NCBI GenBank assembly: GCA_017407115.1
Contig: JAFQXD010000042.1
Coordinates: 124,001 to 188,000 of the forward strand
Direction of reading: 5' to 3'
Source of the DNA: Methanobrevibacter sp.
GTDB taxonomy: Archaea > Methanobacteriota > Methanobacteria > Methanobacteriales > Methanobacteriaceae
Length of the DNA stretch: 64,000 nucleotides
A program made the translations under genes and the position numbers. A model generated the notes under the pieces. It had not been told where the DNA came from and searched no databases. It saw nothing but the letters and a program-made list of their open reading frames with translations. Below, one piece after another: positions 1-64,000 of this stretch (position 1 is the stretch's first letter; each line of letters opens with the position of its first letter).

Positions 1-82
1 AGAAGATATTTGGAAGTTTTATTATGAAAAAAACAGAGAAAACTTCAAGAGACAGCAAAAAAATGGTCGTTACGAAAAATAA
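1..82 (+). CDS. C-terminal fragment of an unknown protein
   Basis: An open frame enters the window (first complete codon at base 2) and ends at TAA 80-82, giving 26 lysine/arginine-rich residues (EDIWKFYYEK...). Too little is visible to assign a function. Its stop codon lies 11 bases before the structured RNA that precedes the next gene, so it is the gene beside which the homing endonuclease inserted. Confidence 0.5.
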   Translation, partial: EDIWKFYYEKNRENFKRQQKNGRYEK

Positions 83-93
83 ATAAAAATGAT

Positions 94-208
94 AAGGACA
101 GGTGAAACCTCTAGTTCACTTGGGAAAGGCGGCAACCTTTCCCTTACTTATTTCATAAATATTATAGTTATGATGCCCATAACTATATTTTTATACTAGA
201 GGTTTAAT
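94..208 (+). promoter_or_regulatory. HEG-associated kissing-loop RNA, copy 1
   Basis: Starts with AAGGACAG (94-101). Hairpin H1 pairs 100-106 with 115-121; its loop ACCTCTAG (107-114) is the exact complement of CTAGAGGT (196-203), which holds the Shine-Dalgarno site of the endonuclease gene starting at 209. Hairpin H2 pairs 122-129 with 136-143 (8 bp); its loop contains GGCA (131-134). Hairpin H3 pairs 164-172 with 178-186 (9 bp); its loop contains TGCC (174-177), complementary to the H2 loop. CATAAATA (154-161) between H2 and H3 resembles a T4 late promoter. The same layout recurs at 19874-22942 and 29045-29153 with different sequences. Inferred role: blocks endonuclease translation on read-through mRNA. 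Confidence 0.8.
154..161 (+). promoter_or_regulatory. putative T4-type late promoter CATAAATA
   Basis: One mismatch to TATAAATA. By T4 spacing the start site would be near 167, inside the 5' arm of H3 and downstream of H1/H2, so a late transcript would lack the arms that mask the ribosome-binding site. Confidence 0.4.
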
Positions 209-1198
209 ATGTTACAATGTAAAATATGTAACCAGGAATTTAATTCATATACTGGCTTAGCAGGACATATCAATTTAAAGCATCATATTTCATCAAAAGA
301 ATATTATATTAAATATTTAAAACAAAATGATGAAGGTATTTGTCCTATTTGTGGAAAAGAAACAAAATGGTTTTCATTACGAAAAGGTTTTAGAAAACAT
401 TGTTCAAAATCTTGTTCATCTGCAGATCCTAATGTTTATAAAATAAAGACAGAAACTGAATTTAAAAATACAGGTTATTATAATCAAATGGAAAATCCAA
501 TTCATCATAAAAAGATGATCGAATTATCAAAGTTAAAAGAAAATCAAGAAAAACGAATACAATCTTGTAAAGATAACAACGGCTATGGAACAGGATTTCA
601 AATAAAATCTGTTAAAGAAAAAGCAGAAAAAACAATCATAGATAAATATGGTGTTGATAATGTTTTTAAATTACCAGAAATTCATCAAATAGCAAATAAA
701 ACTAAAGAAGAAAAATATAATAATAAAAATTATAATAATAGAGAAAAAGCAAAAGAAACATATTATAATAAAACTGGATATTATATACCATTACAAAATC
801 CTGAAGTTAAATCAAAAGTTAAAAAATTGTATACATTTAATAATATAAAATTTGATTCTAGTTGGGAATTAGCATATTATATTTGGTTAAGTGATAATAA
901 TATTAATTTTAAATACCAACCAAATATGCCACTTGAATATAAAGTTAATAATTTGATAAAATATTATTATCCAGATTTTTTAGTAAATAATCAATTTTAT
1001 GAAATTAAGGGTAATCAATTTTTTAATGAAAATAATCAATTAATTAACCCATTTAATAATACATTAGATATTGAAAAATATCAATGTATGATAGATAATA
1101 ATGTAAAAATATTAAGAGAAAAAGATATAATTCCAATATTAGATTATATAGAAATAAAATATGGTAAAAGCTATTTAAAACAGTTTAAAACTAATTAA
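209..1198 (+). CDS. homing endonuclease, zinc finger + PD-(D/E)XK-like
   Basis: 329 aa. The N-terminus has a C2H2-type finger (C4, C7, H20, H25) and a second Cys cluster (C45, C48, then HCSKSC near 65-70). The middle has modules of the type KYGVDNVFKLPEI, repeated more often in the copy at 29154. The C-terminus has a putative nuclease core: FDSSWELAYYIWL (about 214-226, catalytic Glu), YYPDFLV (about 253) and EIKG (about 268), i.e. an E...PD...ExK layout. Very AT-rich codon use sets it apart from its neighbours. The start follows the Shine-Dalgarno AGAGGT at 198-203, which is the sequence masked by H1. It is a free-standing gene between two genes, not inside an obvious intron. Nuclease activity and target are inferred. 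Confidence 0.75.
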   Translation: MLQCKICNQEFNSYTGLAGHINLKHHISSKEYYIKYLKQNDEGICPICGKETKWFSLRKGFRKHCSKSCSSADPNVYKIKTETEFKNTGYYNQMENPIHHKKMIELSKLKENQEKRIQSCKDNNGYGTGFQIKSVKEKAEKTIIDKYGVDNVFKLPEIHQIANKTKEEKYNNKNYNNREKAKETYYNKTGYYIPLQNPEVKSKVKKLYTFNNIKFDSSWELAYYIWLSDNNINFKYQPNMPLEYKVNNLIKYYYPDFLVNNQFYEIKGNQFFNENNQLINPFNNTLDIEKYQCMIDNNVKILREKDIIPILDYIEIKYGKSYLKQFKTN

Positions 1199-1217
1199 AT
1201 TCTGACATTTTTATAAG

Positions 1218-1246
1218 AAGAGAAGATTTCATATCTTCTCTTTTTA
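1218..1246 (+). terminator. rho-independent terminator
   Basis: A perfect 10-bp stem (1218-1227 with 1233-1242), 5-nt loop and T-run, directly after the endonuclease gene and before the late promoter at 1248. Confidence 0.8.
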
Positions 1247-1247
1247 T

Positions 1248-1255
1248 TATAAATA
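1248..1255 (+). promoter_or_regulatory. T4-type late promoter TATAAATA
   Basis: Exact TATAAATA. By T4 spacing the start site falls at about 1261, almost on the ATG at 1260, so the following fibre gene may be made from a leaderless mRNA. Confidence 0.6.
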
Positions 1256-1259
1256 ATGT

Positions 1260-2399
1260 ATGGCAGTTAATGAAGATAAAAGATTATCAGATTATGAACT
1301 AAAGACTTTGAGAGATCTTCAACAGTCTAGCAATACAGCATATGTTCCAGCATTTACTGAAACCGAAAACTATAAATTTGATTCTAAAGAATTGAATGGT
1401 CAAGTTTTACAGGCTGGAACTAATGTAACTATTGATAATAATAATGTAATTCGTTCTACTGATACAAAATTGAAAAGTAGTGATAATATTACCGTAACCC
1501 AAGATAATAAATTAGTATATACTGGTCCACAAGGAGAAGGAATAGATCTTGAAGAAGATAGTACAAATTTAACGATTTCAAGACAAAATGATGGTAAATA
1601 TAAAGTAAATCTTAATCTTAACTACGGTTCAGAAGTATCACAGGTTCATAACGGTGCGACAACTTATAATTGTACTTCTACATATTTTACTTCTTCAGAT
1701 GGCGGTAAATCAATAAAAGGTAATTTTGCAGGATTTGTAAATAATGCTATAACATTTGGTAGAGAACCAAGTGAAGGTAATGTTCCAAACAATCGTCTTA
1801 ATTTAGTTTTTAGCGAAGATATTTCTTTGCAATATTGGACTGATAGTTCAACAGATAGATGGATTTTAGCTACTCCAGATGATGTATTATCATTTAAAAA
1901 AGTAGACGGAACATATCCACCTTATGCAAGTCGTATTCATGGCGATTATTATTCTCAGCTTATTTTTAATATGCCAAATATTGCTGCATTAACTATGCAT
2001 ACATGGTGGATTCAACATGTAACTCATAGAGAGAATGTTTTTGTTCAAGTTAATATGGGTGAAAAAATGCATGCATTATATATTTTTAATGGTAATGGTG
2101 ATGATAATGAAGGTGCAAATTTTTATTTCTATCATAATGGATTAGTATATAAAAAAGAAAATGTAAGTAAAGGACATTTCGTTGTTATTGGTAATATAGT
2201 TAACGGGAAATTATATACTGATTTATCTGGAGATGGAATTGTAAATGGTGAAGGACAGACTCATTCATTGCCTTTTACAGTAAACAATGGTAGTAGTGGT
2301 TCTGATGATTGGATGATTTGCACGGTTCAAAGATTTTATTGTATGCATGAAATAATTAATAATAAACATAATTATTATTTTATTGAATCTATGTATTAA
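1260..2399 (+). CDS. tail fibre / receptor-binding-like protein A
   Basis: 379 aa, first of three tandem genes of similar design. The N-terminal 100 residues match the next two proteins: a short helical start (LSDYELKTLRDL), then AGTNVTIDNNN, RSTDTKL and SSDNITV blocks, read as a common attachment domain. The C-terminal part is rich in Gly, Asn, aromatic and beta-type residues and differs from its neighbours, as expected of receptor-binding tips. No Shine-Dalgarno site is seen before the ATG and the late promoter is only 4 bases upstream. Followed after 9 bases by its paralogue. The fibre role is inferred from composition, position and promoter type. Confidence 0.55.
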   Translation: MAVNEDKRLSDYELKTLRDLQQSSNTAYVPAFTETENYKFDSKELNGQVLQAGTNVTIDNNNVIRSTDTKLKSSDNITVTQDNKLVYTGPQGEGIDLEEDSTNLTISRQNDGKYKVNLNLNYGSEVSQVHNGATTYNCTSTYFTSSDGGKSIKGNFAGFVNNAITFGREPSEGNVPNNRLNLVFSEDISLQYWTDSSTDRWILATPDDVLSFKKVDGTYPPYASRIHGDYYSQLIFNMPNIAALTMHTWWIQHVTHRENVFVQVNMGEKMHALYIFNGNGDDNEGANFYFYHNGLVYKKENVSKGHFVVIGNIVNGKLYTDLSGDGIVNGEGQTHSLPFTVNNGSSGSDDWMICTVQRFYCMHEIINNKHNYYFIESMY

Positions 2400-2408
2400 T
2401 GAGGATTT

Positions 2409-3563
2409 ATGGGAAAAATTAAAAGAAAGAAATTGTCATCATTTGAAACTAAAACACTATCTGAATTAAAAGAAATGAATGATAGTGGTAATAGTGTTTA
2501 TATCCCATATATTCAACCTACTTACAATAACTATAAGCATGAAATTTCAGAATGTGCAGAAAAATTAACTGCGGGCGAGAATGTTCAGATAACTAATGAA
2601 GGAAGAGTAAACGCTACTGATACCCGTTATATTCCTGGCGATAATATTGAAATCGCTGCTGATGGAAAAGTGTCTTATGTAGGTGATGCTCCACAAACCT
2701 ATAAAGCAGGAAGAGGATTAAGACTAACAAATAATACTAATATTTTAGCATTAAACCTAGAAACGGATGGGGGACCAACGTTTACATCGAGTTATGGTTC
2801 AAAATTAAATCCAGCTACGTTTAAAAATAATTACACATTAGAATTAGCTGGAAATGCAATGGATTCACTTTTTGTTCATGTTGCAGATAGTGATAGAACT
2901 GGCGGCTATAAAGTAATATGTTTAGATAATGATGGAATTACATTAAGAATTGCTTTAGATAGTACTGATACTAAAAAATATTATTGCACAAATGGTACTA
3001 GTCGTGGTTGGTATCAATCCTCACAACAACCGACAGGATATACAAAAATAAGAACATCTGATTATACTCATATTGCTGTTGATGTAGGAAATATTGTACT
3101 ATTATCAATGTCTGCTTTATTTTTACAAAGTCATAATAATAAAGAAACAATTATTAATATGGTAAATAGAACAAATTATAAAGAACCTGAGTTAATAATT
3201 GAAAATGATACGTCATATAATGCTGATGCATTTATATATGAACAAGGTTTATTATCAGGGGCTACTATAAGTTCAAATGCATCATCTACAAATTATGGAA
3301 TTGTTGCAAAAATTAAAAGAACACAAAACCAAGGTTCAACGGGTTATACTGAGCAATTGATATCGGATTTTATTCCTAGTTATTATATTAGAAATGATGG
3401 CGCGCAACGTGCTGCATTACCACCATTTTGTGGAAACGTTTTATCAATGGTAGATGATGGTAATTATACTGGCTTATTTTCTACACTTAGATTTATTCCA
3501 GCAGTTTATATAGATTCAACAAATTCAAAAACAACTATATCACTGGTATCAACGGAGTATTAA
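2409..3563 (+). CDS. tail fibre / receptor-binding-like protein B
   Basis: 384 aa paralogue of the proteins on either side. The shared N-terminus reads LSSFETKTLSELKEM..., then LTAGENVQITNEG, NATDTRYIPGDNIEI and DGKVSYVG. The C-terminal two thirds has its own sequence, rich in Asn, Ser, Thr and Tyr with no recognised enzyme motif. Start chosen at ATG 2409 behind GAGGAT. Same operon as 1260 and 3567, with gaps under 10 bases. Three proteins with one head and different tails may form alternative or hetero-oligomeric receptor-binding structures; this is inference. Confidence 0.55.
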   Translation: MGKIKRKKLSSFETKTLSELKEMNDSGNSVYIPYIQPTYNNYKHEISECAEKLTAGENVQITNEGRVNATDTRYIPGDNIEIAADGKVSYVGDAPQTYKAGRGLRLTNNTNILALNLETDGGPTFTSSYGSKLNPATFKNNYTLELAGNAMDSLFVHVADSDRTGGYKVICLDNDGITLRIALDSTDTKKYYCTNGTSRGWYQSSQQPTGYTKIRTSDYTHIAVDVGNIVLLSMSALFLQSHNNKETIINMVNRTNYKEPELIIENDTSYNADAFIYEQGLLSGATISSNASSTNYGIVAKIKRTQNQGSTGYTEQLISDFIPSYYIRNDGAQRAALPPFCGNVLSMVDDGNYTGLFSTLRFIPAVYIDSTNSKTTISLVSTEY

Positions 3564-3566
3564 ATT

Positions 3567-5099
3567 ATGGCAGGATGGAAAAAAAATACTAAAAATGAAT
3601 TAGTAAAATTAAATAATTATAGTAAAACTGATATTACGAATGCCGAGATACCAGTTGTTATTCCAGATGCAGGTAAAAATGCAAGATTTAAAGTTACTGA
3701 TTTAGCACCTGTATATAAAGATGATGAAGATAATTGTCTTAAAATCGAAAATGGTGTTATTTCTAAAACAGATACAAAATATCAGTCAGGTGATGATGTT
3801 ATAAAAGTTAATACTGTTGGTAATGAAAATATTATTAGTTGTGATGGTTTTGGTGGTAAAAAATATGTTGCAGGAGCAACAATCCAAGTAACTGAAAATA
3901 CTAACACTAATACTACAACATTTTCAACGCTTAAATCCACATCCGATAAATTGATGGGTAATATCCAAACATATCAAAAACATCAACCTACTTACAGAAA
4001 AAATAGTAAAACAGAATTTTCTGGTTTTGCTAATTTATATGGTGTTATTGGAGACCCATGGTGGTCAGAATCAACACCAAATTCATATACAACAATTGCT
4101 AGAATTGCTAACGGCAGAATTCATTGTTATAATAGCCAAATACAAGAAAAAACATATTATATAAATGGTGATACTTCATCAGATGGATTATATAAATTTA
4201 ATCAATATGCAATACATATGGCACGTGTTGGTGGTATATACGTAGATTATGCTTTTTTAACAAATCATTTTAATCGTGAATTATATATTTCAAGAACATA
4301 TACCGCATTTGATGCTAATCAAGGAACAAATTATGGTTGTAAATTTTTTATAACAGAAAATTCTGGAAGTAGTCGTAGACTTAGAGTTATAATTTATTCA
4401 TGCGGTTATATTTGTGAAGGTTATTCAACTTCAAATAATCCAGAAATTTGTTTACAAGATATTTGTTATTGGAACTGGGCTAATGGTCAAAATGGAACTA
4501 ATTTTAATTATATATTAAGACCAATAGGTTCTGGATATCATTTAAGAGATTATGGTTATAATGCAGTTGCTGTTAAAATAGATAATGACGGTGGTGCACA
4601 TTCTTTTATTAGTGATGGGTCATGGTGCGCTGATAAATATTATGATTCAAATAATATACCATGTACAATAATGAATGATGTATGGTCAGAATGGGACTGG
4701 TCATGGACATATAATCAAACTACGGGTTGGGTACCTCAAATAATACCAGGAACAGGTATATCATATAACGCACCAAAAACTATAACGCAATATTCTAATT
4801 TTTATAAAAGTACAGACCCTCGTTATAATTATTGGGAAACAGCAAATAAAATTAGAACAAAATATTGTTATAATACAGATATTGCAACAATAATGTACAG
4901 ATCTCCTGATAATGCAAATTATGGTAAATATTCACGATTTTTACATGAAGGTGAAGTTCATAGAAATTTTAATGAAGTATGTCCAATCTCATATGATGAA
5001 TATTTTTCTAGTTTTAAATTTATGGTTAATGGATTTGGCGTAACAACAGTAAATGGTGTAGATTATGATACTGTTTATTTAGTTGATATGAGAAACTAA
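3567..5099 (+). CDS. tail fibre / receptor-binding-like protein C
   Basis: 510 aa, the longest of the three tandem fibre-like proteins. The shared N-terminal pattern is present (LKIENGVISKTDTKYQSGDDVIKV). The rest is rich in Tyr, Trp, Asn and Gly with short beta-type segments, as in carbohydrate-binding phage proteins. The start is ATG 3567 with GGAG upstream at the end of the preceding gene. The TAA stop shares its last base with the ATG of the glycosyltransferase gene, so the two are translationally coupled. Function inferred. Confidence 0.5.
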   Translation: MAGWKKNTKNELVKLNNYSKTDITNAEIPVVIPDAGKNARFKVTDLAPVYKDDEDNCLKIENGVISKTDTKYQSGDDVIKVNTVGNENIISCDGFGGKKYVAGATIQVTENTNTNTTTFSTLKSTSDKLMGNIQTYQKHQPTYRKNSKTEFSGFANLYGVIGDPWWSESTPNSYTTIARIANGRIHCYNSQIQEKTYYINGDTSSDGLYKFNQYAIHMARVGGIYVDYAFLTNHFNRELYISRTYTAFDANQGTNYGCKFFITENSGSSRRLRVIIYSCGYICEGYSTSNNPEICLQDICYWNWANGQNGTNFNYILRPIGSGYHLRDYGYNAVAVKIDNDGGAHSFISDGSWCADKYYDSNNIPCTIMNDVWSEWDWSWTYNQTTGWVPQIIPGTGISYNAPKTITQYSNFYKSTDPRYNYWETANKIRTKYCYNTDIATIMYRSPDNANYGKYSRFLHEGEVHRNFNEVCPISYDEYFSSFKFMVNGFGVTTVNGVDYDTVYLVDMRN

Positions 5100-5779
5100 T
5101 GAATATAGTAGTAATTAATAAAAATCAAGAAGATAAAATTAATTTAATTGAAGACAAGATACATGAGTTTAATCATGTATTTTGTTTTGATAGGTATAAA
5201 CCAGATACAACAGTTCCAGCTGTTTATAATACAGAAGGAACCGGATTCTTGGCAGGTAAATGTAGAGACATCGGTGCAGCATATTTTGATTATAAAGGAG
5301 ATTTCTTATTTCTTGATGGTGATAAAGTTCCAGAAGGTGATTTGAATATTATTCCTGAAATCGGTGCAGACTGTGTTTTACTCGGTGTTGGTAAAAATGA
5401 TCATCGCCGATTTATGCAGCAAGAAAATATAACGAAAGAATATAATTGGGATGAAGGTTTCGATTGTAAAAATCCATTAAATTTTGTATATAGTTGTGGT
5501 ATTTATCTTTCTCAGAAAGCAGTAGATTTAATGAGAGAAATAAATGGTGGTAGGATATTTCACCCTTGTTTTGATGGAACTTGGGGCGATGAAGACCGTT
5601 GGATTGGCGATGTTTTAGGTTTTTATAAAATTCCGATTTTTTATACCACAAAAGTAACTCTATCTGGACATATTACTTCTACTAGAGATGACCCAATGTC
5701 GGAAAAAGCACAGAATTTACATATAAACATGATAAAACGAATTCATTTGAGACAGGAAAAGTTGGGATTACAGTTCTAA
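5099..5779 (+). CDS. putative GT-A glycosyltransferase
   Basis: 226 aa. Features of nucleotide-sugar-dependent GT-A transferases: an acidic DxD-type motif after a hydrophobic strand (FLFLDGDKV, about residue 62), the segment DCVLLGVGKNDHRR, and GDEDRWIGDVLGFY (about 164), where the acidic pair could be the catalytic or metal site. Its start overlaps the stop of the last fibre-like gene, suggesting it acts on the fibre proteins or on host surface glycans. Family placement is moderate; the acceptor is unknown. Confidence 0.5.
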   Translation: MNIVVINKNQEDKINLIEDKIHEFNHVFCFDRYKPDTTVPAVYNTEGTGFLAGKCRDIGAAYFDYKGDFLFLDGDKVPEGDLNIIPEIGADCVLLGVGKNDHRRFMQQENITKEYNWDEGFDCKNPLNFVYSCGIYLSQKAVDLMREINGGRIFHPCFDGTWGDEDRWIGDVLGFYKIPIFYTTKVTLSGHITSTRDDPMSEKAQNLHINMIKRIHLRQEKLGLQF

Positions 5780-5784
5780 TTTTT

Positions 5785-5792
5785 TATAAATA
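5785..5792 (+). promoter_or_regulatory. T4-type late promoter TATAAATA
   Basis: Exact match, 25 bases before the leader-bearing gene at 5817, which has its own AAGGAG site. Confidence 0.6.
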
Positions 5793-5816
5793 ATATAAAA
5801 TTATTAAGGAGAGAAA

Positions 5817-6659
5817 ATGAATTTAAGCGAATCTTTAAAACTTTTGGGCAATTGTGGTTATACAATTAAAAGAGCAAAATTAAATGAAATGTCTCGTGCC
5901 TCTGACCGTGTTCTTGGTCATGATACTGCAGAAAACTTGCTTTATATGCTTGCTGACTGGAAGAAACAGTATGACAGAACTGGTAAACGTGCTACATTAG
6001 GTCAGTTTGTTAAATTTACAACTGAAAATGGTATCAGCTGGGATTTAGTTAGTGGCCTTGGATTACCAGGTTTACCAAGAACTGAACCACCTACTCGTTC
6101 TTCTAAGACACTTAACTTAGAAGCAATGATTAGTGTTCTTGAAGACGAACTTGGACAGGATGTTAGCGACGTTCGTAACCGTGTTGACTTAGGCAAGGAT
6201 GATTATGATAAATTAATCGACACATTCTGGGATTATTATGAAAAGAATCGTGATGGTGAAGATGTTTCTGCAATTGTTGATTCTGAAAATTTCCAAGCTC
6301 TTATTAGATTGTTTGCTGAAGAACCAGAAACTGCACAGGAAGTCTTTGGTAGAAATTATGACAAGGCTAATAGCAAGTTACAGAGATTCATTAATCCTGA
6401 TTCCCCAGCAGCTTTGATTGGTGAATTCTGGGATTGGTATTATGCTAAGAAGGCTGGTCGTGACATTGACTTCGATCCAGAAAAGGCAGAAAAGATTGCT
6501 GACTTGCTTGAAACACCGAATGCTAAGGATGAAATTTTCGGAGGTAACGGTTCTTACTATACAGTTCTTAAAACAATTAGTAACATCGTTGGTAGACAGC
6601 TTGGTCAGAGAGATGCAGACTTCGATTACGATTCTTTGAATGGTGATTTGAGCCTCTAA
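5817..6659 (+). CDS. putative packaged head protein with capsid-targeting leader
   Basis: 280 aa. The N-terminus MNLSESLKLLGNCGYTIK... ending LNE (residues 22-24) belongs to a leader shared by at least six proteins here (31511, 31881, 32251, 32702, 62520 and, weakly, 49424). The consensus is MNLxEAxxxLKxxGYxxxKE, ending in (L/I)xE, the motif cut by T4 prohead protease gp21. The rest is acidic and helical, with an internal duplication around FWDYYEKNRDG (about 141) and FWDWYYAKKAGRD (about 203). Late promoter and AAGGAG upstream. Predicted to enter the prohead and lose its leader; the mature function is unknown. Confidence 0.55.
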   Translation: MNLSESLKLLGNCGYTIKRAKLNEMSRASDRVLGHDTAENLLYMLADWKKQYDRTGKRATLGQFVKFTTENGISWDLVSGLGLPGLPRTEPPTRSSKTLNLEAMISVLEDELGQDVSDVRNRVDLGKDDYDKLIDTFWDYYEKNRDGEDVSAIVDSENFQALIRLFAEEPETAQEVFGRNYDKANSKLQRFINPDSPAALIGEFWDWYYAKKAGRDIDFDPEKAEKIADLLETPNAKDEIFGGNGSYYTVLKTISNIVGRQLGQRDADFDYDSLNGDLSL

Positions 6660-6685
6660 TATATCGTTTCAGACAACATTAAATA

Positions 6686-6721
6686 AAAAGGGTTGACGGC
6701 AGTCACCCTTTTTGCTATATT
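6686..6721 (+). promoter_or_regulatory. fused terminator hairpin and sigma70-type promoter
   Basis: The hairpin AAAAGGGTTGAC-ggca-GTCACCCTTTTT (6686-6713; one bulge) is followed by TATATT (6716-6721). The -35 TTGACG (6693-6698) overlaps the stem, and the T-run lies in the exact 17-bp spacer. It ends the upstream gene and starts the flotillin operon. Confidence 0.7.
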
Positions 6722-6748
6722 TAGGAAAAACTTACAAGGAGATATAAA

Positions 6749-7240
6749 ATGATAGTAATCGCTTGGACGATTGTTGGTTTAACTGCACTTTTCATTATCT
6801 GTAGCTGCATAAAGAGTTGCGTCAGAATGGCAACAATGGAACGCTTTAAAAACGTTCCCATTCAGACACCTACCTTAGTAGCAGATAAGAATAAGATTAT
6901 TCAGACATTATTTGATGATGATGTTGAAAAGTTTTTCAAATATAAAGGTATAACATTCTGGTATTATAAGGATTCAAAGGATTACTTTGAAAAGCAGAGT
7001 TTTAGTGTTGCTGATGTAAAGAATAAGATTGCACAGAAGTATGATGAACTTAAAGAAGAACATCCAGAAATTACAGACTTTTTTGTTTCCATGACGAAAA
7101 AAAATAATTATTTAACATGGGAATTTGATCCAATTGACTTAAACTCTTATGTTCCACCAAAGTCAACTAAGGATATTTGTATCGATGAGCTTAACAAATT
7201 AATAGAAAACAATAAAATAAAGGAAAAACATGACATCTAA
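6749..7240 (+). CDS. single-pass membrane protein, flotillin partner candidate
   Basis: 163 aa. One N-terminal transmembrane helix (about residues 3-23, with Cys-rich IICSCIKSC), then a soluble, Lys-rich helical domain containing a WYYKDSKDYFEK segment. No family recognised. Start behind AAGGAG. Its end overlaps the start of the flotillin-like gene by 11 bases, so the two are probably co-translated and may work together at the membrane. NfeD, the usual flotillin partner, is not recognisable in it. Confidence 0.55.
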   Translation: MIVIAWTIVGLTALFIICSCIKSCVRMATMERFKNVPIQTPTLVADKNKIIQTLFDDDVEKFFKYKGITFWYYKDSKDYFEKQSFSVADVKNKIAQKYDELKEEHPEITDFFVSMTKKNNYLTWEFDPIDLNSYVPPKSTKDICIDELNKLIENNKIKEKHDI

Positions 7241-8828
7241 TATTATCGTCCCAATACTTATCGGAATTGCAGTAATTACTTTAAGTATTCTCTTTTTTGC
7301 GTCTTATATCAAAGCCGCACCAGATGAAGTTAAAATCATCTCTGGTTTCCGACAACTAAGGACAATTATCGGACATTCAGGATTTAGAATTCCGTTCCTT
7401 GAGCAAGTCGATACATTAAGCTTAAAGCTTATTCCAATCGATGTTAAGACATCTGGTATTCCAACGTCAGATTATATTAATATCGCAGTTGATGCGGTCG
7501 TTCAGGTCAAAATTTCTGATGAAACTGCTGATATTAAGGTTGCTGCACAGAACTTCTTAAATAAGAATCCAGATGAAATTAAGAAGATGATTACTGAAGT
7601 TCTCGAAGCAAACATGAGAGAGATTGTTGGTCAGATGGAACTTATTAAGCTTGTTAATGACAGACAGCAGGTTTCTAAGAAGGTTCTTGAAAACGCTTCT
7701 CCAGACTTAAAGAAACTCGGTATTGTTATTCAAACATTTAATATTCAGAACTTCTCTGATACGGCAAAGGTTATTGAAAACCTTGGTGTTGATAAGGCAG
7801 TTGCAATTCAGAAAGCAGCAGCAATTTCTAGGGCTAATGCAGAAAGAGACGTTAAGATTGCTCAGGCAGAAGCAGCTAAGGAAGCAAATGACGCACAGGT
7901 TGCATCTAATCTCGAAATCGCTCAGAAGCAAAACGACTTAGAAGTTAAGAAAGCTGACCTTAAGAGAATTTCTGATTCTAAGAAGGCTGAAGCTGATGCT
8001 GCTTATGAAATTCAGAAGCAAGAACAGCAAAAGACTATTAACATCGCAGCAGCTGCAGCTGAAGTTGCAAAGCAGGAAAAGCAGATTGAAATTCGTGAAA
8101 GAATGGTAGCTGTTAGACAGAAGGAACTCGAAGCAGAAATTCAGAAGAAGGCTGAAGCAGAAAAACAGGCACAAATTCAGAAGTCTGACGCTGACCTTTA
8201 TAGACAACAGAAGGAAGCTGAAGCAGCACTTTTCACACAGAAGCAACAGGCTGAAGCTATCAAGGCTAAGGCTGAAGCTGATAAGCAAAAAGCATTCGCT
8301 GAAGCTGCAGCAACTAAGGCTAAGGGTGAAGCAGAAGCTGATGCTGTAAAGGCTAAAGGTCTTGCAGAAGCAGCGGCACTTGATCAGAAGGCTGAAGCTA
8401 TGAAGAAGTATGGTGATGCAGCAAGACAGGAAATGCAGCTCAGAACTATCGAAAAGTATTTCGAACAGTTACCAGCTATTGCAAGTGCCGTTGCAAAACC
8501 GATAGAAAAGATTGGCAATATCAATATGTATGGTGAAAGTGGCACAGCTAAGCTCACTGGTGATATTACCAAGACACTTACACAAGTTTCTAGTGGTTTG
8601 ACTGATTCTCTTGGTATTGACCTTAAGACTGTTCTCGGTTCTATGTTCGGTGCACATCTTGCTGGACTCGAAAAGAAACCGTCGCAGGTCCCTGCCGAAG
8701 TTGCAAAAAACGATCCAGCAGTTCCAGCTACCCCAGCTCAGGCTACTCCAGTAGAATCTCCGGTTCAAATGTCTGAATCTGATATTGAACAGGCAGCAGC
8801 AGCATTTCTTAGAAAACGTAAGCACTAA
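7230..8828 (+). CDS. flotillin-like SPFH/band-7 membrane scaffold protein
   Basis: 532 aa. Transmembrane or hairpin segment at residues 5-25, an SPFH domain at about 28-200 (DEVKIISGFRQLRTIIGHSG; GIPTSDYINIAVDAVVQVKI), then a long Ala/Glu/Lys/Gln coiled coil (about 200-400), a hydrophobic Gly-rich segment and a Pro/Ala-rich tail. This order matches bacterial flotillins, which form oligomers in ordered membrane patches. Start overlaps the preceding gene; a terminator follows. A flotillin is unusual in a phage. It could shield the envelope, organise assembly sites or block superinfection; none of these is shown by the sequence. Confidence 0.8.
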   Translation: MTSNIIVPILIGIAVITLSILFFASYIKAAPDEVKIISGFRQLRTIIGHSGFRIPFLEQVDTLSLKLIPIDVKTSGIPTSDYINIAVDAVVQVKISDETADIKVAAQNFLNKNPDEIKKMITEVLEANMREIVGQMELIKLVNDRQQVSKKVLENASPDLKKLGIVIQTFNIQNFSDTAKVIENLGVDKAVAIQKAAAISRANAERDVKIAQAEAAKEANDAQVASNLEIAQKQNDLEVKKADLKRISDSKKAEADAAYEIQKQEQQKTINIAAAAAEVAKQEKQIEIRERMVAVRQKELEAEIQKKAEAEKQAQIQKSDADLYRQQKEAEAALFTQKQQAEAIKAKAEADKQKAFAEAAATKAKGEAEADAVKAKGLAEAAALDQKAEAMKKYGDAARQEMQLRTIEKYFEQLPAIASAVAKPIEKIGNINMYGESGTAKLTGDITKTLTQVSSGLTDSLGIDLKTVLGSMFGAHLAGLEKKPSQVPAEVAKNDPAVPATPAQATPVESPVQMSESDIEQAAAAFLRKRKH

Positions 8829-8845
8829 TAAGAAATAGTTTAAAT

Positions 8846-8875
8846 AAAAAGATCAGACTTATGTCTGGTCTTTTT
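8846..8875 (+). terminator. rho-independent terminator
   Basis: GATCAGAC (8851-8858) pairs with GTCTGGTC (8863-8870), one G-T pair, extended by A5/T5 flanks. It closes the flotillin operon. Confidence 0.75.
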
Positions 8876-8952
8876 GTTGTATTTTAAAAAATTAAAATAT
8901 TTTTACATTTAATAAATAAGAAAATAGAAAAATACTATATTTGTTATTGAAT

Positions 8953-9816
8953 ATGAGAACAATCCAGACAATACAAAATCAATATGATAATATCATGAAG
9001 CCATTAGTATGGTCGGATAAAGTTGCAAAGAATTTTTTGAATTGTATAAAAAATCCAATTGTAGTAGAAAAGAAAGACATGATACCGCAATGGAAAATTT
9101 GTACGGTTAGCGACACTAAAAGACGAACTGAAAGTATTGGTTCTACTGATGTTTTAATTTTAGATTATGATGATCCGAATTATAGCATAAAGGAATTTGA
9201 AGATAGTTTTAGAGAATATTTCTATGTATTACATACTTCACATTCTTATGATGGAACAAACCAGAAGTTCAGAGTATTTTTGTTTCTTGATAAAGAATAT
9301 GATATAAATAGAATGTTTTATAAATGTTTTAATCAAGCATTTAGTCCATATCATTTTCTTGTAAATTATTTTCCACATGCAGATAAGGCATCATTCGTTA
9401 GAGCACAGTTCTTTAAGGTTCCTTGTGTAAAATATAAAGGAGCACCTTATTATTACAGTTGTCATAACGGTAAGTTATTTGACCCTGCTAGTGCAATCGG
9501 GTTTGAATTTAGAATGGCTTATGAATATTGTGTAGAGAAACAAGAAGAACATCTTAAGCAACTTGAAAAACGAGCAAAATGGTATCGTAAGATGCATGGT
9601 TCAATCGATTTAACGAATGCAAAACAATATATAAATGAAAAGATTGAAACATGTGAAGCTGGTGGTAGACATATGCAGATTTTAGGTCTGGCATGTTGGT
9701 TTAAGAAGATTGGCGGAACGTTTAAAGAATTTGAGGAAATAATGCCATCATGGGCTGATAAAGGTTTCCATAAACAGATGGAACATATTAGACATGAATG
9801 GGATAGATTTAGGTAA
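8953..9816 (+). CDS. putative AEP-superfamily primase-like protein
   Basis: 287 aa from ATG 8953; a TTG at 8941 is possible but sits on a TATATT box (8936-8941), so the ATG is preferred and the mRNA leader may be very short. LILDYDD (68-74), HTSHSYDG (94-101) and KFRVFLFL (105-112) resemble the acidic-pair, SxH and R/K motifs of replication primases of the archaeo-eukaryotic superfamily. The C-terminal helical part (GGRHMQILGLACWFKK) resembles the helical domain that follows such cores. The next gene, a RecB-like nuclease, starts 2 bases after the stop, supporting a DNA-replication or repair pair. Assignment from motifs only. Confidence 0.45.
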   Translation: MRTIQTIQNQYDNIMKPLVWSDKVAKNFLNCIKNPIVVEKKDMIPQWKICTVSDTKRRTESIGSTDVLILDYDDPNYSIKEFEDSFREYFYVLHTSHSYDGTNQKFRVFLFLDKEYDINRMFYKCFNQAFSPYHFLVNYFPHADKASFVRAQFFKVPCVKYKGAPYYYSCHNGKLFDPASAIGFEFRMAYEYCVEKQEEHLKQLEKRAKWYRKMHGSIDLTNAKQYINEKIETCEAGGRHMQILGLACWFKKIGGTFKEFEEIMPSWADKGFHKQMEHIRHEWDRFR

Positions 9817-9818
9817 GT

Positions 9819-10604
9819 ATGAAAGACGTATATCAACAATTATGGGAAGCATTCAGTGATATATATTTCGAAGAAGTTCCGCACAAATATACAGATAGTT
9901 ACGGAACGAAATATACATCAGTTACTACATTTGTCAGTCAACTTGAAGTAGAAAAAGACTGGGACTTAATTGCAGAAAAAGCAATCAAAAAGAAAGACAG
10001 TCAATATAAGGGAATGACTGTAGAACAAGTAAGAGCAGCTTGGAAAGCTTCAGGTGACTATGCTTGTCAGTTAGGAACTTATGTTCATAGTGTTATGGAA
10101 CTTGGTTGGCAAAATAAGGAATTCTATCCTGATGAGAATGTTCTTGCAAAATATCCTGGAATGAAGGAAGATTTTGAATATAGAAAGCAAAGATGTAAGA
10201 AAGCTTTGTCTATTTTGAAAGAACGTTATATTCCTATCAAGAATGAAACAATTGTTTATGATCGTGACTGGCAGTTATGTGGAACGATTGACTTTCTCTG
10301 TTATAATAAGCATAAGAAATGTGTTTCGATCCTTGACTGGAAGACAAACAAGAAATGGGATTTCAATAATAGGTATCAAAAACTCAAAGCTCCGTTCGAT
10401 ATGATGGATGATTGTAATATTAACCATTATGAGTTACAGTTAAATACTTATAAGGCAATTTTAGAGAAACATACGGATATTAAAGTTGGTGAAATGTTAT
10501 TGGTTCAAATTCCAAATAAAGAAAAGGAATTAATCGAAACGCATCAATGTAAGGATTGGCAAAAAGTTTTAGTTCCGTATTTAGACAGTTTACACAAAAA
10601 ATAA
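9819..10604 (+). CDS. PD-(D/E)XK nuclease, RecB/Cas4-like
   Basis: 261 aa. Nuclease core: H90 (GTYVHSVMEL), GTIDFL (D158), ILDWKTNK (D173, K175) and HYELQLNTYKAIL (about 202-214), the H...D...DxK...QxxxY order of RecB-family exonucleases. No Cys cluster for an iron-sulfur site is seen, unlike Cas4. Located 2 bases after the primase-like gene. Likely acts in phage recombination or DNA processing. Confidence 0.65.
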   Translation: MKDVYQQLWEAFSDIYFEEVPHKYTDSYGTKYTSVTTFVSQLEVEKDWDLIAEKAIKKKDSQYKGMTVEQVRAAWKASGDYACQLGTYVHSVMELGWQNKEFYPDENVLAKYPGMKEDFEYRKQRCKKALSILKERYIPIKNETIVYDRDWQLCGTIDFLCYNKHKKCVSILDWKTNKKWDFNNRYQKLKAPFDMMDDCNINHYELQLNTYKAILEKHTDIKVGEMLLVQIPNKEKELIETHQCKDWQKVLVPYLDSLHKK

Positions 10605-10636
10605 ATTATATATAAAAAACAATATAAAGGTGAAAA

Positions 10637-11128
10637 ATGAAAGTATCAGAAGTACAGATTACAAATTTCCAGCTCCAGCAACTTTTTGAGGAATTTAATA
10701 CCCGTTTGACTGTAGATGGTATTAATGCTAAGTATTCTTGGTTCATGTACAAGAATAGCGAAGCAATGGCTCCATTGTATACTCAGTTGATGAGTGAACT
10801 TTATGATGAACGTAAGGAACCAGATTTTCCGGCTATGTTCTCTGAAGGTCAGCTTCTTATCGAAAAGTATCGTGACCGTGATGCTGAAGGCAAGGAAATT
10901 AACGATAAGGCTGGTAATGCTCAGTTTACTCAGCATAGAGAAGAATATGTCAAAGAATATCAGGCTTTGAGAGAAAAGTATAAGGAATTATTCGAAAAGA
11001 TTGACAAGAAACAGGAAGTAAACCGTGAAATTTATATGAAAAATGTAAGTTTTATGGCAACTCAGTTGGAATTGTCAGAATTCCCGAATAATACGAAGCC
11101 ATATATTATCGGTCTTCTCGGCTATTAA
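10637..11128 (+). CDS. hypothetical helical phage protein
   Basis: 163 aa, charged and mostly helical, with a coiled-coil stretch (EEYVKEYQALREKYKELFEK, about 106-125). No family recognised. Start behind AAAGG; TATATAAA in the short gap upstream (10608-10616) may be a weak late-promoter variant. A strong terminator follows. Confidence 0.6.
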   Translation: MKVSEVQITNFQLQQLFEEFNTRLTVDGINAKYSWFMYKNSEAMAPLYTQLMSELYDERKEPDFPAMFSEGQLLIEKYRDRDAEGKEINDKAGNAQFTQHREEYVKEYQALREKYKELFEKIDKKQEVNREIYMKNVSFMATQLELSEFPNNTKPYIIGLLGY

Positions 11129-11150
11129 TTTGAAATAACATTTAAAAAGA

Positions 11151-11176
11151 AACCGCTTTTAACAAGCGGTTTTTTA
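11151..11176 (+). terminator. rho-independent terminator
   Basis: AACCGCTT (11151-11158) pairs with AAGCGGTT (11164-11171), followed by a T-run. Confidence 0.85.
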
Positions 11177-11177
11177 T

Positions 11178-11185
11178 TATAAATA
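11178..11185 (+). promoter_or_regulatory. T4-type late promoter TATAAATA
   Basis: Exact match. The expected start site (about 11191) is 2 bases before the ATG at 11193, so the baseplate-like operon may also start on an almost leaderless mRNA. Confidence 0.6.
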
Positions 11186-11192
11186 ATGTAAG

Positions 11193-11987
11193 ATGATAAC
11201 TAATAAAACTGTATTTAATATTAATCGTGTAGCAATACCATTCTCTAAGAAAGAATTAGAATCGGTAATCAATCAGAATGTAGTAAATGGGTATATTTCT
11301 ACTACATATAATAATTTAATACAAACTTTGGAAGATATTTCCCGTTCTAAGGAATATCCAGTTGTATTGAATCCGAATGAAATTTTTACTTCATCTAATA
11401 ACCCGTTAATTAGAAATGATGTTTTGATTAGGGTTGAAGGTTTACAATCCTATGGTGAATTCATTAATAATGTAATAAGAGATAGCGAAGATGGTTATTG
11501 GACTGATTTTATGACTTATTCTGAATTATTCAAGGATGAAATCAAGAAAGTCAAAATGCTTGCTTATAAGAAGTTTTTGTGGAATTATCATAATATTGAT
11601 GAATGGTTTACGTCTAAGAATATCGGTTTGATTGACGATGATAAAAATATGTTGGTTAGTGATTTCCAGACATTTAAAGAAAGAGTTTTAATGACAGATG
11701 ACTATGAAACTTTTATTGATTCTTGTAAAACAGAAGATATTTCTAATGCTATAAAGTATATCATCAAGAAAGGTTGTGAAGTTTTACAGAAATATAAGGT
11801 TGAATTAAATAATCATATTGCGATTGATAATAAAAGACAGACAAATATAATTTTGAAGAATCCAATTATTACAAAGATATTCTTACAATCTTCTGCTGCA
11901 TCTCGTTGCAAGAAAGACTGGCCAAGAATTAAGTTTACTACATTGGATAAGAAATCATTTGACACTATTGGTATTTGGGAAGTTTAA
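11193..11987 (+). CDS. virion protein, probable baseplate component
   Basis: 264 aa with no recognised domain. First gene of a late operon whose next two members look like baseplate wedge proteins. Mixed alpha/beta composition with no signal peptide or membrane helix. No Shine-Dalgarno site before the ATG. Role inferred from position only. Confidence 0.45.
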   Translation: MITNKTVFNINRVAIPFSKKELESVINQNVVNGYISTTYNNLIQTLEDISRSKEYPVVLNPNEIFTSSNNPLIRNDVLIRVEGLQSYGEFINNVIRDSEDGYWTDFMTYSELFKDEIKKVKMLAYKKFLWNYHNIDEWFTSKNIGLIDDDKNMLVSDFQTFKERVLMTDDYETFIDSCKTEDISNAIKYIIKKGCEVLQKYKVELNNHIAIDNKRQTNIILKNPIITKIFLQSSAASRCKKDWPRIKFTTLDKKSFDTIGIWEV

Positions 11988-11989
11988 TT

Positions 11990-13288
11990 ATGTCATTTAA
12001 AAAATCAGAAACTATTACAAAGGAAGGCGGATATAGAAAGTTTGATTCCGTCGAGGAAATGCAATCAGCTACCAACTGGTTTTTTAAATATATTACTTAT
12101 AATGATGGAACTACTGAAGAGTGGACTCCAGGACATTTACCAAATAAAAATAAGAATGATTATCCACCTCCACTCGGAGAAGTAACTGGAACAATCTTCT
12201 TAGATTCTTCTCCCGGTATCATTTACATGACCAGTATTATTGGTGATATTATCATCGATACGAAAGGTCCTGAATTTGTTTCTGAAGATGTTCAGTATGT
12301 AGTTATTGATTCTAACAGAAAGTGTAGCTTTACAATTAATTCTGATACATTAATTGACGTTTGTCAATTAACAATAACATGTGGTGATGACGTTCTTTAC
12401 AAATGCGCTAGAAATGAATCAGAACATATAATTTCTGAAAGTATTTCTAAACTATCTTATAATAAGACAGGAAATACTTATGTTTTGTCTTTTACATTAG
12501 ATAAAAACTATTCAGTTGATAACCTTAATGAAAATCAGCTTACGATTGCAGTCTGGGATATTGCAGCAAATAAAACTGAATATACAACAGATGGAAAATG
12601 GGATTATATAACACTTGATGATGATGAGAAGATTCAGCATCTTATTATTGATTTTATTGATATTTATCCAAAAAATATGATTGTTTCAAAAAATATTGAA
12701 GGAAAAGTATTAGTTAGGGTTACTAATCCAAATAAGTTTTTATGGGCTTATCAGCCGACAGTAAATTTATTTAATGATAGTATTGGTGTTATTGATGAAT
12801 CAACATTAACATATTATGCAGATCAGGGAGTATTAACCTTTTATATTACACATATTAATAAGAAAGGAAATATCAATGTTGAAGCATGGATTGATGTTGA
12901 TAATAATGAAATTAAAGAATTTGTAAAGAATGCAACTTATGCTGATGCTACATTAGGACCATTTATATTTGCTGATGAAGGTCGTAAGTATAAATTTAAT
13001 TCTTATACTCCTGAATATCTTACTGATGAAATATATAAGGCATTTGTAAAATTTACAGAAGATTTCTTGAATACTTCGCAGGAAAGTTTGTCTACTGGAA
13101 ATGCTGTAAGTACACTTGAAAAAATTGCTAGAATAAATAATTTTAATGACCCATTCAGAACAGAAACTCCTTTGCTTAGTGAATATGTAAAGCAGTTTAA
13201 TATTGAAGTAAATCCAAATTTAAATGAATATGTATATTTCTTGGATGCGGCAAGAACTATAAAGGACAAGGAAACTGATGGAAATTAA
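11990..13288 (+). CDS. probable baseplate wedge protein
   Basis: 432 aa from ATG 11990; a TTG 15 bases upstream is in frame but overlaps the previous gene, and the ATG has GGAAG in front. The N-terminal half is beta-rich with Ig-like spacing (residues 100-300). The C-terminal 110 residues are helical (DEIYKAFVKFTEDFLNTSQ; TLEKIARINNFNDPF), as in wedge proteins that pack on a partner. The next gene starts inside its 3' end (13278), indicating coupled translation of two interacting proteins. Function inferred. Confidence 0.45.
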   Translation: MSFKKSETITKEGGYRKFDSVEEMQSATNWFFKYITYNDGTTEEWTPGHLPNKNKNDYPPPLGEVTGTIFLDSSPGIIYMTSIIGDIIIDTKGPEFVSEDVQYVVIDSNRKCSFTINSDTLIDVCQLTITCGDDVLYKCARNESEHIISESISKLSYNKTGNTYVLSFTLDKNYSVDNLNENQLTIAVWDIAANKTEYTTDGKWDYITLDDDEKIQHLIIDFIDIYPKNMIVSKNIEGKVLVRVTNPNKFLWAYQPTVNLFNDSIGVIDESTLTYYADQGVLTFYITHINKKGNINVEAWIDVDNNEIKEFVKNATYADATLGPFIFADEGRKYKFNSYTPEYLTDEIYKAFVKFTEDFLNTSQESLSTGNAVSTLEKIARINNFNDPFRTETPLLSEYVKQFNIEVNPNLNEYVYFLDAARTIKDKETDGN

Positions 13289-14573
13289 CGATTTACCACA
13301 ACAATATAAAGACGAGGCATATAGACTTCTTCGTTCTATCTATAAGTTTATTCCTTATTATAACCAGATTAAAGGAACGTATCTTGGTATACAATTTATT
13401 TTAAATACCATGGGTTTATGTGCATCGATTGTCGAGCTTTGGGCAGCACCTAATAATATTACGAACTTTTCTGAAAATGCAGAATATTATAGAGAAGATG
13501 AAATTCATGCAGTTCGTAGATTTACTGAAGATGTCGCAATGCATGCAGGAGTTAAGGATTATTATTTAACATCTACATTTGATGTTGATTTGACTTCACA
13601 AGCTGGCATTACATTTAAAGAATTTAACGGTATGGCTAAGACTATAATTACCATTATTAATGAAGTTCGTCCAGTTACAAGATGTTTAAGAAAGTTATAT
13701 TATTTATTACTTATTAATACGAATATACATTTTGATTATCTTTTTCAAAACCAGAAATCTCCTAAGTTGAAATACGGTAATCCAGGAGCACTTGGTGAAA
13801 ATCCATATGGTTTAGAATTTAGAAGATTCGATTATTTGTGGTATTGTTATAGAGATATTCCATTTGATAAATGTGAATATAATAAAAATTTAAAACAATT
13901 ATCAAGAATATATTTACCTTATGATGCATTAGGTGCTAGATTTACTCCAAATGGGGATGATTATATAATCGATAGCACTTATACAATGATTAATACTTAT
14001 TTTAATCTAAATAAGTTAAATGTAAAGTTAAGAAAATCACAGGTAGAAAAATTTAGATTTAAGATTTTTATAAGACGTAAAGATAGAATTTTTGATATTC
14101 GTTCTACTCCTATATTAGAAGGAAAACTCGGAACTGATATTACTATTAACCTTGATAAAAATGGTATTTACATAAATTTATTAAATGCTGGTTTACAATC
14201 TGCATTAAATTTGGATGAGTTATTTTCTGATTTACGTCCATTACCAAATCCATCAGGACCTAAAGGACAACTTAAAAATTATGATTTATTCATTGCGACT
14301 AATTTTATTATTGTCTTAGGAACTAATTACTTATTCCAAGATAAGGATATTTATGATTGGTCGCAGAATGCAGAAATTAACTTCTTATTAGACGAATACT
14401 GTGGATTAATTCCAGAAAGATCGAGCTATGGTAGTGGTGTTCATCTTGCTTCTCAGCATAATGATGTATTGGTTGGTGAAGATATGTCTGAAGATGATAG
14501 TAGAAGCCCATCTGATAGTATTGTTTATAATGGTAAGGATGTAGTTTACGAAAATAATTATCTTGTTTATTAA
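13278..14573 (+). CDS. baseplate protein with P2 gpI-like motif
   Basis: 431 aa. The segment IKGTYLGIQFILNTMGL followed by SIVELW (about 32-55) resembles the KGT...LxxLG...VEW signature of tail protein I (P2 gpI) and related wedge proteins of contractile tails. The remainder is long and beta-rich with a Ser/Asp-rich tail. Overlaps the preceding gene by 11 bases. A contractile tail is the likely context; family match by motif only. Confidence 0.5.
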   Translation: MEINDLPQQYKDEAYRLLRSIYKFIPYYNQIKGTYLGIQFILNTMGLCASIVELWAAPNNITNFSENAEYYREDEIHAVRRFTEDVAMHAGVKDYYLTSTFDVDLTSQAGITFKEFNGMAKTIITIINEVRPVTRCLRKLYYLLLINTNIHFDYLFQNQKSPKLKYGNPGALGENPYGLEFRRFDYLWYCYRDIPFDKCEYNKNLKQLSRIYLPYDALGARFTPNGDDYIIDSTYTMINTYFNLNKLNVKLRKSQVEKFRFKIFIRRKDRIFDIRSTPILEGKLGTDITINLDKNGIYINLLNAGLQSALNLDELFSDLRPLPNPSGPKGQLKNYDLFIATNFIIVLGTNYLFQDKDIYDWSQNAEINFLLDEYCGLIPERSSYGSGVHLASQHNDVLVGEDMSEDDSRSPSDSIVYNGKDVVYENNYLVY

Positions 14574-14574
14574 A

Positions 14575-14582
14575 GATAAATA
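14575..14582 (+). promoter_or_regulatory. late-promoter variant GATAAATA
   Basis: One mismatch to TATAAATA, 16 bases before ATG 14599, with an AAAAAGG site between. Confidence 0.35.
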
Positions 14583-14598
14583 ATAAAAAGGAATTTTT

Positions 14599-14961
14599 AT
14601 GGCAAAATTAGAATTAACAGAAGGTACTGGAATAACATTACAAGAAGTCACAGACACCGATAATAAAAAATTAATTATTTCATCATATTTTGGTGTATAT
14701 ACTTGTGTTGATACAATTGATGTACCACAAAATATAGAAGATTATAATATGATAGCTATCGCTCTTCCGTATCATACGACACGTGGAGGTGGTGCTAATT
14801 ATACATATTATATATTAACACAAGCAGGTTCAGAAAGCAGTCAAACTAGTGGATCATCAGTAGTAACAAAAACAAGAACATATACAAATATAATAGGTTC
14901 TGGAACAATTACTGCAACAAAAGTTGGAGATGCTGATTGGACATGGACAATAACAGAATAA
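14599..14961 (+). CDS. small virion-type protein, unknown
   Basis: 120 aa, Thr/Ser/Gly-rich with beta-strand character. The start ELTEGTGITLQEV recalls short phage trimerisation or fibre-cap modules. No family recognised. Start behind AAAAAGG, after a late-promoter variant and last in the baseplate-like cluster. Confidence 0.5.
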   Translation: MAKLELTEGTGITLQEVTDTDNKKLIISSYFGVYTCVDTIDVPQNIEDYNMIAIALPYHTTRGGGANYTYYILTQAGSESSQTSGSSVVTKTRTYTNIIGSGTITATKVGDADWTWTITE

Positions 14962-14981
14962 TTTTATAATAAAATCATAAT

Positions 14982-15018
14982 AAAAAGGGTTGACAAAAGT
15001 CAGCTCTTTTTCTATATT
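14982..15018 (+). promoter_or_regulatory. fused terminator hairpin and sigma70-type promoter
   Basis: AAAAAGGGTTGAC-aaaa-GTCAGCTCTTTTT forms an imperfect terminator stem. TTGACA (14990-14995) and TATATT (15013-15018) are exactly 17 bp apart with the T-run in the spacer. It precedes the giant secreted-protein gene, which also has a late box at 15041. Confidence 0.7.
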
Positions 15019-15040
15019 TGTTTAGAATTGATTAGAAAAC

Positions 15041-15048
15041 TATAAATA
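15041..15048 (+). promoter_or_regulatory. T4-type late promoter TATAAATA
   Basis: Exact match, 30 bases before ATG 15079. With the sigma70-type promoter at 14990-15018 it suggests expression both early and late. Confidence 0.55.
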
Positions 15049-15078
15049 TATAGAATTTTTAATAAGAAGGTAATAAAA

Positions 15079-18000
15079 ATGAAAAAGATAATCGGAATAT
15101 TACTATTTTTAGCTGCATTCGTTTTTTCTGCAGACTATAAGCCGTTTAACTTTGAATCTATCCCACAAGATTCTGCAAGTCAACAGGATCAATTTGATTA
15201 TATGCTTCAATATAAGTTATATGGTCATGATTTTATCAAAATGGGAAACGATGTTCGTATTCCAGACAAGTCAGGTTGGAATGGTACTGTAGGTAATATT
15301 ACTTCTAATGCAAGATTGACTTTGGGCGGTCCGATTCTTGCAAATGGCAGTATTTCTATGGGAGATGGTCCAAATAATATTACTGGACCAGTTCGCTCAG
15401 TCGATTTTGATCTTGGAAATGTAAATGGTTCTAAGATTGCAAGCCCTGTTTGCTTAAGTGGAACTGCAAATACTAATGCATTATCTGCGATTGAAGATCA
15501 TAAGACTTATTCTTTTGATACAGACATTTGTAAGGACAGCGTTCCTGCTGCACCTACAAATCTTTATATGCCGATTGTTGATTGGGATAATCTTGGTGCT
15601 GATGTTAAGTTGAATGATATTGTTTTAAGTGGCAATGATGCTGCAGATACTATTTTTGTTCCTAAGGGCGAAGGTGCATATAAGATTTTAATTGACAAGA
15701 TTCAGTTTGGTCTTGGTGGAACTAATGCAAGCCATTTATATGTTAAGATGCAAGATGGCGGTAGATTGACACAGATTTTCGTAAAGAATTTTATTTATGG
15801 AAACCATGCTACAATTCAGGTTGTTTATGATACTGACAGTGGAAGCGTAGTATTGAATCAGGACCAATATCGTGGTAACTTGATGTTCTATTCTAATAAT
15901 GTTATTAGTTTTGATAATATGGACTATGCTCCTATTCAAGGTTCATTTATTTCTACTGATTCAATTTTCTTAGGAAGAAATGTTAATATTTCTGGTCAGT
16001 TATTGACTAATAAGCTTGAAATTGGAAATGATATTGATGGTAAAAACTTCAGATTTGTTAAATTCGACCCTGATACAATCGATGTTAAGCTTGATAAGTA
16101 TGGTGGTTTGAGAGAAAATGATTCTACTGTTATTATTCCTATTGAATTAAGCGATACTGCTACTATTGCTGTATATTTTAGATATTGTTTTGATTTGAAA
16201 GATGGTGTAACTGTTGAAGACTTCATTATTCCACCTACATTCCCTGTTTGTGGCACTGATCAGCCAAAAGAAGTATCTATTCCTATCGGTTCAAAGACTC
16301 CAAGTGATCCAATTAAGGTAAATGTTAAAGTCGATACATTGACAGAAAATGAATATCTTGTAATTAAGATTGACAGTATTTCTGGTGCTATTCTTCCTGA
16401 TGGTAAGACCGAAGGTGAATTAAAAATTAAAATTATTGATGCTCCAGTAGGTCATGTTGAATTTGATACTACAAAGACATATAAGTTCGAGGAAACCAAA
16501 CTTGGTGAAGTAGATGTAATCAAGATTTTAAATGGAACTGAAAATACTCGTTTCCATCTTGATAGCGCATATACTGATAGATATGAATTGGATAGCTTGA
16601 CTGGTAAGTTGACACTTATTGGTGAATCATTAGATTATGAAAAGGCTGCAATCGATGTTATTAAGGTTACATTGACTGACACTGGCAATGTAAGTGTAAC
16701 TCGTAATATCCCTATTTCTGTAATCGACGTTAATGAAGCACCTACTATTGATGATATAACTACTAATCTTCCAGAAAATCTTATTCATCCATTTATGGTT
16801 GAGAAGTTGGTTGCAAAAGATCCAGATACTAAGACAGCATTTACTCAAAATGTTTTCAGTATGCTTGAAGGTGATACAAGTTTATTCAGAGTAGATTCTG
16901 ATGGTGAAATTTGGGCTAAGAAGACATTTGATTATGAAACAGATCAAAAGACCTATACTTTGAAGGTTTTGGTCCAGGATAAGACTAATCCAGCATTGAA
17001 GGATAGTGCTATTGTTACTGTTAATATTACAAACAGCAATGATGGTCCTAAGTTCGATACTCATGATACTACATTCCATGTAAAAGAAAATGAACCATTT
17101 AAGGATAGTGTAAAGGCTACTGACCAGGATGGTGATAAGATTACTTATTCTATCGTTGGAACTGTTCCTTTCAAAATTGATTCTAATGGCGTAATCACTT
17201 CTACCAGAACATTTGACTACGAAAAAGAAACAGGATTTACATTTAAGGTCGTTGCTGATGATGGTAAAGCAAAAGATACAATGACTGTAAATATTATAGT
17301 AGACAATGTAAATGAGCCTGTTCATACCAAAGATACAACTTTTGTTGTAGATGAAGGTAAAACCGGTGAAATCGGTAAAGTCAAAGGAGAAGATGAGGAT
17401 GGAAAGCCTGTTAAATTTTCTTGCGATGATAGTGTGCATTACAGCATCGATATTAATACTGGTGTTCTTAGACTGGTAGACCCATTTGATTATGAAGTTA
17501 CTAAGTCTGATACAGTTAAGGTATTTGTAACTGATGGAGTATTTACTGATACTGCCATAGTTGTTGTTAATGTCAATAATGTAAATGAACCGCCTGTATT
17601 ACAGCCGAATGACTCTCTTACAGTTCCTGAAAATTGCAAGAGCTGTATTGTTGGTATCATTACTGCTGTTGATCCGGATAGCGATAAGGTAATTTACGAA
17701 GTTAAGGAACCAGGCTTTACAATCGATTCTAATGGAGTATTAAAGCTTACTGATCCTCTTGATTATGAGAAAACTCCAGAAGTTAAGATTACTGTTATTG
17801 CAAAGGATTCTAGTGGTGCAGCTGATACTGCTACCTATGTAATCAAGGTAACTGATATTAATGAACCAGTCCATGTTCAAGATACAACTTGTTCTGTAAA
17901 GGAAAACTATACTGGAAAGGTTTGTAAGATTGATGCTTGGGATGAAGATAAGACTACTCCGAAGTATACAATTACCGATACTACAAATTATTCTATAGAT

Positions 18001-19875
18001 TCTACAGGAACAATTACTATCAAGACTCCTATCGATTATGAAAAGAAGACAAAGGACACAGTTACTGTTATTGTAACAGATGGCGAATTTTCAGATACGG
18101 CACAGGTAATTATCAGAGTTCTCGATGAACCTGAAGATGTAAAGATTACCGAATGGGATCATAATCCACCGCCTGATACAGTAAAGACTAATGACCCTGA
18201 TCATGAATATAAGTGGACAATTTGTGAAGGCGATTCTTGCATTACACATTATGATAATCCACGTATTCATAAGGACACAACGATTAAGGTTTGCAATGAC
18301 AAGAAGACTGTTTGCGATTCTATTGTAGTATTGTTCAATGATGCACCTCCAGTAGTTACTTTAACCAATGCAAAGTCTACTGATGCCTTGATTGACTATA
18401 TTACTATCGAAGAGCAGAAGGATGATAAGATTTATGTCAATAAGAAAGATAATGAATTGAAAGTTACTGTTCGTGATACTGTTCATAAGACAGAAAAGAC
18501 TTTCCCGATTGATGTAAAGCTTGATACTGTTCATGTTTCTTCTAAGAATGTTGTTGAATACAATTACTTGATTGATGAAAGCGTTGCCAAGGTTACACCT
18601 ATCGGTAATGGTCTTTATGAAGTCAAGGAAGTTGTAAAGGTCGACGGTAGAAATGTTACATTGACTAAGATTGTCGATAAGAAGATGAATCCGGTTGATA
18701 CGATTCAGACTGTAACATATACAGTTAAGCAAGATGGTAAGGAATTAACTATTACTTATAAGACTGACAATTTAACAGGTCAGAGAATCGGCGATTATCA
18801 GGTTTCTTATAAGATTGATTCTTGCACAACAGTTTCTTATTACTTAGGTGACAATAAAAAGATTACTAAGAATGAAGAAGGTAATATTGCCTATACAGTA
18901 AGCTATGAATATACCGATGATTATGGTAATAAGGCTACTTCTAAGGTAGATATTATTTTCGATGATATTCCGCCAGTAGTAGAGATTCTTACACCTTATG
19001 AAATGGAAAAGTTCAATACTAATGCTATTCCAGTTGAATGGACTGTTAATGGTGTAAAACAAGATACTTTGACATTACAGCGTCTTGAAAAGGGAATTAA
19101 TTCTGTAATTCGTAGATATGTTGATAAGGCTGGAAACGTTGCAGCTGATACGATTATGGTATTCATGAATGAAGCAAAGGATATTGACATTACACTTGTT
19201 CATCCTGTAACAATGGTTGATCAGGACAAAGTTGATAGCTTCTATTCGGAAGGTAATAAATACGATCCTAAAAAGCCTTACACAGTTACTACTTTGAAAG
19301 GTGATGATAAACCTGACCCAGTAGGTATTGGATTTAAGATTGATGTTGCTTTGCCTTCTGTATCACCAACTGGAAATGTATCTACATTATCAGATATAAT
19401 AAAAAATGATAAAATACCTGTTGATGATAAAGGTAATGTAGTTGGAGCATCTAATCTTAGCATACCAGTAGAAGAATATATAAATGAAAATTGTACTGAT
19501 GATTTTAGACAAGATTATAATAAAAATGGAACTAATATACCATTATACAATGTTAAATACAATTTACATTTATGGATATATACTTCAAATGCTAATTATG
19601 TAAATGATTTTGAAATTAACTATGATATAGATTCTAAAACTGAAGCAAATGAAGCTAGTATAGCGAATTTTGTAATAGATTGGATTCCTGAAAAAGATGG
19701 TAATGTTAAAGCTAAAAATCAACATTCACTTGGAACTGGAGCATATTTAGTTAAATTGTATAGTAAATCAACTGCTATATATAGATGTGGCTTTAAAAAC
19801 CAAAAAGCTGGTGATAAGATTACCAAAAAAGAATATAATCTTAAATCATTTGGCTATAAAAGACCTAACAAATAA
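15079..19875 (+). CDS. giant secreted protein with cadherin-like repeats
   Basis: 1598 aa. Signal peptide MKKIIGILLFLAAFVFSA. Residues 20-370 are beta-rich without a recognised family. From about 380 to 1030 there are five or six cadherin-like repeats with calcium-type linkers (DVNEAP, NVNEPP, DINEP) and DYE/FDYE...VxVxDG signatures. More Ig-like segments follow. The last 137 residues duplicate, at about 60% identity by hand alignment, an orphan coding stretch at 23924-24343. From about 19370 on, codon use shifts to the very AT-rich style of the homing endonucleases, so the 3' end is a foreign replacement. Probably exported to or beyond the outer membrane; role unknown (adhesion or surface masking possible). 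Confidence 0.8.
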   Translation: MKKIIGILLFLAAFVFSADYKPFNFESIPQDSASQQDQFDYMLQYKLYGHDFIKMGNDVRIPDKSGWNGTVGNITSNARLTLGGPILANGSISMGDGPNNITGPVRSVDFDLGNVNGSKIASPVCLSGTANTNALSAIEDHKTYSFDTDICKDSVPAAPTNLYMPIVDWDNLGADVKLNDIVLSGNDAADTIFVPKGEGAYKILIDKIQFGLGGTNASHLYVKMQDGGRLTQIFVKNFIYGNHATIQVVYDTDSGSVVLNQDQYRGNLMFYSNNVISFDNMDYAPIQGSFISTDSIFLGRNVNISGQLLTNKLEIGNDIDGKNFRFVKFDPDTIDVKLDKYGGLRENDSTVIIPIELSDTATIAVYFRYCFDLKDGVTVEDFIIPPTFPVCGTDQPKEVSIPIGSKTPSDPIKVNVKVDTLTENEYLVIKIDSISGAILPDGKTEGELKIKIIDAPVGHVEFDTTKTYKFEETKLGEVDVIKILNGTENTRFHLDSAYTDRYELDSLTGKLTLIGESLDYEKAAIDVIKVTLTDTGNVSVTRNIPISVIDVNEAPTIDDITTNLPENLIHPFMVEKLVAKDPDTKTAFTQNVFSMLEGDTSLFRVDSDGEIWAKKTFDYETDQKTYTLKVLVQDKTNPALKDSAIVTVNITNSNDGPKFDTHDTTFHVKENEPFKDSVKATDQDGDKITYSIVGTVPFKIDSNGVITSTRTFDYEKETGFTFKVVADDGKAKDTMTVNIIVDNVNEPVHTKDTTFVVDEGKTGEIGKVKGEDEDGKPVKFSCDDSVHYSIDINTGVLRLVDPFDYEVTKSDTVKVFVTDGVFTDTAIVVVNVNNVNEPPVLQPNDSLTVPENCKSCIVGIITAVDPDSDKVIYEVKEPGFTIDSNGVLKLTDPLDYEKTPEVKITVIAKDSSGAADTATYVIKVTDINEPVHVQDTTCSVKENYTGKVCKIDAWDEDKTTPKYTITDTTNYSIDSTGTITIKTPIDYEKKTKDTVTVIVTDGEFSDTAQVIIRVLDEPEDVKITEWDHNPPPDTVKTNDPDHEYKWTICEGDSCITHYDNPRIHKDTTIKVCNDKKTVCDSIVVLFNDAPPVVTLTNAKSTDALIDYITIEEQKDDKIYVNKKDNELKVTVRDTVHKTEKTFPIDVKLDTVHVSSKNVVEYNYLIDESVAKVTPIGNGLYEVKEVVKVDGRNVTLTKIVDKKMNPVDTIQTVTYTVKQDGKELTITYKTDNLTGQRIGDYQVSYKIDSCTTVSYYLGDNKKITKNEEGNIAYTVSYEYTDDYGNKATSKVDIIFDDIPPVVEILTPYEMEKFNTNAIPVEWTVNGVKQDTLTLQRLEKGINSVIRRYVDKAGNVAADTIMVFMNEAKDIDITLVHPVTMVDQDKVDSFYSEGNKYDPKKPYTVTTLKGDDKPDPVGIGFKIDVALPSVSPTGNVSTLSDIIKNDKIPVDDKGNVVGASNLSIPVEEYINENCTDDFRQDYNKNGTNIPLYNVKYNLHLWIYTSNANYVNDFEINYDIDSKTEANEASIANFVIDWIPEKDGNVKAKNQHSLGTGAYLVKLYSKSTAIYRCGFKNQKAGDKITKKEYNLKSFGYKRPNK

Positions 19876-19923
19876 GGACAGGTAGCCCTCGTACTACTTG
19901 GGATAGAGTTGCAGCTCTATCCC
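19874..19923 (+). promoter_or_regulatory. HEG-associated kissing-loop RNA, copy 2, 5' half
   Basis: AAGGACAG (19874-19881) begins inside the TAA stop. H1 pairs AGGTAG (19880-19885) with CTACTT (19894-19899); its loop CCCTCGTA (19886-19893) complements TACGAGG (22932-22938) before the endonuclease ATG at 22943. H2 is a perfect 9-bp stem (19900-19908 with 19915-19923); its loop holds TGCAG (19910-19914), complementary to CTGCA in the H3 loop (22903-22907). The partner half lies 3 kb away, beyond three inserted genes. Confidence 0.75.
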
Positions 19924-19996
19924 TAACTTTTTGGATAATTTTTATAAAAGTTCAGTTTTGTAAACATAATTTTACATATTTTTTACATAAAATTGG

Positions 19997-20025
19997 TTTA
20001 CAAGAATAAGTTTATTTATTATATT
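19997..20025 (+). promoter_or_regulatory. sigma70-type promoter
   Basis: TTTACA (19997-20002), 17-bp spacer, TATATT (20020-20025). It drives the Cys-rich outer-membrane protein gene at 20070. Confidence 0.7.
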
Positions 20026-20069
20026 TTAACTAACAATTAAACAAATCAACTAAAAAGAGGTATTAAATT

Positions 20070-22181
20070 ATGAAGAAACTTTTGATTTTGATTCTATGTT
20101 TGGTTTCTTTGTGTTTTGCTGATAAAATTTTAACTACTACTGTTGGAAAATTAAATCCTACATCAAAAGTAATTGGTGGTTATGAAGAAACGCATGGGGT
20201 AAAAGTTACTTGGAACTTATCTAAAGGTAGAATTACCACAAAGGGAAATTCTTTAGATTCAGCTGAAGAATTTATGATTCGTATTTGGGATAAAAACAAC
20301 CAAAGAATTGATGCTTATGCTTCGGAAATTTTTATTAATAAAGACTTGACTGGTGACGAATATAAAGTTTATGGAAATGATTTGAATGATGCTAAATTCT
20401 TAGATTTGGTGTTTTTTAATGATAAGTTCAATCCAACAAAGTCAACTTTTGTATGTACTGATGACCATACGGTTCCATTTGAATTAGAAAATGGTAGTGT
20501 TGTTTGTGCCAATCCAGATACAACATTTAAAAATAAAACTATTATAATTTATAATGATGAAAACAATAATAATGATTATTTGATTAGAGAAGTAAAAACT
20601 TGTAAGATTAAAGAAAAATGTGATGGTTTTAAATCATATAATCTTAATACATCTGAATTTGAATGTCATACAAATTATTATAAACAAACAACAGAAAAGA
20701 AATGTATTCCTGAAAAGAAATGTAAGAAATACGAGAAATTAGATGAATATGATTACTGTGTTAGTCCTGATTCTGGGTATATTTGGTTAAATAATGATAA
20801 GAATGATTTAAGTCAAAGACCTGCTTGTAAAGCAGAAAATGAACGATATAATGAAAACACTAATCAATGTGAATACAAGATTGAAAATTCTCATTGGGTT
20901 GGAAAATCTTTAGAATATGAATGTAATGAAGGTTATGTTTCTATTAATGGTCTTTGTGAAGAAAAAGTTTCTTGTAATGGAGATGAAAGATACAATGAAG
21001 AAAATAATAGTTGTGTTTCTAAACCCGAAAATTCTCACTGGAATCAAGATAACGATATAATTTGGATTTGCGACAACGGTTATGTAGAAAGATATGGAAG
21101 TTGCGAAGTTAAAAGAGTTTGTAATGAAAACCAAAAATATGTTGAAACAGATAATTGGTGTGTAAATCCACCAGCTAATGGCTATTGGAATTATAGAGGT
21201 GATGTTGTATGTAATGAAGGTTATGTAAAAGTTGGTTTATTGTGTGAACAGAAAGCCGAATGTGAACATTGGAATAGTGAAGATAATACTTGTTTTGAAA
21301 AGCCTGCTCATTCTCATTGGGTTTATAGTGAAGGTGCTACTTGGGAATGTGATAATGGTTATCATAGTGATACTGAAAATGAGTATTGTTTTAAATGTGA
21401 AGGAGAAACACAGTTCAATTATTCAACGAATACTTGTGTAACAAAGCCTGAAAATTCACATTGGAGTAGTGAAGGAATTTGGCATTGTGATAATGGTTTC
21501 TTTGAAACTGAATATAGTTGTGAAGAAATTAAAGAGTGCGGTTTCTTTGAACGATATAATTCTTATACAAATGAATGTGTAGATAAACCATCGGATTCTC
21601 ACTGGACTTATGATAATAGTACAAACTGGGAATGTGATGATGGTTACTACAAGACTTACTATGATAAATGCGAAAAGACAAACCCTATTGATTTAACAAA
21701 CTATATAAATTTTGCCCACGATTTGACTTTTGGTATTGGTGCTGGTAGTGGTAAAGACCAAAAAGATAATTCCACCACGATTTTCAATGTAGAAGCAAAT
21801 TATAACATTGGGGTTAAAATTGGTAATGAATTTTTCAATATAAGACCACAGTTTAGTGTTGGTTTATTGTACACAGAATTTGAATATAGTGGTTACATTT
21901 ATATGGATGAAACTGTAAATTCTATGGCATTTACTTTCGGTCCGAATATTGGGTTTGATTTTTGGAAGTTTAGTTTTGATTATTCTTATATTTGGAGATG
22001 TGGAGAAAGGCTTGAAAGCATTACATTCAATGACACCTATTCTAAATATAAGTTTGGATTTAATATAAATGAACATTTTAATGTAAATGTAACAATGATT
22101 TCTAAAATGATTAGTAGCACACAACGATTGAAAGAATTTGATGATAATATGTTCTCACTTGGTTTAACATATAGGTTCTAA
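20070..22181 (+). CDS. Cys-rich repeat outer-membrane beta-barrel protein
   Basis: 703 aa. Signal peptide MKKLLILILCLVSLCFA. Residues 130-540 hold about nine EGF-like modules with the recurring pattern C..., KPENSHW, WxCDNGY, CE. The last 165 residues (FAHDLTFGIGAGSG onward) alternate polar and aromatic residues and end in LTYRF, the aromatic C-terminus of outer-membrane barrels. The likely design is a barrel anchor with a disulfide-rich domain. It lies inside the homing element with its own promoter and is followed after 1 base by a lipoprotein gene. Possible roles are surface masking or superinfection exclusion, or it may be a captured host gene. Confidence 0.7.
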   Translation: MKKLLILILCLVSLCFADKILTTTVGKLNPTSKVIGGYEETHGVKVTWNLSKGRITTKGNSLDSAEEFMIRIWDKNNQRIDAYASEIFINKDLTGDEYKVYGNDLNDAKFLDLVFFNDKFNPTKSTFVCTDDHTVPFELENGSVVCANPDTTFKNKTIIIYNDENNNNDYLIREVKTCKIKEKCDGFKSYNLNTSEFECHTNYYKQTTEKKCIPEKKCKKYEKLDEYDYCVSPDSGYIWLNNDKNDLSQRPACKAENERYNENTNQCEYKIENSHWVGKSLEYECNEGYVSINGLCEEKVSCNGDERYNEENNSCVSKPENSHWNQDNDIIWICDNGYVERYGSCEVKRVCNENQKYVETDNWCVNPPANGYWNYRGDVVCNEGYVKVGLLCEQKAECEHWNSEDNTCFEKPAHSHWVYSEGATWECDNGYHSDTENEYCFKCEGETQFNYSTNTCVTKPENSHWSSEGIWHCDNGFFETEYSCEEIKECGFFERYNSYTNECVDKPSDSHWTYDNSTNWECDDGYYKTYYDKCEKTNPIDLTNYINFAHDLTFGIGAGSGKDQKDNSTTIFNVEANYNIGVKIGNEFFNIRPQFSVGLLYTEFEYSGYIYMDETVNSMAFTFGPNIGFDFWKFSFDYSYIWRCGERLESITFNDTYSKYKFGFNINEHFNVNVTMISKMISSTQRLKEFDDNMFSLGLTYRF

Positions 22182-22182
22182 T

Positions 22183-22653
22183 ATGAAATACATACTTTTA
22201 ATTTTAACGGTGTTGTTTATTGGTTGTGCCAATGATACTGGAATGTCAGTTGAAGAAAATAATGAAGCCGAAATTGAAACTAATATAAATTATACAAAGT
22301 ATTCAAATGTTAGTTTGTATGATAATATAACCATAGAAAACATTTATTTCACTGACCATTGTGAAGAATGGGATTTTGGAGGAAATGTTTATCCTTGTGT
22401 TACATTCTATAACAATTCAAATAAAGAATACAATCTAAAAATACAATATATTGATTATTGTAATGATAAACAACAAATTACAACTGATTATTTAGATATA
22501 AAAGCATTTTCTTACACAAATATACATTCTTTAACTTGTTGGAGTCCAAAAACATATAAAATCATCATAACAACATTATCAGCCAAAGAAAATTATAATT
22601 GGAATGTTATTTGGAATGGGCGAGTTGAATTAGATTACAGAAATTTTCATTAA
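22183..22653 (+). CDS. lipoprotein, unknown function
   Basis: 156 aa. Lipoprotein signal MKYILLILTVLFIGC (lipobox LFIGC, Cys15), then an acidic tether and a beta-rich domain with further Cys pairs. Starts 1 base after the barrel gene stop, so likely co-translated; it may assist that protein at the outer membrane. No family recognised. Confidence 0.65.
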   Translation: MKYILLILTVLFIGCANDTGMSVEENNEAEIETNINYTKYSNVSLYDNITIENIYFTDHCEEWDFGGNVYPCVTFYNNSNKEYNLKIQYIDYCNDKQQITTDYLDIKAFSYTNIHSLTCWSPKTYKIIITTLSAKENYNWNVIWNGRVELDYRNFH

Positions 22654-22671
22654 AAAGGAAATACTAAAAAC

Positions 22672-22866
22672 ATGTTGAAAAAAATTATTTTTGTTTGTAT
22701 TATTTTCAATTTTATAGGCTGTAGTTCAGATAATTCTATGCAGCCGAAAGAAATTTGTCATTATGAAACAGCTTGTAATGATACACAAACAGGCGGTTTT
22801 CGTGACAGACATTCTGGTTGTAGAACACCATATCAGAAACAAGTTTGTGAAGAAATCCATTATTAA
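22672..22866 (+). CDS. small Cys-rich lipoprotein
   Basis: 64 aa. Lipoprotein signal MLKKIIFVCIIFNFIGC with CSSDNS after the cut site, then about 45 residues with five more Cys (CHYETAC; SGC; QVC). Start behind AAAAGGAA. Third gene of the envelope cassette inside the homing element. Function unknown. Confidence 0.6.
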   Translation: MLKKIIFVCIIFNFIGCSSDNSMQPKEICHYETACNDTQTGGFRDRHSGCRTPYQKQVCEEIHY

Positions 22867-22884
22867 ATTATAAATCATATTTCT

Positions 22885-22942
22885 TATAAATAATAATGTA
22901 GACTGCAGTCTACATTATTATTTATTTTAAATACGAGGAAAT
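22885..22942 (+). promoter_or_regulatory. HEG-associated kissing-loop RNA, copy 2, 3' half with late box
   Basis: TATAAATA (22885-22892) runs into H3, a perfect 12-bp stem (22891-22902 with 22909-22920) whose loop CTGCAG carries the complement of the distant H2 loop. TACGAGG (22932-22938), the Shine-Dalgarno site of the broken endonuclease gene, complements the distant H1 loop. The three envelope genes sit between the halves, most simply explained by insertion into a once compact RNA. Confidence 0.7.
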
Positions 22943-23923
22943 ATGAAATTAACATATATTTGTAAAATATGTGGAAAAGAAAGTGTAAACAATAATGGTT
23001 TAATTAGCCATATAACACAAACACACAAATTATCATCAAAAGATTATTACGATAAATTCTTTAAAAAAGAAAATGAAGGAATTTGTCTAGTTTGCGGAAA
23101 AGAAACATAGTTTATAAAATTTTCACTCGGGTATCGTAAAACTTGTTCATATAGTTGTGCTTCAACAAACAATGCTGAAGATAGAAAACAAGTTAGACAT
23201 AATAATTATGATGGAAAGTATTTTTCTAAAGAAGGTAGAGAAAAATTAAATCAAATTGCAAGTGAAACCTTTGAAAGCAGAAATAAACAAAATATAGAAA
23301 AACTTAAAACTGAATATAAAATACCAAATGAAGTAGAAATTACAAACATATCACAAATAAAAGAAATTAAAGATAAAAAAGAACAAACAAACATTGAAAA
23401 ATACGATGTTAAAAATTCATTTTTAATAAAAGATGAAAATGGAATAGAAAAAAGAATAAAAACAAGTAATGAAAAATATGGTACAAATTATCCTATGCAG
23501 AATGATAAATTACAGGATAATCGTATAAAAACTTGTATAGATAAATATGATACTTTATATTTTACACACAAATACAAATATAATGATTTAAAATTTGATA
23601 GTTCTTGGGAATTAGCATATTATATTTGGTTAAAAGATAACAATATAGAATTTACATATCAACCTAGACCTGCTATATTATACTTTTGGAATGGTGATAA
23701 TAAGTATCATAAATACTATCCTGATTTTATAGTAAATAATGAAATTATAGAAATTAAAAATCCATATCTATATTCTAAATTTTTATTAGAAGGAACAAAA
23801 GACAATGCTAAATATAAGAAAATGCTTGAATATAATGTTAAAATTTTAACTGATTGTTCTACTTATTTGAATTATATAGAATTACAATATGGTAAAAATT
23901 ATTTAGATAAATTTAAACTTTAG
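22943..23923 (+). pseudogene. homing endonuclease gene broken by an amber codon
   Basis: Paralogue of the genes at 209 and 29154. ATG 22943 behind TACGAGG; the N-terminal finger (YICKICGKES...HITQTH) is intact, then TAG at 23108-23110 interrupts the frame after KET where the gene at 209 continues KETKW. The frame reopens without shift to TAG 23921-23923 and retains KYGTNYPMQN, FDSSWELAYYIWLK, YYPDF and EIKN. An internal ATG (23495) could give a 142-aa nuclease-only product. TAG is used as a normal stop elsewhere (44798, 46816), so reassignment is unlikely. EIKN in place of EIKG keeps the ExK motif. Confidence 0.75.
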
Positions 23924-24343
23924 GGTATTCCGGTAGAAAAATATGTTGAAGAACATTGTACTGACGAATTTAAGAAGGACTATAAAAAGAATGGTTTGAA
24001 CATTCCGCTTTATGATGTTAAATATACATTGCATCTATGGATTTACACTAATACTGCTAATTACGTCAGTGATTTCAACGTAGAATATACTTTGAATGAC
24101 GAAGATGAGGTTACTTCTGCAGGAACTGTCCAGATGGTTATTGACTGGTTAGCAGATAAGGATGGCACTGTCAAGGCTAAGAATAAACATGCTCTTGGAA
24201 CTGGCGCATATTTGACCAAGTTATTCAGTAAGTCTGTAGCAAAGCACCGCTGTGACTATAAGGAACAACGTAAAGGTGATAAGACTGTTAAGAAGGATGA
24301 AACTTTCAAGACTTTCGGTTTCAAGCGGCCAAATAAAAAGTAA
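23924..24343 (+). pseudogene. displaced original 3' end of the cadherin-repeat gene
   Basis: The frame runs directly on from the endonuclease TAG: GIPVEKYVEEHCTDEF... to ...FGFKRPNKK. It matches the C-terminus of the 1598-aa protein (82 of 137 aligned residues by eye) and has the more balanced codon use of that gene's main part. It has no start or ribosome-binding site, so it is the native tail cut off by the homing element. Translation would need read-through of the TAG or an internal start at 23996. Confidence 0.75.
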
Positions 24344-24370
24344 GTTAATAAAAATTAAAATTAAATTTAA

Positions 24371-24406
24371 ACTAGTGTTTACAAAGCACTAGTTTTTTAT
24401 TATATT
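24371..24406 (+). promoter_or_regulatory. fused terminator hairpin and sigma70-type promoter
   Basis: ACTAGTG (24371-24377) pairs with CACTAGT; the loop contains the -35 TTTACA (24378-24383). A T-run and then TATATT (24401-24406) follow at 17 bp spacing. Confidence 0.75.
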
Positions 24407-24425
24407 ATATAAAAGGAGATTAAAT

Positions 24426-24608
24426 ATGTTAAAATCAAAAGCAGATATATTTGTAATTTTTGGTATTTTTGTATTTGTTATCAGTCTCATGATTTTTGGA
24501 TGTAGTAAAGATGATACTGTTTCTGCATCTGAAATGTATCAAAAATGTGCGACTGTTAATGACGAAAATCCAGAGTTATGTGATCAGACATTTACGGTTT
24601 ATCAATGA
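24426..24608 (+). CDS. small lipoprotein
   Basis: 60 aa. N-terminal hydrophobic segment ending in the lipobox LMIFGC, then a short acidic tail with two Cys. Start behind AAAAGGAG. Its stop overlaps the next start (ATGA). Function unknown. Confidence 0.6.
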   Translation: MLKSKADIFVIFGIFVFVISLMIFGCSKDDTVSASEMYQKCATVNDENPELCDQTFTVYQ

Positions 24609-25087
24609 ATTATTTAAAAACATACTTTGCAATTATTGCCAAAGCGGCAGGGCGAGAGCCATCGATATTATATGATAAGCATCATATAATTCCTCAGTCA
24701 TTAGGTGGTCCAGACGTGCCTACGAACTGGATTTATTTGACCCCTAGGGAACATATGATCGCACATCATTTGCTTGCCAGAGCTTATCCAGACGTCGAAT
24801 TATTGCAGTCTGGGTTTAACCTGAAGAAAGTCTGTATTAAGTATTATGACTATTATAGATGGTCTATGAGACTGAAAGACTTAGCAGGTATGATAGAATA
24901 TAGTAAGAACAAAAAAGAGATTGTAACGCGTTTAAGAGTGCTTCTGGACGCGATTGGTGACGTAGACCTAGATAAACATATTCCGGTAAAACAACAACCT
25001 AATATGGTCAAATCTAAAGCACCAGCAACTACTGAAAAAACTGAAAAAACAGAAACTAAAAAAGAAAAAAAGAAATGCAAAGAATAA
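24605..25087 (+). CDS. HNH endonuclease family protein
   Basis: 160 aa. HNH core KHHIIPQ (25-31), NWIYLTPREHMIAHHLL (about 41-57), the layout of phage and homing-type HNH enzymes; the rest is basic with a Lys/Glu/Thr-rich tail. Overlaps the lipoprotein gene by 4 bases and the next gene by 13, so it is embedded in a small operon. It lacks the structured RNA seen before the other endonuclease genes. Substrate unknown. Confidence 0.7.
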   Translation: MNYLKTYFAIIAKAAGREPSILYDKHHIIPQSLGGPDVPTNWIYLTPREHMIAHHLLARAYPDVELLQSGFNLKKVCIKYYDYYRWSMRLKDLAGMIEYSKNKKEIVTRLRVLLDAIGDVDLDKHIPVKQQPNMVKSKAPATTEKTEKTETKKEKKKCKE

Positions 25088-25278
25088 TTGGAATCTTACT
25101 GTTACTATGTGGCATGTCATTTGCATGTTCACCCTTCTTCACTTCTGAATTTTGTAAGGAGATAGATTTCTGGAATACTCAGTATTCTAGTTATCACTAC
25201 AAATATTTTGAAATTTCTCCTAACTGGTTACTCTGGATTAACGGTTATCAAGCGTTTAATTTCACAATTCGTTTCTAA
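25075..25278 (+). CDS. small secreted or lipid-anchored protein
   Basis: 67 aa. Hydrophobic signal MQRIIGILLLLCGMSFACS with Cys near the cleavage site, then an aromatic-rich domain (WNTQYSSYHYKYF). Starts inside the 3' end of the HNH gene. Function unknown. Confidence 0.5.
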   Translation: MQRIIGILLLLCGMSFACSPFFTSEFCKEIDFWNTQYSSYHYKYFEISPNWLLWINGYQAFNFTIRF

Positions 25279-25300
25279 ATAAAAATTTACAAATTAATTT

Positions 25301-25332
25301 AAACTATGCAAAATTTTGCATAGTTTTTTTTT
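25301..25332 (+). terminator. rho-independent terminator
   Basis: A perfect palindrome (25301-25313 with 25314-25326; ATTT at the tip) followed by a T-run. Confidence 0.8.
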
Positions 25333-25395
25333 ATATTTGATATGAAATTTGTAACGTAAAAAATAATAAATAATTATATTTGTCGGTTGAAGTTT

Positions 25396-25473
25396 ATGTT
25401 AAATCTTAGTGAAAAAATTTCTCAAAAATGTAGCTTTAAAATAGTAAAGGCTACATTTTTCATTGTGCTATAA
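25396..25473 (+). CDS. possible 25-aa leader peptide upstream of nrdD
   Basis: ATG 25396 to TAA 25473; the peptide begins MLNLSEKISQ and faintly recalls the capsid-targeting leader. A terminator-like hairpin (about 25424-25459, GTAGC with GCTAC flanks and a T-run) lies inside it. A TATATT box is at 25375-25380, but no good -35. It could be an attenuator-type leader, a decayed leader-gene remnant, or chance. Confidence 0.25.
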   Translation: MLNLSEKISQKCSFKIVKATFFIVL

Positions 25474-25476
25474 ATA
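25469..25476 (+). promoter_or_regulatory. late-promoter-like TATAAATA before nrdD
   Basis: Exact match 76 bases before ATG 25553. nrdD is not a late gene in T4, so this may be chance or give extra late expression. Confidence 0.3.
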
Positions 25477-25552
25477 TAAAACCGATAAAGAAAATGAAAG
25501 TTATTAGTGTTGTGAATTAAATGTTTATTGAGCGTTTATAAAGAGGAAATAG

Positions 25553-28024
25553 ATGATTAAAAACGTAATTAAGCGAGATAATCGCAGACGAAAATTCAAC
25601 ATTGCAAAAGTATATACAGCCATAGAAAATGCATTTAAATCAATAAATGAAAAATATACAGAAGAAGGTATAGACCAATTAGTTGATGAAGTAGTCGAGA
25701 AGATTTCCGCAAATGATGCCAAGTCAGCAAGAGTTGAAGATATTCAGAATGTTATTGAAAAAACATTGATGAATAGCGGATTCGGAACAGTTGCCAAGGC
25801 ATTTATTTTATATAGAGACGAACGTAATCGTGCACGTGAAACAAAATCAGAAATTGTAAAGACCATTAAGGAAATTACAGAGTCTGATATTAAAAGTTCG
25901 AATATTTTAAGAGACAATGCAAACGAGTCTGGTGCTACTCCTGCTGGAACATACGGTAAGATTGCATCTGAAACGAATAAGATGTATAACTTGTTGAATA
26001 ACATCAACAGAAAGTATGCACAGGAACATAAGGACGGACATTTACATATCCATGACCTTAACCAGTATAATTTGACATTCAACTGCTTGTTTGCTCCAGT
26101 TGGAAAGTTGTTGAAGAATGGTTTTGACTCTGGAACTGGTTTCTTACGTTCCCCGAAGTCAATCCAGACTGCAGCAGCATTGACAGCAGTTATCCTTCAG
26201 CTCCAGTCCAACCAGCAATATGGTGGTATCGCTGATGATAATCTCGATTTCGATTTAGCACCGTTTGTCGATATTTCATTTAGAAAGAATCTTAAGGAAG
26301 AATTAGAAAGATATATAGAATACAATCCAGAACATGAAGAAATGACCAATCTTGATGAAGTTGCAACAGCTTCTATGAACTGGCCTTCTGCACTTCTTTA
26401 TACTAAGTTCCCTAAGATTTGTGTTATCAAGGCAATTCAGAAGACAGATGATGATACTCATCAGGCTATGGAAGGTCTTATTGGTAATTTAAATTCTTTA
26501 CAGTCTCGTTCTGGAAACCAGGTTCCATTTAGTTCTTTGAACTTTGGCCTTAATACTTCTAATTGTGGTCGTATGATTAGCAAGAATCTTATTAAGTCTC
26601 AGATGGAAGGTCTAGGTGACGGATTGACAGCAATTTTCCCAATCTTGATTTTCAAGTTAATGGAAGGTTACACAAAGAATCCAGAAGATCCTAACTATGA
26701 TTTGTATCTCGAGTCTATTAAATGTCTTGCTCGTAGATTCTACCCGAACTTTGTAAAGGTTGATAGCTCTTTCAATAAGCCATACATCAAGTATGAAACT
26801 AAGGAAGTTGAAATTTTTGAAAATGCTATTGGTGTTAAGGTTCGCGGTAAAGATGAAGCAACAATTATTCCAATGCAAGATCAGAAGTTTGATAAGTTTG
26901 TTTATCAGTATGATGTAGGTCAAGGCGACTACTGGGAAATTGAAGAAATTTCTGGAAATAAGTTGAAGTTGAAGAAGCTCATTGAAAATACAACCATTTC
27001 TACTATGGGTTGTAGAACCAGAGTTATTGGTAATATCAATGGCGCTGAACAGACAACTGGTAGAGGTAACTTTGCATTCCATACAATTAACCTTCCTAGA
27101 CTTGCTATTGAAGCCCATATTGCAGCAAAGGATGAAGAAGAACGTAAGACTATTTTCTTCGAAAAGCTTGCTGAAATGCTTGAAGATGCAAAGGGAAGTT
27201 TGCTTGATAGATTTGCATTGATTTCTAACAAGACATATGAGAATTTCCCGTTCACTATGCAACAGGGTCTTTATCTCACATCTGATGACCAACCGCATGA
27301 AGTTACTGATAAGATTGGTGAAGTTCTTAAGCAGGCTTCGTTGTCAATCGGTTACGTCGGTCTTGCTGAAACCATGTTACTCTTGACAGGTAAGACTTAT
27401 GGTGTTGACCATGAAATTGATGATTATGCTTTCTCTATTGTAAAGACTATTCGTGAATTTGTTGATAAGACACAGAAGGAAACTCATTTGAACTGGTCTT
27501 GTTTCGCTACTCCAGCTGAAGCAGTTGCAGGCCGTTTTGCTAACATCGATAAAAATCTTTTCCAGAACGAAAAGAAGCTTGCTGATGTAGATTTACAGAG
27601 AGTTTTCGGTAAAGGTTATTATACAAATAGCCACATGCTTGACTATTCTTTGGAAACTACTCTTGAAAACAAGATTAAGATGGAAGCACCTTATCACAAG
27701 ATTACAAATGCTGGTCACATTTTCTATTACAAGTTAAATGGTGACTTGTCTAAGAATCTTGAAGCAGTCAAGGCAACTATTGATGCTATGTATGATGGTG
27801 ACTTAGGATATTTCACTTGTACATTTGACAGTGATACTTGTACTAAGTGCCATTTCCATGGAATCATCAATAATGAATGTCCATGTTGCGGTAACAAGAA
27901 CGAAGATGAGATTATTCGTGTTAGAAGAATTACCGGATATTTGACTGGTTCTCCTAAGAAGACTATTTTTAAGTCTTGGAATGATGGAAAATTAGCAGAA
28001 TTGAGAGACCGTCATAATATTTAA
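25553..28024 (+). CDS. nrdD: anaerobic (class III) ribonucleoside-triphosphate reductase
   Basis: 823 aa. Makes deoxyribonucleotides from NTPs using a glycyl radical installed by NrdG. N-terminal ATP-cone (RDNRRRKFNIAKV, 1-100); catalytic barrel with HIHDL and the active-site STMGCRT (Cys about 485) and GRGNFAFHTINLPR; C-terminal zinc site CTKCHF...CPCCG (about 762-780); glycyl-radical loop RITGYL (about 793). An extra segment of about 60 residues (418-479, rich in Lys/Glu/Ile) lies just before the catalytic Cys and is not something I recall in cellular homologues. Start behind AAAGAGGAAA. nrdG lies 2.3 kb downstream, separated by three inserted or captured genes. Confidence 0.93.
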   Translation: MIKNVIKRDNRRRKFNIAKVYTAIENAFKSINEKYTEEGIDQLVDEVVEKISANDAKSARVEDIQNVIEKTLMNSGFGTVAKAFILYRDERNRARETKSEIVKTIKEITESDIKSSNILRDNANESGATPAGTYGKIASETNKMYNLLNNINRKYAQEHKDGHLHIHDLNQYNLTFNCLFAPVGKLLKNGFDSGTGFLRSPKSIQTAAALTAVILQLQSNQQYGGIADDNLDFDLAPFVDISFRKNLKEELERYIEYNPEHEEMTNLDEVATASMNWPSALLYTKFPKICVIKAIQKTDDDTHQAMEGLIGNLNSLQSRSGNQVPFSSLNFGLNTSNCGRMISKNLIKSQMEGLGDGLTAIFPILIFKLMEGYTKNPEDPNYDLYLESIKCLARRFYPNFVKVDSSFNKPYIKYETKEVEIFENAIGVKVRGKDEATIIPMQDQKFDKFVYQYDVGQGDYWEIEEISGNKLKLKKLIENTTISTMGCRTRVIGNINGAEQTTGRGNFAFHTINLPRLAIEAHIAAKDEEERKTIFFEKLAEMLEDAKGSLLDRFALISNKTYENFPFTMQQGLYLTSDDQPHEVTDKIGEVLKQASLSIGYVGLAETMLLLTGKTYGVDHEIDDYAFSIVKTIREFVDKTQKETHLNWSCFATPAEAVAGRFANIDKNLFQNEKKLADVDLQRVFGKGYYTNSHMLDYSLETTLENKIKMEAPYHKITNAGHIFYYKLNGDLSKNLEAVKATIDAMYDGDLGYFTCTFDSDTCTKCHFHGIINNECPCCGNKNEDEIIRVRRITGYLTGSPKKTIFKSWNDGKLAELRDRHNI

Positions 28025-28044
28025 TAAAAACAACTAGAAAAAAT

Positions 28045-28080
28045 CATACGGGTTGAAAAACCGTATGGTTTTTCTATCTT
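28045..28080 (+). promoter_or_regulatory. fused terminator hairpin and sigma70-type promoter
   Basis: CATACGG (28045-28051) pairs with CCGTATG (28061-28067); the loop holds TTGAAA (28053-28058). A T-run and TATCTT (28075-28080) follow with a 16-bp spacer. It ends nrdD and starts the transporter gene. Confidence 0.6.
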
Positions 28081-28097
28081 TAAACAAAAGGAAGCGA

Positions 28098-28391
28098 ATG
28101 TTAGATACTTTAATGTTAATCTGTGGTTTTTGCGGAGCTGGTGCTTTTGCAGTATGTTCATTACCACAAGTTATTAAAGCTTATAAAACTAAGTCGACAG
28201 GTGATATAAGTATTTTCTTTATTATCTTGTCAATCATAGGTAATTTATGTAGTGCTGCTTATATTTTTTATACCAATTATATAAGTGGAATGTGGCAATA
28301 TCCACAATATGTAAATTATACTTTGGCAACTATACTTATATTTGTCCTTCTCGGGTTAAAACTGAAATATGATAGGGAAAATAAAAAATGA
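28098..28391 (+). CDS. SemiSWEET/PQ-loop family transporter
   Basis: 97 aa from ATG 28098 behind AAAAGGAAG; an upstream ATG at 28053 lies in the promoter hairpin. Three membrane helices (about 3-24, 37-60, 68-88). The PQ-loop motif CSLPQVIKAYKTKSTGDIS (about 20-38) and length match bacterial SemiSWEETs, which dimerise to move sugars across the inner membrane. A phage copy is unusual. Overlaps the next gene (ATGA). The substrate cannot be told from the sequence. Confidence 0.7.
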   Translation: MLDTLMLICGFCGAGAFAVCSLPQVIKAYKTKSTGDISIFFIILSIIGNLCSAAYIFYTNYISGMWQYPQYVNYTLATILIFVLLGLKLKYDRENKK

Positions 28392-29035
28392 GTATAATGG
28401 ATCTTGTCGGTGTTCAAAGAGGAATTGATTTTGAACATAGTTCACCAACTGTAATGCGATATAAACCTGATATAAGAGAAGGTTATACATATGCCAGTTT
28501 TGAACCTAAGTATGGTCATACGCCAAATTGGCAACCTTTATGTAATGATTCTTCAGATTTACATAAAGAAATTGTTTTAGCATGTAAGCAGGTTGCAAAA
28601 GTTACAGAAATGAAAAATCCAATAGGTAATGATCCTTTTTGGCATGATTCTGGACTTGAACGTGCAGCAACAATTGTTTCTAAGATAATGCAACTTTGTA
28701 ATGAAATTGCTATTACTACACGTCAAGGTCAAGGTAATATTATTGTATTGAATACTAAGATGTATGATTTATTACACGAATTAACATCTGGTTTTATAGA
28801 TTGTCCATTTATTACTGAATCTGCACCAGGTGTATTAAAAATGGTCGGTAGAGATACTTTTAAAATGGACTTTGATGATTATTCAAATTATCCAGAAGCT
28901 ATTATGGCATATCATTCTAATAATTCGTGTTTATGTGGTGCTGTTGCAGCACTTAGTCCTACCGAGACTTATTTTTCAATTAATACCGATATGGAAGGAA
29001 CAGAAAATTATTATAGACTTTTAAGGATAAAATAA
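28388..29035 (+). CDS. gp23-like small protein (paralogue 1)
   Basis: 215 aa. TRQGQGNIIVLN (about 114-125), then FKMDFDDY, YPEAIMAYHSNN and CLCGAVAALSP follow the order of the T4-type capsid protein C-terminal region (RRGxGN..., VYVDPY, VGYKG, DAGIFY). It pairs with the clearer paralogue at 30814; both end in YYR(L/V)(L/I)(R/K)(I/L)K. Less than half the length of gp23 (about 520 aa), so not a full capsid protein; perhaps a minor head, vertex or decoy subunit. Starts 4 bases inside the transporter gene. Similarity judged by eye. Confidence 0.45.
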   Translation: MSIMDLVGVQRGIDFEHSSPTVMRYKPDIREGYTYASFEPKYGHTPNWQPLCNDSSDLHKEIVLACKQVAKVTEMKNPIGNDPFWHDSGLERAATIVSKIMQLCNEIAITTRQGQGNIIVLNTKMYDLLHELTSGFIDCPFITESAPGVLKMVGRDTFKMDFDDYSNYPEAIMAYHSNNSCLCGAVAALSPTETYFSINTDMEGTENYYRLLRIK

Positions 29036-29044
29036 TATTTATAA

Positions 29045-29153
29045 AAGGACAGATATGTTACTAATCCATATTTGATATAATTTACCGGATTATATCTAAC
29101 TTTTATAAATATTTAAAGACAATCCGGTAAATTGTCTATAAATAGGGATTAGT
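29045..29153 (+). promoter_or_regulatory. HEG-associated kissing-loop RNA, copy 3
   Basis: AAGGACAG (29045-29052). H1 pairs 29051-29057 with 29067-29073; the loop segment TACTAATC (29059-29066) complements GATTAGTA (29147-29154), which reaches into the start codon at 29154. H2 is a perfect 8-bp stem (29074-29081 with 29089-29096) whose whole loop TTACCGG (29082-29088) complements the whole loop CCGGTAA (29124-29130) of H3, a perfect 7-bp stem (29117-29123 with 29131-29137). TATAAATA (29104-29111) lies between. The most complete copy: all four helices and the promoter are uninterrupted. Confidence 0.85.
29104..29111 (+). promoter_or_regulatory. T4-type late promoter inside the HEG RNA
   Basis: Exact TATAAATA. 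The expected start site (about 29117) is the first base of H3, so a late mRNA would carry H3 and the ribosome-binding site but neither H1 nor H2. Confidence 0.6.
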
Positions 29154-30308
29154 ATGATTTTGAAAATTTATTCAGAAGTAGAATTTAATATTTTAAAAAA
29201 TACACATAAAGAATATTCATATAATGGAACAAAAGCAATTTTTATTTGTTCATTATGTAAAAAAGAATCTATTAGGTCTTTTAAATCATTGACTATACCG
29301 TTTTTATGTAAACACTGTAAAGGGCATTTAAGCCATACAAGTGAAGAATATAAAGAAAAATATAAAAAATCAATGATTAAAAAATACGGAGTAGAATATA
29401 CTTTTCAAGCAGAAGGAATAAAAAATAAAGCAAAAAAGACGATATTTCAAAAATATGGTTGTGAAAATGTATTTCAAGCAGAAGAAATAAAAGAAAAAAT
29501 TAAAAATACAAATTTAATTAATATTGGAGTTGAATATCCAGGACAATCAAGGCAATGTCAATTAAAAGGGAAAGAAACATATAAAAACAAAACGGGTTAT
29601 GAACATAATATGCATAATCCAGAATCAAAAAAGAAAGTTAAAGAAACAACAATAAAAAGATATGGTGGTATTGGTGGCGCGTCAGATGAAATACGTGAAA
29701 AAATGGAAGAAACCAATTTAAAAACCTATGGTAAAAAATCATATTCATCTACTGAAGAATTCAAAGAAAAATTTCGCGAAACATCATATAAACGTTATGG
29801 TGTTGAGCATCCAACACAATCAAATATTATTAAAGAAAAAATAAAAAACACATGTATTAAAAAGTTTGGCGTGGAAAATTGTATGCAAAATCATTTTATT
29901 CGTCAAAAATCTAGGAAAAAATATATATATGATAATAAACGATTTGATTCTAGTTGGGAACTTGCATATTATATTTGGTTAACTGATAATAATATAGAAT
30001 TTCAATATCAACCAAATATTAAATTAAAATATGAATATAATAATAAAATACATTATTATTTTCCAGATTTTTTAGTTAATAATGAAATACATGAAATTAA
30101 AGGTAATTTATTTTTTAAAGAAAAAGATGAAACTAATGAAATGATTTGTCCATTTAATAAAGATTTAAATCATTTAGCTGAAGCAAAACACCAATGTATG
30201 ATTGAACATAATGTAAAGATATTAACTGAAAAAGAAATAAAATTATATTTAGATTATATTAATAAAAAATATGGAAATAATTTTTTAAAACAATTTAAGA
30301 GAAAATAA
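29154..30308 (+). CDS. homing endonuclease, KYGV-repeat + PD-(D/E)XK-like
   Basis: 384 aa. N-terminal Cys cluster (CSLCKKES; LCKHCKG), then about six modules of the form KKYGVEYTFQAEGIKNK between residues 70 and 255, probably DNA-binding units, then a putative nuclease core FDSSWELAYYIWL (about 264-276), YYFPDFLV and EIKG. Paralogue of the genes at 209 and 22943 and the most intact of the three. The start codon overlaps the segment paired with the H1 loop. Inserted between a gp23-like gene and nrdG; very AT-rich codon use. Activity and target site are inferred. Confidence 0.78.
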   Translation: MILKIYSEVEFNILKNTHKEYSYNGTKAIFICSLCKKESIRSFKSLTIPFLCKHCKGHLSHTSEEYKEKYKKSMIKKYGVEYTFQAEGIKNKAKKTIFQKYGCENVFQAEEIKEKIKNTNLINIGVEYPGQSRQCQLKGKETYKNKTGYEHNMHNPESKKKVKETTIKRYGGIGGASDEIREKMEETNLKTYGKKSYSSTEEFKEKFRETSYKRYGVEHPTQSNIIKEKIKNTCIKKFGVENCMQNHFIRQKSRKKYIYDNKRFDSSWELAYYIWLTDNNIEFQYQPNIKLKYEYNNKIHYYFPDFLVNNEIHEIKGNLFFKEKDETNEMICPFNKDLNHLAEAKHQCMIEHNVKILTEKEIKLYLDYINKKYGNNFLKQFKRK

Positions 30309-30311
30309 TAT

Positions 30312-30824
30312 ATGAATTATGCAAAAATAGAACCAATGAGTATAGTTGATGGCGATGGCTGTCGAGTTAGTCTTTTTGTAAGTGGTTGTGATATTCACTG
30401 TAAAGGATGTTTTAATTCTGTTGCATGGGATTTTAATTATGGTAAAAAATTTACCGAAATTGAATTAAATGAATTAATAACATTATGTAATAAACCATAT
30501 ATTTCTGGTATAAGTATATTAGGCGGCGAGCCTTGTTCATTAAATAATCAAGTTGAAATTTTAAAAATAATAAAAAAAATTAAGCAGGCATGTCCAGGTA
30601 AAAATGTTTGGTTATTTACTGGTTATGTTTATGAAAAAGATTTATTAGAAGGTCAGAGTCAAAATATAAATGGATTAACTTCTTCTTTATTAGAAATGGT
30701 TGATATTCTGGTTGACGGACCATTTATTCTTGAACAGAGAGATTTGAATTTAAAGTTTAGGGGAAGTACAAATCAAAGGCTATTAACAAGAGAAGAAAGA
30801 CAAAGGTTAAAAAATGACATTTAA
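30312..30824 (+). CDS. nrdG: anaerobic ribonucleotide reductase activating enzyme
   Basis: 170 aa radical-SAM activase. Binds a 4Fe-4S cluster through CDIHCKGC (C26, C30, C33) and generates the glycyl radical of NrdD. SIVDGDGCRVSLFVSGC and GGEPCSLNN are typical of NrdG. Starts 3 bases after the endonuclease stop and overlaps the next gene by 11 bases. Separated from nrdD by the transporter, a gp23-like protein and the endonuclease. Confidence 0.92.
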   Translation: MNYAKIEPMSIVDGDGCRVSLFVSGCDIHCKGCFNSVAWDFNYGKKFTEIELNELITLCNKPYISGISILGGEPCSLNNQVEILKIIKKIKQACPGKNVWLFTGYVYEKDLLEGQSQNINGLTSSLLEMVDILVDGPFILEQRDLNLKFRGSTNQRLLTREERQRLKNDI

Positions 30825-31464
30825 AGACTTAGTTAAAGTTCAGAAGAAAGACGGATTATTTAAAAACTGTGCATGCGTTTTAAGATATATTCCAAGAGAG
30901 CTGTTATTTACTGGTAGAGAAGAGGATCGTCCAGAATTAACATTGGGTCTTGAAAGACAGCTTATCCATGAAAAAGATTGGAAAGATGCAAGTGATGAAA
31001 GTAAGAAAGAATTAGATGTAATTCATGCATGTATGGATTTGGCTAAGATTATTGAAATTCATAAAGATCCAGAGTCTACAGCTTCTAAAGATGAACGTTG
31101 CGGCGTATTATTGACTCATTTAATGAAGGAATGTAATACTATCAGAACAAGTACTCGTCGTGGTGCAGGTAATTATATTCTTATTAACAATGCGTTTAAA
31201 AATGAATTAGAAGAACTTGGCGCATTTTCAACTCCATTTTTTAATATTTCAACTGATAACACTGAATATCTTGTTAATGGTGTTATTAAAATGAGTGTTG
31301 CGACATTTGATGAAGATACACCAATGGCATTAATTGGATATTCTGGAACTGCTAAGTTTGATGGTGGAATCGTTTTAGCAGAAGACGAAGAAAATAATCA
31401 GTATGCGATTGCTGACCGATTCTATGATACTGATAAATATTATCGTGTAATTAAGCTTAAGTAA
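30814..31464 (+). CDS. gp23-like small protein (paralogue 2)
   Basis: 216 aa. TSTRRGAGNYILIN (about 112-125), YLVNGVIKMSV (about 152-162) and IGYSGTAKFDGGIVLA (about 174-189) line up with the C-terminal region of T4-family capsid proteins (RRGxGN..., NGxxKVYVDPY, VGYKGxxxYDAGIFY). It has no room for the rest of the gp23 fold. Paralogue of the 28388 gene. Overlaps nrdG, so it is made in the same operon, which is odd for a head protein. Function unknown. Confidence 0.5.
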   Translation: MTFKDLVKVQKKDGLFKNCACVLRYIPRELLFTGREEDRPELTLGLERQLIHEKDWKDASDESKKELDVIHACMDLAKIIEIHKDPESTASKDERCGVLLTHLMKECNTIRTSTRRGAGNYILINNAFKNELEELGAFSTPFFNISTDNTEYLVNGVIKMSVATFDEDTPMALIGYSGTAKFDGGIVLAEDEENNQYAIADRFYDTDKYYRVIKLK

Positions 31465-31466
31465 AA

Positions 31467-31497
31467 TAAAACCTGGACTTAAATCCAGGTTTTTTAT
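31467..31497. terminator. bidirectional terminator
   Basis: AACCTGGA (31470-31477) pairs with TCCAGGTT (31484-31491), A-run on one side and T-run on the other, between two convergent operons. Confidence 0.75.
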
Positions 31498-31510
31498 TTA
31501 ATATTATAAT

Positions 31511-31867
31511 TTAGAAATCAAGTCGGTCAGCGAGTTCTGCTTCTATTTGCGTGTCTGTAGCACAATGTCCGAAAATGCGACCATCATTAAATGCAGATTT
31601 TAAATAGTCAAGATCTTTTTCATTATCATATTCATTTATAAGATATTCTCTATAAGATTCCCAATCTATATCATTTTTAAAGCCGCGGTCAAATGCACCT
31701 TGTAAATCAGATTCACTAACATCAGAATCTGCCCAATATTTATATGCTTTATTATAAAGGACTTGGAAAATTTTATCAGGAGTAATTGTTATTTCTTTAT
31801 TATTAGATTCTTTTAATACAATATAACCAGATTTTTTAAGTAATTGTTTTGCTTCTAATAAATTCAT
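31511..31867 (-). CDS. putative packaged protein with capsid-targeting leader
   Basis: 118 aa. Leader MNLLEAKQLLKKSGY... ending LKE (18-20), the shared leader with the T4-type (L/I)xE cut site. The mature part is acidic, with FDRGFKNDIDWESYREYL and FNDGRIFGH segments that echo those of the next two proteins (FICGYKNELSKNEM / YDDGHDLSEY). Last gene of a minus-strand late operon that starts at 33337. Function unknown; likely injected or internal head protein. Confidence 0.6.
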   Translation of the reverse strand: MNLLEAKQLLKKSGYIVLKESNNKEITITPDKIFQVLYNKAYKYWADSDVSESDLQGAFDRGFKNDIDWESYREYLINEYDNEKDLDYLKSAFNDGRIFGHCATDTQIEAELADRLDF

Positions 31868-31880
31868 GATTGCCTCTTAA

Positions 31881-32237
31881 TTATGCATTGAAGTATTCAT
31901 CGGTTGTAAAATCAAAAAGTTTATCTTGAAGAGAATCATCAGTAGTATATTCACTAAGGTCATGACCATCATCATATGCAATTTCTAATTCTCCAAGTGC
32001 TTCATTTCCAACTCTTGTTTCAAATTCCATTTTCATTTCATTTTTCGAAAGTTCATTTTTATATCCACAAATGAAAGCTGCTCTAAGGTCATGCTTTTCA
32101 GCATGTAAATCATCCCAATATGAATAACATCTACTCCAGACTTCTTCAAAAATATCTTCAGGTGTATATGTAAGATTTTCTTTAAGAAGTCTATAACCTT
32201 TCTTTTTGAGTATTACTTTTGCTTCTTGTAAGTTCAT
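31881..32237 (-). CDS. putative packaged protein with capsid-targeting leader
   Basis: 118 aa. Leader MNLQEAKVILKKKGY... ending LKE (18-20). The body resembles the 31511 product in length and order (YTPEDIFEEVWSRCYSYWDD versus ITPDKIFQVLYNKAYKYWAD), so the two are tandem duplicates. Acidic, no Cys cluster or membrane helix. Same late operon. Confidence 0.6.
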   Translation of the reverse strand: MNLQEAKVILKKKGYRLLKENLTYTPEDIFEEVWSRCYSYWDDLHAEKHDLRAAFICGYKNELSKNEMKMEFETRVGNEALGELEIAYDDGHDLSEYTTDDSLQDKLFDFTTDEYFNA

Positions 32238-32250
32238 TTTAAATCCTTAA

Positions 32251-32682
32251 TTAAAAATTATTTAAAAATGCATGCATTATTGCACCTTTTTGGTAAATAG
32301 CATTACATTCTTCATAAACTGCTTTTTTACTCTTTAATTTCTTAAAAGTATCTTCAGTCATTGGATTTGGGTCTTCTGATTCCCAACCTAAATTCCAAGA
32401 TTCCTGAAGGTCTTTTTTATTAGATTCAAAATCCTTACAATATCGTTCAATGACAATTTCGCCAATATCTTTACCAGTGGCATTAAGTTCTTTTTCAGAG
32501 AGAATGGTATTTTGACAGCCTATTTGGACAGTATTCTGTGCCCAAGAAGAATTTATAAGTTTAGAACGATATGCCAGATAATCATCGGCAGTATTAAAAC
32601 GTATTTCAGATTCGTTCAATACAGGAGATTTTACTTTGTAATGATTTTCTTTTAATATTTGTATAGCTTCTTTTAAGTTCAT
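32251..32682 (-). CDS. putative packaged protein with capsid-targeting leader
   Basis: 143 aa. Leader MNLKEAIQILKENHYKVK... ending LNE (22-24). The body shares with its two downstream neighbours a NLGWESEDPNPMTEDTF segment and a YQKGAIMHAFL end, like their (D/N)DG(R/H) motif, so it is a more distant member of the same duplicated family. Same late operon. Confidence 0.58.
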   Translation of the reverse strand: MNLKEAIQILKENHYKVKSPVLNESEIRFNTADDYLAYRSKLINSSWAQNTVQIGCQNTILSEKELNATGKDIGEIVIERYCKDFESNKKDLQESWNLGWESEDPNPMTEDTFKKLKSKKAVYEECNAIYQKGAIMHAFLNNF

Positions 32683-32701
32683 AGGAGTATTCTTTTAAAT
32701 A

Positions 32702-33337
32702 TTAGAGTTCTTCATTAATTCTATCAGCAGCGTCTTGTGGAGCAATAAGACCTTGATGATAAAGATCAGCAGCGATTTGCTTTGCCCTTGGTAAATCTTC
32801 ATCATCGAGCATACCGCCATCTTCCTGAGCTAAAGATAAAGCCTTTGCGATATAGTCTTCTTCAGAATTTGGAACTGCAGCTTCGATTTCATCATCGTCA
32901 ATCGGTGCAAATTCCATTTCATCAAAGAAAAGTTCAATCTTACGACCAGGTTTCTTTTCTTCTCTGACATAGCCAAGTTCCTTAAGAACTTCAGACCATT
33001 GGGTATTTTTGTATGTTCTTAAGCGAGACTTTACAAAAGCAATCTCACGTGGAGTCAAAACTTGACCATTCTGAACTTTTTCTGCCAATGGTGAAAGATA
33101 AGCAGCATCAGTTTGGTTAAAACCCCTAAAATTACGTAAAACTGTGCGTCTACCCTGCTTTTCGAAATCTACTTGACGTCCATACATACCAATGAGAAGA
33201 ACAATAACGAACTTATCATTTTCCAAATATTCCTTAATTCGTTGATTAAGCTGGAAATTTGATGTATAAACATCTTCCTTTATGATTTTATAACCGTTTT
33301 CTTTAATAACTTTAATAGCTTCTGCCATTTTTTTCAT
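32702..33337 (-). CDS. putative packaged protein with capsid-targeting leader
   Basis: 211 aa. Leader MKKMAEAIKVIKENGYKIIKE with IKE at 19-21. The body is unlike the three smaller proteins: a basic middle (GMYGRQVDFEKQGRRTV) and an acidic C-terminus (PIDDDEIEAA; ALSLAQEDGG). First gene of the operon, 20 bases after the late-promoter box, behind AAGGAG. Function unknown. Confidence 0.55.
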   Translation of the reverse strand: MKKMAEAIKVIKENGYKIIKEDVYTSNFQLNQRIKEYLENDKFVIVLLIGMYGRQVDFEKQGRRTVLRNFRGFNQTDAAYLSPLAEKVQNGQVLTPREIAFVKSRLRTYKNTQWSEVLKELGYVREEKKPGRKIELFFDEMEFAPIDDDEIEAAVPNSEEDYIAKALSLAQEDGGMLDDEDLPRAKQIAADLYHQGLIAPQDAADRINEEL

Positions 33338-33356
33338 AATTTAATCTCCTTACTAT

Positions 33357-33364
33357 TATTTATA
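33357..33364 (-). promoter_or_regulatory. T4-type late promoter TATAAATA (minus strand)
   Basis: Exact match reading leftward. Expected start about 33351, 14 bases before ATG 33337. Divergent from the plus-strand late box at 33399. Confidence 0.65.
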
Positions 33365-33398
33365 AGATAAAATTGGAATATATCCGATTATTTTGGGT

Positions 33399-33406
33399 TA
33401 TAAATA
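33399..33406 (+). promoter_or_regulatory. T4-type late promoter TATAAATA
   Basis: Exact match, 24 bases before ATG 33431 of the large fibre gene, which has AAAAAGGAAAG between. Confidence 0.65.
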
Positions 33407-33430
33407 ATAATAGAAAAAGGAAAGCTGCAT

Positions 33431-36400
33431 ATGATTATAAAAAACGGTAAAGTACTTGCTATAAATTCAGTAAAACATGATGCTACTCTTCAGGGTAATG
33501 GTCTTAGTGGAACTCCATTAGGTGTTAATACTGATATTTTAACACCTTATGCTAAGACAAACGATGTTAATCAAGAGTTTGTAGATACTTCGGCATGGGT
33601 CAATAAGAGATTTGATGATATTCCAGGTGCCGCAGCATATTCTGGTAAGGACGGTATTAAGGTTGATGGCCACATGATTTCTGTTTCTGCAGATTTCGCC
33701 ACAAAGGCATATGTAAATGCTGCCGATGACACAGTTAAAACATGGGTAGAAGATAAACAGTATTTACAGTCCGATGCACTTAACGGTTATGCTAAAGAAA
33801 GTTGGGCAAATAATAAGTTCTTAACTAAGACTAGTGCAGATACTCTTTATCAGCCACTAGGAACTTATCTTACACCTGATGCATTAAATCCGTATTTAAC
33901 AAAGGCAAGTGCTGATACAATTTATCAACCTATTGGATCATATGCTACTTCTGCATATGTTCAGGAAGAAATTGCTAAAATTCCTGGTGCTACAGAATAT
34001 AGTGGTGGCAAGGGCATTTCGGTTAAAAATTACATAATTGCTGTTTCTGCCGATTATCTTCCTGCTAATGCACTTGACGGTTATGCAACTGAACAGTGGG
34101 TTTTGGGTAAAAATTATTTAACAAGTGCTAGCTTAACACCTTATGCAAAAACAGAAGATGTTGAACAAGAATTTACAGATATTTCTGCTTGTATTGATAA
34201 TAAGTTCCAAGTAAAGGGCGACTATATTACTTCTGCAGCTGAACAGTTCGCAGGTAAAAATCTTGTATTAAAAGATAACAAATGGGTTGAAGCACCATCT
34301 GGAACTGTTTATACACAGGGTGATAATATTAATATTTCTCCTGATGGTGTAATTAGTGGTCGAAATTGGACACCTGAACTTGCCGAAAAAGTTGATAAAG
34401 ATTTATTCATAGAAACCTCAGCTGCACTTGCTACAGAAATAGGTAAGAAATTATATACTAGTGCAACAGAAGATTGGGATGTTACACAGTATAGTGCAGG
34501 TAATGATTATATTACCGTTCAAAATCATAAGATTTATGGTCATGACTGGACTACTGAACTCAATGAAAAACAAGATCTTTTGACAATAGAACAGATTTCT
34601 GCAATTAGTTCTGTAAGTGCAATTCAGATTGTTTCTGGAAATTGGGTTACTTCAGCAGATAATTTTGAACCTAATTTGTCTTATGTTCTTGAAAAAGATA
34701 ATGATACAACTAAATGGGTAGGATATGATTTATCAGATATTGGTAAAACTTACAAGCAGGGCGCAAACATTGCAATTACAGAAGATAATACTATAAGTGG
34801 TCGTGATTGGACGCCTGAGCTCGGTGAAAAAGTAGATGCCGATGAATTTGAAGAAGTAGTTACTAAAATCGAAACTGAAGTTGGAAAGAAATTATATACC
34901 AGTGCAACAGAAGATTGGGATGTTACACCATATAGTGCAGGAAATGATTTAATCGATGTACGTGATCATAAGATTTATGGTTATGATTGGACTAATGAAA
35001 TTTCTGCAAAAGTTGATCAAGATGAATTTGATGTTACCGTTGATCAAATTGCAGATGTTTGTGTAACATTATCTGGTGCTATTGATGAAGTTTCTGCAAC
35101 AATCGATGATTTATCAGCAACAGTTGAAAGAGATTACGTAAAGAAGGGTGAAATTCCAGAACCTGTATTCTATGACATTTCTGCAAAGTATGCAATGGCA
35201 CAGTCTGGAACATACAACGATAAGGATTATTACTTCATTTCTGGTGCTGAAATTGTTGGAAGTAATGGTGTTTCTGCTGAATATAATGAAGAAACAAATA
35301 CATGGGATATTGGTTTAAGTGCTAATGATTTGGAATACATGTATGATACTTACAGAAGTAATAATACTGTAATTTCTGCTGGTACAATAATTCCATTTAA
35401 CGGAACTAATTATCACAATATTGTTGTTGATGCAAATGGTTTGATTACATTACCAGAAACGACAAATAAATTTACTTTCTGTATCAATGAAACTATTGAA
35501 GGTAATAATCCAGGAACACATGCTTACTTATTAAATAAGCTCATATTGAGTGCTACTGATAACACAGAACTTGTTTCTACTCAAAATTACTACCCAACAG
35601 AAGTCGGAACTAGCAATGCTACTATTGCTATTACAGTTGACCATACTGTTGCCCCAACAAGAAAATACTGTGTTGTTTATGACGGTAGCGAAATTCCAGC
35701 AACTGCTCATTTGAACGTTACAGCAAGTATTGTTGAAGAAGTTGTAAGCACTAATGATACTAGTGTTCTTATGAATGTTTATACTGGCGATAGTCCAATT
35801 TCTGTCAATAATGACAATAGAAAGATTGGTCTTAAGTATGATAATCAGATTTTCACATTAAATAGCAATAATCAGCTTACACTTACAAATGGTTCTACAG
35901 ATACTCCAATTGACCCAGTAGTATTTGATAAGTTAGTTAATTCTATTAATGGTCGTATGACTGAAACTATCCCATTCGGTGCTTTAAATACTGTTGGAGA
36001 TTTGGTTGGTAGTATGCAATATTCATACTTATTTAGACCAGCAATAGAATATGAATTTAGTCCATTAACACAAGCATATATGAATGGTGGTAATGCTGAT
36101 GCTAACGAATATGTTTCTGTTGCAGTTTATGAAGGTGTTGCTGGTCAATCAAAAATGCTATGGGAAAGTGAATATGGATTAATTCCGACAGCTGGTGGTC
36201 AGGTAGTAATGAATACAAGAAACTTATACCCAATAGAAGAGTTAGGTACAATGTATCCTGAACAATTATATTATGTATGTATAAGAATTGATAAACTTAA
36301 TGACCATGGCGGAATTTGGCATAATGTTCTTGGTTTAGGCATGGGTTCGAATACATCTGTAGATATTGGTAATCCAAAACCATGGTTAGGTTTACAAAAT

Positions 36401-36511
36401 ATAACAACACTTGATTTTATCAGACCATATTATGATTTTGCAAATGCTGGTTCAATGGATAAATTTGGTGGTATTAAACCATATGTTGGCTTTAGAACAA
36501 GAACAAATTAA
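33431..36511 (+). CDS. large tail fibre protein with repeats
   Basis: 1026 aa. N-terminus NGKVLAINSVKHDATLQGNGLSGTPLGV is of the phage-fibre type. Residues 35-260 have short repeats (YLQSDALNGYAKE; TSADTLYQPLG; YATSAYVQEEIAKIPGA) typical of trimeric beta shafts. Residues 290-560 hold a near-exact tandem repeat with a period of about 441 bases (147 residues), containing SGRxWTPEL, KKLYTSATEDWDV, YSAGND and KIYGxDW. The C-terminal 400 residues are unique and may be the tip. First gene of a late fibre operon. Confidence 0.75.
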   Translation: MIIKNGKVLAINSVKHDATLQGNGLSGTPLGVNTDILTPYAKTNDVNQEFVDTSAWVNKRFDDIPGAAAYSGKDGIKVDGHMISVSADFATKAYVNAADDTVKTWVEDKQYLQSDALNGYAKESWANNKFLTKTSADTLYQPLGTYLTPDALNPYLTKASADTIYQPIGSYATSAYVQEEIAKIPGATEYSGGKGISVKNYIIAVSADYLPANALDGYATEQWVLGKNYLTSASLTPYAKTEDVEQEFTDISACIDNKFQVKGDYITSAAEQFAGKNLVLKDNKWVEAPSGTVYTQGDNINISPDGVISGRNWTPELAEKVDKDLFIETSAALATEIGKKLYTSATEDWDVTQYSAGNDYITVQNHKIYGHDWTTELNEKQDLLTIEQISAISSVSAIQIVSGNWVTSADNFEPNLSYVLEKDNDTTKWVGYDLSDIGKTYKQGANIAITEDNTISGRDWTPELGEKVDADEFEEVVTKIETEVGKKLYTSATEDWDVTPYSAGNDLIDVRDHKIYGYDWTNEISAKVDQDEFDVTVDQIADVCVTLSGAIDEVSATIDDLSATVERDYVKKGEIPEPVFYDISAKYAMAQSGTYNDKDYYFISGAEIVGSNGVSAEYNEETNTWDIGLSANDLEYMYDTYRSNNTVISAGTIIPFNGTNYHNIVVDANGLITLPETTNKFTFCINETIEGNNPGTHAYLLNKLILSATDNTELVSTQNYYPTEVGTSNATIAITVDHTVAPTRKYCVVYDGSEIPATAHLNVTASIVEEVVSTNDTSVLMNVYTGDSPISVNNDNRKIGLKYDNQIFTLNSNNQLTLTNGSTDTPIDPVVFDKLVNSINGRMTETIPFGALNTVGDLVGSMQYSYLFRPAIEYEFSPLTQAYMNGGNADANEYVSVAVYEGVAGQSKMLWESEYGLIPTAGGQVVMNTRNLYPIEELGTMYPEQLYYVCIRIDKLNDHGGIWHNVLGLGMGSNTSVDIGNPKPWLGLQNITTLDFIRPYYDFANAGSMDKFGGIKPYVGFRTRTN

Positions 36512-36523
36512 TTATGAGGATAT

Positions 36524-36877
36524 ATGTTAGTTACTTATAATAAAGAAAAGATTTCACAAAATTATAATAATGCATTTTTTGGTGCATATTATGATTTATT
36601 TAATTCTGCAAGTCATATATCCGGTCTTGATTGGAATTACAAAATTGCACCATATCTGGATAGAGATTTGCATGAAAAATTGTTAGAAATTACACAATCA
36701 GATATGCTTCCAATTATTAACGTAGTTCCAAGTATTCTTTCTTTAATTAGAAGTGGATATTTCTATACTGCTAGTTTAATGGTTCAGCAGCTTGATGTGT
36801 CACATAGCAAAAAGCTTATAAATATTAAAAATTGGTTACTTAAGTCTTTAATTGAAGCAGACGATACAGAGGAATAA
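36524..36877 (+). CDS. putative tail-fibre assembly protein
   Basis: 117 aa. The C-terminal half (MLPIINVVPSILSLIRSGYFYTASLMVQQL) resembles the C-terminus of the 40342 product (APVISLVQTGSFREAKQVLQSL). Both follow fibre genes, suggesting small chaperones that act on the upstream fibre. Start behind GAGGAT. No named family recognised. Confidence 0.45.
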   Translation: MLVTYNKEKISQNYNNAFFGAYYDLFNSASHISGLDWNYKIAPYLDRDLHEKLLEITQSDMLPIINVVPSILSLIRSGYFYTASLMVQQLDVSHSKKLINIKNWLLKSLIEADDTEE

Positions 36878-36880
36878 TTC

Positions 36881-38941
36881 ATGGCAGATTTAATAATTCA
36901 AAATCCAAGTATAACACCAAACGTCTTTGAATATGATGAAGCAGGACGTGTTTCTGCTATTTCCGGACATCCTCTTGCTGGTGAAGGTGGTGGAACAATT
37001 GTAAAAAGCGACTTAATGTGGAAACCTAATGTTGGAAATGATGGTTATGTTCGCTGGACACTCGCATCTTCTGCTACGACGCCAGGTGAAGCCTACATTT
37101 CTGGTGCACAAGGTGCACCCGGACAAAATGGTGAAAACGGTACATCAATCGTTCTTCAGTCGGTAACTGATGTTGAAGGTGGTAAGCAGGTTACCCTTGC
37201 TTGGGGTGATGATGAAACTCCATCTACTTCTTCATTCGTTATTCCTAGTGGTACTAATGGTAAGGACGGAAAAGACGGAACTAACGGTACATCAGTTTAT
37301 CTCGATAATGTATCTACCGTTGCAGGCGGTACACAAGTCACTTTAGGTTGGGGTGCTTCTGATACATCTGCATTCGTTATTCCTAGTGGTGCTCCAGGTA
37401 CTAATGGACAAGATGGAGTATCTCCTTTAGTAACGACTTCTGAGATTTCACCAACTTCTCAACATCCACAAGGCGGTACTTCTGTCACAATTACAGATAA
37501 GACTGGTGATCATCAGTTTGACGTCTGGAATGGTATAAATGGACAAGGCGCTACAGTTAACTTGCTTGACGGTACTGGTATTCATATTACTAATGATGGA
37601 ACAAATTATACTATTGCTGTTTCTGCTGATTATGCTGCTAAATCTTATGTAGATAGTGCAAGCGCTTATGCTTTAAGTCAAGCAGAATCATGGGTTGTAA
37701 CTGAAGGTTATTTGAAAGAAGTTCCTGATGAGTATGCCTTAAAAACTGATATTCCTAAAACAGTTGCTCAATTAACAGATAGTGGAAATTATTATAAAAA
37801 GACAGAAACAAGTGGCGCAACTGAAATTACTAATGCTTTAAGTACAAAACTTGATTCAACTGCTGCTGCTCAAACATATCAAACTAAATCTGATATGGCT
37901 AATTACTTGACAACAAGTGATGCTTCTACTACATATCAGCCAAAGGGAAATTATGCTTCTGCATCAGATATAACTGATATGGCTACGAAGACTTGGGTCA
38001 CTGGACAAGGTTATCTGACTGCTGTTCCAGATTCTTATGCAACGAAAACATACGCGAATGAAGCTAGCGCTAATGCTTATGATAAAGCTGTTGCACAAAT
38101 ACCAACTGTTACTGGTTTTATAACAAAAGATGCTGATAATTTAACATATTACTATAAGAAGACTGAAACAAGCGGCGCAACTGAATTATCTACTGAATTT
38201 GCAAAGTATGTTATTAAACCAGATTCTTCATTAGTAAATAAGTATTTAGTATTAAGAACAGATAATGCTGGTAATGTAAGTGGTTGGTGTGATTTCCAAG
38301 ACCAATCTTATTCTAAATCAGAAGCTAATGGAACATTCGTAGCAACAGCTAATATAGACACTACAACATTATCAGGTGATGGTAAATCTGTAAGTACAAA
38401 ACTAGGTGTAAAAACAGATGTTATTGCTACTAAAGATTGGTTAGATGATAATTATCTTCCATTATCTGGCGGAACTGTTACTGGTGATGTTATCGTTAAA
38501 TCTACCGGAACTAATATTTTAGCGGTAAATACTACTGCTACTTTAATGGGACAATCTAGAGTATCAAATTTAACAGATACTACAGCAATTGGTACTAACT
38601 GGTTGGGTGTAAATAGTAATGGTGGTGGTTTCTTAAAGAATGTTCAAGGTGGAAATGTTGGTGATTTAAATGGTACATCTATACAAATTAACTTTGCTCC
38701 TGATGGTGCTAATTCTTATGGTAATATTACTGTTAATTCACAGGGAAATGAATCAAAAATAATAAATGTTCCAACTGCATCTTATAATTCAATGTCAAGC
38801 TTTGACAATACAAACGGACCTAACTATATGTTAAGAAAGACTGCTGGTGGTTTTGATATAGGTGCATGTGTAATTAACGTTACAGAAGTTCCAACAGCCA
38901 CAGAAGCAAATACATACTATTTCGTTTATGATATTGTTTAA
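36881..38941 (+). CDS. tail fibre with collagen-like repeats
   Basis: 686 aa. Residues 75-225 hold Gly-X-Y runs (GAPGQNGENG, GKDGKDGTNG, GAPGTNGQDG) alternating with WGASDTSAFVIPSG-type modules; the region 250-460 has fibre-shaft repeats (YKKTETSGATEI; TYQPKGNYAS) shared with the 33431 protein; the C-terminus is a beta-rich tip. Such order is common in trimeric phage fibres. Starts 3 bases after the putative chaperone. Confidence 0.72.
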   Translation: MADLIIQNPSITPNVFEYDEAGRVSAISGHPLAGEGGGTIVKSDLMWKPNVGNDGYVRWTLASSATTPGEAYISGAQGAPGQNGENGTSIVLQSVTDVEGGKQVTLAWGDDETPSTSSFVIPSGTNGKDGKDGTNGTSVYLDNVSTVAGGTQVTLGWGASDTSAFVIPSGAPGTNGQDGVSPLVTTSEISPTSQHPQGGTSVTITDKTGDHQFDVWNGINGQGATVNLLDGTGIHITNDGTNYTIAVSADYAAKSYVDSASAYALSQAESWVVTEGYLKEVPDEYALKTDIPKTVAQLTDSGNYYKKTETSGATEITNALSTKLDSTAAAQTYQTKSDMANYLTTSDASTTYQPKGNYASASDITDMATKTWVTGQGYLTAVPDSYATKTYANEASANAYDKAVAQIPTVTGFITKDADNLTYYYKKTETSGATELSTEFAKYVIKPDSSLVNKYLVLRTDNAGNVSGWCDFQDQSYSKSEANGTFVATANIDTTTLSGDGKSVSTKLGVKTDVIATKDWLDDNYLPLSGGTVTGDVIVKSTGTNILAVNTTATLMGQSRVSNLTDTTAIGTNWLGVNSNGGGFLKNVQGGNVGDLNGTSIQINFAPDGANSYGNITVNSQGNESKIINVPTASYNSMSSFDNTNGPNYMLRKTAGGFDIGACVINVTEVPTATEANTYYFVYDIV

Positions 38942-38950
38942 TGAGGTATT

Positions 38951-40330
38951 ATGGCCGGTGAACTAGAACATATTAGACCAACACACCCCAGTCAGACTAA
39001 TCTGGCAGCAAGAACCAGAAATATTATCTGGTGTGATGCTGCAGGTAATGCTCACAGTATTAAAGCTGTATATTGGTCTCCATCTAATAATGCAAATGAT
39101 CTTAAACTCATTTGGTTAAGAGATCATGCACAAAGAACATTAGTTGCTGGTGATAAATGTGTAGCTATTGAAATTGATTTAGTTAATGCAACTGAAAATT
39201 TAGTTATCAATTCACTTGAAATTTTTACATCACAACATAGTACTAGTACTACTAGTACAAGTGCAAGAATTCATATTTATTATGCTAATGGTATTGAAAT
39301 AGCACAAATTATTGGTGACGGTGAAGATACTCAAACTGAAATATATTCATTAACTGGTTATCCAAGATATGTAAATGGTTTAAATATAACATTATATAAA
39401 GGTTATAAGTACTATATAGCATATAATGATGCTACTATAAGTAGTTATTATCCTGCATATTTTCAAAATGAAAATGGAAATTATAAAGAATTTAATAGTG
39501 TTAATAGTCAAGATGATCAGTGTATTGATGAATATAAAAAAGTACTTCCTGTATCTGGAAATGATTTAACAGAAACAGATTTACAACAAATTTTACAATT
39601 AAATCAATATGATAAATTCGCTTGGATTGGAAATAACATTACTGTTAATAGTCAAGCCATTGTACGTGGTGATTATCTAGGTATAAAACAAACAACTTCA
39701 CTAACAGCAAATATATTATCTGAAACTGATATTTGGGGTACAGCTAAAGATACGATTTTTATATGGCATAATAAATCTAATACAAATGTATCGCAAAGAA
39801 TTTATAAAAAAACGGCTGATGCAGTTTCAGGTACAATAGGTCATTTAAATCCAACAGGTTCGGATGATAAGTATTTAGCTTCTATTATATTAACACTAAA
39901 AAATGGACCTGCAGTGTTAGAGTCTGATCCATCTTGGTGGTTTACTAGCACAACTCCACTTGGTTCATTATTTAAATTAAAAGATGGATATAGTGTAGGA
40001 TTTTCTTCAGATACACCATCTACTTCTTATCCATCAGATCCACAAGAAAATACATTTTATTATTTAAACATTTCTGGATTACAAAATCCACCATCTGTTT
40101 ATCTTTATAAAAATAATACATATACATTTGTGAATAAATGGGGCGGCGCCGATGTTTTAAATTATTTAGATACTATTAGTCCAGCTAATATAGCTGAAAA
40201 TGTATTGTTATCAACACATATACAAGAAGGCTCACCATTTACAAGAGAAGCATCTTTAGCAAATGCTACTCTACAAACAACAAGAAAATACTATTTAAAA
40301 ATAAATGGAAATTTATATCCACAAAATTAA
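38951..40330 (+). CDS. tail fibre or fibre-tip protein
   Basis: 459 aa, beta-rich and Asn/Ser/Tyr-rich with no recognised domain. Starts behind GAGGT 9 bases after the collagen-like fibre gene, and its stop overlaps the region of the next start. Position and composition suggest a distal fibre or receptor-binding protein. Confidence 0.5.
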   Translation: MAGELEHIRPTHPSQTNLAARTRNIIWCDAAGNAHSIKAVYWSPSNNANDLKLIWLRDHAQRTLVAGDKCVAIEIDLVNATENLVINSLEIFTSQHSTSTTSTSARIHIYYANGIEIAQIIGDGEDTQTEIYSLTGYPRYVNGLNITLYKGYKYYIAYNDATISSYYPAYFQNENGNYKEFNSVNSQDDQCIDEYKKVLPVSGNDLTETDLQQILQLNQYDKFAWIGNNITVNSQAIVRGDYLGIKQTTSLTANILSETDIWGTAKDTIFIWHNKSNTNVSQRIYKKTADAVSGTIGHLNPTGSDDKYLASIILTLKNGPAVLESDPSWWFTSTTPLGSLFKLKDGYSVGFSSDTPSTSYPSDPQENTFYYLNISGLQNPPSVYLYKNNTYTFVNKWGGADVLNYLDTISPANIAENVLLSTHIQEGSPFTREASLANATLQTTRKYYLKINGNLYPQN

Positions 40331-40341
40331 TGGAGTTGATC

Positions 40342-40986
40342 ATGCGAGAATATTTTGCAGTAAACAAAGAAACTAATATGATAGCTCATCATGCAGCAAA
40401 TTTATCTTTAATTAAAAAGAGAATGGAAGAGCTAGGAGAAAAAGAAGAAGATTTTTATATTTTGGAGGATGTAAATATGAAATATATTTCACGTATTACT
40501 TTTGTTGACGATGAATGTGTTTATAATAATAAAAATTTCTGGTTTAATAATTCTAAAGAAATAGCTGAAGATTTTGAAAATCATATAGTTAAAGATTTTT
40601 TAGGAAATATAGTAGATCTATATCGCTATAATATTGAAATGAATTCAAATATTTCACGTATTTCTTCTATTGATGGTCTTGCAGGTGAGATCGATTATAA
40701 CATTACAGTAGGTAATGAATTTATAGCTTTATTCAGAGAAGAATGCGTTAAGACAGACTTTAAAGGAATTACTCCTTTAGAGATTGGAATTAAGTTAGCG
40801 CCAGTAATTTCACTTGTTCAAACAGGCTCTTTTAGAGAAGCTAAGCAAGTTCTACAGTCATTGGAAACAGATCCATTTTTAACAGAAGAACGTATTGCTA
40901 AGTATATTGCAATGATGGATTCAGCAGATGCTATTGAGTATGCAACGCCAGAAGAGTTCTTCTATACAGCGCAAGAAAATGTTTAA
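40342..40986 (+). CDS. putative tail-fibre assembly protein
   Basis: 214 aa from ATG 40342, preferred because GGAG lies 7 bases upstream; an in-frame ATG at 40330 overlaps the previous stop. The C-terminal segment LEIGIKLAPVISLVQTG + SFREAKQVLQSL matches the shorter 36524 product. The N-terminal half (FAVNKETNMIAHHA) is extra. Last gene of the fibre operon, like tail-fibre chaperones of other phages. Confidence 0.45.
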   Translation: MREYFAVNKETNMIAHHAANLSLIKKRMEELGEKEEDFYILEDVNMKYISRITFVDDECVYNNKNFWFNNSKEIAEDFENHIVKDFLGNIVDLYRYNIEMNSNISRISSIDGLAGEIDYNITVGNEFIALFREECVKTDFKGITPLEIGIKLAPVISLVQTGSFREAKQVLQSLETDPFLTEERIAKYIAMMDSADAIEYATPEEFFYTAQENV

Positions 40987-40990
40987 AATA

Positions 40991-41024
40991 AAAAAGGTAA
41001 GTCAATTAAGACTTACCTTTATAT
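40991..41024. terminator. bidirectional terminator
   Basis: An 11-bp perfect stem (40993-41003 with 41010-41020), 6-nt loop, A-run and T-run flanks, between the convergent fibre and Hsp20 genes. Confidence 0.8.
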
Positions 41025-41044
41025 TTTTGATTTAAAATTGGTTA

Positions 41045-41473
41045 TTAGCCAACGTTAAATTCAACCGGACGGGCTTCAGGACAGACCGGGATGTTGATGG
41101 TCAAAAGGCCATTTTCAACCTTAGCGGTGAGTTCCTTCATGCTGAGGTTAGCCGGAACAAAGATCTTGATAGAGAGCTTGCCGCTACCCTTGATCTTACG
41201 AACTGTGTAAACACGCTTTGCTTCAGCATCCTTTTCAGCGTCGGTGACTTCCTTCTCAACAGTTTCGATAGTAAGATATGCCTTACCGTCTTCAATGGTG
41301 CCCTTGAGCTTGATGTCTTCACGGGTCTTACCAACGACTGCAACTTCGATAGTGCTCGAACCATCTTCTTCGTGAATGATGTTGAGCGGGACATTGACCT
41401 TTTCAGCAGTGTCATTAAAAGATGCATCGAATGCATTGAGTTCCTTGAGAAGATTTTCAAAAATATTATTCAT
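41045..41473 (-). CDS. small heat-shock protein (Hsp20/alpha-crystallin)
   Basis: 142 aa. Alpha-crystallin domain over about residues 25-135, with EVAVVGKTREDIKLKG, YTVRKIKGSGKLSIKIFVP and the AxxxNGLLTINIP signature (AKVENGLLTINIP). An ATP-independent holdase. Codon use is more GC-rich than its neighbours, suggesting high expression or recent gain. Its mRNA leader is long (see 41474-41611). Hsp20 genes are known in some T4-like cyanophages. Confidence 0.85.
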   Translation of the reverse strand: MNNIFENLLKELNAFDASFNDTAEKVNVPLNIIHEEDGSSTIEVAVVGKTREDIKLKGTIEDGKAYLTIETVEKEVTDAEKDAEAKRVYTVRKIKGSGKLSIKIFVPANLSMKELTAKVENGLLTINIPVCPEARPVEFNVG

Positions 41474-41611
41474 AGTATTCTATCCTTTCGAGACCTTACG
41501 TGTCTCTTTTCGTTTCATTGTTAAGACATAAATCACATTTGTGTATTCATGTTTTAATTGGCGAAACTAACCAATTAAACTCTTGTTAAACTCATTTTCG
41601 TTATATTTATA
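41474..41611 (-). promoter_or_regulatory. hsp20 leader with hairpins and late box
   Basis: TATAAATA on the minus strand (41604-41611) would start an mRNA about 125 bases before the Hsp20 ATG. The leader can form TTTAATTGG/CCAATTAAA and GAGAC/GTCTC hairpins; the second ends just before the AAAGGA site. A control role, for example by temperature, is possible but unproven. No gene is seen here. Confidence 0.35.
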
Positions 41612-41621
41612 GCGAAAATTT

Positions 41622-42077
41622 TTACGATGTTGCCATCATGAGTTTCTTGTAATCAAGGTAATTCTTGATAGCGAAAGATAAATTCTTTATGTTATTCAGT
41701 GTGTTTTCGATGAATTCCAAAAAGTATTTCTGTTGGTTAACCTGTTTTAGTTTTGCTACATAAGGAGTACAACAATTAATCTGCGAATCAATTTCTTTTG
41801 CTGTTTCCCAAAATTCATTGATTGAGATATTGTATTTCTTTTGTAACTCCACTGTATTTCTAGGTCTTTTGAAACACTTTGTCAAATCACCGTATAATTC
41901 CAACAATTCTACATTTAAGCTTGCACAAACATATTTCTGGTCTTGATACAATTTAATCCATTCTTGAATAACGGCTGGCAAAATATTATTCTTTTTAATA
42001 ATTGCCTCTAAAGTATCAGGCATAGATAAATCTGTTTTTGCTTTTTCCTCAACTTGTTTAAACGTCTCTAAATTCAT
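41622..42077 (-). CDS. hypothetical helical protein
   Basis: 151 aa, helical, mixed charge, with several Lys/Gln/Asn-rich helices. No family recognised. Overlaps the Nudix gene stop by 4 bases, so it shares its operon and promoter (42538-42566). Confidence 0.5.
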   Translation of the reverse strand: MNLETFKQVEEKAKTDLSMPDTLEAIIKKNNILPAVIQEWIKLYQDQKYVCASLNVELLELYGDLTKCFKRPRNTVELQKKYNISINEFWETAKEIDSQINCCTPYVAKLKQVNQQKYFLEFIENTLNNIKNLSFAIKNYLDYKKLMMATS

Positions 42078-42520
42078 ACCTTATTTATGTCACGCTCTTT
42101 GTAGCGTTTAATGCAATCGGCTACGAGCGGTCCCAAACTTCTGTAATATGTTTGGGTAGCGGTGTCATCAATCAGTTTGTAATCATCTACTTCCAAAGGA
42201 GTTCTTCCTTCGAAATTAAAAGTAGTAGAACAGCTCAAGTCTTTAAGATTGATGTCAGTTTCTGCGACATAAAGATGTAAATCTTTATACTTGGTATATA
42301 AGAACATACCACAGTCATAAAGATCAGATTCGGTAAGTATAATATTAGCTTCTTCTTTTAATTCACGTAAAGCTGTTTCCACATGAGTCTCATTACCTTC
42401 TACATGTCCCTTTGGAATATCCCAATTACCGTCTCTATATGAGTGACAAGAAGGATGACATGCCAAAAGCTTACGAGATGCTTTATCAATAATAATTACA
42501 CCACAACTAATAGCCTTCAT
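42074..42520 (-). CDS. Nudix hydrolase
   Basis: 148 aa. Nudix box GHVEGNETHVETALRELKEE (38-57) with the REL and EE metal ligands; WDIPKGH in front is typical. Cleaves nucleoside diphosphates linked to another moiety; the substrate cannot be told, but ADP-ribose, NADH or RNA caps are plausible given the NAD/ADP-ribose genes nearby. First gene after its own promoter. Confidence 0.82.
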   Translation of the reverse strand: MKAISCGVIIIDKASRKLLACHPSCHSYRDGNWDIPKGHVEGNETHVETALRELKEEANIILTESDLYDCGMFLYTKYKDLHLYVAETDINLKDLSCSTTFNFEGRTPLEVDDYKLIDDTATQTYYRSLGPLVADCIKRYKERDINKV

Positions 42521-42537
42521 ATAATTCCTTTATCACA

Positions 42538-42566
42538 AATATAGTAAAAACGGTTGGTTTTGTAAA
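42538..42566 (-). promoter_or_regulatory. sigma70-type promoter
   Basis: Minus strand TTTACA (42561-42566), 17 bp, TATATT (42538-42543), 18 bases before the Nudix ATG. Confidence 0.7.
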
Positions 42567-42590
42567 CGGTTAGAGATTTATTTTTATTTT

Positions 42591-42902
42591 TTAAAGATAT
42601 TCGGGATGAGTATCTTTAATATATTCATATTGGTTCATGAGACCAACATAAAATTCAGAAAGCTTGTCAATTTGCATATTAAGCGTTTTGGACTTGTCTT
42701 TTACAGTAGGTATAGATTCTTTCGCCTCTGCAAAAGAAACAAGTTTAAACGGCGTTTTAAAGCAATCTGGATGCGTTTCGCTAATACCCTTTAAAAGATT
42801 ATACTTCTCAGTATAAAACTCCTCCAGGGTATGCATACGGTTAGTTAAAGTCTCATTAGTAGCCTCTTGACGAGCTACACTTTCGTTTAATGTTTCTGCC
42901 AT
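42591..42902 (-). CDS. small coiled-coil protein
   Basis: 103 aa, helical, with two similar halves (LEEFYTEKYNLLKGISETHPDCF and LSEFYVGLMNQYEYIKDTHPEYL), an internal duplication. No family recognised. Downstream of the RNA ligase gene in the same operon. Confidence 0.5.
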   Translation of the reverse strand: MAETLNESVARQEATNETLTNRMHTLEEFYTEKYNLLKGISETHPDCFKTPFKLVSFAEAKESIPTVKDKSKTLNMQIDKLSEFYVGLMNQYEYIKDTHPEYL

Positions 42903-42911
42903 AGAATTTCC

Positions 42912-44210
42912 TTAAATACTGTAGTTAGGATTCTTGACCTTGAACGAAACGTTATAGTCGTCACGAAGTCTAAGAACGAAACCTTCTCTCTTATGACTGA
43001 GGTTGTTACCGAAAACGGTATTTGCATCAGATTCTTGAAGCATGATATCAGCACCAGAAACGAATACACCCTTGTCATTTACATGACCTTCTGGTAATTC
43101 GTAATTGTCATCAAGAACTGGAACGAACTTCAATCCCCATTGTTCAGCGAAAAGAACAGAATCTTCAAAATTCAACTTTTCCCACTTGAACAATACCTTT
43201 CTATTTATAGTATCTTCAAAATAGACTTTCTTGTAAAAGTCGAAGAAGATAATATCAGTTCTTGGAAGGTTATAGATATTCTTTTGAATACCTGGACCGA
43301 CATGTTCACCACGGCAGAACCATTCACCTGGAATCTTCTTGATTTTTTCATCAAGACCAAGTCTGAGAACCGTGTCCCAGAAAGGTTTTCCAGAACCATT
43401 CTTATTAAGTTCCCTAGTTCTAGAGCATACACCAATTCTCTTACTTTCCACCTTGCGATGGAAAATCTTATCGAACCAACTTGGTTCAACCTTTTCAGAG
43501 AAAACTGTAATGTTTTGACCTTCGAGCTTTTCGGTCTTAACCCACTTCTTACCCTTGTATTGTTCAAACATCTTGGTGTAAACCTTTTGGACGTTTTCTT
43601 CGTCAGACTTTCCAGGGTTAGTTGGATCCCAAGTTTCAGAAACGTTATGACGCTTCCTCCAGTTACGATACCAAGTATATTTCATGAGTTTACGGACAAA
43701 CCAATTATCCTTTTTCTTGGTATTAAGACCAGCTTCTTCTTCGTCTTGGACAATTTCAGTAATACCGAATTGAAGAGTATAATCCTTACCAACCTTTGCA
43801 TCAGTAATGCCAAGGTCAGATGGCTTGAAAAGAATACCTTGAGAAATAACTCCAAACTTTCCGAGCTTCATACTCTTGATTTTGAACTTCTTATCTCTGA
43901 GAAATTCAAAATATGGGTACTTCGAAGATTCTTGAATTGTCTTGAGAGCACTTTCAATTTCTTCCTTTGTAGCATCTGCTAATTCTCGACCTTCCTTGAT
44001 AGCAGTATATTTAGCACGAAGTTCATCAGACAAACCATCTGGAAGCAACGAGTCAATTTCGACATACATTGCCAAATCACCAGGTTGATATTCACCTTTC
44101 TTAACGACTACAGTATAGTCCATAACCGTAGCAAGTTCAATTCTGTCCGCCCCAGGAATTTCTCGGATGTCCTTAATTCTTACAATATATGCTAATGGTT
44201 TTCCAAACAT
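42912..44210 (-). CDS. RNA ligase, DRB0094/Rnl5-like
   Basis: 432 aa. The N-terminal OB-type domain (AYIVRIKDIREIPGADRIE) matches RNA ligases of the Deinococcus DRB0094 type. The catalytic domain has motif I KLEG (nucleophile K228), motif IV EGFVLRL and motif V SFKVKN near the C-terminus. Seals RNA nicks via an adenylated lysine. Possible roles are repair of tRNAs or other RNAs cut by host defence. Has its own promoter. Confidence 0.82.
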   Translation of the reverse strand: MFGKPLAYIVRIKDIREIPGADRIELATVMDYTVVVKKGEYQPGDLAMYVEIDSLLPDGLSDELRAKYTAIKEGRELADATKEEIESALKTIQESSKYPYFEFLRDKKFKIKSMKLGKFGVISQGILFKPSDLGITDAKVGKDYTLQFGITEIVQDEEEAGLNTKKKDNWFVRKLMKYTWYRNWRKRHNVSETWDPTNPGKSDEENVQKVYTKMFEQYKGKKWVKTEKLEGQNITVFSEKVEPSWFDKIFHRKVESKRIGVCSRTRELNKNGSGKPFWDTVLRLGLDEKIKKIPGEWFCRGEHVGPGIQKNIYNLPRTDIIFFDFYKKVYFEDTINRKVLFKWEKLNFEDSVLFAEQWGLKFVPVLDDNYELPEGHVNDKGVFVSGADIMLQESDANTVFGNNLSHKREGFVLRLRDDYNVSFKVKNPNYSI

Positions 44211-44236
44211 TTTATTATTACCTCTTTGTTGATTAC

Positions 44237-44265
44237 AATATAGAAAAAGGATTGACTTTCGTCAA
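44237..44265 (-). promoter_or_regulatory. fused terminator hairpin and sigma70-type promoter
   Basis: Minus strand GGGGTTGAC-gaaa-GTCAATCCTTTTT hairpin; TTGACG (44260-44265), 17 bp, TATATT (44237-44242). Confidence 0.72.
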
Positions 44266-44293
44266 CCCCTTACACATGATTAAAGGATAATCT

Positions 44294-44524
44294 TTAATAT
44301 ATATTTTTGAATTTTTCAAGCATTTCTTCAACATCCATTCTGAATTTTACAGAACAACCAAGTGGAATAGTATCAATTACTGACTTTTTCCAAACATTAA
44401 TTGTCGCATCAAATTCTTCAGGATCATGAAGTTCTGGTGCTTCGTCGAGTTCGTATGCGATACTATCGACTAATTCTTGAATTTTGTTAAACTTTTCTTT
44501 TACTGTATTTTCAACTGCAATCAT
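44294..44524 (-). CDS. small acidic protein, unknown
   Basis: 76 aa, acidic and helical (AYELDEAPELHDPEEFD). Starts inside the end of the next upstream gene (44511). No family recognised. Confidence 0.5.
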   Translation of the reverse strand: MIAVENTVKEKFNKIQELVDSIAYELDEAPELHDPEEFDATINVWKKSVIDTIPLGCSVKFRMDVEEMLEKFKNIY

Positions 44525-44792
44525 TTATTTCCTTTATGTGATTGGTCAGGAGTTCATGATTGTTGGCAAGAATAGTATATTCAGCTGCATGGACAAACAT
44601 ATCAGTTTCATATTTTTCATCTATGTCCACTTTAGAAGGGTCATAGTCTGAAACTACTCCCTTACTACTGAACTCCATAAAACCTAATATTTTATAACGT
44701 TTGTCTATAATATAGAAATTTATTACATGGGCATTGATGACCCTAGTAATTTTTTTCAAAATTTTCACATTCTTACTAAAAAGTTTAGACAT
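44511..44792 (-). CDS. small hypothetical protein
   Basis: 93 aa, alpha/beta, no motif recognised. Starts 5 bases after the TAG stop of the zinc-ribbon gene and overlaps the following gene by 14 bases; part of a tight four-gene operon. Confidence 0.5.
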   Translation of the reverse strand: MSKLFSKNVKILKKITRVINAHVINFYIIDKRYKILGFMEFSSKGVVSDYDPSKVDIDEKYETDMFVHAAEYTILANNHELLTNHIKEINDCS

Positions 44793-44797
44793 AAATT

Positions 44798-45448
44798 CTA
44801 CTTATCGATATATTCTTCTTTATCCTTTTCAAGCCAATCGTCAATTTCTTTATAGCTTACATGAAGATTTTTATCTTTTCCAAATTGAATATAACCGAAT
44901 GGTTTTTCTTGTACACATTTCATTTCATTAAGGTATTTTTGAATATCCTCTTCAGACAATTCACCTTCTGCATTTCTTAAAATATATTCTCTTGCACAGT
45001 GTTCACAAAGATTAGTTATCCAACCGCCGGTTGTCCAAATAACTCTTTTGCCTTCTTCAGTCCTTGTTTCCTTTCCGCAATATTCACAAATATATTCCGA
45101 TAACCATTCGGCAATAGTTTCAAGGCGTTTATCGCTGCCAAATGTGGTATAAATCCTCAAACCACCGAATTTTTCTTTTATTTGGGTAAAACCAAAACGT
45201 TTTTGTGTTTCTTTGTCCCATGTATCATATTCTGCAAATAACCTTGGAAGATAACGGTTTTTCCAAAGATCTTCCCAACCATATCCATCCCAATACTTAT
45301 AATAATTGCTTTCTAAGTTCTTGCTTTTACCATGATATGTCTGTTTACCTGTCCACACGTTACGAAAACGCAAGAAGGGATATTTATGTAAAAGAGATAA
45401 CATCTCTTCATCTGAAATAGGATATTTAGCATCAGGATAGTGAGACAT
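44798..45448 (-). CDS. zinc-ribbon phage protein, unknown
   Basis: 216 aa. The middle has QIKEKFGGLRIYTTFGSDKR followed by ICEYCGKET and LCEHCAREY, a Cys4 zinc ribbon with a preceding GGLR segment that I recognise from many phage hypothetical proteins of unknown role. Ends in TAG, one of two clear uses of TAG as a normal stop in the window. Start behind AAGGAAA. Confidence 0.6.
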   Translation of the reverse strand: MSHYPDAKYPISDEEMLSLLHKYPFLRFRNVWTGKQTYHGKSKNLESNYYKYWDGYGWEDLWKNRYLPRLFAEYDTWDKETQKRFGFTQIKEKFGGLRIYTTFGSDKRLETIAEWLSEYICEYCGKETRTEEGKRVIWTTGGWITNLCEHCAREYILRNAEGELSEEDIQKYLNEMKCVQEKPFGYIQFGKDKNLHVSYKEIDDWLEKDKEEYIDK

Positions 45449-45465
45449 AATTATTGGTTTCCTTA

Positions 45466-45945
45466 TTAAACGTAATGGTTATAATAACCCATCTTTTCCG
45501 CTGTATCGACTTCTTTTTGAATAATATCTACATTACCTCTTGTAGGATTTGCAAATCCAACAGAACCTCCGAGAGGTGACCAGAAGATAATGTCATAATC
45601 CTTTAATTGTAAACCATCAAGAATATTTTTCCATCTAGGATTACGTGTATCAACCGTTTGAACTTCTTCAAGCGGATTCATAAATACTACCTTATCGATA
45701 AGGCAAGTTTCAAAAAGATGATTTGTTGTTCCAATATCTGTAACACCTTCTACAACAGCAGTCTTAATGATCGGCTTTGTAAAATACATGTAAAGCGTAG
45801 GAATTCTGAAATTAATAGGAAGTTTATTTTCCTTTCGCCAGTTCTGAATTGCTGCTCTGATTTCAGAACCAATCATTGCTGTAACGACAGAATGATTCTT
45901 TTTCTTTTCATTATTGTAGATATAAATAGGTGTTTTAACTGACAT
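45466..45945 (-). CDS. hypothetical protein
   Basis: 159 aa from ATG 45945, which has GGAG 7 bases upstream; a longer frame to 45996 would run through the promoter. Alpha/beta composition with FWSPLGGSVGFANP near the C-terminus. The Ser/Gly-rich loop suggests a nucleotide or phosphate site, but no family is recognised. Confidence 0.5.
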   Translation of the reverse strand: MSVKTPIYIYNNEKKKNHSVVTAMIGSEIRAAIQNWRKENKLPINFRIPTLYMYFTKPIIKTAVVEGVTDIGTTNHLFETCLIDKVVFMNPLEEVQTVDTRNPRWKNILDGLQLKDYDIIFWSPLGGSVGFANPTRGNVDIIQKEVDTAEKMGYYNHYV

Positions 45946-45967
45946 AGAATTCTCCAAATTTTTGTAA

Positions 45968-45996
45968 AATATAATAAAAAATAGGGTTATTGTCAA
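45968..45996 (-). promoter_or_regulatory. fused terminator hairpin and sigma70-type promoter
   Basis: Minus strand ATAGGGTT-gacaat-AACCCTAT stem and T-run; TTGACA (45991-45996) overlaps stem and loop, 17 bp to TATATT (45968-45973). Confidence 0.75.
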
Positions 45997-46029
45997 CCCT
46001 ATCTTTTAGTTATTAGCTATTAATTCATA

Positions 46030-46245
46030 TTATTCACCAACCGGAGTATCAGACAACATAGTAATACCGCCTTGGCCATTAGTATAACTTACTACTGTTC
46101 CACCGCGATGGTCCATAATAACAAAATTAAGATTCTCTGCTTGTAAAAGTGCTGCAACAACAGAATTGTACTTATTAGGTGTTTCTTGAGTTGCTGCCAT
46201 CTTAAGCAGGGTAGTAATGAGTGAATTAAGTTTCTTCTCGTCCAT
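46030..46245 (-). CDS. small hypothetical protein
   Basis: 71 aa, helical N-terminus then a Gly-rich beta segment (MDHRGGTVVSYTNGQGG). Start behind AAGGAAC. No family recognised. Confidence 0.5.
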   Translation of the reverse strand: MDEKKLNSLITTLLKMAATQETPNKYNSVVAALLQAENLNFVIMDHRGGTVVSYTNGQGGITMLSDTPVGE

Positions 46246-46374
46246 ATTGTTCCTTCTTTTTACTATTTGTTTAATAATTCTGATTAATTTCTATATAACA
46301 ATGCTTTATGTTGCATCGATTTATTATATTGATATAAAGTCTTGTTCCAGTTTTCATATTTTCCTTAATAATCA

Positions 46375-46815
46375 TTATGCTTCATCTAATAAAATATGTG
46401 AAAGAAATCCAAAGAAATATCCAGTCGCAATTGTTATACATAATGAAAGATTATTAAAATTATAATACGATGCAGCAAATATACCAAGAGATGAAATTAT
46501 GCCGAATACTCCAGAATGTATAAATCCCCTATGACTGAAAAACTGCGGGATAATGGAATACAATAGTAATAAAAATCCCCAAAACGGTTCTCCAGAAAAG
46601 AACAAGTATGTTGCACCTATTGCATATAATAAATACATGAACATACTGGAATGAGATTTGATATCCATATCAGGCGTCAGCGCACCACAAAGACCACCAA
46701 GGAAAGGTAACATCAAAGTAGCATTCCAATCTGGATATTGGTCTACACTAAAAATACCGGTAGCTATTGTACCTACCGTTAAACCAGCAATTAAATGTGG
46801 TTCAAAACTACTCAT
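46375..46815 (-). CDS. YdjM-like membrane-bound metal-dependent hydrolase
   Basis: 146 aa, four or five membrane helices. PDMDIKSHSS, SHRGFIHS and GFLSHILLD provide the Asp/His ligands of the YdjM (DUF457) family of inner-membrane putative hydrolases. Starts directly after the TAG of the upstream small membrane-protein gene. Substrate unknown. Confidence 0.65.
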   Translation of the reverse strand: MSSFEPHLIAGLTVGTIATGIFSVDQYPDWNATLMLPFLGGLCGALTPDMDIKSHSSMFMYLLYAIGATYLFFSGEPFWGFLLLLYSIIPQFFSHRGFIHSGVFGIISSLGIFAASYYNFNNLSLCITIATGYFFGFLSHILLDEA

Positions 46816-46992
46816 CTAAGGATTCTCCGAACAAAAAGCCATAATACCACCTACAACTGGACTACCGAATGCCCAATAACCGATTACACCAGGATGCGCA
46901 CCAAATATATAAACACCAATCAAAAATACAGGTAATCCTATTACTATTTCAAAAGCAATAGTGATTATTAGAAATAATATAAACTTATCCAT
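46816..46992 (-). CDS. small two-helix membrane protein
   Basis: 58 aa, ATG 46992 to TAG 46816. Two hydrophobic helices (about 4-31 and 36-53). Follows the tmRNA gene by 30 bases and is followed immediately by the YdjM-like gene. No good Shine-Dalgarno site. Function unknown. Confidence 0.5.
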   Translation of the reverse strand: MDKFILFLIITIAFEIVIGLPVFLIGVYIFGAHPGVIGYWAFGSPVVGGIMAFCSENP

Positions 46993-47022
46993 TTTATAAT
47001 TCTAATTTGTCAACACTTTTAA

Positions 47023-47373
47023 TGGACCCGAGGGGAGTCGAACCCCTGTCTTAAGTAACTTTAATATCCGTTCCTACAAGTTTTTCCTTCGAATTTACTT
47101 ATTCATTACATTTATGCCCTGAAGGTCGGCGTCAATGTAAACTAGCCTGTAAACTTCAGAAATAATACACAGACTTAATTATTTCCTAATCCATTATGCG
47201 ACCGAACTTTATACCCAATGGATGAACGGTATAGGCTCAGTGTTGCTATAAATTAAGCAGCCATTGCGTAAGTGTTAGCACTTATCTTTTTCAGACTTTT
47301 TTACAAGAACCCTCGTCTGAGACCTTGACTTGCAACTAATATCTCTATCACCCAATCGAAACCAGACGAGCCC
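47023..47373 (-). ncRNA. ssrA: transfer-messenger RNA
   Basis: One-piece tmRNA of 351 nt. The 5' GGGCTCG pairs with 3' CGGGTCC (7 bp, two wobbles); the T-arm is AGGGG-TTCGACT-CCCCT; the 5' region has GGTTTCGATTGGGT. The tag frame (47253-47279) encodes ANTYAMAA then TAA, ending in the Ala-Ala recognised by tail-specific proteases. The 3' CCA is not encoded (the discriminator A is followed by TTA), so it would be added by the host enzyme. Rescues stalled ribosomes together with host SmpB; no SmpB gene is seen in this window. Confidence 0.92.
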
Positions 47374-47382
47374 AATATTTAA

Positions 47383-47411
47383 AATATAATAAAACTAAAT
47401 AATGTTGTCAA
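47383..47411 (-). promoter_or_regulatory. sigma70-type promoter of the tmRNA gene
   Basis: Minus strand TTGACA (47406-47411), 17 bp, TATATT (47383-47388), 9 bases before the mature 5' end. It overlaps the last codons of the GIY-YIG gene. Confidence 0.8.
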
Positions 47412-48247
47412 CCCCTATTTTCAATATATTTAAAATGATAATTATTTGTCTGTTTATATTTACCATTACAACACCAAATAATACAATGTTTATTTAAATT
47501 CATTTGCCTTGCTGCTTCAGAGGCAGATTCAAAAATTTGTTGAGTTTCAATGCAAAGAACTTGTTTTTTATTTGGTTTTGCTTGTCTACAATAATATTGT
47601 TTTAATGTTATATTATATTCTTGTAAATATTTATCTATTTGTTGACAAGATTCAATAAATTCATTTATATTATCAGTTATTTTACAAAATCTATAATTTA
47701 ACGCATGGTTATCTTGACCATTTATGACATGTCTAATTGATTCTTTACCTATTCCCAATTCTTTAGCTGCTTTGCCTATTGATGGATAATATTTGTTCGT
47801 TTCATAACAAAATATAACTATCTGATTAGGATCTATTTTATACTTATTACTTTCTCTAATATTAATTAATTGTTCTTCTGTTAATTTACGACCAGTATTG
47901 GCTTTTCTAATTTTTTCTTTTTGTTCTTCAGACATTATAAAATGTCTACCCAAATTGCCATCACCACCTAAAGTTTTATTATATCCAAAATTTTTATCTG
48001 TTGAATTATATAAATTTATCCAAAACTGTTCTCTTTCATTTAATAATTCACGTTGACATTCTTCGATAATTTCAAATTCAAAATTATCTGTCCCATATTT
48101 TTCAAATGCTCTTGCTAAATGAGGATTTAATTTCGCATTTGGTGATAATTCTTGTCGCCATCGTCTATTAATGTCATTAGATTGACCAATATAACATTTG
48201 CCATTAATTTTATTTGTTATTTTATAAATTCCACAAATTTTTGTCAT
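47408..48247 (-). CDS. GIY-YIG homing endonuclease with NUMOD modules
   Basis: 279 aa. GIY-YIG domain at 5-95 (GIYKITN; CYIGQS; catalytic Arg in RRWRQELS; late Glu in ECQRELLNEREQFWI), then a NUMOD3-type segment (LGRHFIMSEEQKEKIRKANTGRKL) and two NUMOD1-like repeats (VIFCYETNKYYPSIGKAAKEL; VLCIETQQIFESASEAARQM). Sits between nadE and the tmRNA gene, as homing genes often do between conserved genes. Preceded by a double-hairpin RNA with complementary loops. Confidence 0.88.
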   Translation of the reverse strand: MTKICGIYKITNKINGKCYIGQSNDINRRWRQELSPNAKLNPHLARAFEKYGTDNFEFEIIEECQRELLNEREQFWINLYNSTDKNFGYNKTLGGDGNLGRHFIMSEEQKEKIRKANTGRKLTEEQLINIRESNKYKIDPNQIVIFCYETNKYYPSIGKAAKELGIGKESIRHVINGQDNHALNYRFCKITDNINEFIESCQQIDKYLQEYNITLKQYYCRQAKPNKKQVLCIETQQIFESASEAARQMNLNKHCIIWCCNGKYKQTNNYHFKYIENRG

Positions 48248-48262
48248 AATATTAAATAAAAA

Positions 48263-48355
48263 GAACGATTAAAACACGCTATTGTGGAAGTTTCGTATTT
48301 TAACCGTTCCAAAATTTTTATTTACGTAAGAATAAAACTTCCACATATTATTCTT
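48263..48355 (-). promoter_or_regulatory. double-hairpin kissing RNA before the GIY-YIG gene
   Basis: On the minus strand the first hairpin pairs 48349-48355 with 48328-48334 (7 bp); its loop contains a 10-nt segment (48335-48344) exactly complementary to 48284-48293 in the loop of the second hairpin, a 16-bp stem (48294-48309 with 48263-48278, two wobbles). A late box TATAAATA (48364-48371) lies upstream of both. It ends 16 bases before the ATG. The design resembles the H2-H3 pair of the other endonuclease RNAs but the sequences are unrelated. Confidence 0.7.
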
Positions 48356-48391
48356 TTATAATATATTTATAATTTTATTCTTTTAAAATAA

Positions 48392-49138
48392 TTAAATACC
48401 AAAATTGTCTTTAAAATAATCTGGAAGATGTGGATCAAACTTTGGTAATCTAATCAGTTCAAGTTTAAATCTATTGGCATTAAATTTTTGCATAATTAAA
48501 TCATAATGTTCACCTTTAATACCAAATCTAATTAAATCAGATAATTCTTTATAAGTAAATCCGAGTTTTTCTTCATCTGTTAATGGCTGAAGACCATCAA
48601 TTGGTGTTTTATGAGTAAGTTCATAAGGAAGACCAAGGTCATCGCCAATTTCAATAACTTCAGAAACAGTTAACATACCAAGTGGGCTAAAACTTCCAAC
48701 AGAATCACCCCAAAGAGTTGCATATCCAACAACATCTTCATTTCTTTGACATGTATTGGCCATCAACCAGCCATGAGTTTGAGCAGTGACCATAATCTGA
48801 TTAGTACGAATTCTTGCACCAACATTAGTCTTTGCGTCATAGGACTTATCAGCACCCGGAACAAGAGCAAGAGATTCCTTAACTAATGTTTCAATATCCT
48901 GAACATCATAATCGATACCAAGATGGTCAACAAGCTTATAGGAACAAGAAATATCTTTCTGAATTCCACATGGAAGCAAAACGCCATGAACATGTTCCTT
49001 ACCAAGTGCTGCGACGCCAATAGCAGCGACAACAGAACTATCCTTGCCGCCAGAAATACCAAGAACCATATCTGTTTTACCAAGCTTATCGAATGTTTCC
49101 TTGGTCCAATTTACAACTTGCTGAGTTAATTCTTTCAT
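48392..49138 (-). CDS. nadE: NH3-dependent NAD synthetase
   Basis: 248 aa, about the size of single-domain bacterial NadE. PP-loop ATPase motif SGGKDSS (29-35); later RIRTNQIMVTAQTHGW, GYATLWGDSVGSFSPLGMLTVSEV and LPYELTHKTPIDGLQP are family signatures. Converts nicotinate adenine dinucleotide to NAD. With PncA and PncB in the same strand region it gives most of the Preiss-Handler salvage route; the adenylyltransferase (NadD) step is not seen in this window. Confidence 0.9.
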   Translation of the reverse strand: MKELTQQVVNWTKETFDKLGKTDMVLGISGGKDSSVVAAIGVAALGKEHVHGVLLPCGIQKDISCSYKLVDHLGIDYDVQDIETLVKESLALVPGADKSYDAKTNVGARIRTNQIMVTAQTHGWLMANTCQRNEDVVGYATLWGDSVGSFSPLGMLTVSEVIEIGDDLGLPYELTHKTPIDGLQPLTDEEKLGFTYKELSDLIRFGIKGEHYDLIMQKFNANRFKLELIRLPKFDPHLPDYFKDNFGI

Positions 49139-49219
49139 AATTTTATCCTTATATTAAATTTTAAATCTTATATTATCAAAGATAGAAAAGAAATATAAAG
49201 CGAAATGTAAATTTATTTT

Positions 49220-49363
49220 TTACTTTCCCTCTCCCTTCTCGAACCAACGAAGTTCTTGAAGTTGCTTTCTAATGTCATTAAATGTATTTCTTTCCTTGAT
49301 AATTACACCTCCAACTAGTGTAATCCCCAAAAGTGCCAAAACGGCTTTAAAAATTTTATTCAT
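49220..49363 (-). CDS. small single-pass membrane protein
   Basis: 47 aa, ATG 49363 behind AAAAAGGAT, stop 49220. One membrane helix (about 5-22), then a charged amphipathic tail (FNDIRKQLQELRWFEKGEGK). Function unknown. Confidence 0.5.
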   Translation of the reverse strand: MNKIFKAVLALLGITLVGGVIIKERNTFNDIRKQLQELRWFEKGEGK

Positions 49364-49392
49364 AATATATCCTTTTTAAAATGTCTGGCACA

Positions 49393-49421
49393 AATATAGT
49401 AAATTTTACTTAAATTGTAAA
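49393..49421 (-). promoter_or_regulatory. sigma70-type promoter
   Basis: Minus strand TTTACA (49416-49421), 17 bp, TATATT (49393-49398), upstream of the 47-aa membrane-protein gene. Confidence 0.65.
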
Positions 49422-49423
49422 CC

Positions 49424-49810
49424 TTACTTCTTTTTTAATAATTCTGTAAATTTATCAGCTAATTTACCAGCATCTGATTTTTCTCTTTCCTGAAACATTG
49501 GGTCAACTTTCTTTTTAGGAGGAGTTGATTTTGCTTTAGGATAATGTTGTGGAAAATTACCTTTAATTTTTTGTCTTGGATATGATGGGTCATGTGCAGA
49601 CATAAATCTATTGCATCTTTTATCAATATCATCAAGATTTTTTTCAATCTTTTCGATACCAGCTTCTATAGATTTAATAGTTGCATCTACTGAATCATTA
49701 GCGCCTGGAATAGTCTTAATCCATTTACCAAATTTTTGATCATGTGGTTCAGGACCAAGAACATGCCAGCCCATGTCTTCCATTATACCTTTTACATCAT
49801 CTAAGTTCAT
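49424..49810 (-). CDS. hypothetical protein with degenerate capsid-targeting leader
   Basis: 128 aa from ATG 49810, preferred because GAGG lies 9 bases upstream and the resulting start MNLDDVKGIMEDMGW resembles the shared leader; an ATG at 49825 overlaps the preceding stop and is also possible. The leader ends VLGPE instead of (L/I)xE, so cleavage is doubtful. A helical middle is followed by a basic Lys/Pro-rich tail. Confidence 0.5.
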   Translation of the reverse strand: MNLDDVKGIMEDMGWHVLGPEPHDQKFGKWIKTIPGANDSVDATIKSIEAGIEKIEKNLDDIDKRCNRFMSAHDPSYPRQKIKGNFPQHYPKAKSTPPKKKVDPMFQEREKSDAGKLADKFTELLKKK

Positions 49811-49821
49811 GTATAGATACC

Positions 49822-50634
49822 TCATTCTAGTATTTCTTTAAATACTTTGTAATTAGTATCATCCTTTCCACAATAGACAGCAAATTCAATATTCTTGAAG
49901 AAGAGTTTTCCGATTTCCAAAGCTTTCTTGTAAGCCTTAGCTACAATTTCAGGTGGGTTTTTGAATGCTCCACAACCGAATGCACCAAGAATAATTGTTT
50001 CATCACCATGAAATGCAGCTAAGTTAAGAATATGAGTTGCTCTGCGGAAATGAATATCAAACAATTCTTCATCAGTAACGTTTGGTTTTTCGCCACGCTC
50101 ATGGTTGTAAGCGTTTGCAGGTGTTTCACGAAGATTAGGTGCTGCACAAGTAATTACATTTACAGAGAATGGACGATACAATAAGTTATAATTGTCCGAT
50201 TTGATAATTTGAATATTGGGTGTGTAAATTGCATCATTGTTATGAAGTGCATTTCCATGTTCTTTATGTGGTTTATAAAAGATTTTGTCAAATTTCGGGT
50301 CAGACAAAACATTATAAAGTGTAGAACAACGACAAAGACATTCTTCTTGTGCATTAGAACCCTTTGTTACACCGCCGCCAGGATTAGTAGCAGACGCAAA
50401 ATTGAGAACTGCTACTTTACCAGTATATTTTCTTGTCGCATCAAAAGAACTACTCTTAGTAACCTTAACAATTCCTGGAGTTTTTTTCTCGCAGAAAAAG
50501 TCAATCGTCATATTATCGGCAAGAAAATACGAATTTTCAATCGAATACTTAATAGAATTCTGTAAGGTTTTATCCTTATTAATTAATTCTTGAGTATGAT
50601 TAAAAATTTTAATATTTTCTTCTTTACTAGCCAT
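49822..50634 (-). CDS. microbial-type poly(ADP-ribose) glycohydrolase-like protein
   Basis: 270 aa. Macro-type fold with the PARG signature NPGGGVTKGSNAQEE (GGG 86-88, QEE 96-98), FASATNPGG before it and ILGAFGCGAFKNPP (about 220), all typical of the TIGR02452/PARG-like family. Removes ADP-ribose from proteins or other acceptors. In a phage it could reverse ADP-ribosylation by host defence or recycle ADP-ribose; the NAD-synthesis genes nearby support an NAD/ADP-ribose theme. Confidence 0.8.
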   Translation of the reverse strand: MASKEENIKIFNHTQELINKDKTLQNSIKYSIENSYFLADNMTIDFFCEKKTPGIVKVTKSSSFDATRKYTGKVAVLNFASATNPGGGVTKGSNAQEECLCRCSTLYNVLSDPKFDKIFYKPHKEHGNALHNNDAIYTPNIQIIKSDNYNLLYRPFSVNVITCAAPNLRETPANAYNHERGEKPNVTDEELFDIHFRRATHILNLAAFHGDETIILGAFGCGAFKNPPEIVAKAYKKALEIGKLFFKNIEFAVYCGKDDTNYKVFKEILE

Positions 50635-50636
50635 GA

Positions 50637-50921
50637 TTAAGCCTTAAACATATCATCACACTTCAAGAGCAAACGATCAATCTTGGGTTGAATCATCTTT
50701 TGATTATACGGATCATCGCCGACAATATCATTCTTGGTCCAGTGGCAGAGTCTACCGATAATAAGGAACCACAAGATGTTTGCAAGCGGTGACAGAATGA
50801 CAATATCAAACACACTTGGATGGAACGGAACATGGTCCATTCTATGACCAACATAAAGTGCGATAATGCCAGCTGCATACATTGCAATGACAGTGAAAAT
50901 GATAGTAGTGATTGTAGTCAT
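50637..50921 (-). CDS. small two-helix membrane protein
   Basis: 94 aa with two membrane helices (about 3-24 and 38-60), then a charged helical tail (DPYNQKMIQPKIDRLL). Starts after its own promoter; the PARG-like gene follows by 2 bases. Function unknown. Confidence 0.5.
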   Translation of the reverse strand: MTTITTIIFTVIAMYAAGIIALYVGHRMDHVPFHPSVFDIVILSPLANILWFLIIGRLCHWTKNDIVGDDPYNQKMIQPKIDRLLLKCDDMFKA

Positions 50922-50954
50922 GTTTATTTTTCCTTTGGTTATAGTTTTTTATAA

Positions 50955-50983
50955 AATATAATAAAAAGCAGGGTTGTTGTCAA
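50955..50983 (-). promoter_or_regulatory. fused terminator hairpin and sigma70-type promoter
   Basis: Minus strand GCAGGGTT-gacaac-AACCCTGC stem and T-run; TTGACA (50978-50983), 17 bp, TATATT (50955-50960). It ends the PspA-like gene and starts the next operon. Confidence 0.78.
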
Positions 50984-51030
50984 CCCTGCTTAGTGATTTT
51001 ATTTAGGAGAATAGGATAAATCCTTTTTTA

Positions 51031-51681
51031 TTAGACACCCTTGTAAGCCTTGACGACTTCCTCGAATTCAGTGTCGAGAGCGACAGTTTCGATGGTCTGA
51101 GTGCCCTTACCACCCTTACCGGTGATTTCGGCAATTTCCTGCTTAGCTTCGATGTGGAACTGAGTGGTCTTGACTTCGCTTTCGATTTCAGCAATCATAG
51201 CGTTGCAATCGATACCGAAATCACCGATCTTGTTGCGATCGCACATCTTGAGTGTATCGATCTGGACCTGGAGAGCAGTGAGCTTGGCTTCGATGAGAGC
51301 CTTGTTGGTGTCGATGTTCTTGAGAGTATCACGAACCTGGACACACTGCTTTTCTGTGTTCTGCCAAGCAGTTTCGATAGTGTCACGAGCAGTCTTCATG
51401 CCCTTGTAAACAATATACTTAATCTTAGCTTCATCGAGCTTGTCAGCAGCGATGAGAGATTCATAGACACGCTTGCTAGTAGCGGTCTTTTCGTCGAGTT
51501 CCTCGAACTTGGCCTTGAGTTCCTTAGCGTTGACCAGCATATCTTCAGCCGACTTGATATACTGAGCGGCATTCTTATTATACTGATAACGGATTTCCTC
51601 AATCTTATCCTTGGTGGAGATGAGGCCTTCGAGACCACGCTGAGCCTTGTGAGCGAAGATTTTGAAGATATTGAAAGACAT
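51031..51681 (-). CDS. PspA/IM30-like coiled-coil protein
   Basis: 216 aa, almost all helical. The amphipathic N-terminus (MSFNIFKIFAHKAQRGLEGL) and long coiled coil (about 20-180; KYIVYKGMKTARDTIETAWQ) resemble PspA/Vipp1, which coat stressed inner membranes. Codon use is more GC-rich than its neighbours, hinting at high expression. Own promoter. A generic coiled-coil protein is the alternative. Confidence 0.45.
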   Translation of the reverse strand: MSFNIFKIFAHKAQRGLEGLISTKDKIEEIRYQYNKNAAQYIKSAEDMLVNAKELKAKFEELDEKTATSKRVYESLIAADKLDEAKIKYIVYKGMKTARDTIETAWQNTEKQCVQVRDTLKNIDTNKALIEAKLTALQVQIDTLKMCDRNKIGDFGIDCNAMIAEIESEVKTTQFHIEAKQEIAEITGKGGKGTQTIETVALDTEFEEVVKAYKGV

Positions 51682-51738
51682 AGTTTGTTTCCTTATGTTA
51701 ATTGTTGAATTGTTTTATTGTTTTTTGTTTATGTGCAT

Positions 51739-51767
51739 AATATAGTAATTATTATCGCACTTGTAAA
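51739..51767 (-). promoter_or_regulatory. sigma70-type promoter
   Basis: Minus strand TTTACA (51762-51767), 17 bp, TATATT (51739-51744), upstream of the PspA-like gene. Confidence 0.68.
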
Positions 51768-51775
51768 CCCCCTGA

Positions 51776-52219
51776 TTATAAAAATTTTATGCAGGCAACC
51801 TTACTGGGATCTACTTTATATTTAAGGTGCTTGTTGAGACGCTTAATCTCATCATTTTTTATATCAGTTAATGCATTATATACCTCTGGAATGCAACATC
51901 CACGATTACTATGGCAATATTCAAATATCGGTGCGGTTCGAGCATCAAATCGTTCCGAAAACTCTTTAATATATTCTAGTTCTTCTTCAGATGAATATTG
52001 AATTGTATTACCGTAGAAATCTACAGTTCCAATAACTGGATGTTCAAGTTCCTTTAAATAATCATTAAAGTCTTCAATAGTATTTTCTAATACCGTACTA
52101 AAGAGAGTTTCGTCTACGGGCTTTTCTTTCGTGCTATATTTAATAATATTGCACAAACAAGCAGCTCTTACAGTATGATCTTCTCTAGGTATCGGCGGTA
52201 ATGCTGTTCCTGGACCCAT
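51776..52219 (-). CDS. soluble protein, paralogue of next gene
   Basis: 147 aa. Shares with the 52232 product the order HPVIGTVDFYG, SSEEELEYIKEF, and EIKRLNKHLKYKVD near the C-terminus. No membrane helix. Last gene of the operon that begins at 56068. Family unknown. Confidence 0.5.
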   Translation of the reverse strand: MGPGTALPPIPREDHTVRAACLCNIIKYSTKEKPVDETLFSTVLENTIEDFNDYLKELEHPVIGTVDFYGNTIQYSSEEELEYIKEFSERFDARTAPIFEYCHSNRGCCIPEVYNALTDIKNDEIKRLNKHLKYKVDPSKVACIKFL

Positions 52220-52231
52220 ATATTCTCCAAA

Positions 52232-52735
52232 TTACGAATAATAATAACCGTCTATATTAAGATATGTATTTTCATTATCTAATTTATAGACAATATGTTT
52301 ATTTAACCATTCAATTTCTGATGCTTTTAATCTATGAATAGTATTAACAACTGTGCTTATATACGTTCCAACTTTATATTCTGGAAGTCGATTAATATGC
52401 CACATAAGACTTTCAGCTGCGGTTTTAATAAATGATTTTTCTATCTCAGTTGTTACTGGAATTTTAATATTAAAAAAATCAGCATAACCGATAATTGGAT
52501 AATCATGTGGTTTCAAAAGCTCATTATACTCATTAAGTAATAAAGGCAAAAGATTCTTAAAAATACTTTCACCTTCATCACGTCTGGTTACTTTGAAATA
52601 ACCTTTTTCAGTATGAACTAAACCTTTATAAGTATAATATTTTTCGCCATTAATACGTTCCACCTGCGGATAACCTTTATATTTTGGTTTTTTAGGTTGT
52701 GGTGGAGGTGGAACTGGACAAGGTGGATATGACAT
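52232..52735 (-). CDS. soluble Pro-rich protein, paralogue of 51776
   Basis: 167 aa from ATG 52735 behind AGGAAA; an in-frame ATG at 52765 lacks a ribosome-binding site. Pro-rich start (SYPPCPVPPPPQPKKPKY), then YPIIGYADFFN, TEIEKSFIKTAAE and EIEWLNKHIVYKLD, aligned with the 51776 product. Function unknown. Confidence 0.5.
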   Translation of the reverse strand: MSYPPCPVPPPPQPKKPKYKGYPQVERINGEKYYTYKGLVHTEKGYFKVTRRDEGESIFKNLLPLLLNEYNELLKPHDYPIIGYADFFNIKIPVTTEIEKSFIKTAAESLMWHINRLPEYKVGTYISTVVNTIHRLKASEIEWLNKHIVYKLDNENTYLNIDGYYYS

Positions 52736-52757
52736 ACTGTTTCCTAATATTTCTCTA

Positions 52758-53339
52758 TCAATCATTTAGTAATTTATTAAATTCATTAATCATTCCTCGT
52801 TCGGGAGTTTTTGGTCTATAAATTGTCTTACATGCAATATAATCAATAAAATGACCACAAAGATGGAATATACCAATAATAGAAGAAACTACTCCCAAAA
52901 CTATTAAACCCGGAATAATGGCAAATGATAAAATTAAAAAACTCCAGTAACAAATACTAAGTTTAATAGATGCTGCAGTTCCATCTTTAATATCTTGCCA
53001 ATCATCGGCTGGTCTATAATCTGTATCATCTTTTAATAATCTCTGTTTTTCCTTATATTGCCGACACCAATCATCATAATTACTGGCAGTAATAGCCATC
53101 ATAACAAGAGAAAATGTACAAGAACATAATATTGTTACATATGGCCATATCATTCCGTTTCTTTTGAAATAAAGAAAAAAATTATTTTGAATAATATTTG
53201 TATTTTGTTCCAAAATACTAGCGGCTGATATGATTACCATGAAACCACAAAATATTATTGCAACACTTTGAAGCAAACACATATACCATTCATTCCAAGC
53301 ATCTCCATTTAAAAGTGCATTATTAATTTTTCTTACCAT
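52758..53339 (-). CDS. four-helix membrane protein of INEYNKLL family
   Basis: 193 aa. Hydrophobic pairs at about 21-44 and 67-84, then 127-165, with a charged cytoplasmic loop between. A basic linker and the tail MINEFNKLLND match the tails of the 53333 (IIDEYNKLV) and 54727 (MINTYNNFL) products. Overlaps the upstream gene by 7 bases. Function unknown. Confidence 0.55.
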   Translation of the reverse strand: MVRKINNALLNGDAWNEWYMCLLQSVAIIFCGFMVIISAASILEQNTNIIQNNFFLYFKRNGMIWPYVTILCSCTFSLVMMAITASNYDDWCRQYKEKQRLLKDDTDYRPADDWQDIKDGTAASIKLSICYWSFLILSFAIIPGLIVLGVVSSIIGIFHLCGHFIDYIACKTIYRPKTPERGMINEFNKLLND

Positions 53340-53878
53340 GGTTGTGTCCCCACTAGTTTATTGTATTCGTCAATAATAGTTTTCTTGTATTTTTCTGGAG
53401 ATTTCTTCCTATAACTGTTAAGCATATTACTAACAGATAATTTATTATGGAATGCTATAGCACATTCACACAAGAAAGCGAAGAATCTTGCAGAATTCAT
53501 AACAATAACTAATATAATTGAGATAGGTGCAAATATAATACTTCCACCGAACAAGATATTACAACCAAGATAGAAAATACTTTCAAAATACGATTTATCA
53601 TTATGTTCATAATAATAATCTCTATATTTATCCATTGCAAAGAATAGACAGAGGTCACCAACAATGAACAGAATAATAGGTAATACAATAGCCCACCAAT
53701 GTTCATGCAAAAAATTGTGCATAAAGATAGTGCTTGGCCATGCATTTCGTTGTAAATTACCAAGACCATTAATAAGAAGATATAATGAAGCAACGACTTG
53801 GAAAATTATTTCAATCGAAACGACTCCAACCCACCATTCTTGTCCTTTGAAAAAGTAATCTTTTAAAAACTTCTGCAT
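53333..53878 (-). CDS. four-helix membrane protein of INEYNKLL family
   Basis: 181 aa. Helices at about 16-38, 62-80, 102-127 and 129-146; loop KYRDYYYEHNDKSYFES; basic tail with KKTIIDEYNKLVG. Same topology and tail as its neighbours at 52758 and 54727. Function unknown. Confidence 0.55.
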   Translation of the reverse strand: MQKFLKDYFFKGQEWWVGVVSIEIIFQVVASLYLLINGLGNLQRNAWPSTIFMHNFLHEHWWAIVLPIILFIVGDLCLFFAMDKYRDYYYEHNDKSYFESIFYLGCNILFGGSIIFAPISIILVIVMNSARFFAFLCECAIAFHNKLSVSNMLNSYRKKSPEKYKKTIIDEYNKLVGTQPW

Positions 53879-53887
53879 ATATTCTCC

Positions 53888-54193
53888 TTATTTAAAGACC
53901 ATTGGAACGGCCGACATTGGAAGTGGTTTATTAGGAATTGCTTTACAACATTGCGGTGATTGTTCTTTATATGATGAACGAACTTTTTCTGCAGCTAAAT
54001 GACCTTTGTATTCCAGAATACTTTGTTCATATAACTTAGCACGTTTTTCAACCATGATTTCATGATTCGCTTTATTAGAGTAAATATCTATAGAAAATCC
54101 AGTTACTAATAGAGCAATCAAAAGAATTGCTCCAACAATCGATGTTACTGTATAGTAATCATCATAATTTAATCTATGATTTTTTGTTCTCAT
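53888..54193 (-). CDS. single-pass membrane protein
   Basis: 101 aa. One membrane helix (about 16-38) after a short basic N-terminus, then a helical segment and a Pro-rich tail (KAIPNKPLPMSAVPM). Middle of the membrane-protein operon. Function unknown. Confidence 0.5.
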   Translation of the reverse strand: MRTKNHRLNYDDYYTVTSIVGAILLIALLVTGFSIDIYSNKANHEIMVEKRAKLYEQSILEYKGHLAAEKVRSSYKEQSPQCCKAIPNKPLPMSAVPMVFK

Positions 54194-54196
54194 GGT

Positions 54197-54709
54197 TTAG
54201 TTCCTTTTTAAATGGTTATTAAGGTTACTGATAACGTCAGGAAGTATTCTACTAACTCTATCATTAATATCAGTCATTGCTTCAATCTTTTTCTTTTTAT
54301 GATTTTTTGGAAATAAGAAAATAAAAGTTAGTATTTCTACTATTGGTATAATATAATACCAATAACTACTGGAATTTGCCGATATAATAGCACTTATAAT
54401 TCCAATCAATCCCAAATAAGCAACAACAATTAAAAGTCTATCAATCCATTGAATAATAATAGATGTTGTTTCCTGGTATTCAATCATTTTTGGCGCATAG
54501 AACTTAGTATCAATTTGTTCAATATCATATGTACTCAAATGATATTTAGCATTAAGATCCTTAAGCGATTCTGGAATTCCTCCACACCAACAATGTGTTT
54601 CTTTTACCGGTTCTTTTACTGTTTTTGTTATAGTTTGCGATGGTATTCCCATAATTGCTAATACAATACAGAATACTATCACTAGTTCTGAGATGACTTT
54701 TATAAGCAT
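54197..54709 (-). CDS. membrane protein with exported Cys loop
   Basis: 170 aa. N-terminal helix (about 5-22), a loop with HCWCGG and mixed charge (about 25-80), two further helices (about 88-107 and 118-135), then a basic stretch (PKNHKKKK) and a helical tail (RILPDVISNLNNHL). Operon member; function unknown. Confidence 0.52.
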   Translation of the reverse strand: MLIKVISELVIVFCIVLAIMGIPSQTITKTVKEPVKETHCWCGGIPESLKDLNAKYHLSTYDIEQIDTKFYAPKMIEYQETTSIIIQWIDRLLIVVAYLGLIGIISAIISANSSSYWYYIIPIVEILTFIFLFPKNHKKKKIEAMTDINDRVSRILPDVISNLNNHLKRN

Positions 54710-54726
54710 TGATATGCTCCTATGTT

Positions 54727-55248
54727 TTAGTTTCTAAGAAAGTTGTTATAGGTATTTATCATTTCTTTTTCTGTTTTTTCCCGAACAATCATTTTTTCTT
54801 TTGTTTTTCTTGGTGCGAATAACATAAAGAAATGCTCAAGACAGAAATTAACTGCATAGAATAAATACTTAGTAATATCATAAAGAAGAATAAATGGCAT
54901 TACTATAAGCAATGCACCACTGCAAGTAGCAAATACCCAAAAATACCCAGCAACTAAGAATCTTCGATCATCATCTGCCTTATAGTGTGAATCAGCAAAT
55001 AATGTAAAAACGCCGAAAACAATAGAAATTATTACAATGATAAGTCCGATTAACCAAATTTTATCACCCGGTTGTGCGATAAGTGAAAGGTTACCCATTT
55101 CTACTGGAGTTGTAGCAAAATAATCAACACCAGTAATAATGCTTAAAACAATAATACCCATAACAGATAAAACTGTTAAAGCATATGAAAATTCATTATA
55201 ATTAGCGTCAGTAATTGATTTACTAGTATCTTTGAGTAATTTAATCAT
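54727..55248 (-). CDS. four-helix membrane protein of INEYNKLL family
   Basis: 173 aa. Helices at about 22-42, 64-86, 97-120 and 124-143; charged loop ADSHYKADDDRRF; basic tail KEKMIVREKTEKEMINTYNNFL. Same topology as the products of 52758 and 53333. Its start overlaps the stop of the 63-aa upstream gene. Function unknown. Confidence 0.55.
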   Translation of the reverse strand: MIKLLKDTSKSITDANYNEFSYALTVLSVMGIIVLSIITGVDYFATTPVEMGNLSLIAQPGDKIWLIGLIIVIISIVFGVFTLFADSHYKADDDRRFLVAGYFWVFATCSGALLIVMPFILLYDITKYLFYAVNFCLEHFFMLFAPRKTKEKMIVREKTEKEMINTYNNFLRN

Positions 55249-55439
55249 TATGGATTTTCTCCTTTGACAAATTTGTCAAGAAGTTCTAAGAATTTATCTT
55301 CTTCTAAAAAGAATGGATCTTGTCCATACCAGCCGAAGAAGTTGAACATAAACTGTCCAAAACGCCAATCTGGAAAATGAGTGATATGGACAGTTTGAAG
55401 TTTTTGATAAAAATCGTAAAGACGATTCGGGTCTCGCAT
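55248..55439 (-). CDS. small soluble aromatic-rich protein
   Basis: 63 aa, rich in Phe and Trp (FPDWRFGQFMFNFFGWYGQD), no membrane helix long enough to span. Overlaps both neighbours by 1 base. Function unknown. Confidence 0.48.
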   Translation of the reverse strand: MRDPNRLYDFYQKLQTVHITHFPDWRFGQFMFNFFGWYGQDPFFLEEDKFLELLDKFVKGENP

Positions 55440-56068
55440 TAGTAACCTCTACACTTTTCTTTCATAAGAGAAATGAATACTTCATTAATAGGATCATCTG
55501 TTTTTCTGATAGTATCAGTTCTTCTTGGAGTTAAACGATAACGAGAACCCGTTGGTCTTTGATAAGCAGTAATAACAGGTTGCTGTGTCTGTCTAGCAAT
55601 CTGACTAACAAGATCCATTGCTTCATGATAGCTTGTCAGAACGTCTTTAGGACCATTATCAGTAGATTCAGTTTTAACAACCTTTACCTTATCATAAGCA
55701 GGTCTGAAATCACTAAATAAATCCTGTTCATCGATATACTTATCATATTCTTTATCAAATGTAGAAGCATTATCAAGAATAGATGGCTTACCAGTTCCAA
55801 GGAACCGATTGAGCTTATACCATACTTCCGGTAATTTCTTATTATACTTGTTTACGAATTCGTCTTCCCTTTTCTTTTTAGTAGACCATTTCCAAATATA
55901 AGCAAGCAATGTAGTGACGATTAAACCGACAAACATTAGCGGAGCGATAAGAACGCAGGCAATCTTAGGGTCATCCTTGACATCAATCATTTTCTGTTCT
56001 TTTAAGAACCGAATGATTAAACGACAGCCGATGTATGAGGCAAAGTAGATTAGAAGTAATTTGAGCAT
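55439..56068 (-). CDS. membrane protein with cytoplasmic tail, operon leader
   Basis: 209 aa. Two membrane helices (about 2-19 and 36-61), a basic stretch (WKWSTKKKREDEF) and VNKYNKKL, an internal form of the INEYNKLL tail motif of the operon; then a 125-residue soluble domain with an Arg/Thr-rich end. First gene after the promoter at 56101. Function unknown. Confidence 0.52.
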   Translation of the reverse strand: MLKLLLIYFASYIGCRLIIRFLKEQKMIDVKDDPKIACVLIAPLMFVGLIVTTLLAYIWKWSTKKKREDEFVNKYNKKLPEVWYKLNRFLGTGKPSILDNASTFDKEYDKYIDEQDLFSDFRPAYDKVKVVKTESTDNGPKDVLTSYHEAMDLVSQIARQTQQPVITAYQRPTGSRYRLTPRRTDTIRKTDDPINEVFISLMKEKCRGY

Positions 56069-56100
56069 TTTTTTATCCTTTTTTATGTTTTACTAAATAT

Positions 56101-56129
56101 AATATAGAAAAAAGAACCACTTTTGTAAA
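56101..56129 (-). promoter_or_regulatory. fused terminator hairpin and sigma70-type promoter
   Basis: Minus strand AGAACCA-tttacaaaag-TGGTTCT stem with T-run; the -35 TTTACA (56124-56129) is in the loop, 17 bp to TATATT (56101-56106). It ends pncB and starts the membrane operon. Confidence 0.78.
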
Positions 56130-56169
56130 TGGTTCTTTTTAATTTTTATCTGGCGAATATTTTTGCAGA

Positions 56170-57453
56170 TTACGGTGTTTTAATTACGACCATTCCGCCC
56201 TTCCACTGGTCAAGCGGAATATACTCAAATACGCTCTTAACGTATTCGACATATGCCGGGGATTCGCACATATTCTTTTCCGGGCAATCGCTAAGCTTAA
56301 CGACATCTCTACCATTAACCTTAACAACCTTCATAACCATGGAAAGCGGCTTAATACCAGCAGTCTCAGTTACAAGATTTGCCATGAAATAAGTACCGAT
56401 ACCGAAGCTAATCTTGATACGACCATTGAAATGCTGTGCAATCTTAATTGCCTTATCAACGTCGAGAGAATCAGACCAGCAGCCAGTCTTAGTAGTCGGA
56501 TCAATACCGAGTGCCTTATAATGAGCAATCAACATTTCACCCCAGACAATCGGGTCACCGCTATCATGGCGGCATCCATCAAACAACTTTGCATAGAACT
56601 TATCAAAGTCACGAAGGAATGGAATAAATCCAAAGTTATCAGAAAGTGCAATACCAAGATCGCCGCGATATTCCTGTGTCCATGCATCGAATACTGCCTT
56701 CTGAGACTGACGAATAGGAACATCATCAAGTCCCTGGAACAGAGCATACATTTCGTGTGCAAACGTTCCAATTGCCTTTACACCATATTTAATGGCAAAA
56801 TAAAGGTTAGAAGTTCCGACAAAGCACTTACAGTTCTTAGCCATATAACCAACTGCATAGTCTTGCCATGCAAAAGAATGTCTACGGCGAGCGCCAAAGT
56901 CAGCAAAACCGAACTTTAAGCCAGAATCGATTGCTGCATTAAACTTATCAACTGCTTCCTTAAGATTTTGCTTTGCCTTTTCAAAATCAAATTCAAACTG
57001 ACGAAGATAAAGTTCCTGGATAATTTCCATCACATAGATTTCAAACCATGTGACTTTGAGTTGTGGGCCTTCTGCTTCAATTTCAAGATCGTCACCGCGG
57101 CGAGTAATCTTAATGTACTTTCTCTTAAGACGGAAGTCTTCGAGCCAATCAACATAGTCAGGCTTAATGTAATAAATCTTGGACAATGCATCAAGTTCGA
57201 ACGGTTGCCACCTAAGAGTACAAAGATGGTCAACTTCGCGGTTAACTGCATCAACCAAATAACCCAAATGAACATCCTTAGAACGAAGTTTCCACTTCCA
57301 TTTAGCCCATTCATTTGGTCGTTTATGAAGAAGACATTGAGTCATAGAAACTTTGTAAATATCAGTATCACTAAGATAATTGATAATATACTTATCTTCA
57401 TCGAGTGGTTTATAATTCTTGATTTCTTCAATTTCTTTTTGAGAAAGTTCCAT
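56170..57453 (-). CDS. pncB: nicotinate phosphoribosyltransferase
   Basis: 427 aa, close to E. coli PncB in length. LSDTDIYKVSMTQ at the start, FADFGARRRHSF, FVGTSNLYFA, GTFAHEMY, RHDSGDPIVWGE and SFGIGTYF are PncB signatures rather than NAMPT. Joins nicotinate and PRPP to give nicotinate mononucleotide. Downstream of pncA on the same strand and on the same pathway as nadE. A phage carrying several consecutive NAD-salvage enzymes probably maintains or restores NAD. Confidence 0.92.
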   Translation of the reverse strand: MELSQKEIEEIKNYKPLDEDKYIINYLSDTDIYKVSMTQCLLHKRPNEWAKWKWKLRSKDVHLGYLVDAVNREVDHLCTLRWQPFELDALSKIYYIKPDYVDWLEDFRLKRKYIKITRRGDDLEIEAEGPQLKVTWFEIYVMEIIQELYLRQFEFDFEKAKQNLKEAVDKFNAAIDSGLKFGFADFGARRRHSFAWQDYAVGYMAKNCKCFVGTSNLYFAIKYGVKAIGTFAHEMYALFQGLDDVPIRQSQKAVFDAWTQEYRGDLGIALSDNFGFIPFLRDFDKFYAKLFDGCRHDSGDPIVWGEMLIAHYKALGIDPTTKTGCWSDSLDVDKAIKIAQHFNGRIKISFGIGTYFMANLVTETAGIKPLSMVMKVVKVNGRDVVKLSDCPEKNMCESPAYVEYVKSVFEYIPLDQWKGGMVVIKTP

Positions 57454-57476
57454 ATTAATATCCTCTTTAAATATTA

Positions 57477-57818
57477 TTAAAATCCATTTTTAAGTTTTTG
57501 AACATAAAAGTTCAGTGGTTTGTCATCTTCATTTGCTGCATTAACACATTTGTTGTAACGAGCTTGATTGAAGTATTTTGATTTTTCCTTGAAGATCATT
57601 TCGTGCATATCGTTCATCATCTTGTAACGGTGCATCATGAATTCATTAATGAGTTTTTCTGATGTAACGATATAATAATTAAGTGACTTCTTTAAATTCT
57701 TTTGGTCTACCGATTTAATATAAGTAATACATTCATCATAACGACCAGAAGCAAGAAACTTGCTAATATCTGCCATAACTTTTAAATTAGGCGGAAAAAG
57801 TTTTAGAAAAAATTTCAT
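57477..57818 (-). CDS. small basic helical protein
   Basis: 113 aa from ATG 57818, preferred because GGAG lies 6 bases upstream; an ATG at 57830 contains that site. Mostly helical and basic, no family recognised. Between its promoter (57847) and pncB, 23 bases before pncB, so the two are co-transcribed. Confidence 0.5.
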   Translation of the reverse strand: MKFFLKLFPPNLKVMADISKFLASGRYDECITYIKSVDQKNLKKSLNYYIVTSEKLINEFMMHRYKMMNDMHEMIFKEKSKYFNQARYNKCVNAANEDDKPLNFYVQKLKNGF

Positions 57819-57846
57819 TTTAATCTCCAAGATTTTGTTTTAAACA

Positions 57847-57875
57847 AATATAGTAAAAATAACCATTTTTGTAAA
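57847..57875 (-). promoter_or_regulatory. fused terminator hairpin and sigma70-type promoter
   Basis: Minus strand ATAACCA-tttacaaaaa-TGGTTAT stem with T-run; TTTACA (57870-57875) in the loop, 17 bp, TATATT (57847-57852). It drives the 57477 gene and pncB. Confidence 0.78.
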
Positions 57876-57878
57876 TGG

Positions 57879-58097
57879 TTATTCTTTAATATTAATTTTG
57901 ATTTGAGAACCAAATGTTCTAAGTACAATATCTACGTTTTCTTTTGTAACGGGTTTATGTAATTTTCTTACTACATCTTCAGCTAGTGCATAAATCTGCT
58001 TTTCTGTCGCACCATCGGCAACAGCAAGCAGATCCTGCCATACATTTGCTAGATCTTTAAGACCATCAGTATTGTATTTGTCTGGAATATTAGGCAT
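57879..58097 (-). CDS. small helical protein
   Basis: 72 aa, helical (LANVWQDLLAVADGATEKQIYAL), mildly acidic. Its start overlaps the pncA stop by 8 bases, so it is co-translated with PncA. No family recognised. Confidence 0.5.
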   Translation of the reverse strand: MPNIPDKYNTDGLKDLANVWQDLLAVADGATEKQIYALAEDVVRKLHKPVTKENVDIVLRTFGSQIKINIKE

Positions 58098-58677
58098 TGA
58101 TTACATCAATCTGTTGACGCTGGAGACAGAGAATTGCAGCCTTCTGACCTTCTTCATCCAAATCAGCAATGCAGCTTGCATCAACCGTAATCTTCATATT
58201 CGGGAATGCAGCTCTAAGAATAACTGCGTTCGCAAGAACACAAATTGTGCTTACGAAACCCCAGATTTCGATTTCGTCGAATTCAATGCCGAGATTTCTG
58301 ATATATTCAGGAAGATCGAGCTTACCGAATGTATACTTATCGACAGAATAGAAATTATGCTTACCATCTTGATTCTTCTTCTGAAGTTCATCAAGAATGG
58401 TCTTTTCGATTTCCCAACCATCGGTCAACTTAATACAATGCGGAACTGGAAGTTTCTGTCCTTCCAAAGTTTCCTCATATGGCTTGCCTTCCATTGGAGG
58501 CCAACCAGTAGTAACCTGCATCTTGTTAAAGTGAGTATCATGTGTTGCAATGATAGCACCATCCCAATGCTTAATCTTGTTAACAATATTAGGAACCTTC
58601 GCCTGTGCGAATGGGTTTGCGAGAGCACCAGTAATAAAGTCTACCTGTGCATCAACTAATACGCCGAGTTTTGCCAT
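58090..58677 (-). CDS. pncA: nicotinamidase / isochorismatase-fold hydrolase
   Basis: 195 aa. LVDAQVDF (catalytic Asp9), ATHDTHF (metal-site Asp-x-His) and GFVSTICVLANAV (nucleophile Cys about 149) give the Asp-Lys-Cys set of nicotinamidases, and TGW-PPH-like TTGWPP and PVPHCIKLTDGWE fit the family. Converts nicotinamide to nicotinate, which PncB then uses. Nicotinamide is also the by-product of NAD-cleaving defence enzymes, so this gene could recycle it. Confidence 0.85.
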   Translation of the reverse strand: MAKLGVLVDAQVDFITGALANPFAQAKVPNIVNKIKHWDGAIIATHDTHFNKMQVTTGWPPMEGKPYEETLEGQKLPVPHCIKLTDGWEIEKTILDELQKKNQDGKHNFYSVDKYTFGKLDLPEYIRNLGIEFDEIEIWGFVSTICVLANAVILRAAFPNMKITVDASCIADLDEEGQKAAILCLQRQQIDVINA

Positions 58678-58703
58678 TGTTATATCCTCTCTTTTTATTT
58701 TTA

Positions 58704-58732
58704 AATTTAGTAAATTTTTTTGTGTTTGTAAA
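58704..58732 (-). promoter_or_regulatory. sigma70-type promoter
   Basis: Minus strand TTTACA (58727-58732), 17 bp, TAAATT (58704-58709), upstream of pncA. Confidence 0.6.
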
Positions 58733-58737
58733 TATGT

Positions 58738-59694
58738 TTATTTCTTTTCTGCCTCAAGTGCAATCAACGAGTTACCGCAAGTAATACGGTCAGCATCTTC
58801 TTCATGTGACGGAATGAAAACAATAACCTGCCAACCTGCATCGACAAGCGGTTTTTCGAACTTATCGTAAACGTCAAAATCAAATTCAGTAGTGAAGTTA
58901 TTTACTGCTGCAGCTTCTGTTGCATGGATAGGAGTAATCTTAACAATGAAACGGTCCTTATCGAAATACTTGTCCATGAGAGCAGGGTCAAGATTGCACT
59001 TGCCAGTTGCTGCAAAGTTCAGAGTATACTTTCTACCAGCAGGAGGCGGAAGACGCTTTGCTAAATCCGAGATTTCCTGCAAGCTTAACGACTGGTTATT
59101 AAACATGTCGTTTCTATCAGCTTCATCAAGAGTATTGATAGAGAACTGAAGACCAATACCGCCATTCCACTTTGCATCATAACCAAGAGCACACCAGTCT
59201 TGGAGGAATGCTTCAAGCTTCTTGTTGTTATTCGGAAGCATGGTAGAAACGACAGGGTGATATTCCTTGAACCAGTTATTGGAAATATTACCAATATCAC
59301 GAGCGACCTTAATTACGTTTGGATTCCAAGTAGGTTCGCCCATTCTTGCAAAGTGGACATTGAGTCTTTCACCTTGAGTAATCTTGGAGAATGCGATACC
59401 ATTAACAATTTCGGACATCAATTCAAAGTAGGGAACGTTTCCCTTAAAGCCGAACTTAGGACAGTCACAGAACTTACAGGATTCAAGACAACCTTTTTGT
59501 GTAGAAACTGTAACGACAAGCTTATCTGCAACATCGACCGGTTTGTGAACATCCTTTTCGATTCTTTTAGTATAGCCTAAGAAATCTGCCTTAATGTTAT
59601 TTTCTTTACCATAATCGCCTACGTAAAGATACTCCAAATTGAGGTCTGTGTCCGAGACAATCATGCCTGTGTGTGTTTGAGTTATAGTTCTCAT
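58738..59694 (-). CDS. RlmN-like radical-SAM enzyme
   Basis: 318 aa. Iron-sulfur motif GCLESCKFCD (C69, C73, C76), ARMGEPTWN (the RlmN GEP motif), QFSINTLDEADRND and a C-terminal ITCGNSL whose Cys306 sits where RlmN has the Cys of ACGQL that takes part in methyl transfer. The N-terminal domain before the cluster is shorter than in RlmN. RlmN methylates C2 of adenines in 23S rRNA and tRNA; the phage enzyme may act on one of these or on its own tmRNA. A divergent relative of Cfr/RlmN is the safest label. Confidence 0.7.
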   Translation of the reverse strand: MRTITQTHTGMIVSDTDLNLEYLYVGDYGKENNIKADFLGYTKRIEKDVHKPVDVADKLVVTVSTQKGCLESCKFCDCPKFGFKGNVPYFELMSEIVNGIAFSKITQGERLNVHFARMGEPTWNPNVIKVARDIGNISNNWFKEYHPVVSTMLPNNNKKLEAFLQDWCALGYDAKWNGGIGLQFSINTLDEADRNDMFNNQSLSLQEISDLAKRLPPPAGRKYTLNFAATGKCNLDPALMDKYFDKDRFIVKITPIHATEAAAVNNFTTEFDFDVYDKFEKPLVDAGWQVIVFIPSHEEDADRITCGNSLIALEAEKK

Positions 59695-59707
59695 TGGTTA
59701 TTCTCCA

Positions 59708-59779
59708 TTAAAATACTAATGTTAAAAATTTAAAAATTTCTTCCCATGTGAGGGTTACTAATTCTTCGTCTGTAAACAT
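59708..59779 (-). CDS. 23-aa peptide upstream of the RlmN-like gene
   Basis: ATG 59779 behind AAGGAG, stop TAA 59708. Peptide starts MFTDEELVTLTWEE and ends with a hydrophobic stretch. The next ATG follows 13 bases later with its own GGAG. It may be a leader peptide or a small membrane-active protein. Confidence 0.45.
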   Translation of the reverse strand: MFTDEELVTLTWEEIFKFLTLVF

Positions 59780-59795
59780 GGTAAAATCTCCTTCA

Positions 59796-59824
59796 AATAT
59801 AAAAAAATAGACCGCTTTTGTAAG
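59796..59824 (-). promoter_or_regulatory. fused terminator hairpin and sigma70-type promoter
   Basis: Minus strand ACCGCT-tacaaa-AGCGGT stem with T-run; the -35 CTTACA (59819-59824) overlaps stem and loop, 17 bp, TATATT (59796-59801). It drives the 23-aa peptide and the RlmN-like gene. Confidence 0.75.
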
Positions 59825-59858
59825 CGGTCCTTAATTGTTAAACGTGGTAAAAAATTAT

Positions 59859-59936
59859 TTACAATATACTAACAACCACAAACCGCGGTGACGATTTGCT
59901 GTATGATGAATAGTTGTAAGTATTATTAATAAACAT
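59859..59936 (-). CDS. possible 25-aa peptide
   Basis: ATG 59936 with AGAGGAAAC in front, TAA at 59859. Ser/Tyr-rich start (MFINNTYNYSSY) and hydrophobic end. Lies between a secreted-protein gene and a terminator. Supported only by its ribosome-binding site. Confidence 0.3.
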   Translation of the reverse strand: MFINNTYNYSSYSKSSPRFVVVSIL

Positions 59937-59982
59937 TTGTTTCCTCTGTCTTATATATAATTTTTATTTTTACTTTTTCGTA

Positions 59983-60219
59983 TTAGATTTTCTTTTGCTT
60001 GACAGTTAATCCATCTGCTTTAATATCTAAGAGTTTCCTGGAATCATAAAAATAGACTCTGACAAATTTCTTACCAGTAAAGTCATGTTTATATTCCCAT
60101 TTCTTTGCATCTGGAATTATTTGTTCATAACAAAAATTCGGATTACAAATTTCTAATACCAACGGTTTTGCAAAAGCAAAACTGACCAAAAATAACATAA
60201 TAAAAATTAATTTACTCAT
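59983..60219 (-). CDS. small secreted protein
   Basis: 78 aa. Signal peptide MSKLIFIMLFLVSFAFA, then a mature domain with one Cys pair (CNPNFC) and a basic tail. Follows the HAD phosphatase gene by 7 bases. Function unknown. Confidence 0.6.
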   Translation of the reverse strand: MSKLIFIMLFLVSFAFAKPLVLEICNPNFCYEQIIPDAKKWEYKHDFTGKKFVRVYFYDSRKLLDIKADGLTVKQKKI

Positions 60220-60226
60220 ATTATAT

Positions 60227-60706
60227 TTATGCCTTTAGTTTTTCTTCTAGTTTGTGTAATACTTCCTTATACGTCGTAAAAAGGATAGCGTTACTCCCAG
60301 CCCCAACAAAATCAGCACAATTTTCTGGTTTATCGTCGATTAATAAACGATTTGGTTTCGCATGTTCAACCTTATTAAAAGACCTATTGCAAATAATAAC
60401 ATTTTCCTGATTTATTTCAGGGCAGTTACATTCAAGCCAATATCGTTTTCCTCGTTTACCAGAATTAGAGAAAATAGCGGATAGAACACCAAGTTTAAAA
60501 TTATACTTCTTCTGTAATTCAAGAATGCCCAGATAAAGATCATGACCTTCAAGAAGCCAAGGCATATCAATCCAGAATTTAGCACCAATTTTACATACTT
60601 TATCCCAATTCGCTTTTCCCGTAGGTTTTCGGGCGTTGTAAAAATCAATCTGGTAATCCCAGTTGGTTAATACACCGTCCATATCTAAATATACTTCATC
60701 TATCAT
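60227..60706 (-). CDS. HAD-type 5'(3')-deoxyribonucleotidase-like phosphatase
   Basis: 159 aa. HAD motif I DMDGVLTNW (Asp8, Asp10), GVLSAIF region (motif II) and LLIDDKPENC (motif IV), the pattern of 5'-nucleotidases of the NT5C type. Could dephosphorylate deoxynucleotides and help balance pools with NrdD/NrdG. Its start overlaps the upstream radical-SAM stop (ATGA). Confidence 0.65.
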   Translation of the reverse strand: MIDEVYLDMDGVLTNWDYQIDFYNARKPTGKANWDKVCKIGAKFWIDMPWLLEGHDLYLGILELQKKYNFKLGVLSAIFSNSGKRGKRYWLECNCPEINQENVIICNRSFNKVEHAKPNRLLIDDKPENCADFVGAGSNAILFTTYKEVLHKLEEKLKA

Positions 60707-61698
60707 AGAGTAGAAATGTTTAAAAGTTCAGAAATTGTTTCTTGTCCAGTTATTTTATGGAAATTTTCTTTAGGCATATCGACCGAAATACTTACTTCCA
60801 TATTAGGCATATCTATATAAAGGTCAGGAACGATAATATTGCCTACTGTATCTCGTTTCTTAATTCCGTCAATATTATAAACCGAATCTGATGGAACATC
60901 AAACAGATGTAATACTCTTGCAGGATTAATCTGTTTAAAACCAAGAATATCAAAGTTTATAATCTTGCACATGCTATGCAATGCCGGAATTTTCTTCTGT
61001 AACCAGGAAATATTCTTTTCGATTTCTTTCTTATACTTTTCAAAAAGAACCTTTCCTCGACCAGTATTCTTAAATCCTTGAATCAAGACCCTTCTTCCCT
61101 GTAAAGCAGGAAGGTCATGCCTGTTAAGAATACCAGCGATTACATGAATAACGACTCTATCACCAAGTTTGTCTATGAATTTAAAATCTTCCTTACAATG
61201 TGCGTCATGCAATGTAATTCCAAGGCCATAAATGAGTTCTTCATCGATTAATTTCTTAATAAGGTCTTTATTTTCTTTGATATGAATCTGATTAATATTA
61301 AGGTTAACGATGATTTGTCTTGCCTTGAGAATTCCCAGAATAGTTATAAGTTCTGGATGTGCCAAAGGATTTCCACCAGTAATATTAACTTCAAGTCCAG
61401 GATAGAAAGAATTAATCATAGGTAACAACTTTGACAAATCAGCATGCTTTGTTGCACTATTACTTCCTTCAGAACAGAACTGGCAACCTGCATTACAAAA
61501 ATCTGTAATTTTTATAGTTATATTTTCTGGCGCTTCATAAATGAAATTTTCAGAATCTGTCTCAACCCAACGGTTAACACGAGTTCCTTTAGGTCCTGGT
61601 TCGTTTACATAGTAACCAGTCTCTTTGACCTTCGTACCGTCAGTATAAATAGTAGTACGATGATTGCCATTTATATAACTACTTATAATATTACTCAT
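60703..61698 (-). CDS. radical-SAM enzyme of unknown substrate
   Basis: 331 aa. Iron-sulfur motif ITDFCNAGCQFCSEGS (C68, C72, C75), VNITGGNPLAHPE (SAM-binding GGNP), then a barrel; the C-terminal 100 residues have no Cys cluster, so no SPASM domain is seen. First gene of an operon with the HAD phosphatase and a small secreted protein, after its own promoter. Modification of a nucleotide or peptide is possible; substrate unknown. Confidence 0.65.
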   Translation of the reverse strand: MSNIISSYINGNHRTTIYTDGTKVKETGYYVNEPGPKGTRVNRWVETDSENFIYEAPENITIKITDFCNAGCQFCSEGSNSATKHADLSKLLPMINSFYPGLEVNITGGNPLAHPELITILGILKARQIIVNLNINQIHIKENKDLIKKLIDEELIYGLGITLHDAHCKEDFKFIDKLGDRVVIHVIAGILNRHDLPALQGRRVLIQGFKNTGRGKVLFEKYKKEIEKNISWLQKKIPALHSMCKIINFDILGFKQINPARVLHLFDVPSDSVYNIDGIKKRDTVGNIIVPDLYIDMPNMEVSISVDMPKENFHKITGQETISELLNISTL

Positions 61699-61723
61699 AA
61701 AAATACCTTATTATTTCGATTTA

Positions 61724-61752
61724 AATATAGCAAAAATAATTAGTTCTGTAAA
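61724..61752 (-). promoter_or_regulatory. sigma70-type promoter
   Basis: Minus strand TTTACA (61747-61752), 17 bp, TATATT (61724-61729), 26 bases before the radical-SAM ATG. Confidence 0.7.
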
Positions 61753-61753
61753 C

Positions 61754-61761
61754 TATAAATA
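61754..61761 (+). promoter_or_regulatory. T4-type late promoter TATAAATA
   Basis: Exact match, 30 bases before ATG 61792 (which has GAGG). It sits back to back with the minus-strand sigma70-type promoter. Confidence 0.6.
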
Positions 61762-61791
61762 ATATAAAATGATAAAAAATTTGAGGATTTT

Positions 61792-62433
61792 ATGATAGAT
61801 TTTTTAAACGAAGCATTAGATTTGGGTGATGTCGAGAATTATGACGACCGCAATAAGGCTAAAGGAACATCAACATTCCGTAGCTTTATTATGACCGAAA
61901 AGGCTGATGAAGCATATAATAATAGAATTACCAATAGAATTTGCACAGAAATTCGTGATATTATGGGAGATATTTATATAGCAACTCCGACGGGTTCTCG
62001 TTCTGCAAATAAAATTCAGCTTATTCGTAGAGGTAAGGGCGGTGCTTATCAGTTCGAATTGAGAATTAACACTGATGGAACTATTAGTGTTACTGATAAT
62101 AGTCAAGCAAAGGGTTTTATCAAGACGCTTGATGACGGAACCAAGAAATTTATCTTGTTAAATGCTCATGAATTCTATAGAACTAAGAAGACAAATGATG
62201 CTGGAGTTACTGAACTTATCGAATGGTTAACTGATAATTATGATAAGTATGAAGCATCAAACGGTGCAGCAAGAGACAGACGTGATGGAATTACTCAAGC
62301 TGCTCGTACTTCTTCTGCTATGGGAACTAGAAGAACAGGACCAAAACGCGTTACAGATATGATGAGACGTCACGGTATTAGCAGTGTTTCTGACTTTTTA
62401 AGAAACGGCGGCAATATTAGAGACCTTATTTAA
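61792..62433 (+). CDS. hypothetical late protein
   Basis: 213 aa. Starts MIDFLNEALDLG, with FLNE recalling the end of the packaged-protein leader but without its body. Alpha/beta middle, basic C-terminus (RTGPKRVTDMMRRHGISSVSDFLRNGGN). Late promoter and GAGG upstream, terminator downstream. No family recognised. Confidence 0.55.
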   Translation: MIDFLNEALDLGDVENYDDRNKAKGTSTFRSFIMTEKADEAYNNRITNRICTEIRDIMGDIYIATPTGSRSANKIQLIRRGKGGAYQFELRINTDGTISVTDNSQAKGFIKTLDDGTKKFILLNAHEFYRTKKTNDAGVTELIEWLTDNYDKYEASNGAARDRRDGITQAARTSSAMGTRRTGPKRVTDMMRRHGISSVSDFLRNGGNIRDLI

Positions 62434-62452
62434 GATAAAAATACAGATTTGA

Positions 62453-62482
62453 TAAAACCAGTCAGTAACGGCTGGTTTTTTA
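62453..62482 (+). terminator. rho-independent terminator
   Basis: AAACCAGTC (62455-62463) pairs with GGCTGGTTT (62470-62478), followed by a T-run. Confidence 0.8.
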
Positions 62483-62483
62483 T

Positions 62484-62491
62484 TATAAATA
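62484..62491 (+). promoter_or_regulatory. T4-type late promoter TATAAATA
   Basis: Exact match, 28 bases before ATG 62520. Confidence 0.6.
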
Positions 62492-62519
62492 ATATAAAGA
62501 AAATTAATTGAGAGGAATT

Positions 62520-64000
62520 ATGACTTTTAACGAAGCAAAAAAGCTATTAAAATCAAAGAATATGTATTTTATCAAGGAAAATGCTGCATTTGGCTCTCTC
62601 GAAGAGTATAAGGCCAAATTGAGCGACTTGTGGGCAGATAACTATACAACTGATGATCCAGATGAAGCATCTTTTGACGAAATCCTTGCCATGGATGATG
62701 ACGCTGAAGAATTGGTCAAGAGTTATTACGAACGTGAACTTGACCCGACAGAAGCTGTTGAGGAATTACACGATACTTTATCAAGTGTTCCAGAAAATAC
62801 AGAAGATTTCGAAGAAGTTGTCGATGGTGAAGATGAAAATGCTGAGTATATCGATGATGAAGATAATATTGATGCATTAGATGGCGAAGATAACATCTCT
62901 TATGATGAATCTGATTTAGATAACTTCGAAGATGATGAAAATTATGTCGTAGATGATCTCGAACCGGAGGAAGAATTGAATTTTGGTGAAGCAGTTAGAT
63001 ATTTAAAGAAGCATGGCTATGCACTTAATGAAGATGCACAGTTACTTTTGGAAGCATGGTATGACAATATCGGATTAGACGATACTGATAAGTTGTTTAT
63101 CCAGAGAACTATGGAAACTTATGCTTCTGCTAAGTCTAAGCCAAGAACACTTGGTGGTCAACGTATTAAGGGTGGTTACATGACACCTGCAAAACGTGCT
63201 GACTACTATGGCAAGTTCGAACATATTTTGGAATTGATCCAGGATCGCCCGAATGCTACCAGAAATATGAGAACTGTTAGAAAGGAAATGGAACTTCTTC
63301 AGGATGATAACTGGTATCAGTTCATTCATGAAAAGAACCCAGACCTTGACCAAGATACAATCGTTGAAATCTTCGGTCATGCAGCAATTGGTGAAACTGC
63401 TGACTTGACACCAGAAGAAGCAGAACAGCGTCGTGCAGAACGTGCTGAAGCTGAACGTCGTGCAGCAGAAGCAGAACGCGAACGTCGTGAACGTGAAGCT
63501 GCAGCAGAACGTGAACGTCAGCGTCGTGAAAACCCAGAACCAGAAGACATGATTACTCATCGTGAATTCGAAGAAACCCCGGAAACTGTTACTACTCGTC
63601 GTGTCACTCGTCACCGTATGAGAACAGTTAACCGTAACTACACTGACCACTATGCATTCCCAGCTGCAACAATCAAGATTAATATTGATGTTACTGGTGA
63701 CGATGAATCCAAGGCAGAAGTTGATGAAATTATTTCTGCAATCAAGGATAAGTTACGTATTGCTTACGAAGATGATGAAGGTAAGTTTGCAATGTGTAAT
63801 GTTGATGCAGCAGTCGTTGATGTCGAAGAAGATGGTGCTACAAAGCAAGAATATCATGTCGTTATCAAGATGCCTGCAGAAATCAAGGAAGAAATCACAC
63901 AGTTCGTTCAGGTCGAACTTGAAGATACATTCCCGTTCGTTAATTCTGAACATCCAGAAGATTCTGTTTATGAATTCGATAATACTGGAAACCGTGATGA
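62520..64000 (+). CDS. large packaged-protein candidate with two targeting leaders (partial)
   Basis: At least 493 aa, running off the window. Begins MTFNEAKKLLKSKNMYF... ending IKE (18-20), the shared leader. A very acidic linker (about 40-150) follows, then a second leader-like segment LNFGEAVRYLKKHGYALNE (about 153-171) ending in LNE. Next comes a 90-residue domain, an Arg/Glu/Ala-rich coiled coil (about 298-337) and an alpha/beta part. Two cut sites would split off the acidic piece. Start ATG 62520 behind GAGAGG. Confidence 0.6.
   Translation, partial: MTFNEAKKLLKSKNMYFIKENAAFGSLEEYKAKLSDLWADNYTTDDPDEASFDEILAMDDDAEELVKSYYERELDPTEAVEELHDTLSSVPENTEDFEEVVDGEDENAEYIDDEDNIDALDGEDNISYDESDLDNFEDDENYVVDDLEPEEELNFGEAVRYLKKHGYALNEDAQLLLEAWYDNIGLDDTDKLFIQRTMETYASAKSKPRTLGGQRIKGGYMTPAKRADYYGKFEHILELIQDRPNATRNMRTVRKEMELLQDDNWYQFIHEKNPDLDQDTIVEIFGHAAIGETADLTPEEAEQRRAERAEAERRAAEAERERREREAAAERERQRRENPEPEDMITHREFEETPETVTTRRVTRHRMRTVNRNYTDHYAFPAATIKINIDVTGDDESKAEVDEIISAIKDKLRIAYEDDEGKFAMCNVDAAVVDVEEDGATKQEYHVVIKMPAEIKEEITQFVQVELEDTFPFVNSEHPEDSVYEFDNTGNRD

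Follow-up and report, generated by a model that had tools for sequence, protein, structure and literature searches.

A putative homing element in a phage cadherin-repeat gene that carries a replacement for the gene end it displaces

Results

A cadherin-repeat gene with two 3' ends

The stretch of 64,000 nucleotides analysed here (the window) is part of C83, a 191-kb phage contig whose bin is a bacterial metagenome genome. On its plus strand, to which all features described below belong, a cadherin-repeat gene (15079-19875) encodes an exported protein of 1598 residues (Pfam Cadherin, E=6e-40). The gene is composed of a native body, A, which includes the signal peptide (15079-19371) and groups with L001, L014, L009, L005 and L003 in the tree, and of a 3' end, B', of 167 codons plus stop (19372-19875), in frame with A. 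A second version of this end, B (23924-24343, 139 codons), lies downstream without a start codon of its own; the stop codon of an endonuclease ORF (22943-23923) immediately precedes it, and B is in phase with this ORF. Its identification as the displaced native end rests on its similarity to the corresponding end in a relative, L001 (86% amino-acid identity), on the tree and on a junction shared with a sibling phage, L072.

An earlier note, made from this DNA alone, had proposed that a homing element swapped the 3' end of its host gene here. It described the C-terminal 137 codons as duplicated with about 60% identity by eye, the in-frame copy being AT-rich, the orphan copy having native codon use and the endonuclease gene lying against the latter. 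These observations hold: B' and B are 59.9% identical in amino acids across 137 codons, far above chance, the GC3 of B' is 0-0.3 (mostly 0-0.1), and in the same comparison the codon use of B looks native. The longest exact match between the two is 11 nt. Structure prediction for the B' domain yielded a pLDDT of 53 and was set aside as a basis for argument.

A second, independent phage contig, IMGVR_UViG_3300037400_002804 (L020), contains the element in compact form, in the order gene body, B', leader (about 120 bases), intact 326-residue endonuclease ORF and a native end reduced to its last 84 codons. The two B' copies are 95% identical in amino acids over 167 codons, and their comparison defines the left edge: identity between the window and L020 ranges from 0.60 to 0.77 as far as about 19371 and from 0.87 to 0.97 beyond it, with a step from 0.73 to 0.93-0.97 at 19372, where GC3 also drops to 0. 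As this step precedes position 19465 by about 93 bases, the carried piece comprises 167 codons. The earlier note was thus right about an AT-rich copy in frame, but not about its start at 19465 and its length of 137 codons, the foreign DNA beginning at about 19372. An omega of 0.12 for B' between the window and L020 shows that selection acts on this end.

The right edge is in both elements the stop codon of the endonuclease, TAG before GGTATTCC in the window and TAA before TACACG in L020, and the position of this junction differs by about 53 codons between the two. In each element, the native remnant shares the reading phase of the endonuclease; the chance of this is about 1 in 9, and we draw no inference from it. 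Apart from its counterpart in B', a native stretch of 29 codons, GGLATLDDIVKNG...GASTK (87 bp in relatives), is absent from the two occupied alleles. As a cut is expected between two homology arms, we infer that the lost 87 bp are the best guess for the target. Judged from sequence alone, they are a more likely cut site than GIPVEKY, around which the earlier note had placed the empty site.

Endonuclease, leader RNA and cargo

The endonuclease gene (22943-23923) belongs to the DUF7487 family and was characterized by Pfam, PHROG, structural modelling and fold search. The only intact copy in this element is that of L020, which matches PF24308 (DUF7487, 7e-12) and the PHROG homing endonucleases (3.9e-15). 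It has an N-terminal zinc finger of the C2H2 type and, towards the C-terminus, a domain in which a PD...EVK motif suggests a PD-(D/E)XK-like core. This motif and the fold predicted by AlphaFold (pLDDT 71) would suit a homing endonuclease of the PD-(D/E)XK or EDxHD/Vsr-like type; in fold searches with the model, the nearest folds, TnsA (E 0.17), Vsr (0.23) and I-Bth0305I (0.92), are weak and none is significant. Between the window and L020, the endonuclease has an omega of 0.20. In the window the gene is broken by a TAG at codon 56 (23108-23110), where L020 has CAG, and no tRNA that could suppress the amber codon was found, there being no tRNA at all in the scanned part of the contig (C83:4001-191090). 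Rfam, searched with E values as high as 1, contains no intron family that matches the DNA around the gene, which thus fails the criterion for a group I intron.

Swapped gene ends do not accompany this enzyme family in general. When upstream and downstream flanks were compared by tblastx at 47 endonuclease-family loci, the one positive was the L020 element itself, and none was found beside the other family members on C83. The swap is thus the solution of one lineage rather than a trait of the whole family. Flank matches at two further loci, L129 and L126, were rejected as swapped ends, being tandem endonuclease paralogues.

The endonuclease is preceded by a leader RNA that is unsplit in L020 (10418-10538) and severed in the window. 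Its 5' half, with hairpins P1 and P2 (19876-19930), is recognized by a match to model R1 (56.9 bits) and by covariation in alignment A4; its 3' half, with hairpin P3 and the ribosome-binding site TACGAGG (22932-22938), spans 22892-22942 and was assigned from the sequence and the loop complementarity in L020. Compensatory changes are seen in 13 of the 16 predicted pairs across 11 leaders. Complementarity also joins the P1 loop to the ribosome-binding site and the loops of P2 and P3 to each other, as in L020, and in neither case did any of 20000 permutations among 13 leaders reach the observed sum. Between P2 and P3 lies TATAAATA (22885-22892), a T4-type late promoter element, which is present in 10 of the 11 aligned leaders, ATAAATA being invariant; on C83, 71 of its 95 copies are found at most 80 nt upstream of ORFs. 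In T4, several endonucleases remain silent on early transcripts owing to a structure that hides the ribosome-binding site, and a late promoter inside this structure releases them (PMC2988022). By analogy, the leader fits such a logic of silencing and late release, with a pseudoknot-like design; the timing is inferred.

Model R1 had 15 strong matches, among them those of the leaders used to train it, which necessarily match, and three that repeat others in the near-identical sibling phage (L072, L073). A match in L001 was discarded as a leader because it looks like a plain terminator, and Rfam holds no match for the leader. The RNA motif between B' and the endonuclease recurs before many other endonucleases of the DUF7487 family.

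Relative to L020, the window has about 3 kb of added DNA between the two leader halves (19931-22884, delimited by the spacer alignment CTAACTTT / TTATAAATAATAATG). It contains three ORFs: a 703-residue exported protein with cysteine-rich repeats and, inferred by eye, a barrel-like C-terminus (20070-22181), and two putative lipoproteins of 156 residues (22183-22653; signal peptide and lipobox by eye) and 64 residues (22672-22866; lipobox by eye). As the genes at 20070-22866 are missing from the compact element, we regard them as cargo rather than core; sitting inside the endonuclease leader, the cargo splits it. The first cargo gene has no match in Pfam, PHROG, NCBIfam or viral contigs, no relatives of the cargo were detected in viral contigs, and the segment was not found near empty alleles.

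Relatives without the insertion

When 2.9 million viral contigs were scanned, the orphan end as query yielded 20 loci and an alignment query 35; the relatives are IMG/VR contigs of up to 424 kb. With one contig set aside, the remaining 34 are empty: in these, A continues in frame, without stops where this was checked, straight into an orphan-like end that is 64-86% identical to B (L019 and L066 being partly covered) and present as a single copy. This is the arrangement that the earlier note had anticipated for phages lacking the insertion. Uninserted relatives ending like the AT-rich copy, which would have refuted its reading, were not seen; the sole other holder of B', L020, also has the endonuclease and a displaced end, and our scans of viral contigs recovered no relative with B' in the absence of the element. 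Isolated phages (INPHARED) gave no match for B or B', and GTDB contigs gave no match either. Because the deep-branching L017, L018, L059 and L062 read A-B as well, A-B represents the ancestral state.

Could B and B' be alternative C-termini of a receptor-binding protein, exchanged by recombination to alter host range? Mu and some tail-fibre systems keep neighbouring alternative versions of a terminal domain, and the locus does place two versions of the terminal domain of a surface-type protein near each other. However, B and B' are direct copies whose longest exact match is 11 nt, the junctions show neither a recombinase nor an inverted repeat, only one copy is present in every empty relative, and it is an endonuclease and its leader that lie between the two. 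We therefore consider a switchable end very improbable.

Horizontal spread and foreign flanks

The two elements reside in phages that are otherwise far apart. Between the window and L020, dS is low in B' (0.23) and in the endonuclease (0.17) and reaches 1.43 in the gene body. In the tree of gene bodies, the window falls into the L001 group (support 0.96) and L020 with L013 and L056 (1.0), in separate clades; in that of the native ends, the orphan of the window is the sister of L001 (0.87), and the remnant of L020 groups with L047 and L049 (0.92). The B' copies of the two, in contrast, are sisters with support 1.0. These relationships bear on the possibility that the domain was duplicated within the phage and diverged, and that the endonuclease was inserted later between the copies. 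One gene with two homologous ends might suggest such an origin, but B' is not closest to the B of the window, forming instead a long branch outside most relatives, and it is 95% identical to the B' of a phage with a very different gene body. A duplication thus has hardly any standing. Likewise, all sequences are metagenomic, and a chimeric assembly would have to be feared if the order A-B'-leader-endonuclease-B did not recur in the unrelated contigs of the window and L020, and if the identical endonuclease-B junction were not present in a third assembly, that of L072, a sibling of the window phage. We can virtually dismiss this explanation.

L020, a recent recipient of the element, can be compared with L013, an empty phage to which it is about 96% identical over 18 kb. 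To the left of the L020 insert, about 34 nt are identical to L010 and not to L013; to the right, the first 168 nt are closest to L047 (143/167), after which the sequence matches L013 (85/87). Double-strand-break repair with a donor as template leaves foreign tracts of this kind on either flank of an insert, and the pair satisfies the criterion of flank co-conversion used for intronless homing, albeit in natural sequences and not in a cross. As the left and right tracts resemble different relatives, one has to assume either repeated recombination or a donor that has not been sampled. Weaker evidence comes from L072, which differs from the window at seven positions within 37 bases of the orphan end (23965-24001), the flanks being otherwise nearly identical; this may reflect another small conversion.

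The strongest rival is ordinary mosaic recombination, by which a block from an AT-rich phage, comprising B' and the endonuclease, was joined to A through recombination, either homologous or illegitimate, while the old end was left behind, the endonuclease being a passenger and not the driver. Phage genes are often mosaic, the two tracts in L020 do resemble different relatives, and the endonuclease of the window is broken. Against this, two distant phages share a unit with an identical left edge and a right edge at the endonuclease stop codon, and an edge at a stop codon speaks for a discrete unit; in the near-isogenic pair, foreign DNA borders the insert to its left and right; and B' has not been found without the endonuclease. 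We regard the mosaic explanation as unlikely, though it deserves to be kept in mind. The proposal of a homing element that swaps the 3' end of its host gene is supported by our data, and the near-isogenic comparison adds evidence for homing that the earlier note did not have.

Discussion

How would such an element maintain itself in the 3' part of a conserved gene? We are highly confident that the locus harbors a homing element that keeps its host gene intact through a divergent, functional replacement end. The architecture, the ancestral A-B state, the horizontal spread of the unit, the foreign flank tracts and the selection on B' are established by sequence comparison; cutting, the position of the cut, the resistance of B' and the timing of expression are inferred. 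Several points weigh against this reading: cleavage data are lacking, two independent insertions are known, the fold matches of the enzyme are weak, swapped ends are confined to one lineage of its family, the two foreign tracts of L020 resemble different relatives, and the right junction is shifted by about 53 codons between the two copies.

In the scenario we propose, the element has the order A, B' (167 codons plus stop), regulatory leader, endonuclease and displaced B. During a mixed infection, endonuclease produced late would cut an empty allele in or next to the 87-bp stretch from GGLATLDDIVKNG to GASTK. Repair of the broken ends would use the genome bearing the element as template, A and the displaced B providing the left and right homology arms, and would copy B', leader and endonuclease together with some of the flanking DNA of the donor. 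The recipient gene would then end in B', so that the domain is still encoded, by a sequence that presumably differs too much from B for either cutting or recombination with it; the absence of any exact run longer than 11 nt between the two should protect against cutting and against loss by recombination, both of which are inferred. Untranslated and serving only as a homology arm, B may shrink, as it appears to have done in L020. In the window phage, the three-gene, 3-kb cargo would have split the leader later, and the endonuclease would have gained its amber codon. With a split leader and an amber endonuclease, the copy in the window is probably no longer an active donor.

More broadly, we think it probable that phages host cassettes that home into coding DNA with a cut-proof gene end, use the displaced end as a repair arm between distant phages, can take up cargo and, through cutting, confer new protein ends on a surface-type gene; the independent insertions known are the two described here. 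Besides introns or inteins and gene splitting, such cassettes would offer a third way in which an endonuclease gene can reside inside viral coding DNA, and the near-isogenic pair of an empty and an occupied allele shows how such an element travels. As homing forces another C-terminus on an exported, adhesin-like protein, selfish DNA would here be coupled to changes in a phage protein of the surface type. The idea of a recoded end is directly testable, since enzyme, empty target and carried end are all known.

As in the homing of group I introns and inteins, a conserved coding site is entered without loss of function, but here there is neither a match to an intron family nor a protein-splicing element, and function is kept by replacement. 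Closer in setting are the intronless homing endonucleases SegF, SegG and MobE of T4, with which the present element shares a phage host, a free-standing endonuclease gene, flank co-conversion in the manner of double-strand-break repair and, by inference, late expression with sequestration of the ribosome-binding site (PMC2988022). Those genes, however, lie between genes or split them, the only kinds of insertion treated in the T4 review, and none of those described in it supplies a replacement gene end (PMC2988022). Insertion of an endonuclease gene within coding sequence is known from mobE in nrdA of Aeh1 and mobA in gene 60 of T4; there, the outcome is two polypeptides that assemble (PMC2988022), whereas here the carried end yields one continuous protein. 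We found no phage example of an element carrying a C-terminus in the literature, subscription journals being largely outside our search.

The closest counterparts are mobile ORFs of fungal mitochondria. The earlier note had pointed to atp6 of Allomyces, a parallel that holds but is too narrow: foreign C-termini are carried by mobile ORFs in atp6 of Allomyces macrogynus, in atp6, atp9, cox2 and nad3 of Glomus sp., in atp9 of Rhizopus oryzae and in cox2 of Mortierella verticillata (PMC3630166). A Glomus hybrid gene is transcribed, and the enzyme of an Allomyces-type element was reported to drive its mobility (PMC3630166). As in these cases, a phylogenetically foreign C-terminus is joined in frame to the native gene, an endonuclease ORF follows it, and the native C-terminus is displaced downstream (PMC3630166). 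The differences are the bacteriophage host and the enzyme, a DUF7487 protein with a putative PD-(D/E)XK-like core instead of LAGLIDADG or GIY-YIG, which are typical there without being essential, as well as the dedicated leader RNA with its late promoter, the loss of 87 bp of the presumed target and, in one copy, three cargo genes. Since the element works like the mitochondrial mobile ORFs and meets their sequence features, we assign it to this kind, with cutting by its enzyme inferred. The same solution in fungal mitochondria and in phages would be a case of convergence.

Sibling phage

The contig L072 (G046:C134) derives from a sibling of the window phage, with 99.8-99.9% identity. It lacks 8.1 kb comprising the entire cadherin gene, its carried 3' end B', the cargo and the start of the element's endonuclease gene, with a junction near L072 11728-11737 that corresponds to window 15069 and 23229; the ends of this gap meet at the short repeat AAGAAGGTA. 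The cadherin gene may be dispensable, or the absence may be an assembly event. In the orphan copy, seven differences from L072 fall within 37 bases (window 23965-24001), the phages being nearly identical there otherwise, and from sequence this cluster looks like a small gene conversion.

Endonuclease genes and their surroundings

The 191-kb phage contig C83, which includes the window, carries about eight genes or fragments related to the element's endonuclease family (at 24.1, 66.4 (reverse strand), 112.2, 114.4, 116.5, 124.2, 146.9 and 153.2 kb). At C83 112952-115675 (= L028 8952-11675), a gene seems to be split by an intein-like region (N...VVHNC); the accompanying HNH-type endonuclease ORF spans 114053-114769. 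A second endonuclease-like gene, of HNH type, lies just downstream of the orphan (window 24605-25087; PHROG 655, 4.8e-25), and a 56% relative in the uninserted phage L001 is located upstream of the cadherin-gene counterpart. Neighbouring paralogous genes occur at window 34301-34576 and 34742-35017 (65% identity in part) and at 28388-29035 and 30814-31464 (37% in part), the latter on either side of the endonuclease gene at 29154 and another gene that resembles nrdG. ARAGORN also calls a tmRNA gene with the tag ANTYAMAA (window 47023-47373, reverse strand).

Leader RNA and promoters

Many endonuclease genes of the DUF7487 type are preceded by a conserved leader RNA supported by covariation, without a match in Rfam. 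Copies lie at window 96-211 and 29047-29156, in two halves at 19876-19930 and 22885-22942, and on other contigs at L020 10418-10538, L028 12372-12484, L089 5592-5705, L095 8543-8660 and L098 400-508. The ribosome-binding site is complementary to the loop of hairpin P1, and the P3 loop to that of P2, both pairings being predicted from sequence. Between the paired parts sits TATAAATA. On C83, the window included, 71 of the 95 copies of TATAAATA lie at most 80 nt upstream of ORFs, against about 7 expected from base shuffling of those upstream regions; this concentration suggests that the phage has T4-type late promoters.

Follow-up and report, generated by a model that had tools for sequence, protein, structure and literature searches.

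The window, the 64,000-nucleotide stretch of DNA analysed here, covers positions 124001-188000 of a 191-kb contig and encodes a Gp23-like capsid protein, a radical-SAM protein of the NrdG kind and an NrdD-like ORF, which mark the contig as a T4-like phage. The phage is a large T4-like virus of bacteria. A contig filed in a Methanobrevibacter MAG, JAFRFB010000097.1 (172,971 bases), carries matches to the element described below, and the placing of a T4-like phage with Shine-Dalgarno sites in such a MAG is probably due to misbinning. A near-identical phage occurs in G046:C134, from which positions 15084-23217 of the window (8.1 kb, with copy 2 of the element and the start of its endonuclease gene) are absent; in the rest of the stretch that was compared, identity is 99.7% or higher. 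A phage-encoded tmRNA lies at 47020-47373 on the minus strand (RF00023, 138 bits).

The element at the centre of this work, copy 3, precedes the gene of a DUF7487 homing endonuclease, several relatives of which are carried by the same contig. Its parts, with the evidence for each, are as follows.

29038-29156, plus strand: copy 3, whole element, one member of a conserved RNA family
29038-29047, plus strand: 5′ strand of the closing helix P1, TTTATAAAAG, pairing with 29100-29109 (sequence; covariation of helix 1 in 50 copies)
29048-29052, plus strand: fixed joint GACAG between P1 and H1 (near-constant across copies; motif controls with 0-1 matches against 57)
29053-29071, plus strand: hairpin H1 (sequence; helix 2, 99.5% of cells paired in a model-fitted and hence inflated alignment)
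29058-29066, plus strand: H1 loop, holding the anti-RBS TACTAATC (sequence)
29072-29073, plus strand: fixed joint UU between H1 and H2 (UU in all 48 strong-stem matches of a pattern that did not require it, although the descriptor score adds a UU bonus)
29074-29096, plus strand: hairpin H2, loop TTACCGG at 29082-29088 (sequence; helix 3, 99.2% of cells paired on the same inflated measure)
29097-29099, plus strand: fixed joint UAA, UWA in the family (motif controls)
29100-29109, plus strand: 3′ strand of P1, overlapping the late-promoter box (sequence)
29104-29111, plus strand: T4-type late-promoter box TATAAATA, predicted start at about 29117 (box statistics in the same phage)
29118-29136, plus strand: hairpin H3, loop CCGGTAA at 29124-29130, predicted 5′ end of the late transcript (family test of H2-H3)
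29146-29154, plus strand: RBS and start-codon segment GGATTAGTA, matched by the H1 loop (sequence; shuffles)
29154-30308, plus strand: regulated gene, DUF7487 homing endonuclease, 384 aa (PF24308, E = 1.4e-44; phrog_12131 homing endonuclease, E = 3.5e-30)

The order in copy 3 is thus P1, GACAG, H1, UU, H2, UAA and the returning strand of P1, with H3 standing outside the junction. A sequence-only reading had proposed that the whole H2 loop is complementary to the whole H3 loop and that a segment of the H1 loop pairs as far as the start codon, and both matches are exact: the H2 loop is the 7/7 reverse complement of the H3 loop, and TACTAATC (29059-29066) is the reverse complement of 29147-29154, where 29154 is the A of the ATG. 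The match between H1 and the RBS reaches 9 nt if C29067, the base that closes H1, opens. When 29033-29156 was shuffled 20,000 times with dinucleotides preserved, 29 shuffles gave an H1-RBS run of this length, 19 gave an H2-H3 run of this length and none gave the two at once. We also agree that copy 3 is the cleanest uninterrupted copy within the 64-kb window. Outside that earlier account were the junction closed by P1, the fixed joint sequences, the internal late-promoter box at 29104-29111 and the occurrence of the RNA opposite divergent endonuclease genes. A transcript beginning at 29040 would trim P1, which starts at 29038.

A family of three-way-junction RNAs

The family core, as the aligned copies define it, is a three-way junction of P1, H1 and H2, with the fixed joints GACAG, UU and UWA and with stems that covary freely. 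A covariance model built from copy 3 alone recovers the other three copies in the phage (E = 2.4e-7, 2.9e-4 and 7.7e-4) and also matches two copies in another assembly, G040. When viral contigs were searched by pattern scans and then by a structural descriptor, 57 distinct matches were obtained, of which 56 were kept and one, a coding match, was dropped. Permuted versions of GACAG in the same DNA gave 0 or 1 matches, and on these motif controls a chance origin of the family was rejected. The first pattern scan of the viral contigs had returned only chance matches in coding sequence, and a BLASTN match of copy 3 to a Campylobacter phage proved to be an unrelated hairpin.

A junction-only model built from six other copies, in which the box is not modelled (R2), finds copy 3 in the 3-Mb assembly at E = 2.1e-8 and copy 2 at E = 1.3e-7. 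An alignment of 50 copies to R2 has 96.2% of its cells paired, a percentage inflated by the fitting of the alignment to that model, and both sides change in 17 of the 18 pairs. Joint changes and controls with slid partners do not depend solely on the fit; here, cells changed on both sides number 342 against 89 in shuffles, and sliding the partners collapses the signal. About 10 unpaired joint positions are near-fixed, and stems and loops vary freely. Three loci (L375, L400 and L401) carry GACAA rather than GACAG, so that the fifth joint base is not invariant.

The other copies proved genuine as well, with copies 1 and 2 in the window and a fourth outside it (C83:116361-116481). Those in the window are laid out as follows.

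84-211, plus strand: copy 1 (found by the copy 3 model at E = 7.7e-4)
91-96/147-152, plus strand: P1 of copy 1, loosely extended, with GACAG at 97-101, H1 at 102-119 and H2 at 122-143
154-161, plus strand: box CATAAATA of copy 1, with H3 at 163-187 and the RBS segment at 196-203
209-1198, plus strand: homing endonuclease gene after copy 1
19866-19930, plus strand: 5′ part of copy 2, with GACAG at 19877-19881, H1 at 19882-19897 and H2 at 19900-19923 (R2, E = 1.3e-7)
22880-22945, plus strand: 3′ part of copy 2, with TATAAATA at 22885-22892 and H3 at 22895-22916 (alignment with viral locus L248)
22932-22938, plus strand: RBS segment TACGAGG of copy 2, complementary to the H1 loop of copy 2
22943-23923, plus strand: homing endonuclease gene of copy 2, with an in-frame TAG

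Copies 1 and 4 keep the element order of copy 3 and the same scheme of loop complementarity with different stem and loop sequences, the complementary pairs being CCTCTAG/CTAGAGG and GGCA/TGCC in copy 1 and TTTTGATCTC/GAGATCAAAA and TTGGCG/CGCCAA in copy 4. The unbroken viral locus L248 aligns to both parts of copy 2, which indicates that a 2.95-kb insertion separates them. This segment (19931-22879) carries lipoprotein-like ORFs and splits copy 2 exactly between junction and late box; the P1 of this junction is down to three pairs. Downstream of the copy 2 endonuclease gene, the ORF at 23996-24343 is similar to the C-terminal part of the 1598-aa protein encoded upstream of copy 2 (15079-19875) and, judged by this likeness, is a partial gene duplication around the mobile element.

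Rfam 15 gives no match at gathering score in the window or in five element-bearing loci, a permissive Rfam 15 scan at copy 3 returned only microRNA-like and other sub-threshold chance matches, and literature searches of open-access papers found no description of the RNA; the family is apparently undescribed. No copy was found by R3, under strict filters, in T4, KVP40, Aeh1, pf16, P-SSM2 and S-PM2 or in Cr30, HTVC008M, phiM12, PhiW-14, CP81 and CPt10, which is weak evidence of absence because of those filters and because a known copy, in the record of L092, had escaped the first look. R2 and R3 together found none in T4, no cultured phage carrying the element was found at the limited sensitivity of these searches, and a scan of genome contigs gave no structural match besides the near-identical phage contig.

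Loop wiring and late-promoter boxes in two gene settings

The 47 nonredundant members fall into two ARRANGEMENTS, A (n = 34, copy 3 included) and B (n = 13), a split made by gene orientation and loop match; this partly conditions the loop tests inside each group and leaves the promoter differences independent. On these partly conditioned tests, the loops of A match their own downstream region far better than those of other copies (H1 z = 13.4, H2 z = 11.4, with 0 of 5000 permutations as good) and match downstream only, H1 scoring z = 0.6 against the left side; in B, where the endonuclease gene is divergent, lying to the left on the opposite strand, the H1 loop matches the RBS of that gene (z = 7.9, 0 of 5000 permutations) and shows no match to the same-strand gene (z = -0.2). 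Across 43 nonredundant copies, own against permuted partners, the match of either H1 or H2 scores z = 11.7 with the RBS and z = 12.8 with the H3 loop. That these pairings recur with different sequences makes a translational lock the best reading. Terminators were rejected, since the loops follow the RBS.

A DNA-level feature, such as a recognition site for the endonuclease itself or hairpins that act in DNA when it is supercoiled or single-stranded, would fit an element that travels with mobile endonuclease genes and has few G-U pairs in H1 and H2 (45 of 607), and there is a precedent in T4, where I-TevI binds an operator over its own late promoter (PMC2988022). The loops, however, match the RBS specifically and in the orientation of mRNA pairing in both arrangements, with no signal in the opposite orientations, which leaves a role at the level of DNA very improbable. 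Small ribozymes commonly share another aspect of the element, a compact junction shape in which pseudoknots occur together with fixed single-stranded joints. A self-cleaving ribozyme or processing site is extremely improbable nonetheless, there being no match to any Rfam 15 ribozyme family and cleavage leaving unexplained why the loop sequences follow the RBS.

How the loops are wired differs between copies. In A, either H1 or H2 matches the downstream RBS, and in 21 of 34 members the other loop matches the H3 loop. Type I (n = 16, including copy 3) combines H1-RBS with H2-H3, and type II (n = 5 nonredundant, e.g. L048, L165, L183, L193 and L219) combines H1-H3 with H2-RBS, the latter being short or weak in some. 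The two type I pairings can be nested as one long imperfect stem, in which case the lock would be a single extended hairpin with no kissing complex in the repressed state. The minimum free energy fold of copy 3 (-32.6 kcal/mol, against -14.3 kcal/mol for the local fold without loop-loop pairs) is nested in just this way, without the local hairpins, and may thus represent such a hairpin; copy 4 folds likewise, and the loop match between H2 and H3 in copy 3 can extend into both stems. Of the loop kiss and trapped start codon in the sequence-only reading, the complementarities stand, being exact and recurring with different sequences, and the kissing complex itself is a candidate structure, the local hairpins that would present the kissing loops being opened in this fold. 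An extended hairpin leaves the junction and its fixed joints unexplained, though, and all three helices covary. It also does not account for type II, where the wiring is swapped in five nonredundant copies and the pairings cross each other and so cannot nest. We give the extended hairpin a minor but appreciable probability.

The target genes are nearly all homing endonucleases or endonuclease-like. In B, the left gene is a homing endonuclease in nearly every readable case (GIY-YIG, SegE-type, HNH with NUMOD3, DUF7487, or a zinc-finger type without a clear Pfam nuclease). Three loci (L124, L221 and L262) precede a DUF5055 protein and have a junction without H3, in which the H2 loop matches the RBS; there, going by the loop match, the lock may be used outside mobile genes. 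H3-less copies had also been considered as cis regulators of virion genes, which they seemed to precede, an idea that was dropped once the upstream side showed that most of them have a divergent arrangement and match the left-hand endonuclease.

The box TATAAATA occurs at 97 sites in the contig, 71 of them intergenic and 73 at most 120 nt upstream of a same-strand ORF start, as against 146 and 98, respectively, of 595 sites for eight permuted words, a distribution that suggests it behaves as a promoter in this phage. A PHROG late-sigma (gp55-like) profile matches a 197-aa ORF on the same contig at E = 7e-5, a weak match from a profile that also matches in bacterial control genomes, and T4 gp55 as a sequence query gave no match in the assembly. 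On contig C83, 19 sites (one of them at 1248-1262) have TATAAATA only 3-6 nt before the ATG of an ORF of 90 aa or more, which would put the predicted late start on the start codon and raises the possibility of leaderless late mRNAs.

In A, the box lies between the junction and H3 and is present in 32 of 34 members, a frequency inflated by search patterns that required it. Four A-type copies found by R2 or R3, in which the box is unmodelled, also carry it (L375, L395, L400 and L401; a small sample), and four B copies found in the same way have no plus-strand box downstream. Where H3 is present, it starts 0-7 nt after the box, with a mode of 3-5. In T4, the TATA box stands about one helical turn before the start (PMC2988020), and the same spacing here would place the 5′ end of a late transcript at the first bases of H3 or slightly before them, in copy 3 at about 29117. 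The predicted late transcript of copy 3 folds H3 alone and leaves the RBS and AUG unpaired.

The boxes of B are placed differently. About 11 nt before GACAG, TATAAATA is found in 8 of 13 B members and 1 of 34 A members, and TATTTATA, the box on the other strand, stands just to the right of the junction in 8 of 13 B members exactly and in 13 of 13 within one mismatch, against 0 of 34 in A. The two would act as facing late promoters on either side of the junction, and the junction strand runs antisense to the leader of the endonuclease. The cis mechanism proposed for A is not available to arrangement B, and we suppose that the junction RNA of B acts as an antisense RNA on the neighbouring endonuclease mRNA, in the manner of IS10 RNA-OUT. 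Antisense action in trans could even be the main role of the RNA, in B and perhaps also in A. The pairing of the B H1 loop with the divergent RBS rather than the own-strand gene and the boxes flanking the junction agree with this, but A, copy 3 included, has no late box upstream of the junction, and its loops both match the same strand within about 100 nt, for which action in cis is simpler. A mainly trans-acting RNA is, on balance, rather unlikely.

A proposed promoter-switched translational lock

Our reading of copy 3, to which we assign a probability of about 0.7, is that of a cis-acting translational lock on the homing endonuclease gene, for which the conserved three-way junction serves as the scaffold and a switch of promoter as the release. 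It builds on the junction and its covariation, the specific complementarities, and the box with its position, all of which come from sequence and comparison. We infer read-through transcription from the upstream gene, and on such transcripts 29038-29109 would fold into the junction. The H1 loop would then bind the RBS together with the first base of the start codon, while pairing of the H2 loop with the H3 loop would hold the two halves together, so that the RBS and start codon are covered and the endonuclease is not made early. Later, the box at 29104-29111 would act as a promoter and drive transcripts starting near 29117, at the foot of H3. These would lack P1, H1 and H2, thereby relieving repression: the RBS would be free and the endonuclease made late.

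The near-fixed joints, set among stems and loops that vary freely, could also indicate a factor, from the phage or the host, that binds the GACAG/UU/UWA junction and switches the lock between open and closed, making the RNA mainly a ligand- or protein-responsive switch. Some T4 mRNAs are indeed under the control of bound proteins (PMC3014915). The joints may merely stabilise the junction, however, no cofactor is indicated, and the internal promoter already supplies release, which makes a responsive switch distinctly unlikely. For the promoter-switched lock, a wider generalisation is that of a phage-wide RNA class restraining homing endonucleases, in which one scaffold with loops retuned to each RBS serves as a cis-acting early-silent, late-open lock with two interchangeable wirings and, from a facing late promoter, as a trans-acting antisense RNA, for which a related endonuclease carried by a co-infecting phage might be a further target. 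This we put forward tentatively, at somewhat less than even odds.

Homing endonucleases are selfish genes whose expression needs to be harmless to the carrier phage. In T4, simple hairpins can delay them, as shown case by case; here, one RNA scaffold is repeatedly fitted to unrelated endonucleases (DUF7487, PD-(D/E)XK-like, HNH and GIY-YIG) in many uncultured phages, and its two orientations imply two modes of control. If true, mobile genes would have a wide-ranging RNA regulator whose loop can be programmed. From the rule that loops follow the RBS, the effects of compensatory mutations can be predicted directly, and the pair of wirings offers a compact natural test of pseudoknot design.

IS10/Tn10 provides a counterpart for arrangement B in RNA-OUT, which exerts antisense control of the transposase. 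Like RNA-OUT, the junction RNA of B would start from a promoter directed towards the target gene, and one of its loops is complementary to the ribosome-binding region of an enzyme gene that belongs to a mobile element; it differs in its fold, its homing endonuclease target, its T4-type late promoters and the use of the same RNA also in cis. The T4 gene 32 leader is likewise a phage leader pseudoknot that controls translation, but it is autoregulated through bound gp32, does not pair with its own RBS and has an unrelated fold.

The closest parallel is in the leaders of T4 I-TevI, e, soc and 49 (segB is implicated as well) and of Aeh1 mobE, which are RBS-sequestering hairpins with an internal late promoter. 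Early-silent, late-open control is documented for I-TevI and others (PMC2988022, PMC3014915). As in these leaders, the RNA on transcripts initiated upstream would cover the SD and/or AUG, the internal late promoter would yield transcripts without the 5′ part, and the regulated gene is often a homing endonuclease. Copy 3 has an upstream segment complementary to the SD and start over 9 nt and a late box between anti-RBS and RBS. As to a single local hairpin that includes the RBS, copy 3 has a nested minimum free energy fold on the one hand and the covarying three-way junction on the other. The known leaders are single hairpins; here a conserved junction presents the anti-RBS loop, H3 is paired by another loop, and this scaffold is found again across phages with new loop sequences. 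On our reading, copy 3 follows the logic of T4 I-TevI on a new scaffold.

Follow-up and report, generated by a model that had tools for sequence, protein, structure and literature searches.

Genes for PncA, PncB and NadE within 10 kb of one contig raise the question of whether a phage can encode its own route from nicotinamide to NAD+ through nicotinate, and what benefit such a route would bring. The stretch of DNA analyzed here, called the window, comprises 64,000 nucleotides and corresponds to positions 124001-188000 of contig C83 (191,090 bp). The initial annotation had described the three genes as lying within 10 kb and in one phage. Both statements are borne out: each gene is found at the position given in Table 1 with family matches and motifs, and the end of C83 is 97% identical to a 415,750-bp viral contig from IMG/VR (G001). 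Positions 186000-191090 of C83 align at 96.9% to positions 182781-187872 of G001, which represents a sister phage of approximately 97% identity over this end. The NAD-salvage genes sit in a very large (jumbo) gut phage.

Table 1. Genes and elements of the NAD-salvage region and its surroundings, in window coordinates.
Feature	Length	Position	Strand	Basis or remark
Stand-alone Nudix hydrolase	148 aa	42074..42520	-	PF00293, 1.1e-11; conserved in relatives
tmRNA		47023-47373	-	Complete; tag ANTYAMAA; Rfam RF00023, 138 bits
NadE, ammonia-dependent NAD synthetase	248 aa	48392..49138	-	PF02540, TIGR00552
ORF	133 aa	49424..49825	-	4-bp overlap with the PARG stop; sister-phage version 90% identical
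PARG-type macrodomain ADP-ribose glycohydrolase	270 aa	49822..50634	-	TIGR02452, PF10021
PncB, nicotinate phosphoribosyltransferase	427 aa	56170..57453	-	TIGR01514, PRK05321
ORF	117 aa	57477..57830	-	Directly upstream of PncB; position conserved in relatives
Composite hairpin element		57847..57875	-	Precedes 117-aa ORF and PncB; 14-bp stem, TTTACA in loop
ORF	72 aa	57879..58097	-	Overlaps PncA end by 8 bp
PncA, predicted nicotinamidase, isochorismatase superfamily	195 aa	58090..58677	-	PF00857, alignment, fold search

All three are intact minus-strand genes bearing catalytic motifs. NadE (PF02540, E=8.8e-42; TIGR00552, 140 bits against a cut-off of 64) retains the P-loop SGGKDSS, present as GISGGKDSS, is without a glutaminase domain, and has as its best PDB match the NH3-dependent NAD synthetase 2e18; its 12 phage homologues are 75-86% identical. 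PncB reaches 381 bits with TIGR01514 (cut-off 270) and 451 bits with PRK05321 (cut-off 379), keeps the motifs GT(F)AHE and RHDSGDP intact and is closest in the PDB to 1yir (1.2e-87), with only a weak match to the phage NAMPT family phrog_448. PncA is divergent, and its nicotinamidase activity is predicted. It has the isochorismatase fold by PF00857 (E=8e-13), finds no match by sequence in NCBIfam and does not reach the curated PRK11609 cut-off; in a fold search with its predicted structure (mean pLDDT 71), ranks 1-16 are all nicotinamidases. The seven phage homologues, the most distant at 31% identity, all keep residues D9, D47, H49, H80, K114 and C146, and of these we take D9, K114 and C146 to be the catalytic triad and D47, H49 and H80 the metal site.

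Matches to these enzymes are rare among 50,697 phage records (13 for PncB, 39 for NadE and 7 for PncA). Their order is conserved in sister phages, and dN/dS values of 0.01-0.23 between phages indicate purifying selection on all three. Because the genes are rare, keep their order in the sisters and have dN/dS far below 1, chance ORFs are excluded, and NadE, PncB and PncA are functional genes.

One of the three has been replaced without loss of its step. In viral contig 3300031998_003964 (L055), PncB is only 36% identical at the protein level to that of the window, between flanks that match the window DNA at 95.7% (57470-58755) and 93.7% (55002-56141). This second PncB type, scored with the sequence of the related contig G008, is likewise above the NAPRTase cut-offs. 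The PncB gene has been cleanly swapped in place, the step being kept and the enzyme changed, an argument that it is the pathway on which selection acts.

The NadD step had been noted as missing, with the rest of the genome proposed as the place to search. The absence stands for the window and for the whole 191,090 bp of C83, where neither the PF01467 profile at E<=10 nor a search for the HIGH motif found a NadD-like gene. For the phage it most likely does not stand, as C83 ends just short of the gene: just past the corresponding end in the 97%-identical sister, at 188032-189135 of G001, lies a 367-aa protein whose N-terminal part is a nucleotidyltransferase and whose C-terminal part is a Nudix domain (PF01467 and PF00293), and C83 stops 160 bp before its place. 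This is the NadM-Nudix architecture, an adenylyltransferase with a C-terminal Nudix domain, seen in the sister phage and not in C83. By fold, in a low-confidence model (pLDDT 66), the fusion matches bifunctional NadM-Nudix enzymes (FtNadM and the NadM of Synechocystis) and NadD enzymes. Its best NCBIfam model is TIGR00482, nicotinate nucleotide adenylyltransferase, at 49 bits; as the cut-off of 112 is not reached, we can only infer a preference for NaMN rather than NMN. A 180-aa nucleotidyltransferase of some relatives was rejected as a NadD candidate, being CoaD-like and above the TIGR01510 cut-off.

The gap is thus most likely an artefact of the contig end, and the phage probably owns the whole four-enzyme route, with its adenylyltransferase assigned by synteny only because none lies within the 191 kb of C83. 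A phage that does without the enzyme and uses host NadD, its three genes only easing bottlenecks, would also account for that stretch lacking NadD. We regard this as very improbable, given where C83 ends relative to the sister and given that the adenylyltransferase-Nudix fusion, PncA, PncB and NadE occur together in seven related contigs (3300028914_000114, 3300028832_000001, 3300028887_000114, 3300023371_000061, 2236876025_000239, 3300037455_000543 and 3300028048_000055).

The set also recurs in phages unrelated to this one. In L059 (3300023235_000012), a separate lineage, NadE, PncB, a Nudix protein, a NadM-like NMNAT and PncA lie within 4.3 kb and partly overlap, and L032 carries PncA, NadE, NadD above its cut-off, an ADPR-type Nudix protein and PncB. 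The 735-kb phage LR756501 encodes PncB, NadE, PnuC, NadR and PncA within 8.5 kb. Sinorhizobium phage Phosso (PV764938), an isolate, has NadE, PncB, MutT, NMNAT and a nicotinamidase-scoring hydrolase, annotated as "hydrolase" with no mention of nicotinamidase; like the present phage it thereby has a complete deamidating set, within 6 kb, although its NadE is of the PRK00768 type, its NMNAT is NadM-like and its Nudix protein is a separate gene. The set is therefore found in at least four unrelated phages (L059, L032, Phosso and LR756501) and in at least five phage lineages in all, and because the unrelated phages use different enzyme subfamilies it constitutes a recurring module. Recurrence in at least five lineages, taken with the exchange of PncB, points to the pathway rather than individual genes as the target of selection. 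The gene set could be used as a target for detection tools, and Phosso offers an isolated phage in which the idea is testable.

The assembly from which C83 comes raises the question of the host. The bin is of archaeal origin, with an NMN adenylyltransferase above the archaeal cut-off (TIGR01527), and a near-identical phage contig was found in a Methanobrevibacter MAG; McrA was looked for in the bin and not found. Despite this bin the phage almost certainly infects bacteria, because its tmRNA is complete while an archaeal family without SmpB (above cut-off in 1 of 138 genomes) could not use it. If the bin's organism were the host, the phage could be supplying a salvage branch wholly absent from it, and the bin outside the phage contig does encode NadA, NMN adenylyltransferase and NadE with neither PncA nor PncB, just as none of the 137 other genomes of the family has an intact NAPRTase. 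This reading is barely credible and was dropped, the bin being archaeal and the tmRNA-bearing phage almost certainly bacterial; the simplest account is that C83 belongs to a bacterial phage co-binned through similar G+C (32%). With a bacterial host and an archaeal bin, the bin's absent PncA and PncB therefore say nothing on the phage host. The nearest cellular NadE sequences (Oscillospiraceae, Clostridia and Lachnospiraceae MAG contigs, 45-48%) were set aside as host pointers, being too distant. A 703-aa secreted protein (20070-22181, plus strand), whose C-terminal stretch resembles an outer-membrane beta barrel, adjoins a 1598-aa cadherin-repeat protein (15079-19875), and the pair suggests a Gram-negative host.

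What the route would do for the phage may be read from its steps. PncA would convert nicotinamide to nicotinate, PncB would combine nicotinate with PRPP to give NaMN, the adenylyltransferase-Nudix fusion would carry NaMN to NaAD, and NadE would amidate NaAD to NAD+, with PRPP and ammonia supplied by the host. A search of nine related contigs and Phosso turned up no PRPP synthetase, so that PRPP would have to be host-derived. ADP-ribose products would be cleared by the fused Nudix domain, perhaps together with the PARG-type enzyme. In sum, nicotinamide and ADP-ribose, the products of NAD cleavage, would return to usable pools during phage replication. We consider it rather likely, judging from the predicted enzymes, that the genes form a complete phage-encoded deamidating NAD salvage module, most likely protecting against NAD-depleting defences, and probably a functional counterpart of NARP1/NARP2. 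The spread of NadE, PncB and PncA over 10 kb amid unrelated genes, rather than in one tight operon, counts against a module.

The PARG-type gene lies between NadE and PncB and occupies the same slot in several relatives, whereas three of the complete four-enzyme contigs showed no such gene. Its product scores 175 bits with TIGR02452, above the cut-off, matches PF10021 and the PARG structures 5zdf/3sig, and has an intact catalytic GGG...QEE motif (GGGVTKGSNAQEE). The stand-alone Nudix hydrolase is a possible accessory.

The benefit could instead be metabolic and not specifically tied to defence: the module would keep NAD+ high for replication of a large genome, redox reactions and NAD-dependent DNA ligase through a lengthy infection. 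This explanation has been offered for the NAD genes of KVP40 and other phages (cited in PMC7824862, PMC9127768), cyanophages and many large phages carry NadE, and some relatives have an NAD-dependent DNA ligase (G008, L099's contig and L032). Such a ligase was not found among the ORFs of C83, however, and PncA with an ADPR-type Nudix domain would be expected for recycling NAD-cleavage products and less needed for pure biosynthesis; the PARG-type enzyme within the cluster also speaks against a purely metabolic role. We regard that role as plausible, if somewhat short of an even chance, and would place counter-defence slightly ahead of replication support because a nicotinamidase, an ADPR-type Nudix enzyme and a PARG-type enzyme suit what NAD cleavage releases.

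An extension of counter-defence, which we think unlikely, would join the two functions in one counter-immunity module: the PARG-type enzyme would cleave Thoeris signals such as 2'cADPR at their ribose-ribose glycosidic bond, the Nudix domain would break the ADPR so formed, and PncA, PncB, NadD and NadE would rebuild NAD+ from the nicotinamide set free. The bond in 2'cADPR shares its 1''-2' linkage type with poly(ADP-ribose). If such a module were real, the signal would be erased and the coenzyme restored, in parallel with the pairing of RyDEP and NARP1 (PMC13232231) and with unrelated enzymes.

The rebuilding of NAD by phages has recently been recognised as a response to NAD-depleting immunity and is represented in the accessible literature by amidated routes only. 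The founding description of NARP1 and NARP2 is reportedly that of Osterman et al. 2024 in Nature, and NARP2 is said to be grouped with NadV/NadM(-Nudix)/NadR salvage. NARP1 reconstitutes NAD+ through Adps and Namat (PMC12774641). Like NARP1, the present route would be a phage-encoded pathway rebuilding NAD+ from nicotinamide, but it would proceed through deamidation to nicotinate, with PRPP as donor, NaMN and NaAD as intermediates and a final amidation. The transferase here is a NAPRTase and not the NAMPT-like, ADPR-PP-using Namat. For Adps, a PRPS-like ADPR kinase, neither nine related contigs nor Phosso gave a PF13793 match; C83 was searched only by phmmer with the PRPP synthetase of phage phAss-1, and no match was obtained.

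Surveys of jumbo-phage and viral NAD genes describe NadV, NadM and NadR (PMC9503650, PMC7824862). The NadV/NadM(-Nudix)/NadR salvage of KVP40 resembles the present route in its adenylyltransferase-Nudix fusion, in salvaging nicotinamide and in occurring in jumbo phages, and differs in that NadV is here replaced by PncA, PncB and NadE and in that the adenylyltransferase domain comes closest to NadD. Phage phAss-1 (OQ749652) likewise has a nicotinamidase and NadE within 5 kb, unlike the present phage combining them with an NAMPT-type (PRK09198) transferase and a PRPP synthetase, with no NMNAT found. Atu_ph07 has been reported with NAPRTase, NadR and PnuC, and Ochrobactrum phage OC with NadV, NatV, NadR and PnuC. 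In Xanthomonas phage X1, pncB, nadM, nadD, nadE and NAMPT are listed as metabolic genes and a counter to NAD depletion has been suggested, although the annotation is automated and nicotinamidase is not reported (PMC13384950). Publications already exist on the individual genes and on the proposal that NAD synthesis by phages offsets depletion; no description of a complete nicotinamidase-first route was met in the literature searched, which left out many journals including the founding NARP paper. The view that described phage pathways use other enzyme pairs thus holds for NadV/NadM/NadR and for the Adps and Namat of NARP1, and has to be qualified for X1, where pncB, nadD, nadE and NAMPT are listed. 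The deamidating route, put forward as a different solution, is real, and it is most likely not incomplete, as the sisters carry the adenylyltransferase-Nudix fusion immediately beyond the contig end.

The genes around the set show further features. Relatives also retain the two small ORFs that separate PncA from PncB. The hairpin before the 117-aa ORF is followed by a T-run and, 17 nt on, by TATATT, and may be a composite terminator/promoter-like element. Such elements, with a hairpin of 11-15 bp, TTTACA or TTGACA (-35-like) in the loop and then a T-run and TATATT, occur at 57875, 56129 and 50983 (minus strand) and at C83 189692 (minus strand). There are 13 with a stem of at least 7 on the contig versus 0-4 in shuffles; most directly precede gene starts, several of them before minus-strand genes. 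A run of small membrane-protein ORFs, apparent paralogues that diverge fast between relatives, fills 52758-55248 (minus strand). A single PQ-loop (semiSWEET-like) membrane protein (28053-28391, plus strand) adjoins anaerobic ribonucleotide reductase, and was set aside as a PnuC substitute, the PQ-loop match standing alone.

Beside PncA lie two radical SAM proteins (58738-59694 and 60703-61698, minus strand), one distantly like RlmN/Cfr. An FMN-reductase gene of G001 is absent at the matching spot of the window (58679-58760), where the alignment blocks of the two contigs overlap by approximately 25 bp, as after a repeat-mediated deletion. Many ORFs are homing-endonuclease-like (209-1198, 23495-23923 and 29154-30308, plus strand; 47408-48247, minus strand), and a GIY-YIG homing-endonuclease-like ORF directly follows NadE.
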